Origin: Thomasclavelia spiroformis DSM 1552
Lineage (GTDB): Bacteria; Bacillota_I; Bacilli_A; Erysipelotrichales; Coprobacillaceae
Reading direction: 5' to 3'
Assembly (NCBI RefSeq): GCF_025149465.1
Contig: NZ_CP102275.1
Coordinates: 1,426,001 to 1,490,000 of the forward strand
Length of the DNA stretch: 64,000 nucleotides
Position 1 is the first letter of the stretch; the number at the start of each line of letters is the position of its first letter. Below, one piece after another: positions 1 to 64,000 of the stretch. Below the pieces are notes generated by a model. The model did not search any database, was not told the DNA's origin, and was given only the letters and a program-made list of their open reading frames with translations. The translations under genes and the position numbers were made by a program.

Positions 1-1
1 T

Positions 2-286
2 AAACCAACATTTACAGATGAATTTAAACAGGGAGTTGTTCAATATGTTTTAGAACATCCTGATGAATCTAAAGTAGCTATAGCTAAACAGTTTGGTATT
101 GCTGATAGCACTGTTCATAAATGGCTTAAAGATGCCAGTAGTAATGACGGCGTAATTAATTCAAGAGGAAGCGGTAATTATTCAAGTGACGAAGCTAAAG
201 AAATTGCCAGATTAAAAAAAGAACTGAAAGATACACAGGATGCTTTAGAAGTCCTAAAAAAGGCTATTGGCATACTGGGCAATTAA
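2..286 (+). CDS. IS3 transposase subunit OrfA (5' truncated by window edge)
   Basis: The 94 visible residues begin KPTFTDEFKQGVVQYVLEHP, the helix-turn-helix start of IS3 OrfA, with the HTH core around AIAKQFGIADSTVHKWLK, and end in a leucine-zipper-like helix (EIARLKKELKDTQDALEVLKKAIGILGN). The zero-frame codons at 256-262 form A AAA AAG, the classical -1 slippery heptamer. Slipping there leads into the orfB frame, which is open from 262 through to 1170. The role is DNA binding and, through the frameshift, production of the OrfAB transposase. The start codon is outside the window. Confidence 0.85.
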   Translation, partial: KPTFTDEFKQGVVQYVLEHPDESKVAIAKQFGIADSTVHKWLKDASSNDGVINSRGSGNYSSDEAKEIARLKKELKDTQDALEVLKKAIGILGN

Positions 287-354
287 CTAAGCAGGATCTT
301 TATAAAAGGATAAAAGAAAAATCTAAAAAAGATAAACAGACTTCAGTTACCGGT

Positions 355-1170
355 ATGCTAAAAAAATTACAACTGAGTAAATCAGGATATTATGAATATT
401 TGAAAAGAAAACCATGTAAACAAAAAATCAGAAAAGCTAGAATCACAGAAAGAATCAAGAAAATCTATAAGGATTCAAAAGAAATATATGGAGCTCCTAA
501 AATAACTGAAATACTAAAAAAAGAGGGAGAAAAAATAAGTGAAAAATATGTAGGAAACATAATGAGGGAAAACAATATTAAAGCTCATTATATCAAACCA
601 TATACAATAACAACAAAAGACTGTGATTTTTCAAATAAACTAAAAAATATTCTAAACCGAGATTTTAATCCAAAAGCACCAAATCAGGCATGGTGTACTG
701 ATATAACATATATCTGGACAGCAGATGAAGGATTTGTATATTTAACCAGTATAATGGATCTCTATTCAAGAAAAATAATAGCATGGACATTAAGCAAAAC
801 ATTAGAAGTAGATGAAGTATTAAAATGTCTGGAAACAGCTAAAAAAAGAAGAAAAAGCGCAAAACCAATAGTAATCCATGCAGATCGCGGAGTGCACTAT
901 ACATCGAAGAAATACAAAAGATTAACTAAGCAGATGAAAAGAAGCTATTCACAAAAAGGAACACCGTGGGATAATGCGTGTATAGAATCATATCATGCAT
1001 TGATAAAAAGGGAATGGCTGAACAGATTTAAGATTATAAATTATAATCATGCATATAAGCTGGTATTTGAATACATAGAAGGATTTTATAATACAATAAG
1101 AGTACATTCACATTGTGATTATAAATCACCTAATGAATATGAGCATGATTATTTAATTAGTATCAATTAA
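355..1170 (+). CDS. IS3 transposase OrfB (DDE integrase)
   Basis: A 271-residue rve/DDE integrase with an N-terminal HTH_21 segment (KIYKDSKEIYGAPKITEILK) and the three acidic residues in CTDITYIW, HADRGVHY and ACIESYHA (D,D,E). The frame is open upstream of this ATG back to the slippery site at 256-262 (GYWHTGQLTKQDLYKRIK...). The functional product is therefore most likely the OrfA-OrfB fusion made by -1 frameshifting, rather than a protein started at 355. It looks intact and could be active if the left end outside the window is complete. Confidence 0.9.
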   Translation: MLKKLQLSKSGYYEYLKRKPCKQKIRKARITERIKKIYKDSKEIYGAPKITEILKKEGEKISEKYVGNIMRENNIKAHYIKPYTITTKDCDFSNKLKNILNRDFNPKAPNQAWCTDITYIWTADEGFVYLTSIMDLYSRKIIAWTLSKTLEVDEVLKCLETAKKRRKSAKPIVIHADRGVHYTSKKYKRLTKQMKRSYSQKGTPWDNACIESYHALIKREWLNRFKIINYNHAYKLVFEYIEGFYNTIRVHSHCDYKSPNEYEHDYLISIN

Positions 1171-1208
1171 TTAAATTTCTTACATTTATGTGGTCCGAAA
1201 TCTTGACA

Positions 1209-1765
1209 TAGTACCAAGTTGTTGATATATTGAAAGATACTATTTCTCGATTATGCAAATCCAATATTGGCGATAGATAAAGCTTTCCTGCTGCTATATG
1301 AAACTCCGATACATCTGTTAACCATATTTCATTGCAACTTGTTGTGTTGAAATTTCTCTCATAATATGTCTTATGATTTTCTTCGTCTACTACTTTATTA
1401 AGTAATAAATTTTTTGTTGTACCATTCATATCACCTTTATATGACTTATATTTTGCTTTTGGTGTTTTTCCATATAATTCCATTACAGACATTAATCGTT
1501 TGACTTTCTTATGATTGACAATATATCCCTTATTTCTTAGCTCCAAAGCTATTCTACGATAGCCATAACGTTCCTTATGAGTATAAAAGATATTGATGAT
1601 ATTATTCATTATTTCATCTTTTTTCATATCTTTGTTAGTCTTTGATAATGTGTAGTAATAAGTTGAACGTTTTAATCCTGATATTTTAAGAAGAATCTTT
1701 AATGGATATTTAAGCCGCAGTTCACAAACAATCGTTACTTTTTCTTCGATTGTTGATTTTTCTTT
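1209..1765 (-). pseudogene. IS3 transposase OrfB, C-terminal half lost
   Basis: The reading frame runs from the frameshift window near 1765 (KEKSTIEEKV...) through LKISGLKRSTYYYTLSKTNK and the HTH_21 segment YGYRRIALELRNKGYIVNHKKVKRLM to the first catalytic aspartate (WLTDVSEF). It ends in DLHNREIVSFNIS. The last ~17 residues before the stop at 1163 are encoded by the incoming IS end and are not transposase. The second Asp and the Glu of the DDE triad are absent, so the protein cannot be catalytic. Confidence 0.85.
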
Positions 1766-2253
1766 TTTTGAACTGCAGCACGCAGCTTTTTTAAGTATTC
1801 ATTCTCTGCTTCTAGATACTGATTTTTATTTTCAAGATATTTTATTTTTTCTTCAGGTGACATATCTTCATATTTTTTATTAAATTGATTTTCTTTGTTC
1901 ATAGTAGATGGTCTTCCTTTCTTTTTCTCTACTATAACATATCCGTTGTCTTTATACGAGTTAATCCAGCTATGTAATAATCCATCACCAGCTAGCCCAT
2001 ATTCAATTGCTGTACCTGTTATTGATTTACCATCAATAAGGACTTTATTAATGATTTCTAATTTTAATTCTGGTGAATAATAATTATTTTTGTTAGATCT
2101 TAAAATATCAAATCCATGTCTATCTATTAATCTAACTAAATACTTAATATTATCAGATCTTATTTGATATTCTTTAGATAATGATGATACAGTTTCTCCT
2201 TGTTTTCGTTTTTTGTATAGTTCTATTTTTTGTTCTCTTGTAAGTTTTGCCAT
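1735..2253 (-). CDS. IS3 transposase subunit OrfA
   Basis: 172 residues with two helix-turn-helix repeats (EQKIELYKKRKQGETVSSLS and SPELKLEIINKVLIDGKSIT) and a C-terminal coiled coil (SPEEKIKYLENKNQYLEAENEYLKKLR), the IS150-group layout. Near its 3' end the codons CAA AAA AAG give an A AAA AAG slippery heptamer (plus-strand 1762-1768). A -1 shift there enters the truncated orfB frame. The gene itself looks intact, but its element is broken, so it could only act as a DNA-binding remnant. Confidence 0.85.
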   Translation of the reverse strand: MAKLTREQKIELYKKRKQGETVSSLSKEYQIRSDNIKYLVRLIDRHGFDILRSNKNNYYSPELKLEIINKVLIDGKSITGTAIEYGLAGDGLLHSWINSYKDNGYVIVEKKKGRPSTMNKENQFNKKYEDMSPEEKIKYLENKNQYLEAENEYLKKLRAAVQKKKNQQSKKK

Positions 2254-2260
2254 AATAAAA

Positions 2261-2300
2261 ATGAACCTCCATTATTTGGTGTCCAAATAATGAGGTTCAT
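2261..2300 (-). repeat. Hairpin at IS tip that would hide the orfA ribosome-binding site
   Basis: Near-perfect inverted arms at 2261-2277 and 2285-2300. On the minus strand the right arm contains GGAGG, the orfA ribosome-binding site, and the left arm is the outermost IS sequence. A transcript entering from outside would include both arms and fold, hiding the site; a transcript started inside would not. This is the protection mechanism known for IS10 and other IS; here it is inferred from sequence. Confidence 0.55.
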
Positions 2301-2315
2301 ATCATTATATAAGTG

Positions 2316-2501
2316 CTATTTTTTATCATAATAGTAATCTTTCAATAATTTATTATCCTGACATATGTTATTTTTTTGACATTTATGACAACTATTACAT
2401 CCCGTTTTTTTAAGTTTTGTATCTTTTATAATAACATAACATGCAATTATAAACATTATAAAAATTATTATACTCACAATTATCGTTGTCATAATCATCA
2501 C
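2316..2501 (-). CDS. FeoB-associated Cys-rich membrane protein
   Basis: 61 residues: one N-terminal membrane helix (IIVSIIIFIMFIIACYVII), then a short cytoplasmic tail with five cysteines (GCNSCHKCQKNNICQ) and a charged end. This matches the small FeoB-associated Cys-rich family that follows feoB in many Firmicutes. The Cys cluster probably handles iron near the FeoB channel, but its biochemistry is not established. It is the last gene of the feo run. The related protein encoded at 3076-3267 has the same layout, so the locus carries two versions. Confidence 0.75.
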   Translation of the reverse strand: MMIMTTIIVSIIIFIMFIIACYVIIKDTKLKKTGCNSCHKCQKNNICQDNKLLKDYYYDKK

Positions 2502-2559
2502 CTCTTAATAATAATTTAAGTTATTATATCATTAAAAGTAAAACAATACTAATATTTTA

Positions 2560-2919
2560 TTACAACATTTTAATCGATACAACTGAATACCCTGCATTTT
2601 TTAAAGTATTTTTAATTATTTCTTTATCTATTTCGTGATCATAACTAATAATTGCACAATTATTTTTTAAATCAACATCAGCACTTACTCCTTCTAAGTC
2701 ATTTAAAGCAGATGTAACTTTTTGTTTACAGTGATCACAGTGCATTCCTTCTATTTTAATAACTTTTTTACCAATAATAGGATTCACTAATTCTTTTTTA
2801 CTAATTGTATCACACTTACTATTACAACAAGTCTCTTCTCCCTTAAAGTGTTTTATTGACTTTTTTAGTGCAAACCATAATAAAACAATTATAATAACAA
2901 CAATAATTGTATCAACCAT
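2560..2919 (-). CDS. Membrane-anchored heavy-metal-associated (HMA) domain protein
   Basis: 119 residues. The N-terminal helix (TIIVVIIIVLLWFAL) is a membrane anchor, followed by a CC..C stretch around residue 31 (EETCCNSKCDT). The C-terminal ~65 residues are an HMA ferredoxin-like fold with the metal-binding motif GMHCDHCKQKV, as in CopZ-type copper chaperones and P-type ATPase N-domains. The anchor plus extra cysteines and the position in a ferrous-iron operon make it look like a fusion of a FeoB-associated Cys-rich anchor with an HMA module. The metal is not predictable from sequence. Confidence 0.8.
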   Translation of the reverse strand: MVDTIIVVIIIVLLWFALKKSIKHFKGEETCCNSKCDTISKKELVNPIIGKKVIKIEGMHCDHCKQKVTSALNDLEGVSADVDLKNNCAIISYDHEIDKEIIKNTLKNAGYSVVSIKML

Positions 2920-2934
2920 ACTAATTCTACTCCT

Positions 2935-3069
2935 TTAAATTAATATTTTTTTTCGTTTACTGAATATCTTCTTTAAATATAAAAATCCTTGATATAGCAA
3001 CATTCCTACTATATATACAGCAATAATAATTAAAAACATGTAAAACATTGAATTTGTTGCATCACCCAA
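2935..3069 (-). CDS. Small membrane protein with TTG start in feo operon
   Basis: 44 codons starting with TTG at 3069, preceded by GGAG on the minus strand (3079-3082) with a 9-nt spacer. This ribosome-binding site overlaps the stop of the preceding gene. The product has one hydrophobic helix (MFYMFLIIIAVYIVGMLLY) and a strongly basic tail (KKIFSKRKKILI). It sits tightly between two feo-accessory genes, which suggests a real small protein. No family is recognised, and an ATG-only gene search would miss it. Confidence 0.55.
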   Translation of the reverse strand: MGDATNSMFYMFLIIIAVYIVGMLLYQGFLYLKKIFSKRKKILI

Positions 3070-3075
3070 TTTAAT

Positions 3076-3267
3076 CTACTCCTTTTTTAATAATTTATCT
3101 TTATAGTATTCATCTTTAATATTGTTAAAGCTACTACATCCAGTGCATCCACTACATAAGCCTGAACAACTATTTTTATCAATATTTTTTATTATTTTTA
3201 TTTGTTTATAAATCAAATAAAAACAATACCCTAATATAAGGGTTAATATGATAATATCTACAACCAT
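3076..3267 (-). CDS. FeoB-associated Cys-rich membrane protein
   Basis: 63 residues: an N-terminal membrane helix (VVDIIILTLILGYCFYLIY), a lysine-rich linker, then a dense cysteine knot (CSGLCSGCTGCSS) and a charged tail. This is the canonical FeoB-associated Cys-rich layout and the gene lies directly downstream of feoB, after a terminator hairpin. It probably works with FeoB at the membrane; the exact role is unknown for the family. Confidence 0.8.
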   Translation of the reverse strand: MVVDIIILTLILGYCFYLIYKQIKIIKNIDKNSCSGLCSGCTGCSSFNNIKDEYYKDKLLKKE

Positions 3268-3283
3268 CCAATTTCACCTCTTT

Positions 3284-3314
3284 TAAAAAAACTGGATCTT
3301 TTTGATCCAGTTTT
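3284..3314 (-). terminator. Terminator between feoB and the small Cys-rich genes
   Basis: Inverted arms actggatc (3291-3298) and gatccagt (3304-3311); on the minus strand the hairpin is followed by a T-run (3285-3290). It would end most feoB transcripts and let part continue into the small downstream genes. Confidence 0.75.
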
Positions 3315-3324
3315 CAATTATTTT

Positions 3325-5505
3325 TTAATATTCTTGTACACTACGACGTGCATAAACTTGTTTATTTTTATAAGGATCAGGTCTAAATAATAAGAATAAT
3401 ATTATTAGTAAGAAAATAAATCCAACTGCTGTTAATACTGTAAATGTTCCACTCATAAAAAATGTACCAATTTGATAAATACACAAACTAACAATATAAG
3501 CAAAAACATTTTGGAATAAAATTGCAAACCAGAACCATTTTCTTGATTGTAATTGCTGTGCCATTGTCGCAATTGCCGCTAAACATGGTGAATCTAATAA
3601 GTTAAATACCAAGAATGATAAAGCTGCTAAACTTGTTGGAAACCACGCTTGAATACCTTGAGCGACATTGACGCTGTTTTCAACATCACCAGCTACATTT
3701 GCTAATGTCCCCATAGTTGAAACAATTGCTTCTTTTGCTGTAAAACCAGAAAGCGAAGCCGCAACTGGTTGCCATTGACCAAATCCAAGTGGAGCAAAGA
3801 TTGGATCAATCAATCCACCAATAACTGCAAGTAGACTATTTGAGCTATCTTCAACCATTTTAAATGATCCATTTTCAAATCCAAATACACCTAAAAACCA
3901 CATTACAACACATGCTAAAAATAAAATTGTTCCAGCTTTAATAATAAATCCTTTTAATTTTTCCCAAACATGTAATAAAACTGTTTTTGATGAAGGAAGA
4001 TGATATTGTGGTAACTCCATAACAAAAGGTGCTGGTTTACCAGAAAATGGTTTTGTTTTCTTTAAAATAATTGCAGCAACTAACACAGCAACAATTCCTA
4101 AAAAATACATCATTGGAGCAATCAACCCACCAGCTTCATAACTACCAGTTGCATAACTAGCCATAACACCGCCCATTAATGCAATTACCGGTAACTTAGC
4201 ACCACAAGGAATAAAAGTGGCAGTCATAATAGTCAAACGACGATCATTATCTTGTTCAATTGTTTTTGAAGCCATAATCCCAGGAATTCCACAACCTGAA
4301 GAAATTAACAAAGGAATAAAGCTTTTTCCAGATAATCCAAAGTGTCTAAAGATACGATCCATAACAAAAGCAATACGTACCATGTATCCACAATCCTCTA
4401 ATATTGATAGAAATAAGAATAAAATAGCCATTTGCGGAACAAAGCCTAAAACTGCTCCTAAACCACCAATAATTCCATCAACAACAAGACTAGAGACAAC
4501 ATTTCCAGCTCCAATATTACCTAAAATTCCACTTACAAAATCTTGAATTGCAACTACAAATACATCATTTGTCCAATCTGTAACAAATGTTCCAATTGTT
4601 GTCACTGAAACATAATAAACAACAAACATTACAGCAATAAAAATTGGAATACCTAAAATACGATTAGTTACAATTTTATCAATCTTATCTGATAAAGTTA
4701 AATTTTTTTGACCTTTCTTTACTGTAGTAGCAATAATCTTTTGAATAAATTTATAACGTTCATCTGTAATGATACTTTCCATATCATCGTCATTTTCTTT
4801 TTCGATTTTGCTGCGATTTCTTTCAATTACTTCTTTAATATCGTTTATAATAACTAAGTTTTCACTAACTTTAGAATCATTTTCAAGTAATTTAATGGCA
4901 TACCATCTTTTTTTATCTTCGCTAATTGAATTTGGTAAAACTTTCATTACTTCATCAATTGCTTTTTCTAACTTTTTAGAAAAGATTTCTTTAGGTAAAT
5001 CAACTTCTCTTTTTAAAGCAACATCAAGTGCTTTATCAATCAATTCTTCTAATCCAGTTTGTTTTAAAGCCGAAGTTTCAATAATTGGACAATTCAATAG
5101 CATTGAAAGACGCTCAACATTAATTTTAATATCTTGTTTTTTTACTAAATCAGCCATATTTAAAGCAATTACTACTGGAATTCCTGTCTCAATTAATTGT
5201 GTCGTTAAATATAAATTTCTTTCAATATTCGTAGCATCTACTAAATTAATTATTACATCTGGATTATCATTCAATAAATAATCACGACTAACAACTTCCT
5301 CCAAAGTATATGGTGAAAGTGAATAAATTCCCGGTAAATCCGTAATTGTAACATTTTTGTTCTTTTTACCTTTTAATTTACCTTCTTTTTTTTCAACAGT
5401 GACTCCTGGCCAGTTACCCACATATTGATTAGCACCTGTTAAGGCATTAAACATTGTCGTTTTTCCACAGTTAGGATTTCCAGCAAGTGCAATTTTAATT
5501 TCCAT
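3325..5505 (-). CDS. feoB: Ferrous iron transport protein B
   Basis: A 726-residue inner-membrane Fe2+ transporter. The N-terminal G domain shows G1 (GNPNCGKTT, residues 9-17), the G2-region NWPGVTVEK, G3 (DLPGIYSL) and G4 (NMAD), followed by the helical GDI-like domain. The membrane half has paired Gate motifs around SGCGIPGIMASKTI and DSPCLAAIATMAQQ. Length and order match the family. It follows two feoA genes in the same direction, so it is the main product of the feo operon. It acts at the cytoplasmic membrane, where GTP hydrolysis gates iron entry. A candidate metal-dependent operator lies upstream of the operon. Confidence 0.97.
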   Translation of the reverse strand: MEIKIALAGNPNCGKTTMFNALTGANQYVGNWPGVTVEKKEGKLKGKKNKNVTITDLPGIYSLSPYTLEEVVSRDYLLNDNPDVIINLVDATNIERNLYLTTQLIETGIPVVIALNMADLVKKQDIKINVERLSMLLNCPIIETSALKQTGLEELIDKALDVALKREVDLPKEIFSKKLEKAIDEVMKVLPNSISEDKKRWYAIKLLENDSKVSENLVIINDIKEVIERNRSKIEKENDDDMESIITDERYKFIQKIIATTVKKGQKNLTLSDKIDKIVTNRILGIPIFIAVMFVVYYVSVTTIGTFVTDWTNDVFVVAIQDFVSGILGNIGAGNVVSSLVVDGIIGGLGAVLGFVPQMAILFLFLSILEDCGYMVRIAFVMDRIFRHFGLSGKSFIPLLISSGCGIPGIMASKTIEQDNDRRLTIMTATFIPCGAKLPVIALMGGVMASYATGSYEAGGLIAPMMYFLGIVAVLVAAIILKKTKPFSGKPAPFVMELPQYHLPSSKTVLLHVWEKLKGFIIKAGTILFLACVVMWFLGVFGFENGSFKMVEDSSNSLLAVIGGLIDPIFAPLGFGQWQPVAASLSGFTAKEAIVSTMGTLANVAGDVENSVNVAQGIQAWFPTSLAALSFLVFNLLDSPCLAAIATMAQQLQSRKWFWFAILFQNVFAYIVSLCIYQIGTFFMSGTFTVLTAVGFIFLLIILFLLFRPDPYKNKQVYARRSVQEY

Positions 5506-5531
5506 ACTTTTTCCCCCTTTTTTTAATCAAC

Positions 5532-5750
5532 TTATTTAATCAATATACACTTAGCATCATTTTTTCTTACCGTTAATTCATAACCCCTAACAGTAATTTC
5601 TACTGGATCTCCTAATGGAGCAACTTTCCTAATATACAATTCAGTTCCTTTAGTAATACCCATATCCATAATACGGCGTTTATAAGCTCCGTCACCTTCG
5701 ATTTTAGCTACAGTTACTGTCGTACCCACTTTTGCTTCACTTAAATTCAT
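5532..5750 (-). CDS. feoA: Ferrous iron transport protein A
   Basis: 72 residues forming the SH3-like FeoA fold, with the family pattern A-x-x-G....RRIMDMGITKGTELYIRKVAPLGDPVEITVRGYELTVRK. It is a small cytoplasmic partner of FeoB, encoded 26 bases upstream of it. The central LGDPVEI and RGYELTVRK segments are the best conserved parts of the family. Confidence 0.95.
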   Translation of the reverse strand: MNLSEAKVGTTVTVAKIEGDGAYKRRIMDMGITKGTELYIRKVAPLGDPVEITVRGYELTVRKNDAKCILIK

Positions 5751-5781
5751 TTTTTTATCACTCTCCTTGTAATAATTGTAT

Positions 5782-5994
5782 TTAAATCATAATATGTCTT
5801 GCCATATCTTGATTTATTGCAATTCTTGAATCTTTTACATTTACAATTACGTTACCAGAAATTGCTGATAAAACAGTAATTTTTGTTCCAATTACAAAAC
5901 CAAGATTATTTAGAAATCTTTTAGTTTCATCGTTGCCACCAATTTTTCTAATAGTTCCTACTTCTCCAACATTTAGCATTGTTAACGGCATCAT
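5782..5994 (-). CDS. feoA: Second FeoA-like protein
   Basis: About 70 residues with the FeoA pattern (GEVGTIRKIGGNDETKRFLNNLGFVIGTKITVL...NVIVNVKDSRIAINQDMARHIMI), clearly diverged from the neighbouring FeoA. The start is taken at the ATG at 5994, 5 nt after GGGAG; a GTG two codons upstream sits inside that ribosome-binding site. Paired feoA genes are common in clostridial feo loci. The first gene of the operon usually carries this more divergent form. The division of labour is unknown. Confidence 0.9.
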   Translation of the reverse strand: MMPLTMLNVGEVGTIRKIGGNDETKRFLNNLGFVIGTKITVLSAISGNVIVNVKDSRIAINQDMARHIMI

Positions 5995-6012
5995 TATCAC
6001 TCCCTCACTTTT

Positions 6013-6088
6013 GTTAGCGTTATCTAACTATCTACATGTTATACTTAACTAACTAAAAAGTCAATACTTTATCAATAAAAAGTTAGTT
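6013..6088 (-). promoter_or_regulatory. Candidate metalloregulator operator region of the feo operon
   Basis: Two inverted repeats lie upstream of the first feoA: GTTAG-N6-CTAAC (6013-6028), and aactaact (6047-6054) with agttagtt (6081-6088). TTAG/CTAA arms resemble DtxR/IdeR-type operators, and a DtxR-family gene lies at 21936-22319 in this window. Binding by that protein is inference. The region also must hold the feo promoter. Confidence 0.4.
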
Positions 6089-6130
6089 GATTTTAACTTT
6101 AAAAATAAAAACAAAGTCGCTTATGCGACT

Positions 6131-6802
6131 TTATACTTCAATAATTTGTCCATCACTAATTTTAAGTTGCACATCACACTTAGCTGCTAATGATGGTGAG
6201 TGAGTAACAATAATTACACATTTATTATCATTATGAGCTAAATCAATAAATATCTTTAAAATTTCTCGCGAATTTTTTTCATCTAAATTACCAGTTGGCT
6301 CATCAGCAAGGATTAAATCTACATCTTTTGCTATCGCCCTAGCTATTGCAATTCTTTGTTGCTGTCCACCAGATAATTTTCTAATATCTCGAAAACATTG
6401 ATCTTTTGTAAGTCCCAATTTTTGTAGAATATTTAAACAGTATTCTTTTTTATTGGGTACTTTGATATTAGGTATTTCAATAGCATTTGCAACATTTTCA
6501 TAGGCATTCATGTAATAGATTAAATTATATGCTTGAAAAACAATTGAAATATCATTTCTTCGGTATTTATTTAAACCAATTTGATTAATATCTGTTCCTT
6601 TAAAATTAACTTTACCTTCTTTAGGTTTATCTAATCCCCCAGCTAAAACAATTGTTGTAGTTTTCCCACTACCACTAGCTCCAACGATTGCATAAATTTT
6701 TCCTTTTTCAAAATCATAGTTTGCCTTATCTAAAATAGTAACTGTACTAGAGCCATCCAAATAGCTATATGAAACATCCTCAAAACTTAAAATCGTTTCC
6801 AT
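6131..6802 (-). CDS. ABC transporter ATP-binding protein (MacB/LolD-type)
   Basis: 223 residues with Walker [10 protein letters not shown], signature LSGGQQQR and Walker [14 protein letters not shown], the latter typical of the MacB/LolD/FtsE group. It is encoded one base downstream of an FtsX-type permease and must be its ATPase. Such pairs act in mechanotransmission, or export of lipids, peptides or antimicrobials at the membrane. The substrate cannot be inferred here. Its 3' end is close to the divergent-looking feo control region, and no feo connection is implied. Confidence 0.92.
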
Positions 6803-6803
6803 A

Positions 6804-8228
6804 TTATCCCTCCCTCTTAGTCAAAATTTCTCGTGGGGTTAATCTTAATACATAAACTGATGGAATTGTAATTGATACTAAACAAATAGCTACTGTAATA
6901 CCAGCAAGTTGTAAGACTGTTTGAGTTGTTAATGAAACATCCAATTCCTTATTTTCTGGAGCAGTAAAAACATCATCAAAGGCAGGAATTTGCGGAATAT
7001 TTGTTTGTTCTTCTTGAATTGGCATATCTGATGGCATTTCCATTCTCACACCATTATCACTTACGCCAGATTCTAAAATATTACCCACAACATTTGATAC
7101 TACTTTTCCTGTTGTTAAGGATAAAGCAAAAGCTACTGTAGCAATTATTAAGATTTCTAATAGTTGTTGTAAAATAATTTTTATTTTATTTTGACCAAGT
7201 GATAGAAATACTCCAATTTCATAATATCTATTTCTAATTGTTAAAATTAAAATTAAACACAAAATTGCGCTACCTGCAACAATAACTACAACTAAAAACA
7301 TAGTTGCAAACGATTGAGTATTTTCTAAATTATTTACATTTTGTTGATATAAACGATCATTTGCTTCTAATGTATATGTTTCAAAATCAATATCTGTTTC
7401 TTCTTTAGCTAATTCCTGGAATTTTTCAATATTTTCAGGATCATCTAAATAATAAGTTGCTGATGTTATATTGCTATCGCTTGCTGTAAAATATTGTCCT
7501 ACTGATAAATCAGTATAAATTGTATTAAATGGATTATCATGACCTGGCCCCATCATTTGAGTCGAATCACTTACTTCATAAATTCCTGCAATTGTTAAAG
7601 TTTTACTTAATGTTTCATCATTAACAGTCGCAGTTAATGTAATTGTATCACCTACACCTAGATCATTATCACTAGCCAATGTTGTCTCAATAACACAACT
7701 ATCACTTCCTTTATCGCTTGTCGATAACAATTTTCCTTCTATTAAGTTACTTTCTTCATTACTAAAAGCTTCTAAATATTCCATTGTTGTATTGGCACTA
7801 ATGGAAAAACTTCCACTATTTCCATTAAAGCCTCCCATTTGGTTTGGAAATTGAATATTTATTTGATTGTCACTAGCACTTAATTCAATCGGATTAAGTG
7901 TATCACTATCAACAAAAGTTGAAATTGTATAATTATAATTTTCTACATATTTCAAATCTTTTAATTGGTCAGCCATCGTAGTTGTTATATTTGCTTGTAC
8001 TTCTTCAATAGCTTGACCTTTTTCACGTTGCCCCATCATATTTTTCATATCTACGCTCAAAGTTACATCATTACCCAATGAAGTTCTAATTTGTTCCATC
8101 GACTTTTTAGATGCACTTTGAATTGACAATCCAGCAATTATTAAATTTGTAATCACAACCATAATAACAAACAATAAAATTGTCTTACCTAAATTTTTTC
8201 TAATACTAAGAAACGCATTTTTTATCAT
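6804..8228 (-). CDS. ABC transporter permease with FtsX and MacB-like periplasmic domains
   Basis: 474 residues from the ATG at 8228, preceded by GGGAGG; a longer frame to 8321 would run through a terminator hairpin and is rejected. It has one N-terminal membrane helix (TILLFVIMVVITNLIIAGLS) and a large extracellular domain of ~290 residues rich in Thr/Ser/Asp. Three C-terminal helices carry the FtsX core (FLVVVIVAGSAILCLILILTIRNRYYEIGVFLSLGQ). This is the four-helix MacB-type topology. It ends in TPREILTKREG, the usual FtsX terminus. It pairs with the downstream ATPase. Confidence 0.88.
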   Translation of the reverse strand: MIKNAFLSIRKNLGKTILLFVIMVVITNLIIAGLSIQSASKKSMEQIRTSLGNDVTLSVDMKNMMGQREKGQAIEEVQANITTTMADQLKDLKYVENYNYTISTFVDSDTLNPIELSASDNQINIQFPNQMGGFNGNSGSFSISANTTMEYLEAFSNEESNLIEGKLLSTSDKGSDSCVIETTLASDNDLGVGDTITLTATVNDETLSKTLTIAGIYEVSDSTQMMGPGHDNPFNTIYTDLSVGQYFTASDSNITSATYYLDDPENIEKFQELAKEETDIDFETYTLEANDRLYQQNVNNLENTQSFATMFLVVVIVAGSAILCLILILTIRNRYYEIGVFLSLGQNKIKIILQQLLEILIIATVAFALSLTTGKVVSNVVGNILESGVSDNGVRMEMPSDMPIQEEQTNIPQIPAFDDVFTAPENKELDVSLTTQTVLQLAGITVAICLVSITIPSVYVLRLTPREILTKREG

Positions 8229-8290
8229 GTCTCTACCTCCCTGTAAATAATCTATCAAATAAATGCAACATAAAATTCTTACAATAATGT

Positions 8291-8319
8291 AAAAAAAAGG
8301 GAAACTTATAAAAGTTTCC
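8291..8319 (-). terminator. Terminator between a 38-codon gene and the ABC permease
   Basis: Perfect 8-bp stem ggaaactt (8300-8307) / aagtttcc (8312-8319), followed on the minus strand by eight T residues (8291-8298). Confidence 0.8.
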
Positions 8320-8327
8320 ACATATTT

Positions 8328-8444
8328 TTATCGATGATTCATTTGAGAATTTTGTTTATTTCCTGATACAACAATATTATCATCACCTAATTGATCTTTT
8401 GCGTTGTGATTATTTGATTGTTGTTGTTTTTTTGCTTTCTTCAT
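8328..8444 (-). CDS. Small hydrophilic protein of unknown function
   Basis: 38 codons with an excellent ribosome-binding site (GAGGTGA, then ATG at 8444) and its own terminator right after the stop. The product is MKKAKKQQQSNN followed by an Asn/Gln/Asp-rich stretch with a short hydrophobic centre (GDDNIVVSGNK). No family is recognised. It has no signal peptide or cysteines, so a secreted bacteriocin is not supported. The separate transcription unit argues that it is a real gene. Confidence 0.6.
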   Translation of the reverse strand: MKKAKKQQQSNNHNAKDQLGDDNIVVSGNKQNSQMNHR

Positions 8445-8594
8445 AAACTCACCTCAATAATAGTATGTACTTATAAAAATAAAATATGCAATTAATTATT
8501 TATATTATTTGAAAAATTAAAATAATAAATTAATAATATTTGCATAAAATAAAATGATATAATACTTATATGATTAAAATTAAGGTGGAAAGTA

Positions 8595-9125
8595 ATGAGA
8601 AAAGTTATTTTATATATAGCAATGAGTCTTGATGGTTTTATTGCTAGCAAAGATGGTAAAGTTAATTGGTTACATGGTCAAAATGATGATGAAGAAAATA
8701 TTGATACATATTCTTCTTTTATAAAAGATGTAGATACTGTTATTATGGGTTGGAATACGTATTATCAAGTAAAAAATGAATTATCACCAGATAATTGGGT
8801 ATATGATTCTTTGACAAGTTATATAATCACACATAGAAAATTAGATTCTACTAATAATATTAATTTTGTACAAAAAAATTCTAGTGAGCTTGTCAAAGAT
8901 TTAAAACAAAAAAATGGTAAATCTATTTGGATTTGTGGTGGTGCAAAAATTATCCAACCACTAATACAAGATAATTTAATTGATGAATATTATATTTCTG
9001 TTATCCCAACTATTTTAGGTGATGGAATTAAACTTTTTGAACCAGTATCTAACGAACTTAAATTGAAATTAAAAAGCACTCAATCTTATAATGGCATAAC
9101 AGAATTAATCTATACACGACGTTAA
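8595..9125 (+). CDS. RibD C-terminal/dihydrofolate-reductase-like protein
   Basis: 176 residues of the RibD_C (DHFR-like) fold: the start MRKVILYIAMSLDGFIA and the motif VDTVIMGWNTYYQV match the family's NADPH-binding core. IWICGGAKIIQPLIQDNLIDEYYISVIPTILGDGIKLF is the conserved C-terminal half. This YyaP/YwjB-type family consists of stand-alone predicted reductases, whose substrate is usually unknown and which are not true folate enzymes. AAGGTGG precedes the start, and the gene is monocistronic with a terminator after it. Confidence 0.9.
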   Translation: MRKVILYIAMSLDGFIASKDGKVNWLHGQNDDEENIDTYSSFIKDVDTVIMGWNTYYQVKNELSPDNWVYDSLTSYIITHRKLDSTNNINFVQKNSSELVKDLKQKNGKSIWICGGAKIIQPLIQDNLIDEYYISVIPTILGDGIKLFEPVSNELKLKLKSTQSYNGITELIYTRR

Positions 9126-9143
9126 ATATATTTTTAGTTTAGA

Positions 9144-9190
9144 GAATACCTATGATCAGGTATCCTAAAATTTTATATTTTTTATAATAT
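9144..9190 (+). terminator. Terminator after the DHFR-like gene
   Basis: Stem gaatacct (9144-9151) / aggtatcc (9158-9165) with one mismatch, followed by a T/A-rich tail. Confidence 0.55.
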
Positions 9191-9244
9191 TGTCATTTAT
9201 TTATAATAAATAGCTATTAACATATTTTCAAAATAATAATTACA

Positions 9245-9273
9245 GATATAAAAAAGAGATGTTTCCATCTCTT
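9245..9273 (-). terminator. Terminator of the phosphofructokinase gene
   Basis: Stem aagagatg (9254-9261) / catctctt (9266-9273), overlapping the stop codon; the minus-strand tail is T-rich. Confidence 0.75.
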
Positions 9274-10387
9274 AATCATCTCCAAAACAAATTCCAATTG
9301 ATTTTGCAGCTCTTACTAATTCACCATTTGGATCAACGTGTTTTTGTTTACCAAATTTAGCATCACCAATTACTTCTTCTAAAGAGGTATAAGACATTTC
9401 TTCACCCTTTAAAGTCACAACATTTCCAAATTTACCTTCATGAATCAATTCAACTGCTTTAACACCAAAACGAATTGATAAAATACGGTCATATGCTTGA
9501 ATATCACCACCACGAATAATGTGTCCAGGATTTACCGAACGTACCTCATGATTTTTAATTACTTTTTCCAAGTCATCTGCAACTTTACTAGCAATTCCAC
9601 CTAAACGAATAGGATCTGGTGAATCTTCAACAATTTTACCAATAACTTTTGTACCATCAGCATATTTTGCTCCTTCAGCTACTGCAATAACAGTATATGG
9701 ATAACCTTCTTTATCACGTTTTTCTACATGTCTTACAATACTATCAATTGTAAAAGGAATTTCTGGAATTAAAATACATGAAGCATTTCCAGCCATTCCA
9801 GCATATAACGCAATCCATCCAGCATCACGTCCCATTAATTCACAACAAATTACACGATGATGTGATTTTGCTGTTGTATTTAATCGATCAATAAATTCAG
9901 TACCTACAGAAGAAGCACTAATAAAACCATAAGTTAAATCAGTTGCTGGTAAATCGTTATCCATTGTTTTTGGAATACCAATAACATTAACTCCTTTACG
10001 CGCAAAATCACGAGCACTTGTTAATGTTCCATCACCACCTAAAACAACTAATACATCAACTCCAGCCTTCTTTAAATTTTCAACCCCTACATCAGACACA
10101 TCTTTTTTAACTTTTCCACCGTGTCCATCATCAACAAGATAATCAAATAAATTATCTTTATTAGAACTATATAAAATAGTTCCCCCTTCTTTATAAATAT
10201 TTTCAACCTTATCAACTGTCAATTCTATGTAATCATTGTTATAAAGACCACGATATCCATATACATAGCCTATAACTTCATATCCGTATTCATTAATCGC
10301 AGCTTTAGTAACTGCTCTAATAACTGCATTTAATCCAGGACAATCTCCACCCCCAGATAATAATGCAATTCTTTTTATGTCTGCCAT
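9272..10387 (-). CDS. pfkA: 6-phosphofructokinase
   Basis: A 371-residue cytosolic glycolytic enzyme phosphorylating fructose-6-phosphate. Visible motifs are SGGGDCPGLNAVIRA (11-25), GGTILYSS, GGDGT (117-121), PKTMDNDLPATD with the catalytic TxDND, and LGGDIQAYDR-like C-terminal HIIRGGDIQAYD. The donor-site pair is mixed: Gly at the second position after GGD (ATP-type), but Lys140 where E. coli PfkA has Gly (PKT rather than PGT, seen in PPi-type and clade-X enzymes). ATP use is likely, but the phosphoryl donor should be regarded as open. It is monocistronic with its own terminator. Confidence 0.92.
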   Translation of the reverse strand: MADIKRIALLSGGGDCPGLNAVIRAVTKAAINEYGYEVIGYVYGYRGLYNNDYIELTVDKVENIYKEGGTILYSSNKDNLFDYLVDDGHGGKVKKDVSDVGVENLKKAGVDVLVVLGGDGTLTSARDFARKGVNVIGIPKTMDNDLPATDLTYGFISASSVGTEFIDRLNTTAKSHHRVICCELMGRDAGWIALYAGMAGNASCILIPEIPFTIDSIVRHVEKRDKEGYPYTVIAVAEGAKYADGTKVIGKIVEDSPDPIRLGGIASKVADDLEKVIKNHEVRSVNPGHIIRGGDIQAYDRILSIRFGVKAVELIHEGKFGNVVTLKGEEMSYTSLEEVIGDAKFGKQKHVDPNGELVRAAKSIGICFGDD

Positions 10388-10800
10388 AACTACACCTCCA
10401 TAATTATTATTATAAAATTATTTTAAATAAAACTCAATAAAAAATGTTACCGTTTACAACAAATTAATATTTTTTTGTAATTAAATTGTAAAAAAATGAT
10501 TTATATTAAGATATTTGGCAAATATATATACGAAACAAAATATTTCAATATTCTATTTAATAGAAATATTTTTTATGATAATCATATATTTTTTATAACA
10601 GTAAACTAAAAATATAATTTTAACAAATATTTATATTTTAGATAATATATACAAAGTCTAAATATTTATTTATTTTATATTAATATTTAAGATTTTTTTA
10701 AGAATCTTAGAAAGTTTTGTTTTAGTCTTTGAAAATATAATGTGCTTAGAAAATAAGTTATCTAGTATTTATTGAAGTAACATTTAAAGGAGAACTAATT
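10388..10800. other. AT-rich intergenic region between divergent genes
   Basis: About 410 bases with no credible coding frame. It must carry the divergent promoters of pfkA and the VTT-protein gene. The only structure noted is a weak 7-bp stem taagatt (10688-10694) / aatctta (10703-10709), ~90 bases before the downstream start. Confidence 0.5.
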
Positions 10801-11385
10801 ATGAATTTATCATTTAATAAAAATTATCTTACTATATTATCATTTATAATTTTATTATTTTTGGGTTTTATCGGCTATCAAAGTGGAATATTTTCTTCCC
10901 CACAAAATTTAGAAGCATTTTTAAAGACTGCAGGTATTTTTGCACCAATCATATTTATTTTAATTCAAATTGTTCAATGTGTGATTCCTATTATTCCAGG
11001 AGGAGTTAGTTGTGTAATTGGTGTTGCTTTTTTTGGACCGTTATGGGGATTTGTTTATAATTTTATTGGTATTTCTACTGGATCAATAATTAATTTTTTA
11101 CTTGCTAAACGTTATGGAAAAAATATTGTTTTGAAATTAGTTTCTCAAAATAATTATAATAAATATATTTCATGGATTGAAAAAGGAAAAAAATTTGATA
11201 AATTATTTGCAATTGCAATGTTTGTTCCTTGTGCTCCTGATGATTTGCTTTGCTTTTTAGCAGGATTGACACCAATGTCATTAAAGAAATTTATTTTCAT
11301 TATTTTAACATGTAAACCATGGTCAATTGCTGCTTATAGTCTTGGATTAAATATGGTGATATCTTGGGTTACATCATTATTTTAA
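10801..11385 (+). CDS. TVP38/TMEM64 (VTT-domain) membrane protein
   Basis: 194 residues with five or six membrane segments. The VTT/SNARE-associated core is visible: QCVIPIIPGGVSCVIGVAFFGPLWGFVYNFIGISTGSIINFLLAKRYGK, later FVPCAPDDLLCFLAGLTPMSLKKF. Proteins of this and the related DedA group sit in the cytoplasmic membrane and have been linked to lipid flipping and membrane-potential homeostasis. The substrate is unknown here. AAGGAG precedes the start and the gene ends in a terminator, so it is a single unit. Confidence 0.9.
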   Translation: MNLSFNKNYLTILSFIILLFLGFIGYQSGIFSSPQNLEAFLKTAGIFAPIIFILIQIVQCVIPIIPGGVSCVIGVAFFGPLWGFVYNFIGISTGSIINFLLAKRYGKNIVLKLVSQNNYNKYISWIEKGKKFDKLFAIAMFVPCAPDDLLCFLAGLTPMSLKKFIFIILTCKPWSIAAYSLGLNMVISWVTSLF

Positions 11386-11411
11386 AAGCTTACTAGTTAG
11401 TAGGCTTTTTT
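11386..11411 (+). terminator. Terminator of the VTT-protein gene
   Basis: Arms aagcttacta (11386-11395) and tagtaggctt (11398-11407) with one mismatch, directly followed by a T-run. Confidence 0.85.
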
Positions 11412-11510
11412 AATGACTAAATAATTTTTATAATATATAATGATTATTGAATAATTAACTTTTTTCAATTCTAATAAACCTTTATTTTAATATACAAAAT
11501 ATATTTTTAT

Positions 11511-11571
11511 AATAAAAAAGGAAATATTAGGTTTTAAATATAAATTATTTGCCTAAATTACTTCCTTTATT
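11511..11571 (+). repeat. Long inverted repeat in the leader of the Crp/Fnr gene
   Basis: The left arm at 11511-11531 and right arm at 11552-11571 share the pattern AATAAA-AAGGAA-TAATTAGG and its complement with a few mismatches, around a 20-base AT loop. It lies 30 bases upstream of the regulator start. It may be an mRNA hairpin or a protein-binding site. Confidence 0.5.
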
Positions 11572-11600
11572 ATAATTTATATTTTTATTGAAAGGAGCCT

Positions 11601-12278
11601 ATGATGCTAAAAAAGAATGAAATAAATTTATTAAGTAAAACTTTGCCATTTTGGGATAATCTTGATCAAGATGAAAAAGAATTGTTAATTTCAAATGCAT
11701 TGATTGAAGATATTGACCAAGGTCAATTGATTCATCAAGGTAATAATGATTGCATTGGTATTTTAGTAGTTATAAAGGGATGTTTAAGAACGTATATTGT
11801 TTCTGATGAAGGCAAGGAAGTTACTTTATATCGATTAAATGCTAATGATGTCTGTATTTTATCAGCTGCTTGTGTTTTAGATTGTATTGATTTTGACGTT
11901 TTAGTTGAGGCACAAACAAAGTGTCAAATTATTCAAATTAGTCCTGCTGTTTTTCTACAACTATTTTCTCAAAATATTCATGTAGAATTATTTTCTTATA
12001 AATTAGCAACTGAACGTTTTTCAGATGTCATGTGGGCGATGCAACAAATTTTATTTATTAGTTTTGATAAAAGATTAGCTACTTTTTTACTTGATGAAAG
12101 TAATCGTAATAATAGTCTTGATATTAAAATGACTCATGAACAAATTGCTCAAAATTTAAATTCAGCTCGAGAAGTTGTATCAAGAATGTTGAATTATTTT
12201 GCAAAAGAGGGCTATGTTAGTTTATCTCGAGGACAAATTCATATTATCGATAAGCGAAGTTTATCTTCATTAATATAA
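11601..12278 (+). CDS. Crp/Fnr-family transcriptional regulator
   Basis: 225 residues: an N-terminal cyclic-nucleotide-binding-like beta-barrel (residues ~20-130, IGILVVIKGCLRTYIVSDEGKEVTLYRL) and a C-terminal winged helix (MTHEQIAQNLNSAREVVSRMLNYFAKEGYVSLSRGQIHII). There are two ATGs in tandem. GGAG is 4 nt from the first and 7 nt from the second (11604), so the second is the likelier start. Cysteines cluster at the barrel (CIGILVV, CLRTYIV, CILSAACVLDC), but no clean Fe-S motif of Fnr type is evident. It is convergent with the CoA-disulfide-reductase fusion gene. Crp/Fnr genes often adjoin such redox and sulfur genes, so it may control it. Confidence 0.9.
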   Translation: MMLKKNEINLLSKTLPFWDNLDQDEKELLISNALIEDIDQGQLIHQGNNDCIGILVVIKGCLRTYIVSDEGKEVTLYRLNANDVCILSAACVLDCIDFDVLVEAQTKCQIIQISPAVFLQLFSQNIHVELFSYKLATERFSDVMWAMQQILFISFDKRLATFLLDESNRNNSLDIKMTHEQIAQNLNSAREVVSRMLNYFAKEGYVSLSRGQIHIIDKRSLSSLI

Positions 12279-12300
12279 AATTATATCAATCTATTTTTCA

Positions 12301-14769
12301 TTAGATAAATAAGTTTACATTAGCGTCTTCAGCATCAGCTAAATAAGATGCTACTCCTCCAAATTCAACTCCATCAATTAATTCATCTTTTGTAATTCCC
12401 ATAATATCCATAGACATTGTACAAGCAACTAAACGCACGCCATTGTCTATGGCTTTTTTCATTAATATTTCTAATGAATCAACATTTTTATCATTCATAA
12501 CCTTTTTCATCATACTAGTACCTATACCAGCCATATTCATTTTTGATAACTTTAACTTACGACTACCTCTTGGCATCATTAATCCAAATAATTTATCAAT
12601 AAATGATTTTTTAACTTTGATATTCTCACTTTTACGTAAAACATTTAAACCCCAAAAAGTAAAGAACATCGTTACTGGACGATTCATTGCTGCTGCACCA
12701 TTTGCAATAATAAATGACGCTAACACTTTATCTAAATCACCACTAAATACAACCATTGTCTTACCATCTTTAACCTCTGATTTGTTTTCAATAACATTTA
12801 GACCCTTTTTTATATAGACAATATTTTCATTGTTAACTCGCATTGTTTTTAATAAAGTATTTCCAGTTTTTTTACACCAAGAAGCAATATCTGCCATAAA
12901 TCCCATATCACTAGCCGATACTTTTAAGATCTCATTATTTTCCATTTCATTTAATGCTTCGCTTACTTTCATAATAGGCCCTGGACATTGTAACCCACTA
13001 CAATCTAAAATTTTCACTTCTCCATCATCAACATTTTTTTCATCATGATTATCATTATTAGTAGTATTATCATCTTTTTTTATAGTTGTTTGCTTATAGT
13101 GCATCGATTTATAAAACGTTGTTCCACCAGATAAAATTGCTACTCGATCAAACCCATTTTGCATCAATATTCTAGCAGCATTATAAGAACGAACTCCAAC
13201 AGCACAATATGGAATAATTAGCTTATTTTTATCTAGTTCATTTAAACGCTGACGTAAGCTTCCTAAAGGAATATGATAAGAACCATCGATTGCAAAAGCC
13301 ATTCTTTCCATTTCTTCTGTTACATCAAGAACAATAAAATCGTCTTTTTTATCTTTATTGACTAATAATGCATCAACTTCATCCCATTCAATAAAATTAG
13401 CTTTATGACTTAATATATTTTCAGCTACAAATCCTAACATATTAACAGGGTCTTTAGCCAAAGAAAACGGTGGTGCATATGATAATTCCAATTCCATTAA
13501 ATCATAAATAGTTCCATTTAATCTAATTGTTGTAGCCAAAGTATCGATACGTTTATCTACCCCATCTTGCCCAACTATTTGTGCCCCATAGATTTTCCCT
13601 TTAGCATCAAAAATCATTTTTAATGTTAAAGTTGTAGCTCCTGGATAATATCCAGCATGAGATTTTTGATTGATCAATGCAGTGAAATAGTCTTTATTTT
13701 TTACTTTTTTTATTGCTTTTAATTGCTTTTCATTGATTCCTACACTAGCTGCATTTAAATCAAATACTTTAGCAATCGCTGTTGCCTTTGAACCACGATA
13801 TTTTTTCTTATCACCACACAAATTATCTGCCAAAATACGTGCTTGTTTATTAGCAGTTCCTGCTAATGGAACCATTGTTTTTTCTTTAGTAATGTAATTT
13901 TCAACTTCAATTACATCTCCTACTGCATAAATATTATCAACAGATGTTTTTAAATATTCATCAACAATAATTCCTTTTCTTTGATTTAAAGCAATCTTAG
14001 CTTTTGAAGCTAATTCACTATTAGGTTTGACGCCAATAGATAATATAACCATATCCACAATAACTTCTTTACCACTATTTAATTCTATTTTTGTTTTATT
14101 GTCTTTTTCATAAAATGCTTTTACACCATCATTTAAAATCAAATTAACTTGATTTGCAATCATATTTTCATGAAGTAAATTAGCCATTTCCTTATCAAGT
14201 GGTGCCATGACCTGATCTTGCATTTCAATTAAAGTAACATTAAGATTGGCATTATGAAGATTTTCAGCCATTTCTAAACCAATAAATCCCCCTCCAATAA
14301 CTGCTGCACTTTTTGGTTTATTTTCTTTTATATGAGCTTTAATTACATCCATGTCATGGACATTCCATAATGTAAAAATGTTTTTTCCATCAATACCAGA
14401 AATATTTGGTTTAATAGGTGATGAACCAGTTGCAATAACTAAATTATCATAACTTTCTTCATAAATTTCATCAGTTTTTAAATTTTTTACAATTACCTTT
14501 TTTTGATCAGGAATTATTTCAATAACTTCATTTAATGTTCGAACATCAACATTATATTTACTCTCCATTGCTTCAGGTGTTTGTAATAATAAAGCATCGC
14601 GACTTTTTATTGTATCTCCAATATAATAAGGTAATCCACAGTTTGCATAAGAAATATATTTACCTCTTTCAAACATAATAATTTCCATCTCTTCATCTCT
14701 TCTTCTAAGTCTTGTGGCTGTAGTTGCCCCTCCAGCAACACCGCCAATAATCAAAGTCTTTTTTTTCAT
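12301..14769 (-). CDS. cdr: CoA-disulfide reductase fused to rhodanese, TusA and DsrE-like domains
   Basis: 822 residues in four modules. Residues 1-445: FAD/NAD(P)H-dependent CoA-disulfide reductase/NADH oxidase (GGVAGGATTATRLRR; catalytic Cys44 in SYANCGLPYYIGD; NAD site IGGGFIGLEMAENL; FAD-site YAVGDV). Residues ~450-545: rhodanese with active-site loop YCAVGVRS. Residues ~580-645: TusA/SirA-like with LDCSGLQCPGPIMKV. Residues ~660-822: DsrE/DsrF-like (TMVVFSGDLDKVLASFIIANGAAAM; LVACTMSMDIMGI). It is a cytosolic enzyme probably moving persulfide sulfur between low-molecular thiols and carrier domains under oxidative or polysulfide stress. Cdr-rhodanese fusions are well known; the extra TusA and DsrE modules extend the relay. 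It is a single-gene unit. Confidence 0.93.
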   Translation of the reverse strand: MKKKTLIIGGVAGGATTATRLRRRDEEMEIIMFERGKYISYANCGLPYYIGDTIKSRDALLLQTPEAMESKYNVDVRTLNEVIEIIPDQKKVIVKNLKTDEIYEESYDNLVIATGSSPIKPNISGIDGKNIFTLWNVHDMDVIKAHIKENKPKSAAVIGGGFIGLEMAENLHNANLNVTLIEMQDQVMAPLDKEMANLLHENMIANQVNLILNDGVKAFYEKDNKTKIELNSGKEVIVDMVILSIGVKPNSELASKAKIALNQRKGIIVDEYLKTSVDNIYAVGDVIEVENYITKEKTMVPLAGTANKQARILADNLCGDKKKYRGSKATAIAKVFDLNAASVGINEKQLKAIKKVKNKDYFTALINQKSHAGYYPGATTLTLKMIFDAKGKIYGAQIVGQDGVDKRIDTLATTIRLNGTIYDLMELELSYAPPFSLAKDPVNMLGFVAENILSHKANFIEWDEVDALLVNKDKKDDFIVLDVTEEMERMAFAIDGSYHIPLGSLRQRLNELDKNKLIIPYCAVGVRSYNAARILMQNGFDRVAILSGGTTFYKSMHYKQTTIKKDDNTTNNDNHDEKNVDDGEVKILDCSGLQCPGPIMKVSEALNEMENNEILKVSASDMGFMADIASWCKKTGNTLLKTMRVNNENIVYIKKGLNVIENKSEVKDGKTMVVFSGDLDKVLASFIIANGAAAMNRPVTMFFTFWGLNVLRKSENIKVKKSFIDKLFGLMMPRGSRKLKLSKMNMAGIGTSMMKKVMNDKNVDSLEILMKKAIDNGVRLVACTMSMDIMGITKDELIDGVEFGGVASYLADAEDANVNLFI

Positions 14770-15130
14770 ATATCCATTCTCCTTATCATCATTATTATAT
14801 TATCATCATAACAAACTTAATTAATTTCTTCTGTAACTAAATCACATAACTGTAATCTAATTTATTAAAATATATATTGCTTATGATAACTTTAAAAATT
14901 ACAACTTACATTAATAGATAATTTATATGTATAATATACTTAAATTATTAATAAATAATCTATCAAAACATAAAAGGGACTGTAAAGAATAAAGATTTTA
15001 ATCTTTAGATGTTACGCCTTTTTTTGCCTGATATCGTATATTTAGAAAAAATAAAGTTATCCGTATTTAGATAACTTTTTTTGGTACTATTAAAACAACA
15101 TGTATTTTTTACATGTTTTTATTTAGTCTT
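14770..15130. other. Intergenic region with remnant IS end and a terminator
   Basis: After the promoter region of the reductase, a sequence starting gggactgtaaag (14976) followed by hairpin aaagatt/aatcttt resembles an IS tip and precedes a transposase remnant. A terminator aagttatc (15054-15061)/gataactt (15070-15077) plus T7 follows. No intact gene is seen. Confidence 0.4.
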
Positions 15131-15408
15131 TTAGAAAATTGACATCTCCTTCTTTTTATTGTGGTATTTTCGTATATTATAGGCTATTCCTATTAACAGC
15201 AGTTCTGTTTTTACATTTATGTTTTCTTCTTCGGTTCCAAGATTTTCATCTACTTTATCCTGCATTTCATTTAAGGCATAATTTATCTGTATTTTTCTTT
15301 GCTCCTTTGTCTTTTGCCTTTTCCGTATACTATTTCTATATTTTGTCTTATCATCAGTTCCATTAAATGTTCTGTAATCAGTCTTATAACTTCGTACATC
15401 GTTTCATA
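15131..15408 (-). pseudogene. Transposase C-terminal remnant (IS1182-like)
   Basis: The minus-strand frame ending at 15131 reads ...QRKIQINYALNEMQDKVDE and then NVKTELLLIGIAYNIRKYHNKK, the usual C-terminal helix of IS1182-type DDE transposases. Upstream, the homologous reading seems to move to another frame (SRYETMYEVIRLITEHLMEL). There is no start and no catalytic part, so this is a decayed fragment. The family call rests on the C-terminal pattern only. Confidence 0.5.
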
Positions 15409-15508
15409 TCGGGATTTTTGTATGTCTTTTGTTTTTTGTAGTTAGATAACGGGGGCTTATAAGATTCACTTCGGCGATTGCTTAATTTGAGCCTTTCTAA
15501 TTCCTTTT

Positions 15509-16222
15509 CTAGTTTTGTTGCTCCATTTTATGCTGACTGTTATATTCCTTCAATAAAGCTACTGTAATATCTTTTGCAATCACAGAAGCCTTAGCGCAAT
15601 TTTCTTCAAAATTTTCAATACCATTATGTTCAGCGGTATCTGTAATACAACAGATTGAAAGAAATGGTATCTTGTTCACATAGCATACATGAGCGATACT
15701 TGCCGTTTCCATATCGGTCGCCAGAGGTGTAAATTCATCATTGATTTCTTTTCGTCCTTCGCTGGTTATAAAAGATTCCCCCGTAACTATCCGTCCCCAA
15801 AACACTTTGCCTTTGGGCTCTGTTTCTTTTACAGCTCTTTCAGATATTTTTATCAATTCCCTGTCTGCTTCAAAAAATATAGTTTTCAGCCACGGGTGAA
15901 ATTCCGTTAAAACATCTTGTGCAACATCATGATAACAGACTTCCGTAGATATAACAGTGTCAAATATTTTCAGCTTTGGGTCCATTCCGCCTGCTACTCC
16001 TGCATTGATAACGATATTCACTCCAAAAATGTCAATCAATATTTGTGTTGCTATGGTAGCGTTTACCTTACATACCCCCGAAAATAAAGCAACAACTTGC
16101 ATATCACAAATTTGTCCCTCATAAAATTTTAGCATTGCCTTTTCCGTAACCTTGTAGCTATCTATCATAGTTAAAAAAGGCGCAAGTTCATCATCACTGG
16201 CACATACAATTCCGATTTTCAT
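15509..16222 (-). CDS. mtnN: 5'-methylthioadenosine/S-adenosylhomocysteine nucleosidase
   Basis: 237 residues of the PNP/UDP phosphorylase fold: MKIGIVCASDDELAPF start, NAGVAGGMDPKLKIFDTVIST, FITSEGRK, and the ribose/catalytic segment ATDMETASIAHVCY followed by ITDTAEHNG with the catalytic Asp. It cleaves the adenine from MTA and SAH, feeding methyl-cycle recycling. The tail (HKMEQQN) is not family-conserved. Base composition looks less AT-rich than the surrounding chromosome, and the gene lies beside transposase debris, so transfer is likely. It has a good AGGAG ribosome-binding site. Confidence 0.9.
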   Translation of the reverse strand: MKIGIVCASDDELAPFLTMIDSYKVTEKAMLKFYEGQICDMQVVALFSGVCKVNATIATQILIDIFGVNIVINAGVAGGMDPKLKIFDTVISTEVCYHDVAQDVLTEFHPWLKTIFFEADRELIKISERAVKETEPKGKVFWGRIVTGESFITSEGRKEINDEFTPLATDMETASIAHVCYVNKIPFLSICCITDTAEHNGIENFEENCAKASVIAKDITVALLKEYNSQHKMEQQN

Positions 16223-16270
16223 GTTTTTTCTCCTTTCTTCGCTTATGAAAAACTGGGATTTGCCAGTTTA

Positions 16271-16888
16271 TTACTGTTCAGTAATTTTCTTTGTATAAAA
16301 CAGACAAGTTAAAGGAACTTGCTTTTTATCCAAGTCAAGCACAACTTGTCGTTCTTCTGAACGTTCAAAACCTCTATGCTCATAAAATTGATAAGTGCAA
16401 GCATTATCTGTGTATAAATAAATAAGTTTTCCGCTTTCATCTTTTTCAAATGCAGACAATAATGCTGTTCCAATACCTTTAATTTTGCAATCAGGGTCAG
16501 CGGCAAAAAAAATTATCTCTCCATCAGGATTATTCTTTTGGCAAAAAGACTTATACATATCTTTATTCGCTTCATCATATTCTTCAACACCTTTTCCCGC
16601 CACAAGATGCTGAAGCCAATCAAATATCTTCACATAAAACGCTTTTGACACGCTGTAATAACGTTTTGGCTCATTCTTTATTTCGGCAAGTAAAACACCC
16701 ACAAAAATATCATCAATATAAGCACCATAAACTTTTGTTGCACGATTTAGTTCCATATACCAGAAATATTTTGCGTACAAATCCAAAATAACTTTGCTAT
16801 CCATATACCAATCTAAATGCATTCCCTGAATTGCAAATTTCTGAGCTTTTTTGTAATCTTGTCTGCAAACTTCTTTTATCTCAATCAA
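16271..16888 (-). CDS. GNAT-family N-acetyltransferase
   Basis: 205 residues from a TTG start at 16888, placed 8 nt after GTAGGAG, giving the typical opening MIEIKEVCRQDYKKA. A longer ATG frame to 16957 lacks a ribosome-binding site. The acetyl-CoA motif is CKIKGIGTALLSAFE, followed by KLIYLYTDNACTYQFYEHRGFERSEER, the classic GNAT C-terminal half. The substrate is unknown. It shares its apparently less AT-rich composition with mtnN 48 bases away, and the two may have arrived together. Confidence 0.82.
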   Translation of the reverse strand: MIEIKEVCRQDYKKAQKFAIQGMHLDWYMDSKVILDLYAKYFWYMELNRATKVYGAYIDDIFVGVLLAEIKNEPKRYYSVSKAFYVKIFDWLQHLVAGKGVEEYDEANKDMYKSFCQKNNPDGEIIFFAADPDCKIKGIGTALLSAFEKDESGKLIYLYTDNACTYQFYEHRGFERSEERQVVLDLDKKQVPLTCLFYTKKITEQ

Positions 16889-17244
16889 TAGCTTCACTCC
16901 TACAACCTCCAATTTGTTTTTGTCTATATTATAACACGCTGTAATAAGCGTTATCATTTCTTTTCTGCTTTTGAAAAATGACTTATCAGCCTATGCTTTG
17001 TAAAAGGTGCTATTCAGCATTGCTTACACAACAAGCACTTGACAAACCATAGCCTAATAAGTTTTAAGATAATCAAGCAGAAATGAAATAGTTTGCTGTT
17101 ACATACCATAGAAAAAGACGACCTCTTTCAAGCGTCGATTTCTTAAAACCCTGTATTTCTCTTTATAAGTCGTTACATCAAGCTCTTTCATCTGTTGTAA
17201 TTTTCCTTATTTTCTTTTTGATATTTTGCTAATAGATACTGTAT
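16889..17244. other. Intergenic part of the acquired islet
   Basis: About 360 bases. On the minus strand a 30-codon frame (17100-17192, starting MKELDVTTYKEKYRVLRNRR) has the flavour of a mobile-element fragment but is unassigned. An imperfect repeat of ctatgctttg.../...aaaccatag (about 16993-17052) may mark a recombined edge. Nothing else is supported. Confidence 0.3.
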
Positions 17245-17676
17245 TTATGCGAGTTTTCTCAATCTAGTATCTGTTTTTATATACAAACAAATAATAAATA
17301 CAATTCCTATTAGCGGTAATCTTAAAATACTTTCAAACGTATTACCCACAGCCAGACTAAAAATATTCATAATAATATAAGAAACTACAAATAATGATAT
17401 TATTAGGATTATATCTTCTTTTAAAAGTCTCGAAACATCTTTTTTATACCAAGTTATTATAACCATAAAAACCATTGTCGTTATTAATGCTTGGAGAATA
17501 TAACTTATTGGTCCTTGAATACTAGACATCTCAATTTGTTGTTTAATTTGTAATTGACTTAAATTCTCTGTTCCAATAAAATAATCTTTTCTTATTTGAC
17601 AAATCAAATGAATTGTTTGTAAAAGTGCAATCAACCCTAATATGATCCTATTAAAGATAACTCGATTAAATTTCAT
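17245..17676 (-). CDS. Small integral membrane protein, unknown function
   Basis: 143 residues from the ATG at 17676 (AGGTGGGG just upstream; a GTG four codons earlier overlaps that site). Four predicted membrane helices are seen: IILGLIALLQTIHLICQI, ISYILQALITTMVFMVIITWY, DIILIISLFVVSYIIMNIFSLAV and LPLIGIVFIICLYI. A polar loop lies between helices 1 and 2. No family is recognised. Base composition is back to the AT-rich local norm, so it belongs to the chromosome rather than the islet. Confidence 0.7.
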   Translation of the reverse strand: MKFNRVIFNRIILGLIALLQTIHLICQIRKDYFIGTENLSQLQIKQQIEMSSIQGPISYILQALITTMVFMVIITWYKKDVSRLLKEDIILIISLFVVSYIIMNIFSLAVGNTFESILRLPLIGIVFIICLYIKTDTRLRKLA

Positions 17677-17807
17677 ATTCCACCCCACCTTTAATACCTA
17701 TCCATAACTAATTTATTACCACAATTAAACATATTTTAAATAATTTGATACTTTTTTCTACTTTTATAATATCATATAGTATTATTAATTAAAAATTATC
17801 TAATATA

Positions 17808-17831
17808 AAAACATGGATAAATCCATGTTTA
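17808..17831 (-). terminator. Terminator of the pnp-maf unit
   Basis: aaacatggat (17809-17818) / atccatgttt (17821-17830) overlapping the maf stop; AT-rich tail on the minus strand. Confidence 0.6.
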
Positions 17832-18377
17832 TTTCAAATAATCCTCAATCATTCTAACAGGTAAACCAATAACTGTTTCGATATCTCCCTCAATTTTATC
17901 AACCAAACATTTACCAATACCTTGAATTGCATAAGCTCCTGCTTTGCCAATCCATTCATTAGTATCTAGATATTCATTAATTTCCATGTCAGTAAGTTTT
18001 TTGAAAGTTACTTTAATACCATCACTAAATGTTGTTACTTTTCCATCGTCAATAATAGCTATAGCAGAATATACTGTTTGACTTTGATTTGATAAGCTTT
18101 TCAACATTTCAAATGCATCTTGACGATCTTTTGGCTTACCTAACATTTTATTGTTTAAACAAACCATTGTATCTGCTCCAATTACTATATCATGAGGATA
18201 TTTTAATGAAATAGGTAAAGCTTTTTGATATGCTAATTTTTCTAAACGCAAAGGAAGTGCTAGATTTTTGTCTAGCACTTCTTCTATTTCTACATAATCA
18301 ATAATAAAATCAATTTTATGTAATTCTAATAATTCTTTTCTTCTAGGTGAACTACTAGCTAAAACAATTTTTTTCAT
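17829..18377 (-). CDS. maf: Maf-family nucleotide pyrophosphatase
   Basis: 182 residues: the start [19 protein letters not shown] is the Maf signature, followed by IVIGADTMVCLNNKMLGKPKDRQDAFEMLKSLS with the catalytic Asp, and GKAGAYAIQGIG. The protein hydrolyses dTTP/UTP or modified nucleotides in the cytosol and was named as a septum-formation inhibitor in Bacillus. Its ATG overlaps the pnp stop by one base (TAATG), so the two are translationally coupled. Confidence 0.95.
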   Translation of the reverse strand: MKKIVLASSSPRRKELLELHKIDFIIDYVEIEEVLDKNLALPLRLEKLAYQKALPISLKYPHDIVIGADTMVCLNNKMLGKPKDRQDAFEMLKSLSNQSQTVYSAIAIIDDGKVTTFSDGIKVTFKKLTDMEINEYLDTNEWIGKAGAYAIQGIGKCLVDKIEGDIETVIGLPVRMIEDYLK

Positions 18378-20509
18378 TATTCAGATTTTGCCTCTTCTTT
18401 TTTTACTGGTTTAGGAAGTAGTGCTTTTCTAGAAACATTAACTTTACCCTTATCATCAACTTTTGTGACTTTAACTTTTAAAATATCTCCAAGTTTAACT
18501 ACATCAGACATCTTTTTAATTCTTTCATGATTGTAATCAGAAATATGTAAGAATGCATCAGTTCCTTCAAATAAATTTACAAAAGCATAATTATCTTCAA
18601 CTCTAACAACTTTTCCATCATATACTTCACCAACTTTAGCTTTTTTAACAATCTTTTCAATTAAAGCAATTGCTTTGTTAATTGCTTCTTGATCATGATG
18701 ATATACAATCACTGTACCATCTTGTTCAATATCAATCTTAACTCCATCAGATTGCTCAATGATTTCATTAATTGTTTTTCCACCTTGACCAATAACTGAT
18801 TTGATTTGATCTGTTCCAATTTTGATCATTTGTACTTTTGGTGCATATGGTGATAATTCTTTACGTGGTTCATTAATAACCGCCATCATATTAGCCATAA
18901 TTTCTCTACGTGCCACTTTAGCTTGAGCTAAAGCTTCTTGTAATATTTCTTTAGTAATACCATCAATTTTAATATCCATTTGTAAAGCACAAATACCTTC
19001 ATCAGTTCCCGCAACTTTAAAGTCCATATCACCTAAGTGATCTTCCATACCTTGGATGTCAGTTAAAATAGTATAGTCATCACCTTTTTTTACAAGTCCC
19101 ATTGCCACACCAGCTACCGGTGCTTTTATTGGTACTCCAGCTGCCATTAATGCCATTGATGAAGCACAAATTGATGCTTGAGAAGATGAACCATTTGATT
19201 CTAAAACTTCTGATACAACACGAATTGTATATGGGAAAACATCTTCACCTGGAATTACTTGAGCTAAAGCACGTTCACCTAATGCCCCATGACCAATTTC
19301 ACGACGCCCTGGTGCTCCCATTCTTCCTACTTCACCAACTGAATATGGTGGAAAATTATAATGATGCATGAAACGTTTTTGATCTTCTAAACCTAAACCA
19401 TCGATTTTTTGATGTTCACCAATTGCTCCTAATGTTGCAACTGATAATACTTGTGTTTCTCCACGTGTAAATAAAGCTGATCCATGTACTCGAGGAAGTA
19501 AATCAATTTGTGAATCTAATGGTCTGATTTCATCTAAACGACGACCATCAGGTCTTATCTTTTCTACTGTAATTAAACGGCGTACTTCATCTTTTTCTAA
19601 ATCATGTAAGATGATTCCTACTTGTTTCATTACATTAGCTTTTATATCATCATTTTCATATTCTTTATTATCATATTCATTTGTAACTTCTTCGATTAAT
19701 GCATCAATTGCGCCATATCTTTCTAATTTACCAGGAATTGATACTGCTGCAACCATTTGATCTTTAGCACGAGAAGTTACTTCATCAACTAAATTACTAT
19801 CTAGTTCAAATAACGGAATTTCTAATTTTTCTTTACCACAAGCTTCAACTACTTTTTCTTGGAATGCAATTAATTCTTTGATTTTTTCATGACCAAATAA
19901 TAACGCTTCAAGCATTACTTCTTCACTAACTTCTTTAGCATCAGCTTCAACCATATTAATTGCATCTTTAGTTCCCGCTACTTCTAAGTTGATTAATGAT
20001 CTTTCTAGTTGTTCTGGTGTTCCATTAACAATAAATTCACCATCAACTAATCCAACATTAACCCCTGCAATTGGTCCATTAAATGGAATATCAGAAACAC
20101 ATAATGCTAAAGATGCCCCCAACATAGCTGCCATTTCTGGCGATGCATCTTGATCAACTGACAAAACTGTGTTAACACTTTGCACTTCATTTCTAAATCC
20201 ATCAGCAAATAATGGTCTAATTGGGCGGTCAATCATTCTAGCTGTTAAAGTTCCATGTTCACTAGGACGACCTTCTCTTTTCAAAAATCCACCAGGAATT
20301 TTTCCTACTGAATATAATTTTTCTTCATATGTTACTGTTAACGGAAAAAAATCAACATCTTTTGGTTCTTTACCTGCAACAACAGTAGACAAAATAACAG
20401 TATCATTGTATCTAACTAATACTGATCCATTAGCTTGTTTAGCCAATTCTCCAATTTCCACACTTAGATTTTTACCATAAAAATCCATACTAAACACTTG
20501 TTTACTCAT
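18377..20509 (-). CDS. pnp: Polyribonucleotide nucleotidyltransferase (PNPase)
   Basis: A 710-residue phosphorolytic 3'-5' exoribonuclease. There are two RNase PH-like halves ([33 protein letters not shown] in the first; [21 protein letters not shown] and [16 protein letters not shown] in the second) separated by a helical domain. A KH domain ([15 protein letters not shown], ~560-620) and an S1 domain ([31 protein letters not shown], ~628-695) complete it. The full length and all catalytic segments are present. It forms part of the RNA degradosome and is the first gene of the pnp-maf unit. Confidence 0.98.
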
Positions 20510-20632
20510 TCTTTCACCTCATCTATTATCTTAGCCATTATAACATATAAATTTCTATTTCAAAACAATTTATTACGATACTACTGCAAATCTGTATAAA
20601 AAAATGTTATAATACTAATCAGAGGTGATTTT

Positions 20633-21889
20633 ATGAATGAAAATGAATTAAAAAGCTTAGAAGTATACAATTCAAAATTTAAAGACGACCCTGCTTCATT
20701 TAATGATTTTCAGGCTAATGATTATATTAGATTATTGAAAAAAAATGAAAACAATGATGAAGCAATTGAAGTGGGTAAGACATTTATGTCTTTAGCCCCA
20801 AATTTAAAAGGATACTTAAATCAATATGGTTATGCCCTTTACAACAAGTATATCAATATCGATGATGAAAAAATCAAAGAAAATGAAACTCTTTTCTTTG
20901 GCATCCTAGACGACATTTTAGCTATTTGTAAACAAGAGCGTTATTCACCAATGGAACCATCTGTGAATCGTGCTATCAAGTATTTACAAAAAGAGAAAGC
21001 AGATGATTATGAAAAATTAATCGAAATGCTTAATTTATTAGATCCGAATCTATTAGATGATAAACCTTTCACTAATAGTGAAGGCAAAGAATTTGAATCT
21101 AAAAAAGAACGTTATTATCGTTTAAAAGTTAGAGCATTATATAATGCAAAAAAATATAAAGAATGTGTTGAAACTGCAAATAATGCCTTAGCATTACCAT
21201 TAAAATGGCATTTCAATACATTACAATGGATTGATTATCAAAGAGCCTGTTGTTTAGTAGAATTAGAACAATATGAAGAAGCTAAAAAAATCTTCTTATC
21301 TTTACATAATCGCATTCGCTCAATTGATTTTTATGAAGTTCTTTATAAAACAAATTCAAACATTGGTAAGTATAAAGAAGCTAATGCTTATTTATTATAT
21401 GAATTCTTTGAAAAAGGTTACAACATCGATCATTTAAATATTTATTTAAGGCTAAAAGAAGCAACACTTAGAACTGAAGATGCGGATTTAATTGAAATTG
21501 TAGATATTTTCTTAACAAAACTTTGTCAAGAAAACAATCGTGAATATACATCAGCAAAAGATTATGGGGATAAATACAGTGATCAAAATTCTGATGAACT
21601 TTATGATATTATGTACGATAAAATCATGAATAATCTTGATAAATATGTTGAACGTATTGAAGGAACTGTTGTACATTATAACAGACAAAAAGAATTGGGG
21701 ACTATTTCAAGATATGATGAAGATGGTATTTTCTTTAGACAAGAAGATTATGTTTATGATGAAGAAGTACAACGTCATGATAAAGTTGAATATACGCCTA
21801 TTGAAACATTCGACAATAAAAAAGGAATTGTTACAAGTAAAGCCATTTTAATTGTTACAACTGAAGAATATGTTGATTTCAATTATTAA
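20633..21889 (+). CDS. TPR-like protein with a C-terminal cold-shock-like OB domain
   Basis: 418 residues. Residues ~30-320 are all-helical with repeat-like spacing (EAIEVGKTFMSLAPNLKGYLNQYGYALY; ALYNAKKYKECVETANNALALP; CCLVELEQYEEAKKIFLSLHNR; KYKEANAYLLYEFFEKGYN), consistent with tetratricopeptide repeats. The last ~75 residues (from GTVVHYNRQKELGTISRYDEDGIFFRQEDY) have the layout of a cold-shock domain, GKVKWFN...GFGFI...DVFVH, though without the aromatic RNP1 residues. An RNA-linked scaffold role is inference. It is divergent from pnp and has its own terminator. Confidence 0.7.
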   Translation: MNENELKSLEVYNSKFKDDPASFNDFQANDYIRLLKKNENNDEAIEVGKTFMSLAPNLKGYLNQYGYALYNKYINIDDEKIKENETLFFGILDDILAICKQERYSPMEPSVNRAIKYLQKEKADDYEKLIEMLNLLDPNLLDDKPFTNSEGKEFESKKERYYRLKVRALYNAKKYKECVETANNALALPLKWHFNTLQWIDYQRACCLVELEQYEEAKKIFLSLHNRIRSIDFYEVLYKTNSNIGKYKEANAYLLYEFFEKGYNIDHLNIYLRLKEATLRTEDADLIEIVDIFLTKLCQENNREYTSAKDYGDKYSDQNSDELYDIMYDKIMNNLDKYVERIEGTVVHYNRQKELGTISRYDEDGIFFRQEDYVYDEEVQRHDKVEYTPIETFDNKKGIVTSKAILIVTTEEYVDFNY

Positions 21890-21903
21890 AATAGTTCATT
21901 ATA

Positions 21904-21946
21904 AAAACCAGCTTGATTCAAAAAAAAGCTGGTTTTTATTTTGTTT
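21904..21946 (+). terminator. Terminator of the TPR-protein gene
   Basis: aaaccagctt (21906-21915) / aagctggttt (21926-21935) followed by a T-rich tail; it overlaps the 3' end of the convergent regulator gene. Confidence 0.85.
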
Positions 21947-22319
21947 TTTTATAATTATTCATAAATACTTTCATTGCTTTAATACTTTCATCAGAGATAA
22001 CATGTTCAATTAGACAAGCATCTTTATCAGCAATCGTTTCATCAATATTTAATACCTCAACAAATAATTTCTTAATCGTCTGGTGTTTATTACAAATAAA
22101 TTTTGCTACCTTGATTCCCTCTTTAGTAAGCTTAATATCTGCATACTTTTCATAATTTACATACCCATTTTTTGCAAGTACTACAACTGCATTATTTACA
22201 CTAGGTTTAGATACCCCGAGTTGTTTTGCAATATCACTTACACGAGCTTTTTTACCATCTAATGATAATTCATATATCAACTCTAAATAATTTTGCATCG
22301 CAATTGTCATATTTTCCAT
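21936..22319 (-). CDS. DtxR/MntR-family metal-dependent regulator
   Basis: 127 residues from the ATG at 22319, which follows AGAGGTG; the longer upstream frame lacks support. The winged helix (ARVSDIAKQLGVSKPSVNNAVVVLAKNGYVNYEKYADIKLTKEG) is followed by a dimerisation/metal domain (KHQTIKKLFVEVLNIDETIADKDACLIEHVISDESIKAMKVFM). Its Glu/His/Cys residues match DtxR-type metal ligands. There is no SH3 domain, as in MntR and short clostridial members. It is divergent from a ZIP transporter, with a shared 227-bp control region, and is a candidate regulator of that gene and of the feo operon. Confidence 0.88.
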   Translation of the reverse strand: MENMTIAMQNYLELIYELSLDGKKARVSDIAKQLGVSKPSVNNAVVVLAKNGYVNYEKYADIKLTKEGIKVAKFICNKHQTIKKLFVEVLNIDETIADKDACLIEHVISDESIKAMKVFMNNYKKTK

Positions 22320-22492
22320 AATTTCACCTCTGTTCTTTAATAATAGCATATTATTGTATTTACGACAATACAAACACCTTAAAACTCTTATTAACAAAAA
22401 AATCTTGATATTTCTAATATTTTTAAATAATCTTAAAAAGTACAGAGAACACATTTTATTATCATTTTTTATATTAAATTTAACAAAAAATC

Positions 22493-22511
22493 ATTAGCGC
22501 CTATAACTAAT
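22493..22511. promoter_or_regulatory. Candidate operator between DtxR-type regulator and ZIP transporter
   Basis: ATTAG (22493-22497) and CTAAT (22507-22511) form an inverted repeat in the divergent promoter region. It begins with the same TTAGCG as the repeat upstream of feoA (6014-6019), but the spacer differs (9 versus 6 bases), so the match is weak. Confidence 0.3.
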
Positions 22512-22546
22512 AATTTTTATTTCATAAATATAAATGAGGTGAAATA

Positions 22547-23341
22547 ATGGATTATTTATTATCGCTAAATCCATTTGTAATCGTATTGCTTGTTGCTACG
22601 TTCAATTGGTTAATGACTTTTTTAGGAGCTTCATTAGTTTATTTTGTTAAAGAAGCAAGTCAAAAGATTGTCTGTTTTGCCCTTGGCAGTTCAGCAGGAA
22701 TTATGGTAGGTGCATCTTTTTTTTCACTTATCTTACCAGCTTTACAATATCTTGAAAATAGTAGTAAATTAGAATTATTGATTATTCCTATTGGTTTTAT
22801 TTGTGGGGTTGGTTTATTGATGATTATTGATAAATTATTACCTCATGAACATTTAATGTCACATGATCAAGAAGGAATAAATCCTAGTAATTATTCTAAG
22901 AATAAATTACTGTTATTAGCCATGACTTTGCATAATATTCCTGAGGGTTTAGCAGTTGGTGTTGCTTTTGCAGGATGTCAAGACGGTAATTATTTACCAG
23001 CTTTAATGGTTGCTATAGGAATTGGAATTCAAAATTTTCCAGAAGGAACAGCAATTTCTTTACCATTATATCAAGGTGGTAAAAGTAAATTTATTGCTTT
23101 ACTATATGGTCAGTTTTCAGCAATTGTTGAAATACCGGCAGCTTTGATTGGCTATATTTTTGCATCATTAGTTAATGGTATTTTACCTTTTGCATTATGT
23201 TTTGCTGCTGGAGCCATGATGTTTGTTTGTATTGAAGAGTTGATTCCTGAAGCAAATACAACTAAAAAAATTGATTTTGGAACAGTTAGTTTTATGATTG
23301 GTTTTGTGGTAATGATGTCTTTTGATATCTTGTTTTCTTAA
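22547..23341 (+). CDS. ZIP-family divalent metal transporter
   Basis: 264 residues with eight predicted membrane helices. Helix IV carries HNIPEGLAVGVAF and helix V NFPEGTAISLPL, the metal-coordinating signatures of the ZupT/GufA-type ZIP family. A His-containing loop (LLPHEHLMSHDQEG) separates helices III and IV. It takes up zinc, iron or manganese across the cytoplasmic membrane; the exact ion is not predictable. GAGGTGA precedes the start. The divergent DtxR-type regulator suggests manganese or iron control. Confidence 0.93.
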   Translation: MDYLLSLNPFVIVLLVATFNWLMTFLGASLVYFVKEASQKIVCFALGSSAGIMVGASFFSLILPALQYLENSSKLELLIIPIGFICGVGLLMIIDKLLPHEHLMSHDQEGINPSNYSKNKLLLLAMTLHNIPEGLAVGVAFAGCQDGNYLPALMVAIGIGIQNFPEGTAISLPLYQGGKSKFIALLYGQFSAIVEIPAALIGYIFASLVNGILPFALCFAAGAMMFVCIEELIPEANTTKKIDFGTVSFMIGFVVMMSFDILFS

Positions 23342-23427
23342 CTATAAGTAAAAAAGTATTAAGTCAAAATCCAGGACTTATTGACAAATAGTTGATAACA
23401 ATGTATCATAAAAGTAACAATTTATTA

Positions 23428-23668
23428 AACAAAGACAGTGAAGTGAACTAGTAAATATTCTTTAGATATCAGAGACATTGTGGGTGGTGAAAACAATGCG
23501 TTAAGGAATATTGAATTCATCATGGAGTTGGATACTGATATGTAGGTAATCATCGGTCACTAGCCGTTATCTAGTAAAGTTATATACTTATAAAGATTAT
23601 TAGTGTGAGCTAATGATGAATTTGGGGTGGTACCACGACCTTGTCGTCCTCTTTAGAGGACTTTTTTT
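23428..23668 (+). ncRNA. T-box leader RNA (predicted phenylalanine-specific)
   Basis: Stem I carries loop-E strands AGTA (23450-23453) and GAA (23513-23515), the AGAGA bulge (23470-23474) and a distal loop GGGTGGTGAAA. The T-box GGGTGGTACCACG is at 23625-23637 and the terminator gtcctc/gaggac plus T7 at 23646-23668. Placing the specifier directly after GAA, as in the family consensus GAA-NNN-AYC, gives TTC (23516-23518), i.e. Phe. The variable T-box base is U (TGGU), which pairs with A73; bacterial tRNA-Phe has A73, while tRNA-Trp normally has G73. A TGG at 23523-23525 is the competing reading. It controls the downstream ABC genes. Confidence 0.9.
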
Positions 23669-23702
23669 GTTTAATAATTGAAAATAAAGGGGGAAATATA
23701 AA

Positions 23703-24692
23703 ATGAAAAAAGTTTTTAGTGGGTTGCTTGCTTTAGCTATGGCTGCTAGTATTACTGGATGTAATAGCGGTGGTGCAAGTGGTGAACCAAAAGATTTAGC
23801 CGATGTTAAAATCGGAGTTATTCAGTTAATGCAGCATGATGCCTTAGATGCTTCATATGAGGGATTTAAAGACGAATTAGTTGAAGCCGGTGTCAAGGAA
23901 GAAAATATTGATTATATAGTTGCTGGAGATCAAGCAAACTGCTCTACTGTTGCTGATAAATTAGTAAATGGAGGGAATGATTTAATTTATGCAATTGCAA
24001 CTCCCGCTCTACAATCAGTAGCTGCAGCTACAACTGATATTCCCATTGTAGGATGTGCTATAACTGATTATACAGCTACTAAGCTTGTAAAAAGCAATGA
24101 TGAACCAGGTGGAAATGTTACTGGAGCTAGTGATTTAACACCGGTTAAAGATCAATTTGATTTAATGCATAAATTATTACCTGATGCTAAAAAAGTTGCG
24201 ATTATGTATTGTGGTAGTGAAGATAATTCAATTATTCAAGGTGATTTAGCTAAAGATGCAGCAAAAAAATTAGGATTAGATGCAACTGTATATAAAGTAG
24301 CTGATTCTAACGAAATTCAAGCTGTAACAAGCCAAATTGTAAGTGATAAAAATGATGTTGTTTATATTCCAACCGATAATTTACTTGCAACATATATGAG
24401 CAGTGTTGAAGCAATTACTAGTGAAGCAAAAATTCCATGTATTGTCGGTGAAGAAGGTATGACTAACGCTGGCGGACTTGCAACATATGGAATCAGTTAT
24501 GAAGCTTTAGGTCGTAAAGCTGGTAAACAAGCATTAGATATTTTAAATGGCAAAAAAACTGCCGCTAATACATCGATTGTACAATTAGATGTTAAGGATT
24601 GTTCTTTGGTTATTAATATGAAAATAGCTAATAAGTGTGGTATTACAGTTAATAAAGAAGATTATCCTGATGCTGTTTTTATTGAAGAATAG
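23703..24692 (+). CDS. ABC transporter substrate-binding lipoprotein (TrpX-like)
   Basis: 329 residues: a signal peptide with lipobox SITGC (Cys20), then a two-lobed periplasmic-binding fold of the ABC_sub_bind family (KIGVIQLMQHDALDASYEGFKDEL; NDLIYAIATPALQSVAAATTDIPIVG; VTGASDLTPVKDQFDLMHKLLPDAKKVAIMYC; LATYGISYEALGRKAGKQALDIL). It is anchored outside the membrane and would deliver an amino acid to the permease encoded next. Family members controlled by T-boxes are named TrpX for tryptophan. The leader here points rather to phenylalanine or another aromatic amino acid. Confidence 0.9.
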   Translation: MKKVFSGLLALAMAASITGCNSGGASGEPKDLADVKIGVIQLMQHDALDASYEGFKDELVEAGVKEENIDYIVAGDQANCSTVADKLVNGGNDLIYAIATPALQSVAAATTDIPIVGCAITDYTATKLVKSNDEPGGNVTGASDLTPVKDQFDLMHKLLPDAKKVAIMYCGSEDNSIIQGDLAKDAAKKLGLDATVYKVADSNEIQAVTSQIVSDKNDVVYIPTDNLLATYMSSVEAITSEAKIPCIVGEEGMTNAGGLATYGISYEALGRKAGKQALDILNGKKTAANTSIVQLDVKDCSLVINMKIANKCGITVNKEDYPDAVFIEE

Positions 24693-24703
24693 GAGTTTTT
24701 AAA

Positions 24704-25633
24704 ATGGGATTATTTTATACTTACCTAGGTGCTGTTGATTTAGGTTTAATATGGGGATTTTTGGCTCTTGGTGTTTATATTACTTTCCGTTTATTGGATA
24801 TTGCTGATTTAACAGTTGATGGCAGTTTTGCAACTGGCGGTGCTGTTTGTGCTGTTTGTGTTTTAAATAATATGCATCCTCTATTAGCTATTTTATTTGC
24901 TATTTTAGCTGGTTTTATTGCTGGAGGAATTACTGGTATTTTGCATACTAAGTGTAAAATACCAGCCATTCTAGCCGGTATTTTGACACAGATTGGTCTT
25001 TATTCAATCAATTTAAGAATTATGGGCGGACGTGCTAATTTACCTTTAACTACTGCTAATACTCTTTTTAATGATATTTCAAGAGCATTAAATATAAATA
25101 AATATTATATTGCATTTATTGTTTCGTTACTTTTTGTTATTTTATTTATTGCTTTATTATATTGGTTCTTTGGTACTGAAATGGGTTCATCAATTAGAGC
25201 CACTGGTAATAATGAACAAATGGCCAGATCACTTGGAATCAATACAGATACAATGAAATTATTAGGATTGATGATTAGTAACGGACTAGTTGGATTATCT
25301 GGTGGTTTATATGCTCTATATGGTCAAGCAACTGATGTTAGAGTTGGTACTGGAGCAATTGTTATCGCTCTTGCTTCAATTGTAATTGGCGAAGTTATTG
25401 TTTCTAGTAAAAAAAGTGGTTTTGCATTAAGACTAAGTTCAATTATTATTGGTTCCATCATTTATCGTATCATTGTTGCTTTAGTTTTACAGATTGGATT
25501 AAATACTGATGATTTGAAGTTATTAACTGCTATTCTTGTCGGTATTGCTTTAACAATTCCAATTATGCTTTCTAAACGTAAACAAATTTCTACGTATAAA
25601 AAATTAACAAAGGAGATTGATGAAGATGCTTAA
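24704..25633 (+). CDS. ABC transporter permease (TrpY-like)
   Basis: 309 residues, about eight membrane helices, of the BPD_transp_2 (LivH/RbsC-type) family: LIWGFLALGVYITFRLLDIADLTVDGSFATGGAVCAV near the start, and GTEMGSSIRATGNNEQMARSLGINTDTMKLLGLMISNGLVGLSGGLYALYGQATDVRVG, the coupling-helix region, in the middle. It sits 11 bases after the binding-protein gene and overlaps the ATPase gene by 14 bases. It forms the membrane channel of this importer. Confidence 0.92.
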   Translation: MGLFYTYLGAVDLGLIWGFLALGVYITFRLLDIADLTVDGSFATGGAVCAVCVLNNMHPLLAILFAILAGFIAGGITGILHTKCKIPAILAGILTQIGLYSINLRIMGGRANLPLTTANTLFNDISRALNINKYYIAFIVSLLFVILFIALLYWFFGTEMGSSIRATGNNEQMARSLGINTDTMKLLGLMISNGLVGLSGGLYALYGQATDVRVGTGAIVIALASIVIGEVIVSSKKSGFALRLSSIIIGSIIYRIIVALVLQIGLNTDDLKLLTAILVGIALTIPIMLSKRKQISTYKKLTKEIDEDA

Positions 25634-26420
25634 ATTAAAAAAAGTAAGTAAAACATTTAATCTTGGCACTGTTAATGAAAAAAAAGTTCTTCATGAAATT
25701 GATTTAGAATTAAATGAAGGAGATTTCGTTACTATTATCGGTGGAAATGGAGCTGGAAAATCTACTTTATTAAATATGATTTCCGGTTTATATCCTTTAG
25801 ATTGTGGAACTATTACCTTAGATGGTGAAAACATTTCTCTACAACCAGAACATCAAAGAGCTAAGAAAATCGGTCGTTTATTCCAAGATCCAATGTTAGG
25901 CACAGCTGGAGATATGCAAATTTTAGAAAATTTAGCTTTAGCTAAACGAAGAGGAAAAAAACGTGGACTTACTTGGGGTGTTTCTAAAGAAGAAAAAGAA
26001 GAATATCGTAAGTTAGTTAAAACTTTAAATCTTGGTTTAGAAGATCGTTTAACTACTAAAATGAAGTTATTATCTGGTGGTCAACGCCAAGCTATTACAT
26101 TATTAATGGCGACTTTACAAAAACCAAAATTACTTTTATTAGATGAACATACTGCTGCTTTGGATCCAGCTACTTCTGCTAAGGTTTTAAAATTGACATG
26201 TGAAATCGTTGCAAAACAAAATTTAACTGCCATGATGGTCACTCATAATATGCGTGATGCTATTGACGTCGGTAATCGTTTGATCATGATGTATAATGGT
26301 AGAATCATTTATGATGTTAGAGGAGAAGAAAAGAAACACTTGACTGTTGAAGACTTACTTCATAAGTTTGAAGAAGCTAGTGGTGAAGCTTTTGCTAATG
26401 ATCGTATGTTACTTGGATAG
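25620..26420 (+). CDS. ABC transporter ATP-binding protein (TrpZ-like)
   Basis: About 266 residues: Walker A GGNGAGKST, Q-loop GRLFQDPMLGTAGDMQI, signature LSGGQRQA, Walker B LLLLDEHTAALDP, H-loop MVTHNMRD. The start is ambiguous: AGGAG (25611-25615) lies 4 nt before the ATG at 25620 and 10 nt before a second ATG at 25626. The overlap with the permease gene indicates translational coupling. It powers the T-box-controlled importer. Confidence 0.93.
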   Translation: MKMLKLKKVSKTFNLGTVNEKKVLHEIDLELNEGDFVTIIGGNGAGKSTLLNMISGLYPLDCGTITLDGENISLQPEHQRAKKIGRLFQDPMLGTAGDMQILENLALAKRRGKKRGLTWGVSKEEKEEYRKLVKTLNLGLEDRLTTKMKLLSGGQRQAITLLMATLQKPKLLLLDEHTAALDPATSAKVLKLTCEIVAKQNLTAMMVTHNMRDAIDVGNRLIMMYNGRIIYDVRGEEKKHLTVEDLLHKFEEASGEAFANDRMLLG

Positions 26421-26446
26421 AACTGTTGACACGGTTCTATTTTTTT
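26419..26446 (+). terminator. Terminator of the T-box ABC operon
   Basis: Short stem agaac (26419-26423) / gttct (26435-26439) extended by imperfect ctg/acg pairing, followed by a T-run. Confidence 0.6.
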
Positions 26447-27069
26447 ATAACTAATAATTTTTCTTTTTCTAAGATACAATAAAATACGTCATCAATGTTA
26501 TGAATATGTTGTTTTTTTAGTTCTTTTTTTAACCAATTAATATCTAAATTTAATAGTTTTAAATTGTCTTCATTAATGATTCCATCAATAATCAAAGCAT
26601 CTGGTAATTCAACACAACATTCTTCTTTGGTAATAATTGATAATGTTCCATTTGTCTCTAATAAAGCAAATTCTACTTTTGAAATACTATCTATATTATT
26701 TTCACGTAAGTGATGCGATAAATCATCAACAGTATAGCGTTGTTTCTTCATTGCCTTTTGATTTAATTTCCCTTTATAAATAATATATGTAGGTCTGCCT
26801 TCAAAAATATCTCTTAACCTTTTAGACTTTAATGTAATTAATGATACCAACCGATCAATTATAATCAATGTTGATGTAGCAATAACTCCATAAATAAAAG
26901 GAAAGTCATCATTTCCTAATGAATCTGTCATTATTTCAGCAATAATCAAAAATACAACAAAATCAAATACATTTAATTGACTAAATTCCTTTTTACCAAA
27001 AATTCTAAGTAAAATACTTAAATAAATATATATCCCCTGACTAATAAAAAACACTTCTAAAACATTCAT
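26437..27069 (-). CDS. DUF421 (YetF/YcaP-like) membrane protein
   Basis: 210 residues: three N-terminal membrane helices (ISQGIYIYLSILLRIFGKKEFSQLNVFDFVVFLIIAEIMTDS, FIYGVIATSTLIIIDRLVSLI). The cytoplasmic domain has the family motif GRPTYIIYKGKLNQKAMKKQRYTVDDLSHHLRENNIDSISKVEFALLETNGTLSI. YetF-type proteins are found in sporeformers and others; their function is unknown. It is convergent with the ABC operon and has only a weak ribosome-binding site. Confidence 0.88.
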   Translation of the reverse strand: MNVLEVFFISQGIYIYLSILLRIFGKKEFSQLNVFDFVVFLIIAEIMTDSLGNDDFPFIYGVIATSTLIIIDRLVSLITLKSKRLRDIFEGRPTYIIYKGKLNQKAMKKQRYTVDDLSHHLRENNIDSISKVEFALLETNGTLSIITKEECCVELPDALIIDGIINEDNLKLLNLDINWLKKELKKQHIHNIDDVFYCILEKEKLLVIKK

Positions 27070-27119
27070 ATTTTCATCAACCCTTAAATATATTATTACT
27101 AAGATAAAAAGGAGGAACT

Positions 27120-27479
27120 ATGAATTCTTATTTCAAAACATATTTAAAATTTGCATTATTCATCCTAATCACCTTTACAATTACTAGTCTTATCTTAGCC
27201 TTTATTATCAATTTTATTCATTTATCAAATTTTATTTATCACCTGATAATTAACCTAATTGCAGCTATCATTATGATTATTTGGGCATTTATGATTGTAA
27301 AAAAATTTCCTAAAAATGCTATTTTACACAGCTTATTATGTGGTTTGATCTTTGCAATTGTGGCCATTATGTTAAACATCGATAACTTAAACTTTTTTAA
27401 CATTATTTCTCGCCCATTTATTTTAATTGCAAGTGTAATTATTCTATCGTTATATAAAAAGAAACTAAATGCTCTTTAA
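27120..27479 (+). CDS. Four-helix membrane protein, unknown function
   Basis: 119 residues with four hydrophobic segments (FALFILITFTITSLILAFII, YHLIINLIAAIIMIIWAFMIV, LHSLLCGLIFAIVAIML, SRPFILIASVIILSLY). The layout is like TIGR04086-type small membrane proteins, but I cannot confirm the family. AGGAGG sits just before the start. It is divergent from the DUF421 gene by 50 bases and ends at a hairpin shared with greA. Confidence 0.65.
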   Translation: MNSYFKTYLKFALFILITFTITSLILAFIINFIHLSNFIYHLIINLIAAIIMIIWAFMIVKKFPKNAILHSLLCGLIFAIVAIMLNIDNLNFFNIISRPFILIASVIILSLYKKKLNAL

Positions 27480-27481
27480 AT

Positions 27482-27505
27482 AAAAAAAACTAGCTATTAG
27501 CTAGT
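27482..27505 (-). terminator. Terminator of greA (shared with the convergent gene)
   Basis: actagcta/tagctagt hairpin (27489-27505), minus-strand T-run at 27482-27488. Confidence 0.8.
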
Positions 27506-27516
27506 CTTCATCTATA

Positions 27517-28002
27517 TTAACCTTTAAATTCAATATTTAAAATTTTAACATCATATGGTTCTGCAACACCTACTGTCACTATTTCATTTACATCATGACC
27601 AATCACCGCCTTAGCAAGTGGTGATTCATTTGAAATCTTACCATTTAATGGATCAGTTTCTGTAAACCCAACAATTTTATAACTTTCAGGTTCTGCATCA
27701 GTTTCAGATAAATCCAAAATAGTTACTGTCGTACCAGGTTTTACAACTTTTAAATCCATCTGATCTTCAGAAATGATTTCTACATTTTGAAGCATGTAAT
27801 CAATTTCTTTAATTCTTGATTCTAAGTGAGCTTGTTTTTCTCTAGCAGCATCGTAATCAGCATTTTCTGATAAGTCCCCTTGAGAACGAGCTAATTGTAA
27901 TTCTTCAATTACTTTAGGTCTTTCGACATTGATTAATCTATCTCTTTCTTGTTCTAATTTTTCTAACCCACTTTGAGTCAACAATACTTTTTCTTGTTCC
28001 AT
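27517..28002 (-). CDS. greA: Transcription elongation factor GreA
   Basis: 161 residues: an N-terminal coiled coil (LTQSGLEKLEQERDRLINVERPKVIEELQLARSQGDLSENADYDAAREKQAHLESRI, with the acidic tip DLSENADYDAA that enters the polymerase secondary channel). The C-terminal FKBP-like domain includes GTTVTILDLSETDAEPESYKIVG and PLAKAVIGHDVNE. It rescues backtracked RNA polymerase by stimulating transcript cleavage. It is the last member of the mltG-trmR-trhP-trhP run, as in Bacillus subtilis apart from the absent udk. Confidence 0.97.
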   Translation of the reverse strand: MEQEKVLLTQSGLEKLEQERDRLINVERPKVIEELQLARSQGDLSENADYDAAREKQAHLESRIKEIDYMLQNVEIISEDQMDLKVVKPGTTVTILDLSETDAEPESYKIVGFTETDPLNGKISNESPLAKAVIGHDVNEIVTVGVAEPYDVKILNIEFKG

Positions 28003-28102
28003 ATTCTCACCTCGTAATCATTAATATAGCATATATCTAGATAAATATCTAGTACTAATCTTAATTAAGCATGAATTTACATGATAAAATATTATTTTAA
28101 AC

Positions 28103-29344
28103 TTAATTAACTTTTCTGCCCATATCGTCTTTTTCTAATTCAATTTCAACCGGTATTTTTAAAATTTCCATTGGATGATTTGCAACTAAGACATTTTCAT
28201 TATCTTCATTAATAATCTTTTCCACTTTAATAATAATATTATCATGATTTGGACTAAAAAACTCAATTTTATCACCAACTGAAAAATAATTACGCTGTTC
28301 AATAATAGCTAATTTATTTGCCTTATCATAATCAACCACTCGTGCACAAAATTCTTGAGTTGGATGTTCATCACGTTGGTTATATAACTGTTTTGAATTA
28401 TCTGCCTGATTATCAAAAAAACCAGTGCATAAAGCCCGATTTGCTGCTTTAAGTAATTCATCATAATATTTATTACTCAAAACAAAATTATCAGGATCAT
28501 TACAATAATCATCAATTAATTTACGATATGTTGAAACAATCGTTGCAATATAATGTAATGATTTCATTCGTCCTTCAATCTTAAATGAATCAACACCTAA
28601 TTCAATTAATTCAGGAATATGATTAATTAAAGCCATGTCTTTACTTGACATACTAAATGGAATCTTGCCTTCATTTAACTTTCCATGTTCATCATAAATA
28701 TCATAATACCAGCGACATGATTGCGAACATCCACCACGATTTGCATCACGATGAGAAAAATAATTAGATAACATACATCTTCCTGAATAATGAATACACA
28801 TTGCTCCATGAATAAAATACTCTATATCCATATCTGTTTTATCCAAAATCATTTTCAAGTCATCATAACAAACTTCACGACCTAAAACAACTCGATCCAT
28901 TCCTTGGTTTTCATAAAACTTAATCGCTTTACTATTCAAAGTTGAAAGTTGAGTTGAAACATGAACTTCAAGTTTTAAATTTAATTTTTTAGCAATCATC
29001 ATAATATATGGATCAGCAACAATAATCGCTCTAACTCCAATTTCATCTAATTTTCTTAAATAATCTTCAATTCCCTGTAAATTATCTTGATGTAAAATAA
29101 TATTACATGTTACATGAATAGCAGCATTATATTTATTTGCAAACTCTACCGCCTCTTTAATATCTTCAAGGGTAAAATTAGAAGCCCCAGAGCGAAGCGA
29201 AAATTCTTTACCACCAACAAATACGGCATCGGCTCCATAACGAATAGCAACTTTTAATTTTTCAAGATTACCAGCTGGTGCTAGTAATTCTGGTTTTTTA
29301 TAGATAATTCTTTTATCGTTAACGATTTTACTTACTTCTCTCAT
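28103..29344 (-). CDS. trhP: U32-family tRNA hydroxylation protein TrhP (YrrO-like)
   Basis: 413 residues. It starts KKPELLAPAGNLEKLKVAIRYGADAVFVGG and contains the U32 signature YFIHGAMCIHYSGRCMLSNY and the Cys-rich segment GGCSQSCRWYYDIYD, which fits the Fe-S ligands proposed for the family. The C-terminal beta domain (VVDYDKANKLAIIEQRNYFSVGDKIEFF) is present. In B. subtilis the orthologue, once called a collagenase-like peptidase, is needed for prephenate-dependent hydroxylation of U34 in tRNA. It overlaps the upstream U32 gene by 17 bases and lies next to the matching methyltransferase gene. Confidence 0.92.
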   Translation of the reverse strand: MREVSKIVNDKRIIYKKPELLAPAGNLEKLKVAIRYGADAVFVGGKEFSLRSGASNFTLEDIKEAVEFANKYNAAIHVTCNIILHQDNLQGIEDYLRKLDEIGVRAIIVADPYIMMIAKKLNLKLEVHVSTQLSTLNSKAIKFYENQGMDRVVLGREVCYDDLKMILDKTDMDIEYFIHGAMCIHYSGRCMLSNYFSHRDANRGGCSQSCRWYYDIYDEHGKLNEGKIPFSMSSKDMALINHIPELIELGVDSFKIEGRMKSLHYIATIVSTYRKLIDDYCNDPDNFVLSNKYYDELLKAANRALCTGFFDNQADNSKQLYNQRDEHPTQEFCARVVDYDKANKLAIIEQRNYFSVGDKIEFFSPNHDNIIIKVEKIINEDNENVLVANHPMEILKIPVEIELEKDDMGRKVN

Positions 29345-30263
29345 TTTCTTCTCGCTTTCTTACATCATCTATTTTATAAACTGTCGCATCAAACATAAAA
29401 CTGTGGTGATATTTAACATTATTTTTAATTTGATGAAGCACGCTAATTAATTCTTTACTTACCTTACCATAAGTTTCTTTACTAATACTATTAATTGCCT
29501 CTTGATATAAACTAACAATTTCAACTACTTTTAAATCATCAATAAATAATGATTCAAAATACAAATAATCAAAACAACTAAAATTACTTAAAATATCTAA
29601 AGTACAAAGCTGTTTTTCACTTAAAATATGACAACCAAATTTATCTTCATAAATATGACAACGATAATCAATTGCATTTGCCTGAATTGTTAAATTATCG
29701 TCAATTAAAACGCCATGATCAATTCCTGTTTCTTTAAAATAATTAGACAATAATTTACGCTTTGAATATGCCATATATTCAACACCATGTACTTGAATCA
29801 TGGTTTTTAAATCGGTATTTTTAGCAATCATCATCTTTTCATCAAGAGGAATTTCACGTGCTAAAAAAGCACTATTTATGCCTAATGTCTTTAAATAATT
29901 TAAAGTTGCCTGATTGGTATTTAGTGTATCTGGGCTATAGACCATTTCAAAATTATAATTATTTTCTTTACAAATTTGTAACACACTAAAATCTTGAAAT
30001 AGAATTCCTGCTATTTTTATTTCATTTAATTTAGCTAAATGATCAACTAACTCATCTAAATTATGTTCTTCAATCAAAGCATTTACTAGCACCCATAACT
30101 TTTTATCTTTTAATTGTTCATTTAAATCTTTTAATTCTTGATAATCAAGTGACAACGCTTGTCGACATGAAAAGTATTTTGTTCCGACAATAAAATTTTT
30201 AATTCCAATTTCGATAAAATCATTAATAAACTTTTTACTATTTAAATGTACTACTAATTCCAT
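29328..30263 (-). CDS. trhP: U32-family tRNA hydroxylation partner (YrrN-like)
   Basis: 311 residues, a shorter and more divergent U32 paralogue: VGTKYFSCRQALSLDYQELKDL, VLVNALIEEHNLDELVDHLAKL, MVYSPDTLNTNQATLNYL and MIQVHGVEYMAYSKRKLLSNYF in the place of the U32 signature (its cysteines are missing). It corresponds to B. subtilis YrrN (TrhP1), which works with YrrO in tRNA ho5U34 formation. It starts on the last base of the trmR stop. Confidence 0.85.
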   Translation of the reverse strand: MELVVHLNSKKFINDFIEIGIKNFIVGTKYFSCRQALSLDYQELKDLNEQLKDKKLWVLVNALIEEHNLDELVDHLAKLNEIKIAGILFQDFSVLQICKENNYNFEMVYSPDTLNTNQATLNYLKTLGINSAFLAREIPLDEKMMIAKNTDLKTMIQVHGVEYMAYSKRKLLSNYFKETGIDHGVLIDDNLTIQANAIDYRCHIYEDKFGCHILSEKQLCTLDILSNFSCFDYLYFESLFIDDLKVVEIVSLYQEAINSISKETYGKVSKELISVLHQIKNNVKYHHSFMFDATVYKIDDVRKREENERSK

Positions 30264-30859
30264 TATGCCACCCTTTTTCTAATCACACATATTCCATCAC
30301 CAACATGATAATATGTAACATCATATTCATCATTATTAAAGATCCAATCTTTGAATCTTTTTATTTTCTTAACTAATTGTTTAGTATTGCGATTTTTGAT
30401 ATTTTCAATATCAAAGATCATTCCATGAAAGTCAAGATTATCAACAATACAAACTCCATCTTCTTTAATTAAACCAATATATTTTTCAAAAAACTTTTGA
30501 TATTGTGCTTTTGCTGCATCAATAAAAAGACAATCATATTTTTTTAATACTAAAGAATTGCAATCAAATTCTAAAGCATCATCATGATGGATAATAATTT
30601 TTTCTTGTAAATTTTTATCTTTGATGTTGTTTATAGCTTCAAAATATCTTTCATCATTTAATTCAATTGTTTCAACTTTAAAGTTATCAATATTACTAAC
30701 TAACATCATTGCCGAATAACCTATTGCGCTTCCGATTTCTAAGCAATAATGACAATTATTTTCTTTAAAAACATTAATCATAAATTCTAAACCTTCACGT
30801 TGCATGATCGGAATATTACGATCAATTGCACTTTTTTCTAAATCATCAAAATACTTCAT
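30263..30859 (-). CDS. trmR: tRNA 5-hydroxyuridine methyltransferase (YrrM/TrmR)
   Basis: 198 residues of the class I SAM methyltransferase fold (O-methyltransferase family 3): YCLEIGSAIGYSAMMLVSNI is the SAM-binding motif, ETIELNDERYFEAI motif II, and YDCLFIDAAKAQYQKFFEKYIGLIKEDGVCIVDNLDFHGM the catalytic metal-dependent centre. In B. subtilis TrmR methylates ho5U34 to mo5U34, the step after TrhP. The gene order supports this over a generic catechol methyltransferase. Confidence 0.9.
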   Translation of the reverse strand: MKYFDDLEKSAIDRNIPIMQREGLEFMINVFKENNCHYCLEIGSAIGYSAMMLVSNIDNFKVETIELNDERYFEAINNIKDKNLQEKIIIHHDDALEFDCNSLVLKKYDCLFIDAAKAQYQKFFEKYIGLIKEDGVCIVDNLDFHGMIFDIENIKNRNTKQLVKKIKRFKDWIFNNDEYDVTYYHVGDGICVIRKRVA

Positions 30860-30860
30860 T

Positions 30861-31952
30861 TTAATACCATTTATTTTCCTTTACTATTTGTTGATGTTCA
30901 TCATATGTTTTTGAATATATTATTGTTCCATCTTTTAATGCAAAAAAGAATAAATTATCACTTTTTTGATAATGTAAACATGCATTAATTACATCTTTAG
31001 AGACTGTACTTATTGGTCCAATTGGAAGGCCTTCATATTTATATGTATTGTATTTAGAATCAACTTCTAAATGATTATAAGTAACAGCAACTGTTTTGAT
31101 TTGATTAGCATAGTTTACTGTTACGTCACTTTGAAGGCGCATTGGTTTTTCTAAACGATTAATAAATACCCCAGCTATTTTTGCTTGATCTTCAGATGGT
31201 TTTGAAGCTTCACATTGAACTATCGATGCTAGTGATAAAAATTGATGTAAGGAAATATTGTTTCCATTAATTATAAATTGGCTAATTTCATCTTTATATT
31301 CTTGTAAATTTTTATCCATCTGATCTAGCATCATGGTTGTAATATTTTCAATGCTGACATCTTTAGCTGTAATAACATATGTCTCTGGTGCAAAGTATCC
31401 TTCTAGAGGAAACATAATTTCTGTTGATAAAATAGTTTGATCTAAAAACCAGTATTTATCTATTAATGATTGCAAGTACTCCGTATTTGTCCATGTTTCT
31501 AAAACTTTGTTTGTTTTTAATTCTAAGATCTGATCATCATTTAAATTAGTAGTATCTACTTCAATATTTGCTACTTTAGCTACTTGCTTAGCACATTCAG
31601 GAATTGTATATCCTTCTAATATAGTAACTTTATCAGTGGAAATATAGTCATTATCTCCTTCAATAATTTTTAAAATTGTTTTTAAATCCATATTTTGATT
31701 TAAAACATATACGTTAGCTTTAAAATCATAGTGATTTAATTTTATATATAAATTTGCGACAGTTTTATTTCTTATTAAGCCAGCTTTATCTAATTGATCT
31801 AAAACATTGCTAGCTGAACCAGAAACTTCAACTACTATTTCTTTACTTTTTGTACTTACTGCTTTTTGCCCATCAAAATAAAAAAATATCATAGCAATAA
31901 TAACTGCAAATATAACAGCAATACAAGCAGCAATAATTTTTATTTTCTTCAT
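30861..31952 (-). CDS. mltG: Endolytic murein transglycosylase MltG
   Basis: 363 residues from the ATG at 31952 (GGAGG 5 nt upstream; a 4-codon longer ATG overlaps that site). One N-terminal membrane anchor (IIAACIAVIFAVIIAMIFFY) is followed by a LysM-like domain (VSGSASNVLDQLDKAGLIRNKTVANLYIK) and the YceG catalytic domain. The latter shows LEGYFAPETYVI, ASIVQCEASKPSEDQAKIAGVFINRL with the catalytic Glu, and LQSDVTVNYA...YNTYKYEGLPIGPIS. It cuts nascent peptidoglycan at the outer membrane face. It is the first gene of the trh cluster. Confidence 0.95.
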   Translation of the reverse strand: MKKIKIIAACIAVIFAVIIAMIFFYFDGQKAVSTKSKEIVVEVSGSASNVLDQLDKAGLIRNKTVANLYIKLNHYDFKANVYVLNQNMDLKTILKIIEGDNDYISTDKVTILEGYTIPECAKQVAKVANIEVDTTNLNDDQILELKTNKVLETWTNTEYLQSLIDKYWFLDQTILSTEIMFPLEGYFAPETYVITAKDVSIENITTMMLDQMDKNLQEYKDEISQFIINGNNISLHQFLSLASIVQCEASKPSEDQAKIAGVFINRLEKPMRLQSDVTVNYANQIKTVAVTYNHLEVDSKYNTYKYEGLPIGPISTVSKDVINACLHYQKSDNLFFFALKDGTIIYSKTYDEHQQIVKENKWY

Positions 31953-32073
31953 AGCATCCTCCATTTTTTACATTATATGATATTTTTCGTATATATTCAA
32001 CTTATCTACAGATATAATGGCAGCTTATTATTAGTATAGCCATTTTTATACAAAAAAAGAAATATTTTTACAT

Positions 32074-32427
32074 TTAAAAAAGACTTATCAAATCATAATT
32101 CAACAAGTCATAAATAATTTTACATATTTTTTTTAAATATCTTTCAACAAATGATTTTGCTAATGAATTAGGTTTTATAGCTGATAAAATATTTTCTACT
32201 TTAAACCATTTTGCTTCATCTACTTCGTTTATTAAAACAAAATTTTCACTATCAACTACAACTGCATAATTATGAATCAAAGTATTTGTTAAGCATTTTC
32301 TTCTTTATTATAAAATATTATCTTTTTTACTATATTATTGTTTATATTTAAAACAATAAGAAACATTACTATTTATCTCACATTGTTTTTGAATTAATTT
32401 TTCACCACATACACTACAATAGCTCAT
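32074..32427 (-). pseudogene. NUDIX hydrolase with zinc ribbon, central part deleted
   Basis: The 5' end (ATG at 32427, preceded by GGAG) encodes MSYCSVCGEKLIQKQCE...YCFKYKQ, a degenerate N-terminal zinc ribbon of the clostridial NUDIX type, then stops. After a non-coding stretch, the frame ending at 32074 resumes with EVDEAKWFKVENILSAIKPNSLAKSFVERYLKK, the C-terminal end of the same family. The Nudix box (GX5EX7REUXEEXGU) is gone, so no activity is expected. Confidence 0.7.
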
Positions 32428-32671
32428 TTAATAATTACTCCATTTCATCTCTAAGCACTATTTTAACGTTTTAATATATTAAAATAGATTTGTCTTTTTT
32501 TCTTTTATCTAAAATGAATATATGGATTAGGAAAATATTAAAAACAAACATAATATACTAAAAACAATTATATATAAAAAAAGCTGTACAAAATATGGGG
32601 TTATTGTACAGCTAATTTTATATTTATTGCAACATTTATATATAAATCAAAAATTTTACTTATTATATTTT
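32428..32671. other. Intergenic region with a terminator
   Basis: AT-rich, no coding frame seen. A strong hairpin agctgtaca (32582-32590) / tgtacagct (32604-32612), T-rich on the minus strand, ends the DUF218 gene transcript. Confidence 0.7.
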
Positions 32672-33952
32672 TTATAGTTCTTTTCTTCTTAAATAAGTAT
32701 ATCCACAAGCAGTCAACATCATTAAACTAACAAATGTTAATGCATACGTTTCATCACCAGTTTTTACAGCTGTGGTATTTGATGGTTTATCGCCTTTAGA
32801 TGTATCAACAGCTGTCGTACCTACTGTAATAGTTTTACTTACATCTTTTACTACATCACCATAACTATATGTTACTTTTAATACTTGGTTTCCTAATTTA
32901 CTTGTATCAATATCAGTAATTTCTGCTTTATCTGTTACATCTAAATCATATTTTTCACCAGCTGGTGTAGTAAAATGCGCAGTTACTTTTGGTTCAACTT
33001 TAGCACCTTTACTATAAGTATCGTTTACATTAGTTATTTCAATACTATCAAGTGTAGATAGGCTAAGATCTGCAATTATTCCAATATTCTTAGAATTTAA
33101 ACAAGTATTAATTGCTTCAGTAACTGAATTCATTTGTTGACTTAGTGTTTCTTGGCGATCAACTGAACAACTTGTATTGTTTAAAATTTCAATTGCATCA
33201 GTATTAGCTTTATATGCTTCTAATTGGAAAACAGCTTGGAAAATTGCTACAGCTCTTTGAATATGCGAAGATGAAGAAATCATTGCAATTGACTTAACTT
33301 CTGGTTTTTCTTTTAATAATCTAAATGTATTAGTAGCATTACCAACAGTAGTTGGTGCTTTATTTTCTACAATAATACGATTTTCATCAACACCATTAGC
33401 AATCAACCATTTAGCCATTTCTTCCCCTTCAGTCTTAGATGGATCAGCAGGTGATGTTCCTCCACCAGTTACTACAATATATGCATTAGGGTATCTATTA
33501 GCACTATTTAAAGTAACTATTAAACGATCAATTAATTCTTGTTGCATTTCACCTGTTGTTTGATCTAATTGATATCCTAAAGTTACAATACATAAACTAT
33601 TGTCCATTGGTAAACCATCAGGTAAAAAATCAGAATAAATTGGCATCGTTGTATCTGCATAAATCCAGTAATCTATAATATTGGTAAATGCTTCCCCTAA
33701 TTCTGGATTTAATTCTTTTAATTCAGTTAAACATCTTTGAATATCGACATCAGCAGTGATTGACGAAGCAGTCCATCCATTATGTTCATTGAAATCACCT
33801 TCACTGTAAGAAAAATAAGTTAAAATTTCACTTATCAATCTTTCTTCATCACTACTAGCAGTATTTTCAATTGCAGTAACATTTACTGTTAATGAAAATA
33901 ACATTGTTAATGAAACAAAAACCGTTAACACACTTTTAAATAATTTTTTCAT
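32672..33952 (-). CDS. Secreted DUF218 (YdcF/ElyC-like) protein with Ig-like domain and atypical surface anchor
   Basis: 426 residues. A signal peptide (MKKLFKSVLTVFVSLTMLFS) is followed by a helical region. The DUF218 domain (~130-285) shows CIVTLGYQLDQTTGEMQQELIDRL, YIVVTGGGTSPADPSKTEGEEMAKWL and NRIIVENKAPTTVGNATNTFRLL. A bacterial Ig-like domain (~300-390) comes next. The C-terminus AVKTGDETYALTFVSLMMLTACGYTYLRRKEL has the plan of a sortase signal (TG, hydrophobic helix, RRK), but with VKTGD instead of LPxTG. Extracellular DUF218 proteins in gut Firmicutes are of unknown function; ElyC of E. coli affects envelope polysaccharide. It lies beside the capsule locus but as a separate unit. Confidence 0.85.
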   Translation of the reverse strand: MKKLFKSVLTVFVSLTMLFSLTVNVTAIENTASSDEERLISEILTYFSYSEGDFNEHNGWTASSITADVDIQRCLTELKELNPELGEAFTNIIDYWIYADTTMPIYSDFLPDGLPMDNSLCIVTLGYQLDQTTGEMQQELIDRLIVTLNSANRYPNAYIVVTGGGTSPADPSKTEGEEMAKWLIANGVDENRIIVENKAPTTVGNATNTFRLLKEKPEVKSIAMISSSSHIQRAVAIFQAVFQLEAYKANTDAIEILNNTSCSVDRQETLSQQMNSVTEAINTCLNSKNIGIIADLSLSTLDSIEITNVNDTYSKGAKVEPKVTAHFTTPAGEKYDLDVTDKAEITDIDTSKLGNQVLKVTYSYGDVVKDVSKTITVGTTAVDTSKGDKPSNTTAVKTGDETYALTFVSLMMLTACGYTYLRRKEL

Positions 33953-34122
33953 TTTTTGTCCCTTCCTTTTCTATTGCAATAAGTATAGTTTAAATAAGTA
34001 AAAATATGATCTATATATATATTAATCATACTAAGCTTTCTAATTAAAGTCAACTTAACTTATCCATTATTAACATCAAAAAATGATTATTACTAATAAA
34101 ATTAAACTCCACTATTTCAAAC

Positions 34123-34151
34123 AAAAAAATAACCTAGTCTTAAACTAGGTT
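34123..34151 (-). terminator. Terminator at the end of the polysaccharide locus
   Basis: aacctagt (34131-34138) / actaggtt (34144-34151); the minus-strand T-run is encoded at 34123-34129. Confidence 0.8.
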
Positions 34152-34155
34152 AACA

Positions 34156-35340
34156 TTAATATTTTCTCCATACCATCTTATTAACTACTCCAGTATATGA
34201 CTGTATCAGTTTTACTACCTTTGTACTTACATTCTCTTCTATATAGTCAGGTACCGGTATTCCTATATCACTATTGCCATTCACCTCTACTGCTACATCT
34301 ACTGCCTGTAATAATGATTTTTCATCTATCCCTGCTAAGATAAAGCACGCTTTATCTAACGCTTCTGGTCTTTCTGTACTTGTTCGTATACAGATCGCTG
34401 GAAACGATTTCCCTATTGATGTAAAAAAACTGCTTTCTTCTGGTAATGTTCCACTGTCACTTACTACTGCAAAGGCATTCATCTGTAAGTTATTGTAGTC
34501 ATGAAATCCTAACGGTTCATGTTGAATTACTCTTGAATCTAGTTTGAATCCTGATTCTTTTAGTCTTTTTTTGCTTCTTGGATGGCATGAATATAATATT
34601 GGCATATCATATTTTTCTGCCATTTTATTGATAGCATTAAACAGCGATAAGAAGTTTTTTTCAGTATCGATATTTTCTTCTCGATGAGCACTTAATAAAA
34701 TATAGCCTTTTTCTTTTAGATTCAGTTTTTCTAAGATCTTTGATGATTTGATCTGTTCTAGATTGTTATGTAATACTTCGGCCATCGGTGAACCTGTTAC
34801 ATATACTCTTTCTTTTGGCAGTCCACATTCATGTAAGTATTTTCTTGCATGTTCACTGTATGCCAGATTGACATCTGAAATGATATCAACGATTCTTCGA
34901 TTTGTTTCTTCTGGCAGACATTCATCCTTGCATCTGTTTCCAGCTTCCATATGAAAGATAGGGATATGCAATCTTTTAGCACTGATGGCACTTAAGCAGC
35001 TGTTAGTATCCCCTAAGATAAGCAATGCATCTGGTTTGATTTGATTCATCAGCTTATAAGAACAGTTAATGATATTGCCAACAGTTGCACCAAGATCATC
35101 ACCAACTGCATTCATATAGACATCAGGATCATCCAGTTTTAAATCATGAAAGAAGATCCCATTTAAATTATAATCATAGTTTTGACCAGTATGAGCTAAG
35201 ATACAGTCAAAGTATTTACGACATTTATTAATTACAGCAGCTAATCTAATAATTTCAGGTCTAGTTCCTACAATAATCAATAATTTTAATTTATCATTTT
35301 CTTGCCATTTAACATTTGAATAATCTGTAGTTATTTCCAT
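34156..35340 (-). CDS. capG: UDP-N-acetylglucosamine 2-epimerase-family enzyme CapG/FnlC
   Basis: 394 residues of the non-hydrolysing WecB fold: LLIIVGTRPEIIRLAAVI, HTGQNYDYNLNGIFFHDL, LGDTNSCLSAISAKRLHIPIFHMEAGNRC, LSAHREENI and SDSGTLPEESSFF. With CapE and CapF it makes UDP-L-FucNAc: CapG epimerises C2 in the last step. The NYDYNLNGIFF variant is typical of the FnlC/CapG branch rather than MnaA. It is the terminal gene of the leftward locus, separated from capF by a toxin module. Confidence 0.9.
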   Translation of the reverse strand: MEITTDYSNVKWQENDKLKLLIIVGTRPEIIRLAAVINKCRKYFDCILAHTGQNYDYNLNGIFFHDLKLDDPDVYMNAVGDDLGATVGNIINCSYKLMNQIKPDALLILGDTNSCLSAISAKRLHIPIFHMEAGNRCKDECLPEETNRRIVDIISDVNLAYSEHARKYLHECGLPKERVYVTGSPMAEVLHNNLEQIKSSKILEKLNLKEKGYILLSAHREENIDTEKNFLSLFNAINKMAEKYDMPILYSCHPRSKKRLKESGFKLDSRVIQHEPLGFHDYNNLQMNAFAVVSDSGTLPEESSFFTSIGKSFPAICIRTSTERPEALDKACFILAGIDEKSLLQAVDVAVEVNGNSDIGIPVPDYIEENVSTKVVKLIQSYTGVVNKMVWRKY

Positions 35341-35365
35341 TAGTTATACCTCCCTTTATATAATA

Positions 35366-35390
35366 AAAATGAGTTAATTTAACTCATTTT
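35366..35390 (-). terminator. Terminator after the VapD module
   Basis: atgagttaa (35369-35377) / ttaactcat (35379-35387) with flanking A/T runs that work on both strands. It lies between vapD and capG. Confidence 0.7.
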
Positions 35391-35392
35391 TA

Positions 35393-35701
35393 TTATGTTT
35401 CATCTTTAATTATTGGCAAAAGATTATATTCATCACCAACAATAGTTACATCAAATATCATTACTGACATTTTTAACCATGGATACTGTCTTGATAGCTT
35501 GCCAACAAGATTAAAAACATCAGTCATCAAGATATCATCTTTAGATACATAGCCTGAATACTGACGATGAATAAAATTTTCATCTTCAAAATATTTTTTA
35601 ATATCTCGCCAAGCATTCTTATAATTTTTTGAAGGATAATTCTGTTTCAATAAATTATTATCTAAGTCAAAATTAATAGCTTTTCGCGTTTTTGTAATCA
35701 T
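35393..35701 (-). CDS. vapD: VapD-type toxin (Cas2-like ribonuclease fold)
   Basis: 102 residues. The core KAINFDLDNNLLKQNYPSKNYKNAWRDIKKYFEDENFIHRQYSGYVSKDDILMTDVFNLVGKLSRQYPWLKMSVMIFDVTIVGDEYNLLPII matches VapD: the FDLD strand with metal-binding Asp, QYSGYVSKD in the place of QGSVYF, and the closing strand VG..NDLLP-like. VapD of Helicobacter is a purine-specific endoribonuclease related to Cas2. No CRISPR array is present. The start overlaps the preceding gene by 29 bases, as in toxin-antitoxin pairs. Confidence 0.8.
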   Translation of the reverse strand: MITKTRKAINFDLDNNLLKQNYPSKNYKNAWRDIKKYFEDENFIHRQYSGYVSKDDILMTDVFNLVGKLSRQYPWLKMSVMIFDVTIVGDEYNLLPIIKDET

Positions 35702-35999
35702 TGTTCTTCGTGAAAATTCTATAATAAGATTCTAATGCATCTTCTCGACATTCAATCGTATCACCAACATATCTAAAATACCAGCTATCTACTATTTTTA
35801 AAAACCATGGTGTTTTAGGTAATTCCCACTGTGCTTTAACCATTGCAAAAAGAGCGTCTTTAGTTCCTTTGTACACACCTTTTTCAACTTTCTTTACACC
35901 ACGTTTTTCAAAAAATTGATCCACTTCTAAATAACATTCATCTATATTGATATTATATTTTCTTGCCTTTTGTTCATCTAAAAACATTTCCATCATCAT
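35673..35999 (-). CDS. Partner protein of VapD, candidate antitoxin
   Basis: About 108 residues from the ATG at 35999 (AAGGA 10 nt upstream; a GTG three codons earlier abuts it). The protein is acidic at the N-terminus and ends basic: ARKYNINIDECYLEVDQFFEKRGVKKVEKGVYKGTKDALFAMVKAQWELPKTPWFLKIVDSWYFRYVGDTIECREDALESYYRIF. No family is recognised by me. The overlap with vapD and the closed transcription unit argue for an antitoxin role, which is inference. Confidence 0.65.
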   Translation of the reverse strand: MMMEMFLDEQKARKYNINIDECYLEVDQFFEKRGVKKVEKGVYKGTKDALFAMVKAQWELPKTPWFLKIVDSWYFRYVGDTIECREDALESYYRIFTKNNDYKNAKSY

Positions 36000-37356
36000 A
36001 ACTATCACATCCTTAAATATATAATACTAAAGTTTTTTTCTTATTACAATGACACGACTGTAATATTATCCTTCAGTAACTATATACGAAAAAAAGATGT
36101 CGTTACGTTATACTTTTTCAAAAAATGTATCAGGATGTTCTGGATCAAATGATTCATTTGCCCACATTACTGTTACTAGATCTTCACTATCTGATAAATT
36201 AATGATGTTATGTGTATATCCTGGTAACATATGAATTGCTTCAATCTTATCACCTGATACCTCAAACTCAATTACCTCATCACTATCGATCTTTCTTTCC
36301 TGAATCAGTCCATGTCCCGATACAACAATAAAGAACTCCCACTTGCTGTGATGCCAGTGCTGTCCTTTTGTGATTCCTGGTTTACTAATATTGACTGAAA
36401 ACTGTCCACAGTTTTTTGTTTTAAGTAATTCAGTAAAACTTCCTCTTTCATCGATATTCATTTTCAAAGGAAATATTGTTTTTTCCTCTGGTAAATATGA
36501 TAAATATGTACTGTACAGTTTCTTTGCAAAGCTGTTATTTGGGATCTCCGGCATAACTAAGGTATTTGGCTGTGCTTTGAAGCTGTCTAACAGTTCAACA
36601 ATATGTCCTAATGTTGCTTTATGAGTTGTCGGTACATAACAGTATTTTCCGTCTTTATCTTCAATTGCATCAACTCCGTCAAATATACAATGATGTTCTT
36701 TGCCTTCTAAAATATCAAGCATTTCATTAACTAGATCATCAATATATAATAATTCAAGTTCAACACTTGCATCATTTACCTGAATCTCTAAATCATGAGC
36801 ATAATTGTAACAGAATGTTGCTACTGCACTGTTATAATTTGGTCTGCACCACTTACCAAACAGATTAGGAAAACGATATACATATACTTTTATACCTATT
36901 TCATTTGCATAATTAAAAAACAGATTTTCTCCTGCAAGCTTACTTTTTCCATAATCACTGTCTGCATATCGTCCAATCAATGTTGCCTGAATAGATGATG
37001 AAAGCATCACACCACATTTATTATCATATTTCTTTAATGTATCTAACAGCTTGCTGACAAAACCAAAGTTACCTTTCATAAATTCACTTTGGTCTTTAGG
37101 ACGATTAACTCCAGCTAAATTAAAGACAAAATCACAGTCTTTACAGTATGTATCTAACAGTGACTCATCACTGTCGATATCATATTCATAGATATCTTCA
37201 ATATTTAATGATGGTCTAGTTCGATCTTTACCATCTTTGATATTTTTTAATGAAGCCGCAAGGTTTTGTCCTACAAAACCTGGATAGGTTACACTAAATT
37301 GGACAGTTTTTAAGAGAACTGTTACAATAGAAAATCAAGAAATGAGGTAATCTGAA

Positions 37357-37638
37357 ATGGCAAGAGAAAGAAGAACTTACAGTGATGAATTTAAACAGAA
37401 AATGGTCGAATTATACAACAGCGGAAAACCAAGAGCTGAGCTGGTTCGTGAATATGAACTGACTCCATCTGCTTTATCTTCATGGATCAAAAAGTACAAT
37501 AATACTGGTTCGTTCCATGTCGAGGACAACCGCAGTGATGAAGAAAAAGAACTAATCAGACTCCGCAAGGAAAATCAGCGACTGAAGATGGAAAATGATA
37601 TTTTAAAGCAAGCAGCGCTGATCATGGGACGAAAATAA
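37357..37638 (+). CDS. IS3 transposase subunit OrfA
   Basis: 93 residues: an HTH_Tnp_1 segment (RRTYSDEFKQKMVELYNSGKPRAELVREYELTPSALSSWIKKY) and a leucine-zipper helix (EKELIRLRKENQRLKMENDILKQAALIMGRK). GAGGTAATCTGAA precedes the ATG. orfB lies in the -1 frame, and no perfect A AAA AAG heptamer is present near the junction; CGAAAATAA at the orfA stop is the nearest candidate. Confidence 0.93.
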   Translation: MARERRTYSDEFKQKMVELYNSGKPRAELVREYELTPSALSSWIKKYNNTGSFHVEDNRSDEEKELIRLRKENQRLKMENDILKQAALIMGRK

Positions 37639-37679
37639 ATGTTATCATTTCCAATGCAGATAAATATCCGGTCAGCGCA

Positions 37680-38474
37680 ATGTGTAAATTACTAGATATA
37701 CCTAGATCATCATTATATTATAATCGTAATAATAAATTAAATAAGAAAAAATCCAATGATCATTATCTGACTGCTTTAGTAAAAGAAATATTTAAAAACA
37801 GTCGAAACAACTATGGTTCAAGAAAGATTAAAATAGAATTGGCTAAACTGGGCCATATTGTCAGTAAAAGAAGAATTAGACGTATTATGCAGGAAAATGG
37901 CTTAGTATCAAGCTATACAGTTAAACAGTATAAAGTACATCACGCAGCATGTAATAATGATAATATAGAAAATAGACTCAATCGTAATTTTAATCAAAAA
38001 GAGAGAATGAAGGTAGTAGTTAGTGATCTGACGTATGTTAATGTGGATGGAAAATGGAATTATATATGTCTTATGTTAGATCTATATAACAGAGAGATTG
38101 TAGGATATGCAGCCAGTAAGAATAAAAATGCCAAGTTAGTAGAAAAAGCACTCTATTCAATAAAATATGATTTACGAAAAATAGATTTGTTTCACAGTGA
38201 TCGAGGAAATGAATTCAAAAATGAAGATATTGAAAATGCATTAAAGGCATTTAATATAAACAGGTCATTAAGTGCTAAAGGATGTCCGTATGATAATGCA
38301 GTTGCTGAAGCAACATATAAAATTATAAAAACAGAGTTTGCATTTAATAAAAGGTTTGAAAGTTTTGAAGAACTGGAACTAGAATTATTTGATTATGTAA
38401 ACTGGTATAATAATGTGAGGATACATGGTTCACTTGGCTATAAGACACCAGTTGAATTTAGGATGTTCTCATAG
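37680..38474 (+). CDS. IS3 transposase OrfB (DDE integrase)
   Basis: 264 residues. HTH_21 (FKNSRNNYGSRKIKIELAKLGHIVSKRRIRRIMQENGL) is followed by the rve core with catalytic D in VVSDLTYV, D in HSDRGNEF and E in AVAEATYK, ending YNNVRIHGSLGYKTPVEF. The frame is open upstream to about 37632 (GTKINVIISNADKYPVSA), consistent with an OrfAB fusion by frameshift or with coupled translation at the orfA stop. Confidence 0.93.
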   Translation: MCKLLDIPRSSLYYNRNNKLNKKKSNDHYLTALVKEIFKNSRNNYGSRKIKIELAKLGHIVSKRRIRRIMQENGLVSSYTVKQYKVHHAACNNDNIENRLNRNFNQKERMKVVVSDLTYVNVDGKWNYICLMLDLYNREIVGYAASKNKNAKLVEKALYSIKYDLRKIDLFHSDRGNEFKNEDIENALKAFNINRSLSAKGCPYDNAVAEATYKIIKTEFAFNKRFESFEELELELFDYVNWYNNVRIHGSLGYKTPVEFRMFS

Positions 38475-38534
38475 AAATTGTCCAAAAAAGTGTTGACAAT
38501 CCAACCTTTAGCTCCTGTTATCAAGATCTTCATT

Positions 38535-39578
38535 TTATTTATTCTCCCATTCATTCAGTTCATCTCTTACTAACTTGACTTCCATTAATTTTTCTTTTAC
38601 TTCTTTTAAGGTCATCAGTCTTGTATTATTTGAATTGAACTGTGTTAATGTATTTTTCACCATTCCTTCAAAGAAATATTTGTCATAGTTCAAGTCTCTT
38701 TTATCAGCCGGTACTCGATAGAAGTTTCCTAAGTCAATTGCATTGGCACACTCTTCATCTGTTAATAGTGTTTCATACATCTTTTCTCCATGTCTGATTC
38801 CTATTACCTTGATTTCATTATCGGCATTAAATAATTCCTTTACCGCCTTAGCTAATACTTCAATTGTACATGCCGGTGCCTTTTGTACAAAGATATCTCC
38901 GCTTTCTCCATTTTCAAATGCAAATAATACTAAATCTACTGCTTCTTCCAATGTCATTACAAATCTTGTCATCGTTGGATCGGTTACAGTTAGATCATTT
39001 CCTTCTTTTATCTGGTTAATAAAAAGAGGTACTACACTACCTCTTGATGCTAATACATTTCCATATCTTGTACACATGATTGCTGTTTTATCTGGATCTA
39101 CTGTTCTAGACTTAGCAACAATTACTTTTTCCATCATTGCCTTGCTTGTTCCCATTGCATTTACAGGATAAGCTGCTTTATCTGTTGATAGACATACTAC
39201 TCTTTTGACTCCACTTTCAATTGCTGCAGTTAAGACATTTTCAGTTCCCAAGACATTTGTCTTAACAGCTTCAATTGGAAAAAACTCACAAGATGGTACC
39301 TGTTTTAAAGCGGCTGCATGATAGACATAATCAACACCATGCATAGCATTTTTGATACTGTTTATATCACGGACATCACCGATATAAAACTTAAGTTTAT
39401 GAAAAACATCAGGATATTTAGCCTGATATTCATGTCTCATATTATCCTGTTTTAATTCATCTCTAGAAAACACTCTGATTTCTTTGATATCAGTTTCTAG
39501 AAATCTGTTTAATACTGCATTACCGAAGGAACCAGTTCCTCCGGTAATCAGTAATGTTTTATCTTTAAATTGTGTCAT
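38535..39578 (-). CDS. capE: UDP-N-acetylglucosamine 4,6-dehydratase/5-epimerase CapE
   Basis: 347 residues from the ATG at 39578 (GGGGG 7 nt upstream; another ATG two codons earlier is too close). Motifs: LLITGGTGSFGNAVLNRFL (NAD site), DVRDINSIKNAMHGVDYVYHAAALKQVPSCEFFP, and LSTDKAAYPVNAMGTSKAMMEKVI, whose Met replaces the usual SDR Tyr as in CapE/FlaA1. It is the first enzyme of the UDP-L-FucNAc branch. It stops one base before the capF start. Confidence 0.93.
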   Translation of the reverse strand: MTQFKDKTLLITGGTGSFGNAVLNRFLETDIKEIRVFSRDELKQDNMRHEYQAKYPDVFHKLKFYIGDVRDINSIKNAMHGVDYVYHAAALKQVPSCEFFPIEAVKTNVLGTENVLTAAIESGVKRVVCLSTDKAAYPVNAMGTSKAMMEKVIVAKSRTVDPDKTAIMCTRYGNVLASRGSVVPLFINQIKEGNDLTVTDPTMTRFVMTLEEAVDLVLFAFENGESGDIFVQKAPACTIEVLAKAVKELFNADNEIKVIGIRHGEKMYETLLTDEECANAIDLGNFYRVPADKRDLNYDKYFFEGMVKNTLTQFNSNNTRLMTLKEVKEKLMEVKLVRDELNEWENK

Positions 39579-39590
39579 ATACATTCCCCC

Positions 39591-40757
39591 TTAGTCTCTT
39601 TTATACAGATCTCTTGTATATATCTTTTCTTTTACATCTTTTAATTCTTCATTCACTCTGTTTACTACTATTACATCACTTACTGATTTGAATTTTTCTA
39701 TATCATTAATTACCCTGCTGTTAAAGAAATTATCTTCTTTCAATGTCGGTTCATATACTACTACTTCAATTCCTTTGGCCTTGATTCTTTTCATGATTTC
39801 CTGAATTGCACTTGCTCTGAAATTATCTGAGCCTGATTTCATTGTCAAACGATAGATTCCTACTACTTTTGGCTTTTTATCGATTATCTCCTGAGCTATG
39901 TGATCTTTTCTGGTACTGTTTGACTGTACGATAGCACTGATTAAATTTTCTGGGACATCCTTATAATTTGCCTTTAACTGCTTGGTATCTTTTGGTAAGC
40001 AGTATCCTCCATATCCAAATGATGGATTATTGTAATGATTTCCTATTCTTGGATCTAAACATACCCCATCAATTATTTCTTTAGTATTCAGCCCTTTCAT
40101 TTCTGCATATGTATCCAGTTCATTGAAATATGAAACTCTTAATGCTAAATATGTATTAGCAAATAATTTGATTGCTTCTGCTTCTGTACTGTCTGTAAAC
40201 AACATTGGAATATCTTTTTTAACAGCACCCTGCGCTAACAGTGAAGCAAATTCTTTTGCTCTTTCACTTTTTTCACCAACTACGATTCTTGAAGGATATA
40301 AGTTATCATATAATGCTCTTCCTTCTCTTAAAAATTCCGGTGAAAACATCAGATTGTCAATACTGTATTTTTCTTTCATAGTTTTTGTAAAGCCTACCGG
40401 TATCGTTGATTTGATGACTATGATAGCTTCTGGATTAATCTTTAAGACACTTTCAATTGTTTCTTCAACACTTGATGTATCAAAATAGTTTTTATTTTCA
40501 TCATAGTTTGTAGGTGTACTGATAATCACAAATTTGGCATTTTTAAAAGCAACTTCTTTATCAAGAGTTGCTTTTAAATTCAAATCTTTAGTTTTTAAAA
40601 ATTCTTCAATTTCTTTATCCTGAATAGGTGAAATATGATTATTGATCATATCTACCTTTTCTTTAATGATATCCAAAGCTACAACTTCATGATGTTGTGC
40701 TAGTAATGTAGAAATACTTAATCCTACATATCCTGTTCCTGCCACTGCTATTTTCAT
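39591..40757 (-). CDS. ugd: UDP-glucose 6-dehydrogenase
   Basis: 388 residues, start at 40757 ([19 protein letters not shown] 9 nt upstream). NAD-binding Gx[33 protein letters not shown] and catalytic Cys in [14 protein letters not shown] are all present. It oxidises UDP-glucose to UDP-glucuronate, the substrate of the epimerase encoded immediately upstream, which it overlaps or abuts. The product is the acidic sugar donor for the polymer. Confidence 0.93.
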
Positions 40758-40758
40758 T

Positions 40759-41835
40759 TTATTCATCTCCCATATAAAATTCTTTATACCATCTAGCAAA
40801 TTTTCTAAGTCCATCTCTTAATGATGTACTTGGTTTAAACCCAAAATCCTGTTCCAATGGTGTTGTATCTGCATATGTTATCGGTACATCCCCTGGCTGC
40901 ATTGCTATCAGTTCCTTATGTGCCTCAAAATCATAATCCTTCGGCAATACTCCTGCACTGATCAGTTCCTGCTGTAATATATCAACAAATTCTAATAAAT
41001 TTTCTGGGTGATTATTACCGATGTTATATACTTTATATGGCGGTATCGGTAAACCATCTTCACCTTTTTTCTTTTCAGGTGCTTTTTTCATTACCCTTAC
41101 AATACCTTCCACTATATCATCAATATAAGTAAAATCTCTTTTACAGTTACCGTAATTAAAAATTTTAATTGTCTCATTATTTCTTAATTTATTAGTAAAT
41201 CCAAAATATGCCATATCTGGTCTGCCTGCTGGTCCATATACTGTAAAGAATCTAAGACCAGTTGATGGGATATTGTATAATTTACTATAGGCATGTGCCA
41301 TCAGTTCATTAGATTTTTTAGTAGCAGCATATAAACTGACTGGATTATCAACTTTATCATCTGTACTGTACGGTACTTTTTTATTAGAACCGTATACAGA
41401 TGAACTTGATGCATATACTAAATGATCAACACCTTTTTGACCATTATCATAGGAATGTCTACATGCTTCTAAAATATTATAGAATCCAATCAAATTGCTT
41501 TCGATATAAGCATCAGGATTAGAAATCGAATATCTGACACCTGCCTGAGCAGCCAAATTAACAACAATATCTGGTTTATGCTCATCAAAGATCTTATCAA
41601 TCAGATTTTTATCAGCAATATTGCCAATATAAAAAGACCATTTATTATTGGTCTTTTCTACTAAATCTTCTATTTTCTTTAAACGATATTCCTTTATCGA
41701 AACATCATAATAATCACTCATATTATCGATACCGATAATATGAATATCTTCATAATCTTTCAATAATCTTAAAATAAGGTTAGAACCGATGAAACCTGCT
41801 GAACCTGTAATCAATATTTTTTTACAATAATTCAT
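40759..41835 (-). CDS. UDP-glucuronate 4-epimerase-type NAD-dependent epimerase
   Basis: 358 residues of the extended SDR family: [95 protein letters not shown] (catalytic YxxxK) and [20 protein letters not shown]. The QAGVRYS and YGPxGRPDMA segments are typical of UDP-glucuronate 4-epimerases making UDP-galacturonate. It fits the neighbouring dehydrogenase. It follows an internal terminator in the cluster. Confidence 0.9.
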
Positions 41836-41874
41836 CTTAATAAAAATTCCTTTCGCTAGTTTTACATATTTTAT

Positions 41875-41907
41875 AAAAAAAACATATATTGTAGTAAAAA
41901 TATGTTT
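41875..41907 (-). terminator. Terminator inside the polysaccharide locus
   Basis: aaacatat (41880-41887) / atatgttt (41900-41907), followed on the minus strand by a T-run (41875-41882). It separates the glycosyltransferase part from the nucleotide-sugar part; an antiterminated polymerase would read through. Confidence 0.7.
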
Positions 41908-41960
41908 ATACCTATAAATTTGATTATATATAAATTTTACTATTATATTTTATGACCAGT

Positions 41961-42485
41961 TTAAATTTTATCATATCCATAATATTTCTTTAAAGCGTCG
42001 TCTTTTTCTTTACCCACTAGATGACCTAAATGAAGTGAATTATTTATCAAGTTCTCCTTATATTCATCAATACCTTTAATATAGCGTGCAGGATTACCTG
42101 CGTATACACAATTATCAGGAATATCTTTTGTAACAACCGAACAAGCACCTATAACAACATTTGTTCCAATTGTTACACCAGGCAAAATTGTTACATTATT
42201 ACCAATATATACATTATCTTTAATAATAATCGGTTTTGTAATTTCTAAATCAGGAATTTCTTTTCTAAAAAGTAATGTACCACCATCATGCGTAATAAAT
42301 ACACAGTTATTTGTTATATAAACATTATCTCCAATCGATATAATCCATGGCTCTGAGCCATATGAACATTTTCCATAAATTGTTACTTTCCCTTCACCAG
42401 TAAAATTAACACCCTTTTTCTTTGCATATGCTAATGGCTTTTTTATTTGATAATATTTATCTAATAACTGACCTATTATTGACAT
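41961..42485 (-). CDS. Left-handed-beta-helix O-acyltransferase
   Basis: 174 residues of hexapeptide repeats (KVTIYGKCSYGSEPWIISIGDNVYITNNCVFITHDGG; IIIKDNVYIGNNVTILPGVTIGTNVVIGACSVVTKDIPDNCVYAGNPAR), the CatB/maltose-acetyltransferase-like group with the HDGG catalytic His. It probably O-acetylates a sugar of the polymer. GAAAGGGG precedes the ATG. It is the last gene before the internal terminator. Confidence 0.88.
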   Translation of the reverse strand: MSIIGQLLDKYYQIKKPLAYAKKKGVNFTGEGKVTIYGKCSYGSEPWIISIGDNVYITNNCVFITHDGGTLLFRKEIPDLEITKPIIIKDNVYIGNNVTILPGVTIGTNVVIGACSVVTKDIPDNCVYAGNPARYIKGIDEYKENLINNSLHLGHLVGKEKDDALKKYYGYDKI

Positions 42486-42498
42486 ATTAATTCCCCTT

Positions 42499-43715
42499 TC
42501 AAATATTTTTATAAATTTTTCTATAGAGTTTTAGATATTCAGTTGCCATACGATTTGAATCATATGTTTGCCTTGCATCTACGCTTATTTTATTTTTTTG
42601 AAATTTGCATTTATCAGAAATTATGTGCATATGTTTTTCTAAATCATTAATATCACCATATCTTGTAAAATAACTATACTCAGGTAATACAATACTCTCA
42701 GGACCTCCTGAACGAAATCCAACAACCGGTGTACCACAACATAATGCTTCAGCACATGTCATACCAAATGTTTCTGATTTACTTAATGAAAGAAGTATAT
42801 CAGCTTGAGAATAATAACAAGCTAATAATTTCTTATCTTCTATATGGTTAATGAATATTATATTGGAGTAATTACTTGATAAAGCAGTATTTCCACTCCC
42901 TATTACAATGAACATACAATCTTCTTGAAGCATATTTTCTGCTAATTTTAACAAATAATATCCACCTTTTAAATGTTCTTTCTTTTCAGAAAATTCAGAC
43001 GTCACAAAAAGATATATTTTTTTTGATCTAATTCCTAACTTATCTCTAATATTTATATCAAAACTCGGATAAAAAATAGATGTGTTTACTCCATTTAAAA
43101 TAACTTCATGCACATAAGATTTTAAGATTGGCGAATTCCTAGATTGTTGTTTACCATATGGTGAGACAGAAACAATGGTTAATTCCTTAAATCCACAAAA
43201 TGCATCTTTCATTTTTTCCCATGCTCTATGTGTATTTTTTATCAATGCATTATCTGTTGCCCAAACTTTATTTTGACACATATAACACTCAGATTTATAT
43301 TGTTTGCATCCATATGTTGAAGTGCAATTACCTGTATAAAAAAATTCAGCATGATTTGTGATGATAGTAGGTATATTATTTTTTTTAGCCACTTTAAAAG
43401 CTTATGTATATTCACACAATTTCCATTAATCGAGTGTAAATGAACAATATCTGCTTCTGATTTTTTTAAAAAATTTATAAGTCGCAATGTTGAAAATGGC
43501 GCAAAGCCATATCTTAATCCAATCAATTTAGAAACTCTTCTATATAGTGCCTGCTCATATCTATAACAAAATTTAAAAGCACCATTTCTTTTAGGACCAA
43601 TCCCATAACATACTACACATTCAATATTATTTTTTTTTAAAACATCATTAATAGATGATATAATCGCTCCAGTACTTCCGCTTTTAAATACACCATTTAT
43701 GTGTACAATTTTCAC
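42499..43715 (-). pseudogene. Family 4 glycosyltransferase out of frame at an A8 tract
   Basis: The start at 43715 (MKIVHINGVFKSGSTGAIISSI) encodes the GT-B N-domain down to NGNCVNIHKLLKWLKK. There, eight A residues (plus-strand T8 at 43379-43386) put the frame into a stop. The other frame continues exactly with KNNIPTIITNHAEFFYTGNC and the C-domain (SKSETFGMTCAEALCCGTPVVGFRSGGPESI). Nine As, or a -1 slip by ribosome or polymerase, would restore a ~405-residue enzyme. This is phase variation, slippage or a sequencing error. The intact enzyme would add a sugar to the repeat unit in the cytosol. Confidence 0.85.
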
Positions 43716-43742
43716 AAATCATTCTCCTTTCGCCATTCTAGA

Positions 43743-44900
43743 TTACCATATCTTTTTTGGTATAATTACTTTGGCTTTACTTAACGGTCCATCCTTTATA
43801 TTATAATTTTTATCTGCCGTTACACATTGACATAGTTTAAAAAATCTTAATGCCGATTCTTTAGCAGACCATTTTGTTTTAATTGTCAAATATGCATTTT
43901 TGCCAATCTCATGACTTTTTTCTATGTCATTATATATGCATTTAAACTTATTTATTAAATCATCCATATTTCCATCACAATATTCAAAACCATTAATTCC
44001 ATCTTCAATCAAGTATTTTGTAGAACCTATTGCATCACTACTGAATACAACACATCCACTATTCATTGCCTCATTTAATACAGCACCCCATCCCTCATTA
44101 TAATCAGATGTGAATAAAAAAAACTTACTTTTTTCCATATACATCCTTACTTCCTCAGTAGTCATAGCACCAAGTAAATGAATTTCTGCTTTCAAATTAA
44201 AATGTTTAATCATTTCAGAGAGTTGAATTTTTAATGGCCCATCACCAATAATATTTAAATTAAATTCAACTCCATTATCTTTTAATTTTTTTGATAATTC
44301 TATTGCAAACTCTGGATGTTTCCACTCAATTAAACGACCTGTCCATAAAATAGATATTTTATCTTTGTTTAAAATTAAGTTATCAATACTTTCATACTGT
44401 TTTGTCTCAGGAAAATAACCCCATTTATACATATTAGCAAATTTTCCCATAGTAATTTTATAGTCAAAAGGTGCATACGCACTAGCACTTAATAAATAAG
44501 CATTTTTACTTCTTAGTAATATATTTAATTTAATATATCGTATAAAATTTAATGATAAAATACTTTTTTTTATCCCTGATTTTAAAAGTCTTTCTGAATA
44601 TCTAAAATATATTTTTCCACTCTTCTTTCGAATTTTTATATATTCATAACTGGCTGATCCCCAAATCATTATATCGCAATCTAATGCTAATTTCTTTGCT
44701 TTAATATAGTCTTCTTGTGATTCGTATGGACGCAACTCATAATTTTTTTTATTTTCACTTTTCCATCCTAATTTAATTCTTTCATCATTAAATGGTTCAC
44801 ATGAAATAAAATAATATTCACAATCTCTAATCTTATTCATTTCTTCTGAAAATGGTAATTGATGATGTGATAAATAATTTGAAAAAAATGCAATTATCAT
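43743..44900 (-). CDS. Family 4 glycosyltransferase
   Basis: 385 residues of GT-B fold: the N-domain opens MIIAFFSNYLSHHQLPFSEEMNKI. The C-domain has ILWTGRLIEWKHPEFAIELSKKL, IIGDGPLKIQLSEMI and FLFTSDYNEGWGAVLNEAMNSGCVVFSSDAIGSTKYLI with the EX7E-type donor site. Sugar specificity is unknown. Its ATG overlaps the stop of the upstream GT2 gene by 4 bases (ATGA), so the two are coupled. Confidence 0.9.
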   Translation of the reverse strand: MIIAFFSNYLSHHQLPFSEEMNKIRDCEYYFISCEPFNDERIKLGWKSENKKNYELRPYESQEDYIKAKKLALDCDIMIWGSASYEYIKIRKKSGKIYFRYSERLLKSGIKKSILSLNFIRYIKLNILLRSKNAYLLSASAYAPFDYKITMGKFANMYKWGYFPETKQYESIDNLILNKDKISILWTGRLIEWKHPEFAIELSKKLKDNGVEFNLNIIGDGPLKIQLSEMIKHFNLKAEIHLLGAMTTEEVRMYMEKSKFFLFTSDYNEGWGAVLNEAMNSGCVVFSSDAIGSTKYLIEDGINGFEYCDGNMDDLINKFKCIYNDIEKSHEIGKNAYLTIKTKWSAKESALRFFKLCQCVTADKNYNIKDGPLSKAKVIIPKKIW

Positions 44901-45856
44901 TCTGATTTTCCTTTCAATCTACAATACATGTTAGGTGAGTAGCCTAATAGATAACCAAGAAGTATGTACTTAAATCCTATTTCTTTATTTTGTTGTTGAA
45001 ATTTTAATTCTTGTTTTAAAAATGATGATAAATCTTTCATATCATCTAAATATAAATCATTTGTATGTTTTTTTAATGTTAACGCATTATTATAAAAATC
45101 CATTACATTTTTTATTAGCTTATTACAACAATCTTCATAACCGAACTCCTTTGCAAATAAATATCTATTTTTAAATGCAATTGCTCGATCAAAAGCTCCT
45201 TTCACCTTTTTTTTGGAATCATTTGATGTACTGTCATTCCTATCGATATAATAAAAATATAGTTTTTGATCAATTACAGCTATTTTTTTTGCTCTATTTG
45301 TAATTTTATGCAATATCATCATATCTTGAGCATACCTTCCTGCTGGACTAACTATGTCATTCCAAAGTGATTTTTTGTACATATATTGCCAAAGCTGACT
45401 TCCAACCTTATCCAATAAAACTTCTCTCGTAAATTTTTTAGAATTTACTACCGAAACATCGTAAGTATCCTTATCCTTCGTAAGTTTTCCTCTAAAATAA
45501 TCACATTTAGAAATATCTGAATCGGTACTTATAATTGCATTCAATAAGCTATTAAGATATTGTGGTAAAATATAGTCATCACTATCAACAAATGAAACAT
45601 AATCACCTTTGGCCATTAAGAGAGCATTATTTCTCGCAACAGATAATCCTGCATTTTGCTGATGTATAACAATAAATCTTTTATCTTGTTTAGCAATCTC
45701 ATCACAAATTTCACCACTTCCATCTGTCGAACCATCATTAATAAGAATACATTCAAAATTTTCATATGTCTGTTGGATAATACTATCTAAGCATCTTCTT
45801 AAATGCTTTTGAACATTATAAACAGGTACTATAATACTAATTAGAGGGGTATTCAT
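44897..45856 (-). CDS. Family 2 glycosyltransferase
   Basis: 319 residues: ISIIVPVYNVQKHLRRCLDSIIQQTYENFECILINDGSTDGSGEICDEI and GLSVARNNALLMAKGDYVSFVDSDDYILPQYL give the GT-A fold with the DSD metal motif. The C-terminal half holds the acceptor region, where AGRYAQDMMILHKI replaces the usual G-ED motif. It is cytosolic and transfers a sugar from a nucleotide donor to the lipid-linked repeat unit. The IS110 element lies immediately upstream, so its transcription from the distal operon promoter may be affected. Confidence 0.9.
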   Translation of the reverse strand: MNTPLISIIVPVYNVQKHLRRCLDSIIQQTYENFECILINDGSTDGSGEICDEIAKQDKRFIVIHQQNAGLSVARNNALLMAKGDYVSFVDSDDYILPQYLNSLLNAIISTDSDISKCDYFRGKLTKDKDTYDVSVVNSKKFTREVLLDKVGSQLWQYMYKKSLWNDIVSPAGRYAQDMMILHKITNRAKKIAVIDQKLYFYYIDRNDSTSNDSKKKVKGAFDRAIAFKNRYLFAKEFGYEDCCNKLIKNVMDFYNNALTLKKHTNDLYLDDMKDLSSFLKQELKFQQQNKEIGFKYILLGYLLGYSPNMYCRLKGKSE

Positions 45857-45869
45857 ATCTTATTTTTCC

Positions 45870-46164
45870 TGGTATATTGAAGTTACTCATACAAAGAGTA
45901 ATAAATCTAATATACCAATTCTCCTTTCTACCTGAATTATTTGGTATCACTTCAGGTTGTGTTAAAATGTGTAATTGTGAATGTGGATTTGTATTTTTTT
46001 CCTTATTGCTTTGACTTTTCAGAAAGGATCTTACCACTTCTTTGTATCGCATTTATTATTAGTTGTATGAGTCTTTTGAATTATGAACACACCAGGTTTT
46101 TGATACCTTTGAAGTGGATCTGATTTCACAATCACAAATCATCTTAAGAAAGGAATTGATAATT
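45870..46164 (+). ncRNA. Structured non-coding region of IS110, candidate bridge RNA
   Basis: Nearly 300 bases of the IS110 left end without a credible gene but with strong pairings. TGGTATATT (45870-45878) pairs with AATATACCA (45909-45917) and encloses TTACTC/GAGTAA (45883-45888, 45896-45901). A separate hairpin CCTGAA (45931-45936)/TTCAGG (45951-45956) shows a 14-base loop containing GGTATC, and its complement GATACC recurs at 46102-46107. Bridge RNAs of IS110-group elements are encoded at this place. Assignment of target and donor loops is not possible without insertion-site comparison. Confidence 0.45.
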
Positions 46165-47325
46165 ATGAAACTTGTTGGAATTGACATTGCCAAATATAAA
46201 CATGCCGCTTTTATCATGGATGCTTCTACTGGCGAATCTTTATGTGATCCTTTTTTATTCAAAAACAATAAAGATGGATTTCAAAAATTTTATGACGAAC
46301 TTAATAAATACACACAAGATGAACTTTTAATCGGTATGGAAGATACCGGACACTATAACTTTGCCATTGAAAGCTGCTTATTGGCTAAAGGTTATAAAGT
46401 TGCTTTAATCAATCCTATTACCACTAAGAACCTTAGAAAAGCTTCTTTAAAAACTGTTAAAAGCGATAAAGAAGATGCTATTTTAATTACCAAAGCTCTC
46501 CTAGATAAAGATTACTATCGCATCATCTCTATTCAAGATGAGAAATTAAAGGAGGCCAAAGAATTAACGCGCTATCGTACACAATTGACAATTGAAATGA
46601 ATCGTAAGAAGAATATTCTTCAAAGACATATTGATATTGTTTTTCCTGAATTTAATACATTATTTAATAATGAATACACCATTACATATTTAAATATTTT
46701 AAGAAAATATGGTGATGCCTATACCATTGCACATACAGATATTCGTTCTTTAAGAAAATGTTTTAAATACTGTAATATCTTCTCAGCAGAAGACTTAAAA
46801 GAATTAGCTTCTAATTCTGTGGGTATTCATGATGTTTCTATTTCTTTTATCATTCAATCGGTTATTTCCAGTATTGATTTAATAAACTCTCAAATTGAAG
46901 AATTAGATAAAAAAATAGAAGAACTCGCCATCACACAAGATTCTTCTATCACATCAATACCAGGAATATCAATTATTACTGGTACTTCTATTTTAGCTGA
47001 ACTTGGTGATATAAGTAAATACTCAAATGCAGGAAAATTAATTAAATTTGCAGGTGTGAATCCATATATCAGTGAATCTGGCGAATTTTCAGCTGATAAA
47101 ACAGCCATAACCAAGAAAGGTTCTAAATATCTAAGGGCAACACTTTATCGAGTCATCATACCTGTAATACGCCACAACCCTGCATTTAATAACTACTATC
47201 ATTTAAAACGAAGTCAAGGTAAAGGACATCTTTGCGCTTTAGGTCATTGTGTAAGAAAACTTTTAAGAATCATTTATCATCTTGAAATAAATCATATTAC
47301 TTTTGATATAAATTCTCTTAAATAA
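46165..47325 (+). CDS. IS110-family DEDD transposase/recombinase
   Basis: 386 residues from the ATG at 46165 (AAGAAAGGA 8-10 nt upstream). The N-terminal RuvC-like DEDD domain shows MKLVGIDIAK (Asp7), GMEDTGHY and LKTVKSDKEDA. The C-terminal transposase_20 domain shows ITSIPGISIITGTSILAELGDISKYSNAGKLIKFAGVNPYISESGEFSADKTAITKKGSKYLRATLY, where the SESG segment should hold the nucleophilic serine. It looks intact. Such enzymes are guided by a bridge RNA to a short target. Confidence 0.95.
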   Translation: MKLVGIDIAKYKHAAFIMDASTGESLCDPFLFKNNKDGFQKFYDELNKYTQDELLIGMEDTGHYNFAIESCLLAKGYKVALINPITTKNLRKASLKTVKSDKEDAILITKALLDKDYYRIISIQDEKLKEAKELTRYRTQLTIEMNRKKNILQRHIDIVFPEFNTLFNNEYTITYLNILRKYGDAYTIAHTDIRSLRKCFKYCNIFSAEDLKELASNSVGIHDVSISFIIQSVISSIDLINSQIEELDKKIEELAITQDSSITSIPGISIITGTSILAELGDISKYSNAGKLIKFAGVNPYISESGEFSADKTAITKKGSKYLRATLYRVIIPVIRHNPAFNNYYHLKRSQGKGHLCALGHCVRKLLRIIYHLEINHITFDINSLK

Positions 47326-47453
47326 TCAAAATATTTATCGAACTAAATTCTATTAAAATAAGCTATTTTTACGATAGTTCTTTTTAACATTTTTTCATTC
47401 ACAATTTCAAAGATCAAATACTATATTTTCAAGTAATTTATTTTCATACTATT

Positions 47454-49004
47454 TCATAATCTACTACTTGACTTTAATATAGTTGTCTTTCTTATGAGAT
47501 TTAAATAACGATTAATAATTGCTCTAAATTCCTTACGATGAAAAAATACTAGTATATTAAATATGATGTTCACACTCCCACAAATAACACCTTTTAAAAT
47601 AAGTCCCATCCATCCGTTAAAAGATATAGAATTAACAACTAAAAAGCATATTAAAGCATTAATTACACAAATAAATAAAAAAAATAGATAACGGTAAAAA
47701 TATGATATATGTTTCCTATGCAATATTTTTACATATGTATAATAACTATCAGAAACTTCTGTAAGAAATAATTTAGACATCCATGTAGCAACAAAAACTC
47801 CCTCTATTCCCCATAGTTTTCCTAATAAAATAGATAAAAATATGTTACAAATTGCTGAAAGAACATATATATACTGTACCTCTTTAAAATATCCTTCAGT
47901 TGTTCTAAAAACATATATACTGTAATTTATACCACTTACATAAATTGAAAAAACAAGCGAAATTAAAGTAAATGAGGATATCAAATATAAATCACCTAAC
48001 CAAAGAATAATAAATGGTTTCATTAAAACTAATAAACATACACAAACAAAACTATATAAAAAATAAACTGATAAAAATAATTCATCAAAAATATTTCTTT
48101 TTTCTTGAACAGAACTATCAACATTAAAGTTTCCAACACTAGATGAAATACTTGTTAATGCATTATAAAATATGTTATTTACTGAATTAATAACCATTAA
48201 ATAATTTGAAATGATACCTACCTGTAAAAGACCAAACATTTTTGAAATAATTATATTATCTGTACCACTCGAGACAATACCACAAACTTTTGATATTGCT
48301 AACGCCTTAATATTAACAAAAATTTCTTTTTTTTCATCTTTTGACAACTGATTTTTAGGTGCTAATAAAACATACGGATATTGTTTGTTAACAATTACAG
48401 TCAAAATAACATTAATCATTAGTGTACATAGGATTTGACATAATAGATATAAAATAAAAGAATGTGTAAAATAAAGAATGATTGATTGAACTATCATAAG
48501 ACTAATGTGTGCAAAATTAGCCACTAAATTATTAATATATGATTTTTGATCAGCCAATAGCATAGATTTTTTATATGTACAAAAATATGATACAACAGTG
48601 TTCAATAAATATAATACAAATAAAAGATGTATGTCTTCTGGGATACTTGGTTTTTCTTTTATTAAATAATTAATAAATGGAGTAACTAATAATCCAGCAA
48701 CAAGCATTACAGTAGCAATTATATGATATGCTTTTTTATATAATAATAATAAGGCATTAATTTTATCATATTTTTTTTTCTTTATTGGCTCATATAAACT
48801 ATATACCATTACATTACCAATACCCAATTCAGTAAATGATAATATTGTTAATACATTTGAAAATAGTCCATTTATCCCTAAGTATTCTGCAGAAAGAAAT
48901 CGAATAAAAATACTTCTAGAAACAAAACTAAGAATTAATGTACAACTTTGACAAAACATAGTTAATACAATGTTTTTTATTGAACGTGAAAAATTTGATT
49001 GCAT
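47454..49004 (-). CDS. Polysaccharide repeat-unit flippase (Wzx-like)
   Basis: 516 residues with about 12-14 membrane helices, MOP-superfamily pattern: SRSIKNIVLTMFCQSCTLILSFVSRSIFIRFLSAEYLGINGLFSNVLTILSFTELGIGNVMVYSLYEPI is the conserved start of this clostridial Wzx group. FGLLQVGIISNYLMVINSV and the paired C-terminal helices follow. It moves the lipid-linked repeat unit across the cytoplasmic membrane. It begins on the last base of the wzy stop (TAATG). Confidence 0.92.
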   Translation of the reverse strand: MQSNFSRSIKNIVLTMFCQSCTLILSFVSRSIFIRFLSAEYLGINGLFSNVLTILSFTELGIGNVMVYSLYEPIKKKKYDKINALLLLYKKAYHIIATVMLVAGLLVTPFINYLIKEKPSIPEDIHLLFVLYLLNTVVSYFCTYKKSMLLADQKSYINNLVANFAHISLMIVQSIILYFTHSFILYLLCQILCTLMINVILTVIVNKQYPYVLLAPKNQLSKDEKKEIFVNIKALAISKVCGIVSSGTDNIIISKMFGLLQVGIISNYLMVINSVNNIFYNALTSISSSVGNFNVDSSVQEKRNIFDELFLSVYFLYSFVCVCLLVLMKPFIILWLGDLYLISSFTLISLVFSIYVSGINYSIYVFRTTEGYFKEVQYIYVLSAICNIFLSILLGKLWGIEGVFVATWMSKLFLTEVSDSYYTYVKILHRKHISYFYRYLFFLFICVINALICFLVVNSISFNGWMGLILKGVICGSVNIIFNILVFFHRKEFRAIINRYLNLIRKTTILKSSSRL

Positions 49005-50221
49005 TATACATCATCCTTTCTGATGTTTATATAATAGCTACCTTTTCTTTTTGCATAGATATTTAACATTCCTGCAAAAATACAGAAATCAACAAAATAA
49101 TATGGCATTCCTTTAAAAACTGGTTCTACGAAGAAATTTATTAAAAAAGCACAACAAATACTTAATATCAAATATTTATTTTCTAATAATATACTACTAT
49201 TTTTTACTATTTTTAATACGTCATGAATAGCTACAACAGTAAATGTTACCAATAATATAAAAGGAAACCATCCAACTTGCTTTAAAACATCAAACCATAA
49301 GTTATGGGTTGTATCTAATGACCCATCTCCAAAAGGATATTTATATGCCTCTTCAATTGTTTTAAATAAACTTTCCTTTCGATATTCATCACCGGATTGA
49401 TATCCTGTTTCATCAGAAATTCTTTCATATAATGGTGTATTTTCCCATCTTTCTTTGATTTGAAAAGCATTATTAGAATAAAGTAATACAGCTATCACTA
49501 CAAATATTGATATTTTAAAAATACGTTTTATTTTCAATTTACTATCTTGACTTCTCATTATTACAGTACAAAAAATATTTACCACAAAAACTATTATCAT
49601 TATTATTAATGCTGTCCTAGATGCTGTAACTAAACTATTATAAATAGCAAAAATAACTGCAATAAATAATATAATTTTCATTTTAAAATTATTTTTCCTA
49701 TTCACAACAAACAACATGTAAAATAATAACGATATACATAACGACATTAAAGCACCTTGTCCAGTTGCAGCAATTACGCTATTTGTCCAAATATCCATAC
49801 CATTCCTATTATAATCGACGAATCCTCCTGAAATTATCATATTCATAAAAACATGCGTAAATCTTCCAAAGACTATAATAAAAATATAATAACGTACCAT
49901 ATTATCTAAATTTTCAAATGAACATTTATTTATTATCGTAGAACCTACTAAATATCCCATCGTAGGTGCTAGTAAATAAGGTAAAACATAATATGTTAAA
50001 AATTCTCTATGATAATAAACTGACATAATATAAAATAATATTGAAAATAATATCAATAATATACTTTTTTTCGGAATACAAATGCATTTATATAATAAAA
50101 AAACAGATAAAAATAAAACTAAAACTAATCTGCTTTCCATGTTAATAAAATTCATTGAAAATAAGAATAAAATCAATCCAATAAAAATATCATTAATTTT
50201 TAATTTTTTTAAAGTTATCAT
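49004..50221 (-). CDS. O-antigen/capsule polymerase-like protein (Wzy-like)
   Basis: 405 residues from the ATG at 50221 (AAAGGAG 6 nt upstream; a longer frame would extend over the preceding gene). There are ten or more membrane helices. One loop before the last helices carries the short motif DTTHNLWFDVLKQVGW typical of O-antigen ligase/polymerase proteins (HNxxL). Sequence is poorly conserved in this family, so the call rests on topology, the HNLW motif and position next to the flippase. It would link repeat units outside the membrane. Confidence 0.82.
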   Translation of the reverse strand: MITLKKLKINDIFIGLILFLFSMNFINMESRLVLVLFLSVFLLYKCICIPKKSILLILFSILFYIMSVYYHREFLTYYVLPYLLAPTMGYLVGSTIINKCSFENLDNMVRYYIFIIVFGRFTHVFMNMIISGGFVDYNRNGMDIWTNSVIAATGQGALMSLCISLLFYMLFVVNRKNNFKMKIILFIAVIFAIYNSLVTASRTALIIMIIVFVVNIFCTVIMRSQDSKLKIKRIFKISIFVVIAVLLYSNNAFQIKERWENTPLYERISDETGYQSGDEYRKESLFKTIEEAYKYPFGDGSLDTTHNLWFDVLKQVGWFPFILLVTFTVVAIHDVLKIVKNSSILLENKYLILSICCAFLINFFVEPVFKGMPYYFVDFCIFAGMLNIYAKRKGSYYINIRKDDV

Positions 50222-51386
50222 TTGCTTCTCCTTTTCCAATTTCAAATATAAAATTTTTAATTGGGGTTATAAATAATCGATAATCGAAATAATTAATTGC
50301 TGTTTTTCTCGCCTCTTGACACATATATACTTTTTCATTGTTACTTAGTGCTAGTGCTCTTTTTATTGCAATACAAATACTTCTCTCATCACATGAATCA
50401 ACAACAATACTATTTGTTTTATCTATTAAATAATCATTTAAATCAGATGTTAAATTAGAAATAACTGGTGTTCCAGTTGCTAAACTTTCAACAAATTTTG
50501 TTGGAAATCCAGCTTTTGCATAACGTTGCTTTTCTGATCTTATCAAAATTGTAAAATTTGCTTTTTCTAATTCACATAAAACATCTGCCCGAGAGATTCG
50601 CCCTTTTATTTCAATAACCTCAGATAATTTATCAATAATATTATTTTCAACACTACATATATTTACTAATTGTTCTCTAGTTACTCCTATAATAATAAAC
50701 TTTAATTTTCTTTGCTCTTCTTTTTTCAATAATAAAATTCCATTTAAAATTTCAAATAAATAGTCTTTTTTTCCTGGAGATCCTGCATACATGATAACTA
50801 GTTTATCATTTGAAATATTTTTTTTAGAAATAATATTTTGAACATCTAAGATAACCGGTATCTTAAGCACTTTTATATTCCTATCTAAAAAATGTTTCTT
50901 TAAATACTCACTAATTGCAATAACATAATATTGTTTATCTATCCATTTTGTATTATATGAATCATTTCTTTTATAACTTATTGATTTATCACCTCTTTTA
51001 AATTGCTCTGGTGAAAACCACTCAACTGCATCATATATTAATTTAATATTAATTTTTTTGCAGTATTTTTTCAAAATTTCCAAACTAATTTTATCAATTT
51101 GTGTATGTAAACATAAATCATAATGTTTCTTTTTTATAAATTTTTTTAACCTTAGTGGAAACATAAAATAGTCTACAATTTTTTGAAATTTAAATTTTTT
51201 TTCGGATCTATATTATATATATGAAATATTTTCAAGTTGCTTTATATTAAATCTTGTTGATTCTCCCATTGATATTACAGTTACTTTATAACCAATTTCT
51301 ATAAGTATTTTAGCATACATATGTATCCTTACTGCTCCTGCATCTTGGTTAGGACACTTATCAAGAGTTACTATTAGTGCTTCCAT
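50193..51386 (-). pseudogene. Family 4 glycosyltransferase with premature stop
   Basis: The start at 51386 (GGAG upstream) encodes MEALIVTLDKCPNQDAGAVRIHMYAKILIEIGYKVTVISMGES, a normal GT4 N-terminus, and stops with TAA at 51213-51215. The same frame is open again and continues from the ATG at 51164 with the remaining 323 residues (MYAGSPGKKDYLFEILNGILLLKK; GFPTKFVESLATGTPVISNLTSDLNDYL). Between them an adjacent frame reads NIDPKKNLNFKKL, which suggests two compensating small indels near TATATATAATA and an A6 run. The C-terminal part could be made alone but lacks the acceptor domain. Confidence 0.8.
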
Positions 51387-51401
51387 CCTTATTCTCCTAT
51401 T

Positions 51402-51950
51402 TTAATTTTTAAAGTTTTTTAACTTTCTATGCTTTTTCAATTCATCATCTGTAAATCTATTTTTAATAATTTTAGCAGGCACGCCACCAACTATTGTATA
51501 CGCTGGGACATTCTTTGTTACAACAGAACCTGCAGCCACTACTGAACCTTCACCAATTGTAACTCCCTTTAAAATTGTTGAATTTGCCCCTATCCAAACA
51601 TCATCTTCAATAACTACAGGTAGATCATTTTCAGGAACTTTTTCATCGTCAGAAACATTTACCATATATTTACCTATTGTATCAATCTTATGATCCCCAG
51701 TTATAATACTAACTTGTGGCCCAATCATAACATAATTTCCAATTATTAATTTAGCTCTTGTACATAAAATTAGTGCTCGCCCACCAATCGATGAATTTTT
51801 ACCAATTTTAATATTTTTAATACCACTAATTGTACATTGTTTCCCAATAGTAACACCTTTTTCGCAACTACCACATGCAGACTTTAAAATTGGCATAAAA
51901 AAAAAGCGATAGAAAAGCCAACTTAATTTTTTTAATATTAGGTATACCAT
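51402..51950 (-). CDS. Hexapeptide-repeat O-acetyltransferase
   Basis: 182 residues: a membrane-proximal helix ([24 protein letters not shown]), then left-handed beta-helix repeats ([56 protein letters not shown] with catalytic His). It ends [48 protein letters not shown]. This WcaF/VioB-like group O-acetylates sugars of exported polysaccharides. It lies one base downstream of the preceding glycosyltransferase gene. Confidence 0.9.
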
Positions 51951-51951
51951 C

Positions 51952-53016
51952 TTATCTCATTTCAATAATAGTATTATATATTACTATTAAATCTCCTAAA
52001 ACTTTAGATTTTACATATTTTTTTGAAATATTGTAATTAAATAAAGAAAAATTTTTTCGTATTTCTTTATCTTTTATAGATATCATTGCATTATATAAAG
52101 CAAATTTATCTCTAGGATCTATTATAATTCCTCCTTTACCAATTTTATTTTCCAATAATTCTTTATTATTACCTACATCAGTAGCAATTATAGGTAAACC
52201 TCTTGACATTGCCTCTAAAAGAGCAAGTGAAAAACCCTCACTATAAGACGGGAATACAAAAACATCCGCCTGATCTAAATAATAAATTATTTCTTCATGT
52301 TTTTTATTACCTAAAAATTTAACATTATTAGGTATTTGAACCACATCAATTCCGTAATGTATTGATCCCAATAAAATAAACTCTATATCTTTAAATCTCT
52401 CTGCAGTCCAAAGAATTTCTTGTACCCCTTTTTCAATACTTACATGCCCTACATAAACAACTTTATTTATTTTTTCATTTACTTTTTTTGGAATATCTAT
52501 TAAAAAATCATCATCAATGAAATTTGGAAAAATTTTGCAATTTATTATTCCCATTTCTTTAATATAATTTAAAGAATCCATATTTAAAGTCATCACAAGT
52601 TTTACTTTTTTACATATTCTTTTTAAAAAAAACTTTTGAATCGTATTATTGTTAATTTGATCACAAATATTACAATGACATTGAAAAATTATTGGTATTT
52701 TTTTCTTGGATAATATTTTTATAATTAAATAATCTTTAAATATCCCTAATTTTGAACAAGATGAATTAACATGTGCAATTGAGATCTCTTTTTTTTTAAT
52801 AGTTTTTAATGTCAGTCTAATAATTTTTACTAATCTGTATATTTCTGTAAAAGGATTTCTTTTTGAACCATAAAATTTACCTCTTTTTCCAATTATAGCA
52901 GTATTAATAGTTACTACATTTATATTATTATTTCGACAATATTCAAGAAATTTTAAACTCCATGTTGCTATTCCTCCTGTTGGTGGAGGCAACGGAGATA
53001 CTAATAATACTCGCAT
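51952..53016 (-). CDS. Family 4 glycosyltransferase
   Basis: 354 residues from the ATG at 53016, which gives the typical [27 protein letters not shown] (GAGGAGA upstream). The C-domain shows [23 protein letters not shown] and [50 protein letters not shown] with the EX7E motif. It is a cytosolic GT-B enzyme; the sugar is unknown. It belongs to the main capsule operon. Confidence 0.92.
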
Positions 53017-53030
53017 ATATATTTCTCCTC

Positions 53031-54302
53031 TCATCTATCCTTTTTTATCGATATAGCTTCATTTAAAACTTGTATATATTTTTTAGTACACATATTTGAA
53101 TCTAAGTTTCTTTTAATATATTCTCGTCCATTATTACCCATTTTACTACATAATGCTCTATCATCATATAGTTTTAAAATTGCGTGTTTTATTTCCATAA
53201 CATTTCCAGATTCACATGCAATTCCCGACTTAGAATCATTAATAATGTTATTAAGTTCTGAATCTTTATCAAAATTAGTTATCACTGCTGTAGCAGTTGC
53301 CATAATGCTCCATGTTTTGCTCGGTAAAGCTGTTTTACCAGCACCTTTTTTACAAGATACTATTGAAACATTACCTAAACTATATACCTCTGACACTCTA
53401 TTTTGAGGTTGAATAGGTAATATAGTAATATTATTTATTTTTTCTGAATTTATAAGATTTTCATAATATTTTTTTCCATCTCCTGAACCAAATAATATAA
53501 ATTTAATATCTTTATATTCTTGCATAATTTTAGCCACATTTATAATTGTATCTATATCTTGCGCTTTACCCATATTTCCTGCATATGTAACAAAAAAATT
53601 ATTTTTATCTAAATTATATTCTTCAAAAAGTTTATTACTATTCCTTGAAATAGGAATTACTTCATCAGCATTAATCCAATTATAAATCACTTTAATTTTT
53701 TCAGCCAATACACCTTTATCGACCAAATTATGTTTAAATTCATCACAAATCACTATTATTTTATCAGCATGTTTATATGTATATTTTTCAATTAATTTAC
53801 CAATTTTGAAAAATAAAGATTTTTCGCTTGATATTCCTGTACTAACTAACGAATCCGGAAAAATATCTTGTACAATATACACTACAGGTAAGCATAATTT
53901 TTTACCCAATAATGCTGCTACAATTCCTTGAGTAGGCGGTGTACTCCCAGCTAAAATAACATCACAATTTGACAAGTTCCTTGCTGTTCTATATTGTTTT
54001 ATATTTAATAGTAGATAACGTATTATTCTTTTTATGACCACACTATTTTCAGGTAAAAGCTTAAATCTATGCACGCGAATCTTTCCATCATATTTTTCTT
54101 CATACCGTATATCTTTATAGTTATCTACTATATCTTGTTCAAGTCCTCTTGATGGGGTAGGAGTAACACAATCAATTTGAAAATCATTATCAACTAATGT
54201 TTTTTCTAAATCATTTACTAAATGTGTACTAGCAGTTATTTCTGGTGTATAGTATGCGTATAATCTTATTATATTCTTTTTTTCTATTCTCTTAGTTGTC
54301 AT
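53031..54302 (-). CDS. Family 4 glycosyltransferase, WbuB-like (candidate FucNAc transferase)
   Basis: 423 residues: IIRLYAYYTPEITASTHLVNDLEKTL, then VILAGSTPPTQGIVAALLGKKLCLPVVYIVQDIFPDSLVSTG, a segment typical of WbuB/CapM-type enzymes that use L-FucNAc or related 6-deoxy amino sugars. The donor domain reads FVTYAGNMGKAQDIDTIINVAKIM, ILPIQPQNRVSEVYSLGNVSIVSCKKGAGKTALPSKTWSIMATA. The locus carries a CapE-CapF-CapG set, so UDP-L-FucNAc is a plausible donor. It overlaps the preceding phosphoglycosyl transferase gene by 11 bases. Confidence 0.85.
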   Translation of the reverse strand: MTTKRIEKKNIIRLYAYYTPEITASTHLVNDLEKTLVDNDFQIDCVTPTPSRGLEQDIVDNYKDIRYEEKYDGKIRVHRFKLLPENSVVIKRIIRYLLLNIKQYRTARNLSNCDVILAGSTPPTQGIVAALLGKKLCLPVVYIVQDIFPDSLVSTGISSEKSLFFKIGKLIEKYTYKHADKIIVICDEFKHNLVDKGVLAEKIKVIYNWINADEVIPISRNSNKLFEEYNLDKNNFFVTYAGNMGKAQDIDTIINVAKIMQEYKDIKFILFGSGDGKKYYENLINSEKINNITILPIQPQNRVSEVYSLGNVSIVSCKKGAGKTALPSKTWSIMATATAVITNFDKDSELNNIINDSKSGIACESGNVMEIKHAILKLYDDRALCSKMGNNGREYIKRNLDSNMCTKKYIQVLNEAISIKKDR

Positions 54303-54885
54303 TTGTGTACAATCCTTTTCTCAATAATACCGTGCTGAATGTTTTAAATAATATTTTTATATCCAACCATAACGAAACATTATTTGCATACCATACATCT
54401 TTCAATCTTTTTTCTCTAGACGATAAAGAATTACGAAAATAGGCTTGTGAGTATCCTGTTATTCCTGGACGAACTTTTAATTTATCCAATTCATCACTAG
54501 AATATCCACTAAGAGAGTTGCTAAGACTAGCTCGAGGACCTATTATACTCATATCACCTAATAATACATTTATTATTTGTGGAAGTTCATCTATACTTGT
54601 TTCTCGAATAAAATGTCCAACTTTAGTAACTCTTGGATCATTTTTTGAATTATAAGTACTTCCATCAGCATTTCTAATGTCTTCAGAATTTACATGCATT
54701 GATCTAAATTTATACATTTTGAAAACCTTGCCATTTTTGCCTAATCTTTCTCCACTATATATGATAGGTCCCCTGTCTTCAATAAAAATAGCGACTGAAA
54801 CAATAATAAAAATTATTGATAAAGGTATAAGAAATAAGATACTTATTAATATATCAAATAATCGTTTTAAAAACTTTTTATACAT
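54292..54885 (-). CDS. Initiating phosphoglycosyl transferase (PglC/WcaJ-type small)
   Basis: 197 residues, monotopic: an N-terminal re-entrant helix ([26 protein letters not shown]), then [28 protein letters not shown] with the catalytic Asp-Glu dyad region, [33 protein letters not shown] and [21 protein letters not shown]. It lacks the WbaP N-terminal membrane part, as in PglC. It transfers sugar-1-phosphate to undecaprenyl phosphate to start each repeat unit. The neighbouring aminotransferase and NeuD gene suggest a modified amino sugar substrate. Confidence 0.93.
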
Positions 54886-54896
54886 TTAGTTCCTCC

Positions 54897-55556
54897 TTAT
54901 ATAAAAAAATTGCTATCCTTATCTAATTTAATACTTCTATTTGGAACATAAACACCATTTTTTTCTGAATCCTTATGTATATACGCTGATGCCCCAACTA
55001 AGGTTTTATCATTTAAAGTGATTCTATTTTTAATAGTTGAATTCATACCTAAAAAACAATTATTTTTTATTTTTACATATCCCCCAACAGTTGTTCCTGA
55101 AGCAATAAAATTATTATTCCCCACTTCAATTTCATGAGTTAGATTTACACCAGAAAAAATAATATTATTATTTCCAATATGTACGTTATATCCAATATGT
55201 GATGAAGGAAGAATAATATTACCTACACCAATATTTTTTTTACTTGTATATACAACTGCTTTTTTACTAATAAACGATCCAATCTTAAATTGCATCTTTT
55301 TACTTTCTTCAAAAATTTTTTCACGAATCGAATTCATTTTGCTATATCCAACTGTATTAATAAGATAAATATCACTCATATCAAAAATTTCTGGTAACTT
55401 TTCAAAGGCAATAACTGGTTTGCCATTATAAAAATTACTTTTAAGATATTTTTCATTTACTGTATATGCAATTATTTCATATTGATTTTCTGCCTCAATG
55501 TAATTTGCTACAAGATCTGAAAAACACGATAATCCAAATATTATACACTTATTCAT
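54897..55556 (-). CDS. NeuD/PglD-family acetyltransferase
   Basis: 219 residues from the ATG at 55556 (GGAGG 6 nt upstream); the longer frame to 55616 overlaps the previous gene. The N-terminal Rossmann-like domain (KCIIFGLSCFSDLVANYIE) lacks the usual GAGGHG glycines. The beta-helix domain (VGNIILPSSHIGYNVHIGNNNIIFSGVNLTHEIEVGNNNFIASGTTVGGYVKIKNNCFLGMNSTIKNRI) has the catalytic His in NLTHE. It probably acylates an amino or hydroxyl group of a nucleotide sugar made with the adjacent aminotransferase. Confidence 0.85.
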   Translation of the reverse strand: MNKCIIFGLSCFSDLVANYIEAENQYEIIAYTVNEKYLKSNFYNGKPVIAFEKLPEIFDMSDIYLINTVGYSKMNSIREKIFEESKKMQFKIGSFISKKAVVYTSKKNIGVGNIILPSSHIGYNVHIGNNNIIFSGVNLTHEIEVGNNNFIASGTTVGGYVKIKNNCFLGMNSTIKNRITLNDKTLVGASAYIHKDSEKNGVYVPNRSIKLDKDSNFFI

Positions 55557-55587
55557 ATGCATCCTCCATTTAATAGATATAAACTGA

Positions 55588-56829
55588 CTAACTCCATATA
55601 ATACCCTCAATCCCATTATCAGTTCGTACTTTTATATCTATCATACTTTTTATTAAACACATTCTTTTCTCAAGCTCATCATAACTATTTCCAGTTAATG
55701 TAAATAGTTTTCTTCCATTTTTATCTGTAATTGGTGGAGTTTTGATACCTACTTCTATTCCTGTAAGTAAACAATTGTGTACAAAAGGAAGTTTTAGAAC
55801 TTCTTCAATACCTTCTGTACTAATAATCTCTCCCTCTGGCATATAGAAAAAAAGTTCCCCAAAATACTGTCCCACAAAATCAGAACTTGGTTCTGGCATA
55901 TACAAATTCCCAACTGCAGCATCAATCAAAAAATCTTCCGTACTAATACCTGCGCAGAATTTTACAGCATCCGATGATATAAATACTCCTCCACCTCTTG
56001 CTGCTATTTCAACTAAATAACATTTTTCGCCATCATATAAATATTCGGCATGAGTACGCGAATTATTTAATCCAAATTTTTTTATAATTTGATTATTAAA
56101 AGTACTTACTTTTTCTTTTACATCTTTTGGACATTTACTTGGAAATATGGTCTTATGACTAGAAAATACATCTTTTTTTGCAAATGGAGCATATTCTCCA
56201 ATCGTAAGAACTTTTATTTCTCCATCCACAATCAAACTATCAACTAAAAGCTCAAAACCATTAATAAACTTTTCTATAATAACTTTTCCATTTCGAGAAT
56301 AATCCATAGCTTCTTTAAAATACATGATCATATCTTGTCTACAAGTTATTTTGTGTACTCCTTTACTTGCCTGAGAATCTGCTGGTTTAATTATTGCAGG
56401 TGCTCCTAAAGTATCATAAAATTCTATTGCATCATATAAATTATGTACTAATGCATATGGAATAGGATTTAAATCTAATTCTTTACATTTTTTTCGCATA
56501 AGAACTTTATCAGTAAATAAGCAACTAATATTATAACCAATAGACGATAAACCCATTTTTTCAGTTACATATGCCACTGTTCTAACTGCTAAATCTGTTT
56601 GGTCTGTAACCGCGCCATCTATCTTCAATTCACGTGCTTTTTCAAGAATTAAATCTTGATCTCTAACATCAGCAATTACTGAATAATCAGCGTATTCAAA
56701 ACCAGGTTCAGTTGGATTTGGAGATACAACAACCAACTCATACCCCCTCTCTTTAATACGCTTTATCAAAGGCATCTGTAAAGCCGCTGCTCCAACTACC
56801 ATTAATTTATATTTTTTATTTACACTCAT
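55588..56829 (-). CDS. ATP-grasp carboxylate-amine ligase
   Basis: 413 residues of the carbamoyl-phosphate-synthase-like ATP-grasp fold. It has a pre-ATP-grasp domain (MVVGAAALQMPLIKRIKERGYELVVVSPNP), ATP-binding lysine in APAIIKPADSQASKGVHKI, and GKVIIEKFINGFELLVDSLI. The metal site is RTHAEYLYDGEKCYLVEIAARGGGVFIS. Such proteins join a carboxylate, often an amino acid, to an amine. Between a DegT aminotransferase and a NeuD-type gene, the amine may be a 4-amino sugar; this is inference. The start overlaps the aminotransferase stop by 14 bases. Confidence 0.88.
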   Translation of the reverse strand: MSVNKKYKLMVVGAAALQMPLIKRIKERGYELVVVSPNPTEPGFEYADYSVIADVRDQDLILEKARELKIDGAVTDQTDLAVRTVAYVTEKMGLSSIGYNISCLFTDKVLMRKKCKELDLNPIPYALVHNLYDAIEFYDTLGAPAIIKPADSQASKGVHKITCRQDMIMYFKEAMDYSRNGKVIIEKFINGFELLVDSLIVDGEIKVLTIGEYAPFAKKDVFSSHKTIFPSKCPKDVKEKVSTFNNQIIKKFGLNNSRTHAEYLYDGEKCYLVEIAARGGGVFISSDAVKFCAGISTEDFLIDAAVGNLYMPEPSSDFVGQYFGELFFYMPEGEIISTEGIEEVLKLPFVHNCLLTGIEVGIKTPPITDKNGRKLFTLTGNSYDELEKRMCLIKSMIDIKVRTDNGIEGIIWS

Positions 56830-58039
56830 CTAAAACCTCTTTAAAGATTTTAATTATATACTCAACATCTTCATTACTTAATTTAGTATGAAGCGGTAAT
56901 GTCACTTCATTAATAAATTGATTATATGCATTAGGATAATCCTTAATATCAAATCCCAATTTCTTATATGCTGTTAACATTGGTAGTGGCTTATAATGAA
57001 CATTACATGCTATGCCTTTTTCAGCCATCTTTGCAATTATTTCATTTCTTTGTTTATCATTAATCCCATTAATTCTTACAAAATATAAATGGCCTGATGA
57101 TTTATGGTCAATATCAAAATGATTTAAAAGTTGTATATCCAAATCTTTTAATCCCTCATTATACATCTCAATAATTTCTTTCCTTCTAGCTAATAAGTGC
57201 TCATATCTGTTTAATTGACCCAATCCTATACCTGCTGTAATATCTGTCATATTACACTTATACGCTGGTAAAACAATATCATACTCCCATGCTCCTAATT
57301 TTGTTTTAGCTAAAGCATCTTTTGATTGTCCATGCAATGATAATAACTGATATTGTTTATAGATATACTCATTATCAATACCTGGCACATTCTTCCATAC
57401 AACTGCTCCACCTTCAGCTGTTGTAAGATTTTTAACTGCATGAAAACTAAATGATGTAAAATCTGCTACTTCTCCACACATCCTACCGTTTTGCTTAGCT
57501 CCAAATGCATGTGCTGCATCTGACATTACAATAACACGATTAAAAGCTTTTTGAATTTCATTGCTTGGTTTAAATAATTCTTTCTTACTTTCAACAACTT
57601 CAAAAATCTTATCATAATCACACATAATACCAGCTATATCTACAGGAATAATAACCTTTGTTTTTTCAGTGATTGCATTTGCCAACTTTTCATAATCCAT
57701 TTCATAAGAATCTTTAGCAACATCCACAATTATTGGAGTAGCCCCAACATGACAGATAACGCTACATGAAGCAGTATATGTATATGCTGATGTAATAACC
57801 TCATCACCAGGTCCTACTCCTAATAATCTTAACGTCATATCCATACATGCAGTTGCACTATTTAAACATACAGCTTGTTCACCATGACAATACTGTGCTA
57901 TTCTTTTTTCAAATTCTTTTGTTTTTGGACCAGTTGTAATCCAACCTGACTTTAAAGAATCGATTACTTCATTAATTTCTTCTTCGCCAATATCAGGTGG
58001 TGAAAACGAAATGACTTTTTTTTCTAACACTTGTATCAT
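56816..58039 (-). CDS. DegT/DnrJ/EryC1-family sugar aminotransferase
   Basis: A 407-residue PLP enzyme: SGWITTGPKTKEFEKRIAQY, NSATACMDMTLRLLGVGPGDEVITSAYTYTASCSVICHVGATPIIVDV, DAAHAFGAKQNGRMCG and the Schiff-base Lys203 in SFHAVKNLTTAEGGAVV, closing with GIACNVHYKPLPMLTAYK. It converts a keto nucleotide sugar, for example a UDP-4-keto-6-deoxy sugar, into an amino sugar. A 4,6-dehydratase (CapE) is encoded in the same locus. It is the first complete gene after the antitermination leader. Confidence 0.93.
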   Translation of the reverse strand: MIQVLEKKVISFSPPDIGEEEINEVIDSLKSGWITTGPKTKEFEKRIAQYCHGEQAVCLNSATACMDMTLRLLGVGPGDEVITSAYTYTASCSVICHVGATPIIVDVAKDSYEMDYEKLANAITEKTKVIIPVDIAGIMCDYDKIFEVVESKKELFKPSNEIQKAFNRVIVMSDAAHAFGAKQNGRMCGEVADFTSFSFHAVKNLTTAEGGAVVWKNVPGIDNEYIYKQYQLLSLHGQSKDALAKTKLGAWEYDIVLPAYKCNMTDITAGIGLGQLNRYEHLLARRKEIIEMYNEGLKDLDIQLLNHFDIDHKSSGHLYFVRINGINDKQRNEIIAKMAEKGIACNVHYKPLPMLTAYKKLGFDIKDYPNAYNQFINEVTLPLHTKLSNEDVEYIIKIFKEVLDECK

Positions 58040-58149
58040 ATCAATAACTCCCCTTCACCTTATACTTTTAATTAGTAATTTTAATAAACTATTTATTAAA
58101 TAAAATAAAAATAAGATAATGCATATCAATATAATATGTTCTATCTTAA

Positions 58150-58263
58150 TTATTTGTTTGATATTTTATAAAAACTGATTTCATCATAACAGTTTAAATC
58201 TCTAATAATATCTAAGCAGCATCTTCCATGACCGCCTGCTCCTACAATTAACAATTTTCTAAT
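58150..58263 (-). pseudogene. Remnant of a NeuD/PglD-type gene in the capsule leader
   Basis: The minus frame reads RKLLIVGAGGHGRCCLDIIRDLNCYDEIS and stops after ~37 codons. GAGGHGR is the N-terminal nucleotide-binding loop of NeuD/PglD proteins, which the intact gene at 54897 has lost. A strong GGAGGGG lies upstream, but no normal start codon is in frame. It is probably a left-over of an earlier gene set. Confidence 0.6.
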
Positions 58264-58282
58264 AATATCCCCTCCCTAATAC

Positions 58283-58330
58283 AAAAAAAGAACATAGTTC
58301 CCCCTACCCCAAGGTAAGTAAACTATGTTC
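58283..58330 (-). terminator. Strong terminator between loaP genes and capsule genes
   Basis: Perfect 10-bp stem gaacatagtt (58290-58299) / aactatgttc (58321-58330), an extra inner stem TACC/GGTA, and seven T residues on the minus strand (58283-58289). It lies 38 bases after the last loaP-like gene and would cut off the operon unless antiterminated. Confidence 0.92.
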
Positions 58331-58339
58331 AAAATAAAT

Positions 58340-58367
58340 CTAGAGGCGGATATACCATTCTCTCTAG
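58340..58367 (-). promoter_or_regulatory. Hairpin upstream of the capsule terminator, candidate LoaP recognition element
   Basis: ctagag/ctctag stem (58340-58345 with 58362-58367) with a 16-base loop containing GGTATATCC. It lies between the stop codon of the loaP-like gene and the terminator. LoaP proteins act through an RNA hairpin located before terminators; identity of this hairpin with that element is inference. Confidence 0.5.
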
Positions 58368-58865
58368 CTAATTTTTGCATGTTATATATAATCCTACTTT
58401 TATCCGTCTATCCATAAACGATAAATCAAGATATGCATATTGATTATGTCGATCAACTTTTACAATATTATTTTCAAATGACTTCAATGGTCCTTCAATA
58501 ATCACTGCTTTTCCATCTTGTAAATATGCTTGGGACATTCTTACAACATGATAAGCATCTAATAATAACTCAAACATCCTAATTTCCTCTTTTCTCAAAG
58601 CCAATGTTTCTTTATTAACCAATTGACCTATCACACCATTTTTCTCTTCAGCCATTTTATATAACAACGAATTAAACTCTAATTGATTCAATTCAGTTTT
58701 AACAAAAACATATCCCGTAAACATTGGTTTAATAAGATATTCTTTTGTTTTACGATGATAATATTCATACTGTGGTACAAATGCTTCAATACATTTTCTT
58801 TTATTAAGATTAAAAACAACTTGATTTTTTTTATAACTTAACGTATTTAAAACATACCAATTCAT
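58368..58865 (-). CDS. loaP: NusG-like processive antiterminator (LoaP/UpxY type), copy 1
   Basis: 165 residues: an NGN domain (MNWYVLNTLSYKKNQVVFNLNKRKCIEAFVPQYEYYHRKTKEYLIKPMFTGYVFVKTEL) and a C-terminal KOW domain (DGKAVIIEGPLKSFENNIVKVDRHNQYAYLDLSFMDRRIKVGLYI). The FVP..........PLFPGYVFV pattern marks specialised NusG paralogues. They travel with RNA polymerase and suppress termination in long polysaccharide or antibiotic operons. It overlaps copy 2 by 4 bases (ATGA) and is followed by a hairpin and a terminator, then the capsule genes. Confidence 0.9.
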   Translation of the reverse strand: MNWYVLNTLSYKKNQVVFNLNKRKCIEAFVPQYEYYHRKTKEYLIKPMFTGYVFVKTELNQLEFNSLLYKMAEEKNGVIGQLVNKETLALRKEEIRMFELLLDAYHVVRMSQAYLQDGKAVIIEGPLKSFENNIVKVDRHNQYAYLDLSFMDRRIKVGLYITCKN

Positions 58866-59377
58866 GATTTACTTATTACTTCCAAAGGAACCATGATTTT
58901 TTTATCAAAAAACTCTGTTTGTAAAGTTGCAACGCGATGATGACGATTAATCTTAACCACTAAATCATCTAACCCTAATAACGGTCCTGTATCAACAATC
59001 AATTTCTTGTCAACAATATTACCGATGGAACGTTTAATGATATGTCCTCCATTAAATAGTTTTTCCATTAAGTCTTGTTCTGTATCTTTTAATGCATAAA
59101 CACCCTCATACTCTAATAACTCTCCAAAACCTTCAATCGACTCAAAGAACTCTTTAAATTTTTTATTAAACGCTTCATTATCCATATCACTTTTAACAAA
59201 AACATAATCTGGATACAAATCCTTAATAACATAATCCTTTACACTTTTAACATTATGCCATTTTTCAATTTTAGGAATAAAAGCATCTACACCTTTTTGG
59301 CTATTAAAAAATTTAACAATTTTACTTCCTCGGTCTACTTTTGCATGAATAACATACCAATACATAACCAATTTCAT
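58862..59377 (-). CDS. loaP: NusG-like processive antiterminator (LoaP/UpxY type), copy 2
   Basis: About 170 residues: NGN (YWYVIHAKVDRGSKIVKFFNSQKGVDAFIPKIEKWHNVKSVKDYVIKDLYPDYVFVKSDM) and KOW (VDTGPLLGLDDLVVKINRHHRVATLQTEFFDKKIMVPLEV). It is clearly paralogous to copy 1 but only distantly similar. The ATG at 59377 directly abuts AAAGGA; a TTG at 59371 (6-nt spacer) or the ATG at 59365 (MYWYVIHAK, the usual family start) is likelier. It is the first gene downstream of the recombination site, so it would be the first gene read after promoter inversion. Confidence 0.9.
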   Translation of the reverse strand: MKLVMYWYVIHAKVDRGSKIVKFFNSQKGVDAFIPKIEKWHNVKSVKDYVIKDLYPDYVFVKSDMDNEAFNKKFKEFFESIEGFGELLEYEGVYALKDTEQDLMEKLFNGGHIIKRSIGNIVDKKLIVDTGPLLGLDDLVVKINRHHRVATLQTEFFDKKIMVPLEVISKS

Positions 59378-59390
59378 TCCTTTCGCTTTT

Positions 59391-59411
59391 CGCAGAACTA
59401 GCTATTCTGCG
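59391..59411 (+). repeat. Recombination site 1 of the predicted invertible segment
   Basis: CGCAGAA and TTCTGCG arms around the 7-base spacer CTAGCTA, the layout of a tyrosine-recombinase core site. Bases 59394-59411 recur as a perfect 18-bp inverted copy at 60502-60519. The stop codon of the recombinase gene (59402-59404) lies inside it. Confidence 0.85.
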
Positions 59412-60340
59412 AAAAAACTAGGCTTTTCTATCTTATTTATCTGTGTTTTTTTAAAATCGAGTGATGAATGAACATATAGATTTAATGTTGTAGATACTTT
59501 AGAATGTCCTAACATCTCTGATAATGATTTAATATCAATATTATTCATTACACAATTAGTTGCATATGTATGTCTTAAAGAATGAAAATTTGATTTAAAA
59601 TTATATAGTTTACAAATACGATGAAAACTATATTGAATACTTCTAGGATCAGAAATATTTTTACTATTAGTATAGATAAAATGTTCATCATCAATAGCAT
59701 GATGTTGATAATATTTTTTTACATATTCCATAACAAAAACAGGAATTGGAATAATTCTTTTAGATGTTGCTGTTTTTGGATCCATTAACATTAACTGTGT
59801 TTTTGTCATACTATTAGCTGGTGCTTTTAATCTTTCCACAGTTCTTTCAACTCTAATCAAATCATTTTCAAAATCAATATCTTTCCATTTTAAACCACTA
59901 AACTCCCCAATTCTTAATCCCCCATACAAAGATAATAAAATAGCTAAAGATATTGGTTCAAAATGATTAAAACAATATTTTCCTAATAACATTATTTGAT
60001 CAGATGTTAATACTTTGCAATCATTTTTCTTTTTAGCTAGTTTAATAAAATTAAAATTAGGACACTTAATTGCATATTTAGACTGTGCATATTCTAAAAT
60101 TGATTTCAATACATAACGTATTGTAGATAACGTACTTAATGAATACTTTTCTTCATTAATTTTTGTTTGAAAATAATTAATGATTATATCATCATTGATC
60201 TGTTGCAAACAATATTTACCAAAATATTGTATTAAGTGTACATTAACAACATTCTCATATTTTACATATGAAGAATACTTAACCGATAATTTTTTTAAAT
60301 ACATCCATTCCCTACTAACTACAATAAAATTTTTACTCAT
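59402..60340 (-). CDS. Tyrosine recombinase, predicted promoter invertase
   Basis: 312 residues: an N-terminal SAM-like core-binding domain (~10-95) and the integrase catalytic domain with GGLRIGE (Arg I), K near LMDPKTATSKRIIPIP, HSLRHTYATNC (HxxR) and GHSKVSTTLNLYVH (His, then the nucleophile Tyr). It lies entirely inside an inverted-repeat pair and its last codons (GCA GAA TAG) are part of the repeat, so inversion leaves the protein unchanged. GGGAGG precedes the ATG. No phage or conjugation genes are near, which argues for a dedicated switch enzyme like Mpi-type or Fim-type invertases. Confidence 0.92.
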   Translation of the reverse strand: MSKNFIVVSREWMYLKKLSVKYSSYVKYENVVNVHLIQYFGKYCLQQINDDIIINYFQTKINEEKYSLSTLSTIRYVLKSILEYAQSKYAIKCPNFNFIKLAKKKNDCKVLTSDQIMLLGKYCFNHFEPISLAILLSLYGGLRIGEFSGLKWKDIDFENDLIRVERTVERLKAPANSMTKTQLMLMDPKTATSKRIIPIPVFVMEYVKKYYQHHAIDDEHFIYTNSKNISDPRSIQYSFHRICKLYNFKSNFHSLRHTYATNCVMNNIDIKSLSEMLGHSKVSTTLNLYVHSSLDFKKTQINKIEKPSFFAE

Positions 60341-60472
60341 ATAATTGCCTCCCTTAAATATATAGTTGTATTTGAAAAAGGTAAATCGTTTATTTTAAAT
60401 ATTCGTGCTAAAAATTAGTAATAAAATGCAAATTATGTCTTTTTTTGAATTTTATCTAATATTATGTTTAAA

Positions 60473-60495
60473 TAAGTAGCTTTTTGTGCTATAAT
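60473..60495 (+). promoter_or_regulatory. Extended -10 promoter inside the invertible segment, facing right
   Basis: TGCTATAAT (60487-60495) is a perfect extended -10 element; the -35 region is weak (around 60466-60472). Expected start is in the repeat at about 60502. In this orientation it fires away from the capsule operon into the terminator at 60541-60582. After inversion it would read straight into the loaP-like genes. Confidence 0.75.
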
Positions 60496-60501
60496 TCAAA
60501 T

Positions 60502-60519
60502 CGCAGAATAGCTAGTTCT
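60502..60519 (-). repeat. Recombination site 2 of the predicted invertible segment
   Basis: cgcagaatagctagttct is the exact reverse complement of 59394-59411. The third arm of site 1 is not fully kept here (TTCTATG instead of TTCTGCG). Inverted, not direct, orientation predicts inversion of 59412-60501 (1090 bases). Confidence 0.85.
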
Positions 60520-60540
60520 ATGAAAAATTTATATAAAAGC

Positions 60541-60582
60541 AGTCATAAACAATAATTTTAATATATAGTTTATGACTTTTTT
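60541..60582 (+). terminator. Terminator just outside recombination site 2
   Basis: agtcataaac (60541-60550) / gtttatgact (60568-60577) plus T5. It would stop transcription from the promoter at 60490 in the present orientation. Confidence 0.85.
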
Positions 60583-60659
60583 GTTATATATAGATATTTT
60601 TTAGCATATTTCTATGTTATGACTTAACATTTTATATTATAACTTGTTCATATACTAAA

Positions 60660-60706
60660 AGATAAAAAAGAAGTATGTTAATCATTACTGATTTCCATAC
60701 TTCAAT
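60660..60706 (-). terminator. Terminator of the flavodoxin gene
   Basis: gaagtatg/catacttc stem with an 18-base loop (60670-60703), and a T-run on the minus strand. Confidence 0.75.
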
Positions 60707-60733
60707 ATTTTAATAAAATTATAATATATCTAA

Positions 60734-61240
60734 TTATTGATTTAATGCATCGTAATCAATAAAATAAACTTTTTGATTATATGTTTCTATCATTGCTTTT
60801 ATCTCAGCTGTTTTTTTATTTTCTGGAAGATGTTTTACTTTATTATACAAAAGTGCCATCATTGTTCGATGTTTTAAATTTAACTTTTTATAATCTATTC
60901 CGCCTCTTAAATGAAAAATAGTCGCATTACTTAAGATATTTTGAGGAACTTGTTTACTTATAGACCTTCTAATATTATCAATATTTTCTTGATCATATAC
61001 ATCAGCTAATCCTACTGTAACAATAATAATTTTTACATCTTTTTTCAACGCTTTAACAGTATTTTTTAGCCCTTTTACACCTCCTGCATACAATCCACCA
61101 AAATGAATTATTAAATTATAATTCGTTAAATCTTTAATATCTTCGTAACTAATAATCGGTATTTTTGTTATTTCCGCAAGTTTTTTAGCATAACATTTTG
61201 TTGTTCCATATTGACTACCGTATATAATTAGACTTTTCAT
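60734..61240 (-). CDS. Flavodoxin-domain protein
   Basis: 168 residues of the flavodoxin_5 (HemG-like) family: SLIIYGSQYGTTKCYAKKLAEI is the FMN phosphate loop and LIIHFGGLYAGGVKGLKNTVKAL the second flavin loop, with IIVTVGLADVYD the third. The C-terminal half has the HemG-type insertion FHLRGGIDYKKLNLKHRTMMALLYNKV. The role is electron transfer or a small flavoprotein reductase; the partner is unknown. A protoporphyrinogen oxidase function is not supported, as no heme genes are near. Confidence 0.85.
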   Translation of the reverse strand: MKSLIIYGSQYGTTKCYAKKLAEITKIPIISYEDIKDLTNYNLIIHFGGLYAGGVKGLKNTVKALKKDVKIIIVTVGLADVYDQENIDNIRRSISKQVPQNILSNATIFHLRGGIDYKKLNLKHRTMMALLYNKVKHLPENKKTAEIKAMIETYNQKVYFIDYDALNQ

Positions 61241-61316
61241 ATATTTTCACCCTCTAAAAATTTCTATATTATACAAAATAAACTTTATTTATTCCGAGTC
61301 ATAATAAACTCTTTTT

Positions 61317-61712
61317 AACTATTATCATTATCAATATGTTCGGATTGAGTCACAAATTGCTCTCTTTGATAAAAAGATATAGCCCATTTATTTTTTGATA
61401 TACCTTTAAACTTAAAGTTACTTTGATTTTTTGACATAATCTAATAATTGTTTTTCCAATCCCTCTTGATTGAGCATTTTTATTTACGAAAATCCCTACA
61501 ATATAATTATCCATTAATCCAATAAAATCATTTATTTGATTAGTATCATCATTTTCAAATACATATATTTCTTTTTTTGGCAATATATCTTTTACCCTTT
61601 CATAATTATCTATTCAATAGTGTCTTGATATAAAATGATGGGTTTTAATATTTGTATCAAACCATATTTGCATGACAATATTCAAACCACCTTCTTTAAA
61701 TTTTCTTACCAC
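61317..61712 (-). pseudogene. Decayed GNAT acetyltransferase gene
   Basis: The frame from a GTG at 61712 (GAGGAG upstream) reads VRKFKEGGLNIVMQIWFDTNIKTHHFISRHY, then a TGA where GNAT relatives have Trp. It continues IDNYERVKDILPKKEIYVFENDDTNQINDFIGLMDNYIVGIFVNKNAQSRGIGK. After that, pieces of the usual C-terminus occur in shifted frames (QLLDYVKKSK; KVYQKNKWAISFYQREQFVTQSE). One stop and at least two frameshifts mean it is not functional. Confidence 0.8.
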
Positions 61713-61761
61713 AATACTCCTCTTCTATAAACTTTAAGTTAGACAAAATTTATCAACTTTC

Positions 61762-62442
61762 TTATATTTTTATATCCAATGGAATAATTTTTCCATATTT
61801 TTTAAACATTTCATCAAATGATGCCCAGCCATCATCCGCATTTACTATTAAATCCTGCTCTAGTTTTATTTTATAAATTTTTAATTTTTTTACATCTTCT
61901 TGAGAATGGATAAAAAATGGACTATCTACTTCACTAAAAAGAAAAAAATCTCCTTGTAAAACATCACAATTATCACAACAATTGCAAATACTACTTATAT
62001 GAGTAGTTTTAGAGTATCTCAATTTGTAATTATATTTATTTTGAATATATTCCATTAATGGCTCTGGTATTGGATATATCGGTCCAACTATATGAATATC
62101 ATCTTGATTTATTTCAAGCATTTTATCATATAATATTTCTTTAATTTCATTATCATCATAATTATTATTTTCTATTTCAAACAATCCATCTATCGATAAG
62201 TGTTTATCAATTCCAAAACCAATAACTCTTGTATCCTTACCACATCTAAAACACTTTTTAACTCCTTCAATAAGATATAATTCATCAATAATCACTATAT
62301 TACCATACGGTTCTATCCAATGGATAAATTTATGATAATCCTTTTTATCTTTTACATACCATTTTTTTATTATAGGATTCCATCTTGCTCCTAAAGATTT
62401 TGCATCATCTTTTTCATTATAGGGCACATTTAATATAAGCAT
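61762..62442 (-). CDS. DUF5710-domain protein with Cys-rich region
   Basis: 226 residues. Residues 1-45 (LILNVPYNEKDDAKSLGARWNPIIKKWYV) are the DUF5710 module found in primase- and conjugation-related proteins. The middle has CFRCGKDTRVIGFG, and ~160-175 SSICNCCDNCDVLQGDFFLF, two Cys clusters that may bind zinc. The end IYKIKLEQDLIVNADDGWASFDEMF is not assigned. The function is unknown. Its neighbours are equally accessory genes in this region. Confidence 0.75.
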   Translation of the reverse strand: MLILNVPYNEKDDAKSLGARWNPIIKKWYVKDKKDYHKFIHWIEPYGNIVIIDELYLIEGVKKCFRCGKDTRVIGFGIDKHLSIDGLFEIENNNYDDNEIKEILYDKMLEINQDDIHIVGPIYPIPEPLMEYIQNKYNYKLRYSKTTHISSICNCCDNCDVLQGDFFLFSEVDSPFFIHSQEDVKKLKIYKIKLEQDLIVNADDGWASFDEMFKKYGKIIPLDIKI

Positions 62443-62590
62443 ATATCTTCCCCCTAACCTTTAAATTTATTTTTCTTATCATATTCTAATGTAATAATCT
62501 TTGCAGTAGCAAAAGTAAATATTTATCAAGTAGATTATAATCAAATAAACCAAATGCCATGTAAATATATAATTCTTGTAAACAACATTT

Positions 62591-63214
62591 CTATTGCTGA
62601 TAGTTTTTGATTTTGTCTGCATATTCTTTTATTAGTTCTTCTGTATAAACTTTTTCTTTTGTTGAATTACGAACTTCATTCCATAAAATTGAAGCAACTT
62701 TCATTTTATTTGAATATATAGAATTTCTTTTATCAGCACAAAAATCTTTAAAAAATTTATTCCACTGACAAGATGAGTTATCATATCTTGCATATTCTTT
62801 TTTACCATAATAAACATCAAGCATATCTTGTATCGTAAAATTTTTATCGTTATTCTTTTTTACCATTCTCCAAGTAGTAGCCATATTAGCATTAAATTTA
62901 AAATTAGTTATATTTGTCAACTTTGAAAAATATTCTCTAAATTTTTGATTGAAACAAAAATCACATTCTAATAATTTAGAATCTAAACTTATAGAAGAAT
63001 CTTTAACTTTACTTGCTTTATATTTTTTATCTTTGATTATATTTCCATTAAAATATTGTTCAATATAATAATTAATATCTTGTTTTGTGCCATTACTAGC
63101 AACACCTAAACTTTTACATATCTTTTTTAATTCATCTCGATACCAATAATATTTTATAAATTCATTATATGATTCAATTTTATTAAAATCAGGTCGTTCA
63201 TTCATTACTATCAT
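62591..63214 (-). CDS. SAP-domain protein (DUF6434-like C-terminus)
   Basis: 207 residues; the start is MIVMNERPDF, where the ATG four codons in is equally possible. Residues ~12-55 (YNEFIKYYWYRDELKKICKSLGVASNGTKQDINYYIEQYFNG) are a SAP-like helix-extension-helix nucleic-acid-binding motif. The C-terminal half (LECDFCFNQKFREYFSKLTNITNFKFNANMATTWRMVKKNNDKNFTIQDMLDVYYGKK...CQWNKFFKDFCADKR) resembles DUF6434. Function is unknown; such proteins occur scattered in gut Firmicutes. Confidence 0.75.
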   Translation of the reverse strand: MIVMNERPDFNKIESYNEFIKYYWYRDELKKICKSLGVASNGTKQDINYYIEQYFNGNIIKDKKYKASKVKDSSISLDSKLLECDFCFNQKFREYFSKLTNITNFKFNANMATTWRMVKKNNDKNFTIQDMLDVYYGKKEYARYDNSSCQWNKFFKDFCADKRNSIYSNKMKVASILWNEVRNSTKEKVYTEELIKEYADKIKNYQQ

Positions 63215-63288
63215 CCTTATTAAAATTTTAATCTATATCTTTATTTTATTAAAAATAAAAATAATTTTATATTTTCATAACTATCAAT

Positions 63289-63849
63289 TTACCAAAGCTG
63301 ATTTTCTTTTAATTCGAAAATAATATCTGTATTTTCAAAATCTTTTCTATGCTGTTTACTTTTATGAGAAATAAACATTATCATAGTTACAAGATTTAAA
63401 TCATCACTACGAAATGGTTTGTTTGTTGTTCCACCTATAAAACAAGCGCCTGGAATTACTTGCCATCCCAGTCTTGTATAAAAAGAAACTTTTTCTTTAG
63501 TACAAGTAAAAATACTAATATCAGCTTGTTGTAAAATAATAAATTCTATCGCTTTTTTGATTATTTGAGATGCTAAACCTCTTTTTTGATAATGAGGATG
63601 GGTTACAACTTCACTCAATCCACATGCTAAATATTTCTCTTCTTTATGATATAAAATAGTTTTTCTTATTCCAACATGACAAATCGCAATATCATTTTCT
63701 ATCAAAATAAATGAAGTTAAATACGTGTTTAATCCTGATGGAAAAATATTGTTTTCTTTATCTTGAGGCCACGCAGTATTTTCTAGAGCAATAATTTTAT
63801 CTACAATTTTTTTATCATTATTTTCTTGTATGTACTGTATCAATTCCAT
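63289..63849 (-). CDS. GNAT-family N-acetyltransferase
   Basis: 186 residues: the acetyl-CoA-binding motif A is GLSEVVTHPHYQKRGLASQIIKKAIEFI and motif B is ADISIFTCTKEKVSFYTRLGWQVIPGACF. The overall layout, with the GLSEVVTHP strand, resembles AAC(2')-type and Eis-type GNAT enzymes, but substrate is not predictable. It has its own weak promoter region upstream to the window edge, where nothing else is seen. Confidence 0.88.
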   Translation of the reverse strand: MELIQYIQENNDKKIVDKIIALENTAWPQDKENNIFPSGLNTYLTSFILIENDIAICHVGIRKTILYHKEEKYLACGLSEVVTHPHYQKRGLASQIIKKAIEFIILQQADISIFTCTKEKVSFYTRLGWQVIPGACFIGGTTNKPFRSDDLNLVTMIMFISHKSKQHRKDFENTDIIFELKENQLW

Positions 63850-64000
63850 ATCTTTTCCTCTTTTAATATTTGTTATATTTATTGTAACACAATTTTATCA
63901 ATACCTATTATTTAAAATACTTCCCTATCTTAAAAAAAATCATGCATAATACACAGCTTATTATAACTTATAATATCTTCATTTTTTATATTCAGTATTA

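Follow-up and report, generated by a model that had tools for sequence, protein, structure and literature searches.

In Bacteroides, capsular polysaccharide (CPS) loci are controlled by an invertible promoter, the antiterminator UpxY and an inhibitor, UpxZ, which acts across loci (PMC12632263, PMC7593976). In Bacillus velezensis, the antiterminator LoaP needs a leader hairpin for the read-through of terminators and counters NusA (PMC12691694). We analysed a 64,000-nucleotide stretch of the Thomasclavelia spiroformis DSM 1552 genome, referred to below as the window, in which a locus shares features with both systems. Part of its anatomy also recalls the hin system of Salmonella, where the gene of a serine recombinase lies within the segment that the enzyme inverts and a promoter reads outward from it.

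The Bacteroides UpxY/UpxZ loci are the closest parallel to a promoter inverton coupled to antitermination. They have in common with the window a promoter between inverted repeats, two regulatory genes in first position, an antiterminator of the NusG type and a long polysaccharide operon. However, the window comes from a member of the Bacillota, its recombinase is encoded inside the invertible segment whereas Bacteroides uses a single global invertase, both of its regulators are NusG/LoaP-like, and a conserved hairpin-terminator element stands behind them. For the biochemistry of these two regulators, here called A and B, the closest guide is B. velezensis LoaP (dfn/mln; PDB 8f5g), with which they share the protein family, the succession of a leader hairpin and a terminator, and a long biosynthetic operon. 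In contrast to LoaP, the window contains two diverged paralogues with scores below the cut-off, the hairpin has a GG-N3-5-CC core without a UNCG loop and lies 3' of the regulator genes, and a probable promoter inverton is present. The placement of the recombinase gene within the segment and of a promoter reading out of it is that of hin, whereas the recombinase is of the tyrosine and not the serine type and would control an antitermination module.

Each of the parts is of a known kind: an inverton, a LoaP-like antiterminator, and a leader hairpin plus terminator. The novelty lies in combining a recombinase encoded within the segment with an obligately linked pair of LoaP paralogues, an RNA outside Rfam and a natural trans version. 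No published account of an inverton with paired LoaP genes and an RNA element was found in the open literature searched, a body of work that most subscription journals lie outside. The two-layer logic of the Bacteroides capsule switch would extend to gut Bacillota with different parts, in the form of a compact, self-contained switch that includes a named, covarying RNA element.

We consider it likely that the locus is a self-contained promoter inverton that feeds LoaP-type antitermination of a surface-polysaccharide operon (Table 1). This long operon is headed by genes for LoaP-type proteins, with a conserved hairpin and a terminator behind them, and comparison with LoaP upholds the antitermination layout proposed in an earlier, sequence-only reading of the window (PMC12691694). 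The operon encodes an aminotransferase, an ATP-grasp protein, acetyltransferases, an initiating sugar transferase, glycosyltransferases and epimerases. Transposase genes of the IS110 and IS3 types are inserted within it on the opposite strand (46114-47325 and 37680-38474 of the window). A remnant of a NeuD/PglD-like gene, at about 58262-58150, lies between H2 and the first intact polysaccharide gene. Where a NeuD/PglD-like gene comes first after the element, it has an apparent ATT or ATA start and a strong ribosome-binding site in 8/8 loci (L037, L038, L041, L042, L044, L045, L050 and L065), with no ATG near the conserved start.

Table 1. Features of the locus, in window coordinates.
Feature	Position	Strand	Basis or remark
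Surface-polysaccharide operon	34156-58039	-	profile matches; extent from gene order
H2: 10-bp terminator with T7, carries conserved motif TTGGGGTAGGGGG	58283-58330	-	sequence reading, folding, motif conservation
H1: conserved hairpin, stem / bulge / G N2-3 GG N3-5 CC [GA] C / stem	58340-58367	-	comparative alignment
B: LoaP-like NusG paralogue	58368-58865	-	ORF read from sequence, profile matches
A: LoaP-like NusG paralogue	58862-59377	-	ORF read from sequence, profile matches
Proximal inverted-repeat arm, near-palindromic CGCAGAA-N7-TTCTGCG	59387-59412		overlaps recombinase 3' end
Tyrosine recombinase, 312 aa	59402-60340	-	PF00589; R..K..HSLRH..GHS..Y motifs visible
Outward promoter TTTAAA-17-TATAAT, extended -10 (TGC)	60467-60495	+	10/12 match
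Distal inverted-repeat arm (TCGCAGAATAGCTAGTTCTATGAAAA)	60501-60526		repeat search
Terminator AGTCATAAAC...GTTTATGACT-T6	60541-60583	+	just outside distal arm; would stop outward promoter here

In the first layer of the proposed switch, the tyrosine recombinase would invert the 1.1-kb segment 59387-60526, which holds its own gene and the outward promoter. In the orientation found here (OFF), transcription from this promoter would head away from the operon and end at a terminator; once the segment is inverted (ON), it would cross the repeat and enter A and B. In the second layer, the ON transcript would yield A and B and by default stop at H2. Protein B, probably together with A, would bind H1 in the nascent RNA and join RNA polymerase as LoaP does, and a polymerase carrying the antiterminator would pass H2 and the later terminators of the operon. 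A is taken here as a B-dependent co-factor or modulator. As A and B precede the terminator, expression of the operon would need both the flip and a build-up of the antiterminator. We infer segment inversion and its ON and OFF states from the anatomy of the locus, and the recruitment of B to H1 and the read-through of H2 from homology and co-conservation.

The two NusG paralogues had been described as overlapping by 4 bases, and reading the ORFs directly shows that they share ATGA. The homologues of A begin at MYWY, so that its true start is probably 59365. Both proteins match PF02357 (NusG), and for both the best profile is the LoaP model NF033641, with scores (97.8 bits for A and 102 bits for B) that fall below NCBI's curated cut-off of 125 bits. 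Scores against the UpxY family NF033644 are 36 (A) and 48 bits (B) for a cut-off of 100. The AlphaFold2 models, with a mean pLDDT of 85 for A and 89 for B, display an NGN plus KOW fold, and the C-terminal domain consists mostly of strands in both. Their best structural match is the LoaP-RNA complex 8f5g (E 4e-14 and 1.5e-14), and they are nearest to LoaP, not to NusG or RfaH. A comparison with the RNA contacts of LoaP (E40, R41, I143) places a near-invariant arginine near the loop in B and not in A, in a part of the alignment that is gapped and unsure. No UNCG hairpin with a perfect stem of 5 or more was found near the tandem or the single LoaP loci, and the core of H1 differs from the UNCG-type leader hairpin of LoaP. 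Both the scores and the missing UNCG loop place the pair outside LoaP sensu stricto; the best reading remains that the proteins work in a LoaP-like manner.

Homologous loci were sought in 60 related genomes and then read individually. A is followed by B in 31 loci, 18 of which have the identical 4-base overlap; several genomes carry more than one such locus, and T. spiroformis itself has a second pair (L038). A tandem LoaP pair, which the sequence-only reading had called unusual, is therefore common locally. A tree of 77 proteins of the NusG family resolves A and B as separate clades (SH-aLRT 98% and 99%, respectively), which adjoin the family's ordinary single LoaPs and lie apart from the NusG, Gammaproteobacterial and Bacteroidota sequences. 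The two co-diverge, with a Mantel distance correlation r of 0.74 against a maximum of 0.34 in 5000 permutations. B occurs without A at 866 kb in the same genome and at L069, L071 and L072, and may do so at L070, where the start of the contig leaves scant space for A; among the loci read in the related genomes, A was never seen without B. A search of 195 genomes of the phylum with the LoaP model gave matches that were mostly housekeeping NusG and was set aside. The orphan B at 866 kb (L039:5488-7436) has its RNA element, and a group II intron (RF02001/RF01998), whose ORF encodes 472 aa, follows no more than about 125 nt downstream.

The same distribution bears on the role of A. Rather than assisting B, A could be an inhibitor or competitor: B would antiterminate at its own H1 and A would block the B proteins of other loci, so that cells would produce a single polysaccharide at any one time. 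In line with this idea, individual genomes carry several A-B loci, B occurs alone with the RNA element whereas A was not seen alone, and UpxZ, encoded beside UpxY, inhibits in trans across loci. However, A has the complete NGN+KOW make-up of a LoaP-like protein, whereas UpxZ is, to our knowledge, not a NusG homologue, and strict co-inheritance with B is equally expected of a partner. An inhibitory A is a serious but rather unlikely alternative to A acting together with B.

Both RNA structures that had been read behind the two genes are present. The 6-bp-stem hairpin CTAGAG...CTCTAG occupies exactly 58340-58367, from the base after the stop codon of B, and in the perfect 10-bp terminator GAACATAGTT (58330-58321) pairs with AACTATGTTC (58299-58290) ahead of T7 (58289-58283). 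A simple terminator scan missed H2 because its loop is too long. The 139-nt H1/H2 region folds with a z of -2.8 relative to shuffles. When H1 was aligned by hand to the structure, 89.7% of the cells in 18 distinct stems were paired, compared with 60.5 ± 4.8% (maximum 77%) in 2000 arm shuffles. Among 32 H1/H2 copies in a model-fitted alignment, which follows the structure and so leans towards pairing, 93.5% of the cells are paired and double changes are seen at 13 of 22 pairs; for each of the five covariation measures, the value lies above those of 500/500 shuffles. The sequence-only reading had allowed for the outcome that covariation analysis would show no conserved hairpin; what emerged is a hairpin that covaries strongly.

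The region 3' of B contains GAAYAT in 35 of 36 loci, GGGTARGGG in 29 and a T-run in 34, and GGGTARGGG is found in 0/3654 background windows. H1/H2 lies behind B in nearly all loci. In the single 2.53-Mb contig of the T. spiroformis genome, the RNA search model has two copies, each directly 3' of a B gene; across the family it has copies in 16 of 43 genomes and 7 of 20 genera, and a further weak match (G005:C11), within a coding frame, is probably due to chance. No Rfam match to the H1/H2 region was obtained at E 0.5. There is one such hairpin per locus, associated with B, which speaks against the earlier suggestion that the two proteins recognise different hairpins. H1 is the probable recruitment RNA of LoaP-B. 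The H2 stem sequence is unusually conserved for a plain terminator, and the two-layer switch does not explain why. GGGGTAGGGGG resembles the ops sequence of RfaH, which we note as a lead only. A second class of H2 is found downstream of B at L038, L045, L050-L052, L054, L055, L059, L060 and L062. It retains GAACATA and GGGGTARGGGG but folds differently, and most of its members have a separate ACAGG-CCTGT terminator. In several of them an ATGTTC past the T-run could pair with GAACAT.

The element also occurs apart from its linked protein. In T. cocleata the B gene has decayed and the RNA element is kept behind the remnant. In genome G029, seven polysaccharide loci bear the element and have no linked NusG genes; a related recombinase lies upstream in 6 of the 7, and none was found upstream of the element at L149. 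The single LoaP of the B clade in G029 is encoded at L150, unlinked and in a non-polysaccharide neighbourhood. Seven elements without a linked NusG gene and one unlinked B-type LoaP suggest that this LoaP acts in trans on an RNA target carried in cis. These observations fit H1/H2 as the putative RNA target of B-type proteins, in cis or in trans. They also count against the proposal that the segment inverts but that H1/H2 is an ordinary terminator or processing hairpin, with A and B acting elsewhere or on general elongation. H2 does consist of a stem and a T-run, and the stem in the window would be expected to terminate by itself. However, H1 and GGGTARGGG are conserved far past what this function needs, and the element outlasts A-B in G029 and the decay of B in T. 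cocleata, which makes the proposal improbable.

The natural cis and trans versions offer a test ground for how LoaP-type factors locate their targets. A wider reading, which we put forward tentatively as a possibility short of even odds, is that the locus represents a new system, in which obligately paired LoaP paralogues would act jointly on a new RNA class (H1 and a GGGTARGGG-bearing H2), a recombinase-encoding promoter inverton would serve as the ON switch at several polysaccharide loci per genome, and one genus would have been rewired to a single trans LoaP for seven loci.

The upstream layer of the proposed switch, in which inverted repeats enclose a recombinase gene and a promoter directed outward, was absent from the sequence-only reading. 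The 26-nt arms that bound the 1.1-kb segment are 92% complementary; 16 loci have comparable inverted repeats on either side of the recombinase, and its homologues lie upstream of A-B in most loci. In the window, the promoter lies between the inverted repeats as in a promoter inverton, with 6 bp separating it from the repeat half-site, and is directed away from the operon. An extended -10 promoter ending 5-6 bp before the half-site, directed outward and located at the 5' side of the recombinase, is seen in 13 loci, and the mean promoter score over 16 loci is 8.03, compared with 5.82 ± 0.20 in shuffles. In 13 of the 16 loci, the window among them, the recombinase gene runs in the same direction as A-B and the promoter faces the other way. 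Ten of these 13 have a strong terminator no more than about 110 nt past the repeat, a feature of 4% of background windows. L049, L061 and L066 have the recombinase in the reverse direction, with its 5' side towards A; of their promoters, those of L049 and L061 are clear and that of L066 is weak. Orientation was compared using one genome per species, and the two orientations are thus seen between species only.

No terminator was seen between the recombinase and A-B, so that in the present orientation transcription of the recombinase could continue across the proximal repeat into A-B, and the OFF state may be leaky. This gap, the co-directional arrangement in 13 of the 16 loci and the broken recombinase frame of L049 would suit a fixed or decaying mobile insertion with A-B transcribed from the recombinase promoter, but such an insertion is hardly probable, as homologous loci show both orientations, the repeats match almost perfectly, and both the outward promoter and the outside terminator are conserved. 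At L049 (4509-5441), the recombinase frame is broken into two pieces and the promoter faces A-B, which could reflect a locked-ON locus or a sequencing error.

Follow-up and report, generated by a model that had tools for sequence, protein, structure and literature searches.

The window, an AT-rich stretch of 64,000 nucleotides from Thomasclavelia spiroformis DSM 1552 and part of a 2.53-Mb genome on one contig, very likely contains a capsule operon under a phase-variable promoter switch that is self-contained. On its minus strand the elements follow each other in a fixed order: a terminator (60541–60582), the right crossover site, a segment with a promoter and a tyrosine recombinase gene, the left crossover site, two antiterminator genes (loaP1 and loaP2), an RNA hairpin, a second terminator and the capsule operon. 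The anatomy of the switch and its conservation are read directly from the window and from related genomes, and one pair of relatives carries the segment in opposite orientations between collinear flanks.

Crossover sites and recombinase

A previous sequence-only reading had described the recombinase gene as bracketed by an 18-bp perfect inverted repeat. The repeat is real and perfect, but its length is 19 bp (AGAACTAGCTATTCTGCGA, 59394–59412, with its complement at 60501–60519). This perfect repeat is nested in a 26-bp inverted repeat of 92% identity (59387–59412 and 60501–60526), and the arms are 1088 bp apart. In first-order Markov sequence, an inverted pair of 19-mers is expected about 0.01 times per 7 kb. 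No further copy of the 19-bp repeat occurs in the 2.53-Mb genome when up to 3 mismatches are allowed, and the reversed-pattern control likewise gives 0.

The crossover site of a tyrosine recombinase consists of two inverted half-sites with a spacer between them. The left site (59387–59412, without strand) is a near-perfect dyad that was also compared with relatives; as read, it is TTTTCGCAGAA-CTAGCTA-TTCTGCGAAAA, that is, inverted half-sites flanking a 7-bp spacer. It can be divided into the half-site TCGCAGAA (59390–59397), the 7-bp core CTAGCTA (59398–59404) and the half-site TTCTGCGA (59405–59412). The right site (60501–60526, without strand), delimited by repeat search and comparison with relatives, comprises TCGCAGAA (60501–60508), the core TAGCTAG (60509–60515) and a degenerate outer half-site, TTCTATGA (60516–60523).

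The gene within this repeat pair (59402–60340, minus strand) encodes a tyrosine recombinase of 312 aa (Phage_integrase, E=7e-26), as had been recognized from the sequence. Its reading frame is intact and the catalytic residues R, K, HxxR, H and Y are all present. The stop codon TAG (complement of 59402–59404) falls in the left arm, within its 7-bp spacer. As a result, the encoded protein is unchanged by inversion, which bears out the earlier proposal that the stop is built into the repeat.

Promoter and facing terminator

The invertible promoter (60467–60495, plus strand) is composed of a -35-like TTTAAA, a gap of 17 bp and the extended -10 TGCTATAAT at 60487–60495, which ends 5 bp before the right site. 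The inverted repeats thus surround a segment with an outward promoter, as in invertons. At present, the promoter faces away from loaP and toward a hairpin-plus-T-run terminator (60541–60582, plus strand) that would catch its transcripts, in agreement with the earlier description. This terminator scores 25, compared with a mean of 15.6 and a maximum of 22 for shuffled sequences; a strict search of the window returned none because it excluded loops longer than 8, and a wider search recovered it. In the window alone the promoter does not rise above chance (25 promoter-like sites against 29 expected), and it becomes convincing through the comparison with relatives rather than through the window scan.

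Since the promoter faces the terminator, the present orientation is probably OFF. The same judgment had been made before, and no promoter toward the recombinase exceeds the background. In this orientation nothing obvious stops transcripts between the recombinase gene and loaP1, and read-through from one into the other is possible.

The loaP pair, the leader and the capsule operon

Judged by model scores, the genes adjoining the switch are NusG paralogues nearest to LoaP. The proteins of loaP1 (58862–59377, minus strand) and loaP2 (58368–58865, minus strand) reach 97.8 and 102 bits, respectively, under the NCBIfam LoaP cut-off of 125 bits (NF033641), and are LoaP-like only; with the UpxY model NF033644, which has a cut-off of 100, they score 36 and 48 bits. 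The start of loaP1 is more likely the second ATG, at 59365, because of its spacing from AAAGGA.

Directly 3′ of loaP2 lies a leader RNA hairpin (58340–58367, minus strand), a putative LoaP loading site that shows compensatory changes. Its covariation across loci is 0.379 versus 0.188 after shuffling (0 of 500 shuffles as high), and the slid controls do not exceed 0.244. With regard to the UNCG-type tetraloop of LoaP leaders, most of the hairpins contain UCCG, ACCG or UCUG, but in the predicted fold these bases do not sit in a closed tetraloop. The hairpin precedes an intrinsic terminator (58283–58330, minus strand) that separates loaP1 and loaP2 from the capsule genes, the arrangement known from LoaP systems, and a similar leader is found in most relatives; this terminator is the putative target of antitermination. 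In Bacillus velezensis, the passage of an intrinsic terminator by LoaP depends on a hairpin in the leader (PMC12691694), and for this reason there are good grounds to expect that the hairpin here serves LoaP-like antitermination as well.

The 18-kb operon downstream (39591–58039, minus strand) begins with a DegT aminotransferase gene (56816–58039), the first gene past loaP. It also contains genes for an ATP-grasp protein, a sugar transferase, glycosyltransferases, a predicted polymerase and flippase, an epimerase and a UDP-glucose dehydrogenase; the assignments rest on Pfam matches, except that the polymerase and the flippase, without a Pfam match, were recognized by inspection. Since DegT, the sugar transferase, glycosyltransferases and UDP-glucose dehydrogenase follow loaP, the operon is assigned to capsule or exopolysaccharide synthesis, as it had been in the sequence-only reading. 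On the opposite strand within the operon, an ORF at 46114–47325 resembles, by inspection, an IS110-type transposase, so that the operon may be interrupted. A glycosyltransferase (42499–43715) seems to be split into two overlapping frames of 297 and 157 aa, which suggests a frameshift. Ahead of DegT, positions 58170–58270 hold an apparently truncated remnant resembling the start of an acyltransferase gene (LLIVGAGGHGRC...); an acyltransferase gene comes after the leader at several related loci.

Conservation among relatives

Homologues of the recombinase occur in 23 of the 43 genomes of the family (E<=1e-35) and in 21 of 316 genomes of the order, where they come from two families (E<=1e-55). 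A sample of the class, 395 genomes queried with a relative's recombinase, yields 4 matches at E<=1e-60, all inside the same order. Among named genomes, a single relative came up, an Erysipelotrichaceae MAG. In both families the design of the switch recurs as terminator, segment, loaP1, loaP2, hairpin, terminator and capsule genes, with the arms at the recombinase stop and the promoter beside the arm. The genes downstream of the switch in relatives are likewise capsule genes.

The repeat is conserved together with the recombinase, as the earlier reading required, in that its structure is kept and its core is private to the locus. In the 12 loci aligned in detail, the core is the same in both arms at 11; at the twelfth (L096) it is not scorable over all 7 bases. 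There are 11 distinct cores among the 12 loci, with a mean of 3.9 mismatches in 7 positions between loci. Shared half-sites around a locus-specific core that is identical in both arms are what would be expected of crossover sites.

The position of the promoter is conserved as well. The extended -10 sits 4–5 bp before the half-site in 12/12 loci (chance about 0.4% each), and in 15 of 16 segments no other outward promoter scores higher than the one adjoining the arm. At L056 another site outscores the locus's own extended -10, which is in place, and at L119–L121 a weaker -10 (TGGTATAAA) occupies the same position. Several of the loci counted come from draft assemblies, and those that are closely related are not fully independent of each other. 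Most loci in the OFF orientation have a clear terminator just outside the arm toward which the promoter points; it is absent at L027 and L097 and weak at L035. At L094, which is ON-oriented, a hairpin-T element stands on the non-loaP flank instead, as predicted.

Inversion in relatives and the state of this strain

The inverted arrangement in related genomes had been set as a test beforehand, and it is found at four loci, L056, L057, L094 and L121. The clearest example is L121 compared with L119; the two genomes belong to the same genus, in the second family of the order, and their operon is a capsule operon too (L123). The recombinase–promoter segment of 1.14 kb is exactly inverted between them, both flanks are collinear and the breakpoints lie inside the arms, with identities of 95.5% in the left flank, 96.2% in the inverted segment and 93.5% in the right flank. 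Natural inversion is thus seen, by genome comparison, in close homologues and not within this species. L057 is flipped relative to L038, as judged from the loaP flank; the subtype here is more distant and has a repeat of its own. At L094 and L056 the recombinase gene is divergent from loaP and the promoter is aimed at loaP. In one draft assembly, the L056 recombinase has a nonsense codon just past the RI motif, early in the catalytic domain, so that the locus may be locked ON and is possibly a natural phase-locked capsule locus.

Such locking raises the question of whether the switch in this strain is a frozen relic, that is, an ancestral inverton that once worked and is now locked OFF. The strain's sequence shows OFF only, and the outer half-site of the right site is degenerate. 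However, the recombinase has an intact reading frame with every catalytic residue in place, the 19-bp repeat contains no mismatch, and L003 and L017 show a comparable asymmetry of the outer half-site. A relic is thus considered unlikely.

The segment may also invert with the opposite polarity. The parallel orientation would then be ON, with loaP and the capsule genes in an operon behind the recombinase, and inversion would disconnect them. In most parallel core loci the recombinase gene and loaP1 are indeed co-directional, with a gap of 28–78 nt and no clear terminator between them. Promoter scoring disfavors this polarity, since recombinase-ward scores overall stay at the shuffled background (mean z -0.38, against 2.14 for outward promoters) and the outward promoter has a constant position next to the arm. 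Furthermore, promoter, crossover site, Shine-Dalgarno sequence and loaP1 ATG can be read directly in this order at the ON-oriented L121 and L094, where L119 has the recombinase end in that place. Reversed polarity is accordingly given little credence.

Proposed mechanism

That the segment inverts in this strain, and that inversion alters transcription, is inferred; the activities of the recombinase and the promoter, the antitermination and the capsule phenotype are predictions. At both ends of the segment, the recombinase encoded within it would bind the half-sites (TCGCAGAA and its complement); strand exchange over the identical 7-bp core would then invert the 1.1-kb segment. In the OFF state, the strong outward promoter would fire into the terminator, and transcripts reading through from the recombinase gene would reach the loaP pair only weakly, if at all. 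After inversion, the promoter would lie about 45 bp upstream of loaP1, with transcription starting inside the crossover site, and the terminator at 60541–60582 would end the recombinase transcript. In the ON state, RNA polymerase would cross loaP1 and loaP2, and the LoaP-like proteins would load, with the conserved leader hairpin as the probable site, and take the polymerase past the leader terminator into the capsule genes.

Other loaP loci in the same genome

A second, paralogous switch (L003; G000:C1:1696374) is located 211 kb away at another capsule locus, and its recombinase is 55% identical. The layout is the same: terminator, inverted repeat, outward promoter, recombinase, loaP, loaP, hairpin, terminator and capsule genes. 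Its extended -10, TGATAAAAT, is separated from the half-site by 5 bp. This assembly shows an OFF-like orientation for the two switches alike. At L003 the recombinase frame (L003:6360–7313) continues through the crossover site to a stop in the outer half-site, so that inversion would alter or swap only the last few C-terminal residues.

The two loci have common half-sites, and the recombinase could in principle join sites of different capsule loci, leading to large inversions or locus swapping. In Eggerthella lenta, megabase inversions take place between 16-bp repeats of identical sequence that lie close to capsule loci and loaP (PMC13174815). However, the cores of the two loci differ at 6 of 7 positions, a mismatch that should block strand exchange between them, and the inversions in relatives are local, of 1.1 kb. 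Cross-locus recombination is disfavored by this mismatch and is regarded as highly improbable.

The remaining LoaP-model matches in the genome are the housekeeping nusG (L115) and a third loaP-linked capsule locus (L116:5989–10417, at about 866 kb of G000:C1). The latter has a single loaP2-type gene, a hairpin and a terminator, and despite these no invertible switch was found at it. Between its loaP and capsule genes lies a reverse-transcriptase ORF that resembles, by inspection, a group II intron maturase.

Comparison with known systems

The Salmonella Hin switch spans about 1 kb, carries the gene for its recombinase and has an outward promoter close to one of its ends. The locus described here shares this layout, including the recombinase gene inside the invertible segment. 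Unlike the serine recombinase Hin (PMC11868660), its enzyme is a tyrosine recombinase, and its target is an antiterminator–capsule operon, not flagellin and a repressor.

In Bacteroides fragilis and B. thetaiotaomicron, invertible promoters drive NusG-paralogue antiterminators (upxY/upxZ) that head several capsule operons (PMC12632263). The earlier reading had seen the same logic here, and an invertible promoter does immediately precede a NusG-paralogue gene at the head of a capsule operon. One global invertase serves the seven capsule promoters of B. fragilis (PMC12632263), whereas here the tyrosine recombinase lies inside the segment and each locus has a private core; the antiterminators, moreover, are nearer to LoaP than to UpxY. 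By the tests made, the switch works like the Bacteroides capsule promoters and Hin, yet is a member of neither.

The recombinase RecV of Clostridioides difficile is encoded away from its own target sites. The likeness to its switches is that site-specific inversion by a recombinase gives phase variation in a Gram-positive gut bacterium (PMC7446863); its switches are described for flagella, c-di-GMP enzymes and other targets rather than for a LoaP–capsule operon. The dfn and mln operons of B. velezensis likewise combine a NusG paralogue, a leader hairpin and an intrinsic terminator before a long biosynthetic operon (PMC12691694); here, in contrast, two tandem LoaP-like proteins score below the curated cut-off and an invertible promoter is in control. 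In E. lenta, too, capsule loci associated with loaP are linked to site-specific inversion between inverted repeats (PMC13174815), but its inversions are of megabase size, with identical repeats and no adjacent recombinase, while the inversion here is local (1.1 kb), with private cores and an internal recombinase.

Phase-variable capsules controlled by an invertible promoter and a NusG-paralogue antiterminator have been presented as a trait of Bacteroides. For a defined gut community, a survey reports a median of zero invertons in the Bacillus-like Firmicutes group (PMC11892184), and no earlier description of such a switch was found in the open-licence papers searched. The same logic built from different parts in Firmicutes and Bacteroides suggests convergent evolution. 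Capsule bet-hedging is predicted for those members of the order that live in the gut, and it would affect their sensitivity to phages and their contact with the immune system. The compact, self-contained cassette with its locus-private cores could also serve as an orthogonal genetic switch.

More tentatively, and with rather less than even confidence, these loci may form a family of self-contained capsule switches, found here only in one Firmicutes order, that combine a private 7-bp core per locus with shared half-sites, flip independently and have a switching rate linked to the capsule state. If so, private cores on shared half-sites would allow several capsule loci of one genome to flip independently, even with cross-acting recombinases and without chromosome-scale rearrangement. 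The orientation would also set recombinase read-through into loaP, tying the switching rate to the capsule state.

Related recombinases outside loaP loci

Two recombinases, L092 and L044, stand alone, without loaP or a repeat, so the association with loaP is not absolute and can be lost. The idea that the repeat–recombinase unit is a mobile element only incidentally beside loaP could draw on these, but it is rejected as very improbable because the same gene order, with the arms at the recombinase stop and the promoter beside the arm, is found again in two families and L121 and L119 have collinear flanks. The solitary recombinase of L092 (4203–5162, genome G036) is 59% identical and lies among unrelated genes, with no clear repeat pair. 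For the distant recombinases L117 and L118, neither loaP nor flanking repeats were found. One genome, G030, alone has 11 recombinase homologues. At L046, L049, L052, L099 and L100, related recombinases lie between good inverted repeats with no loaP nearby, and the module may control other genes there.
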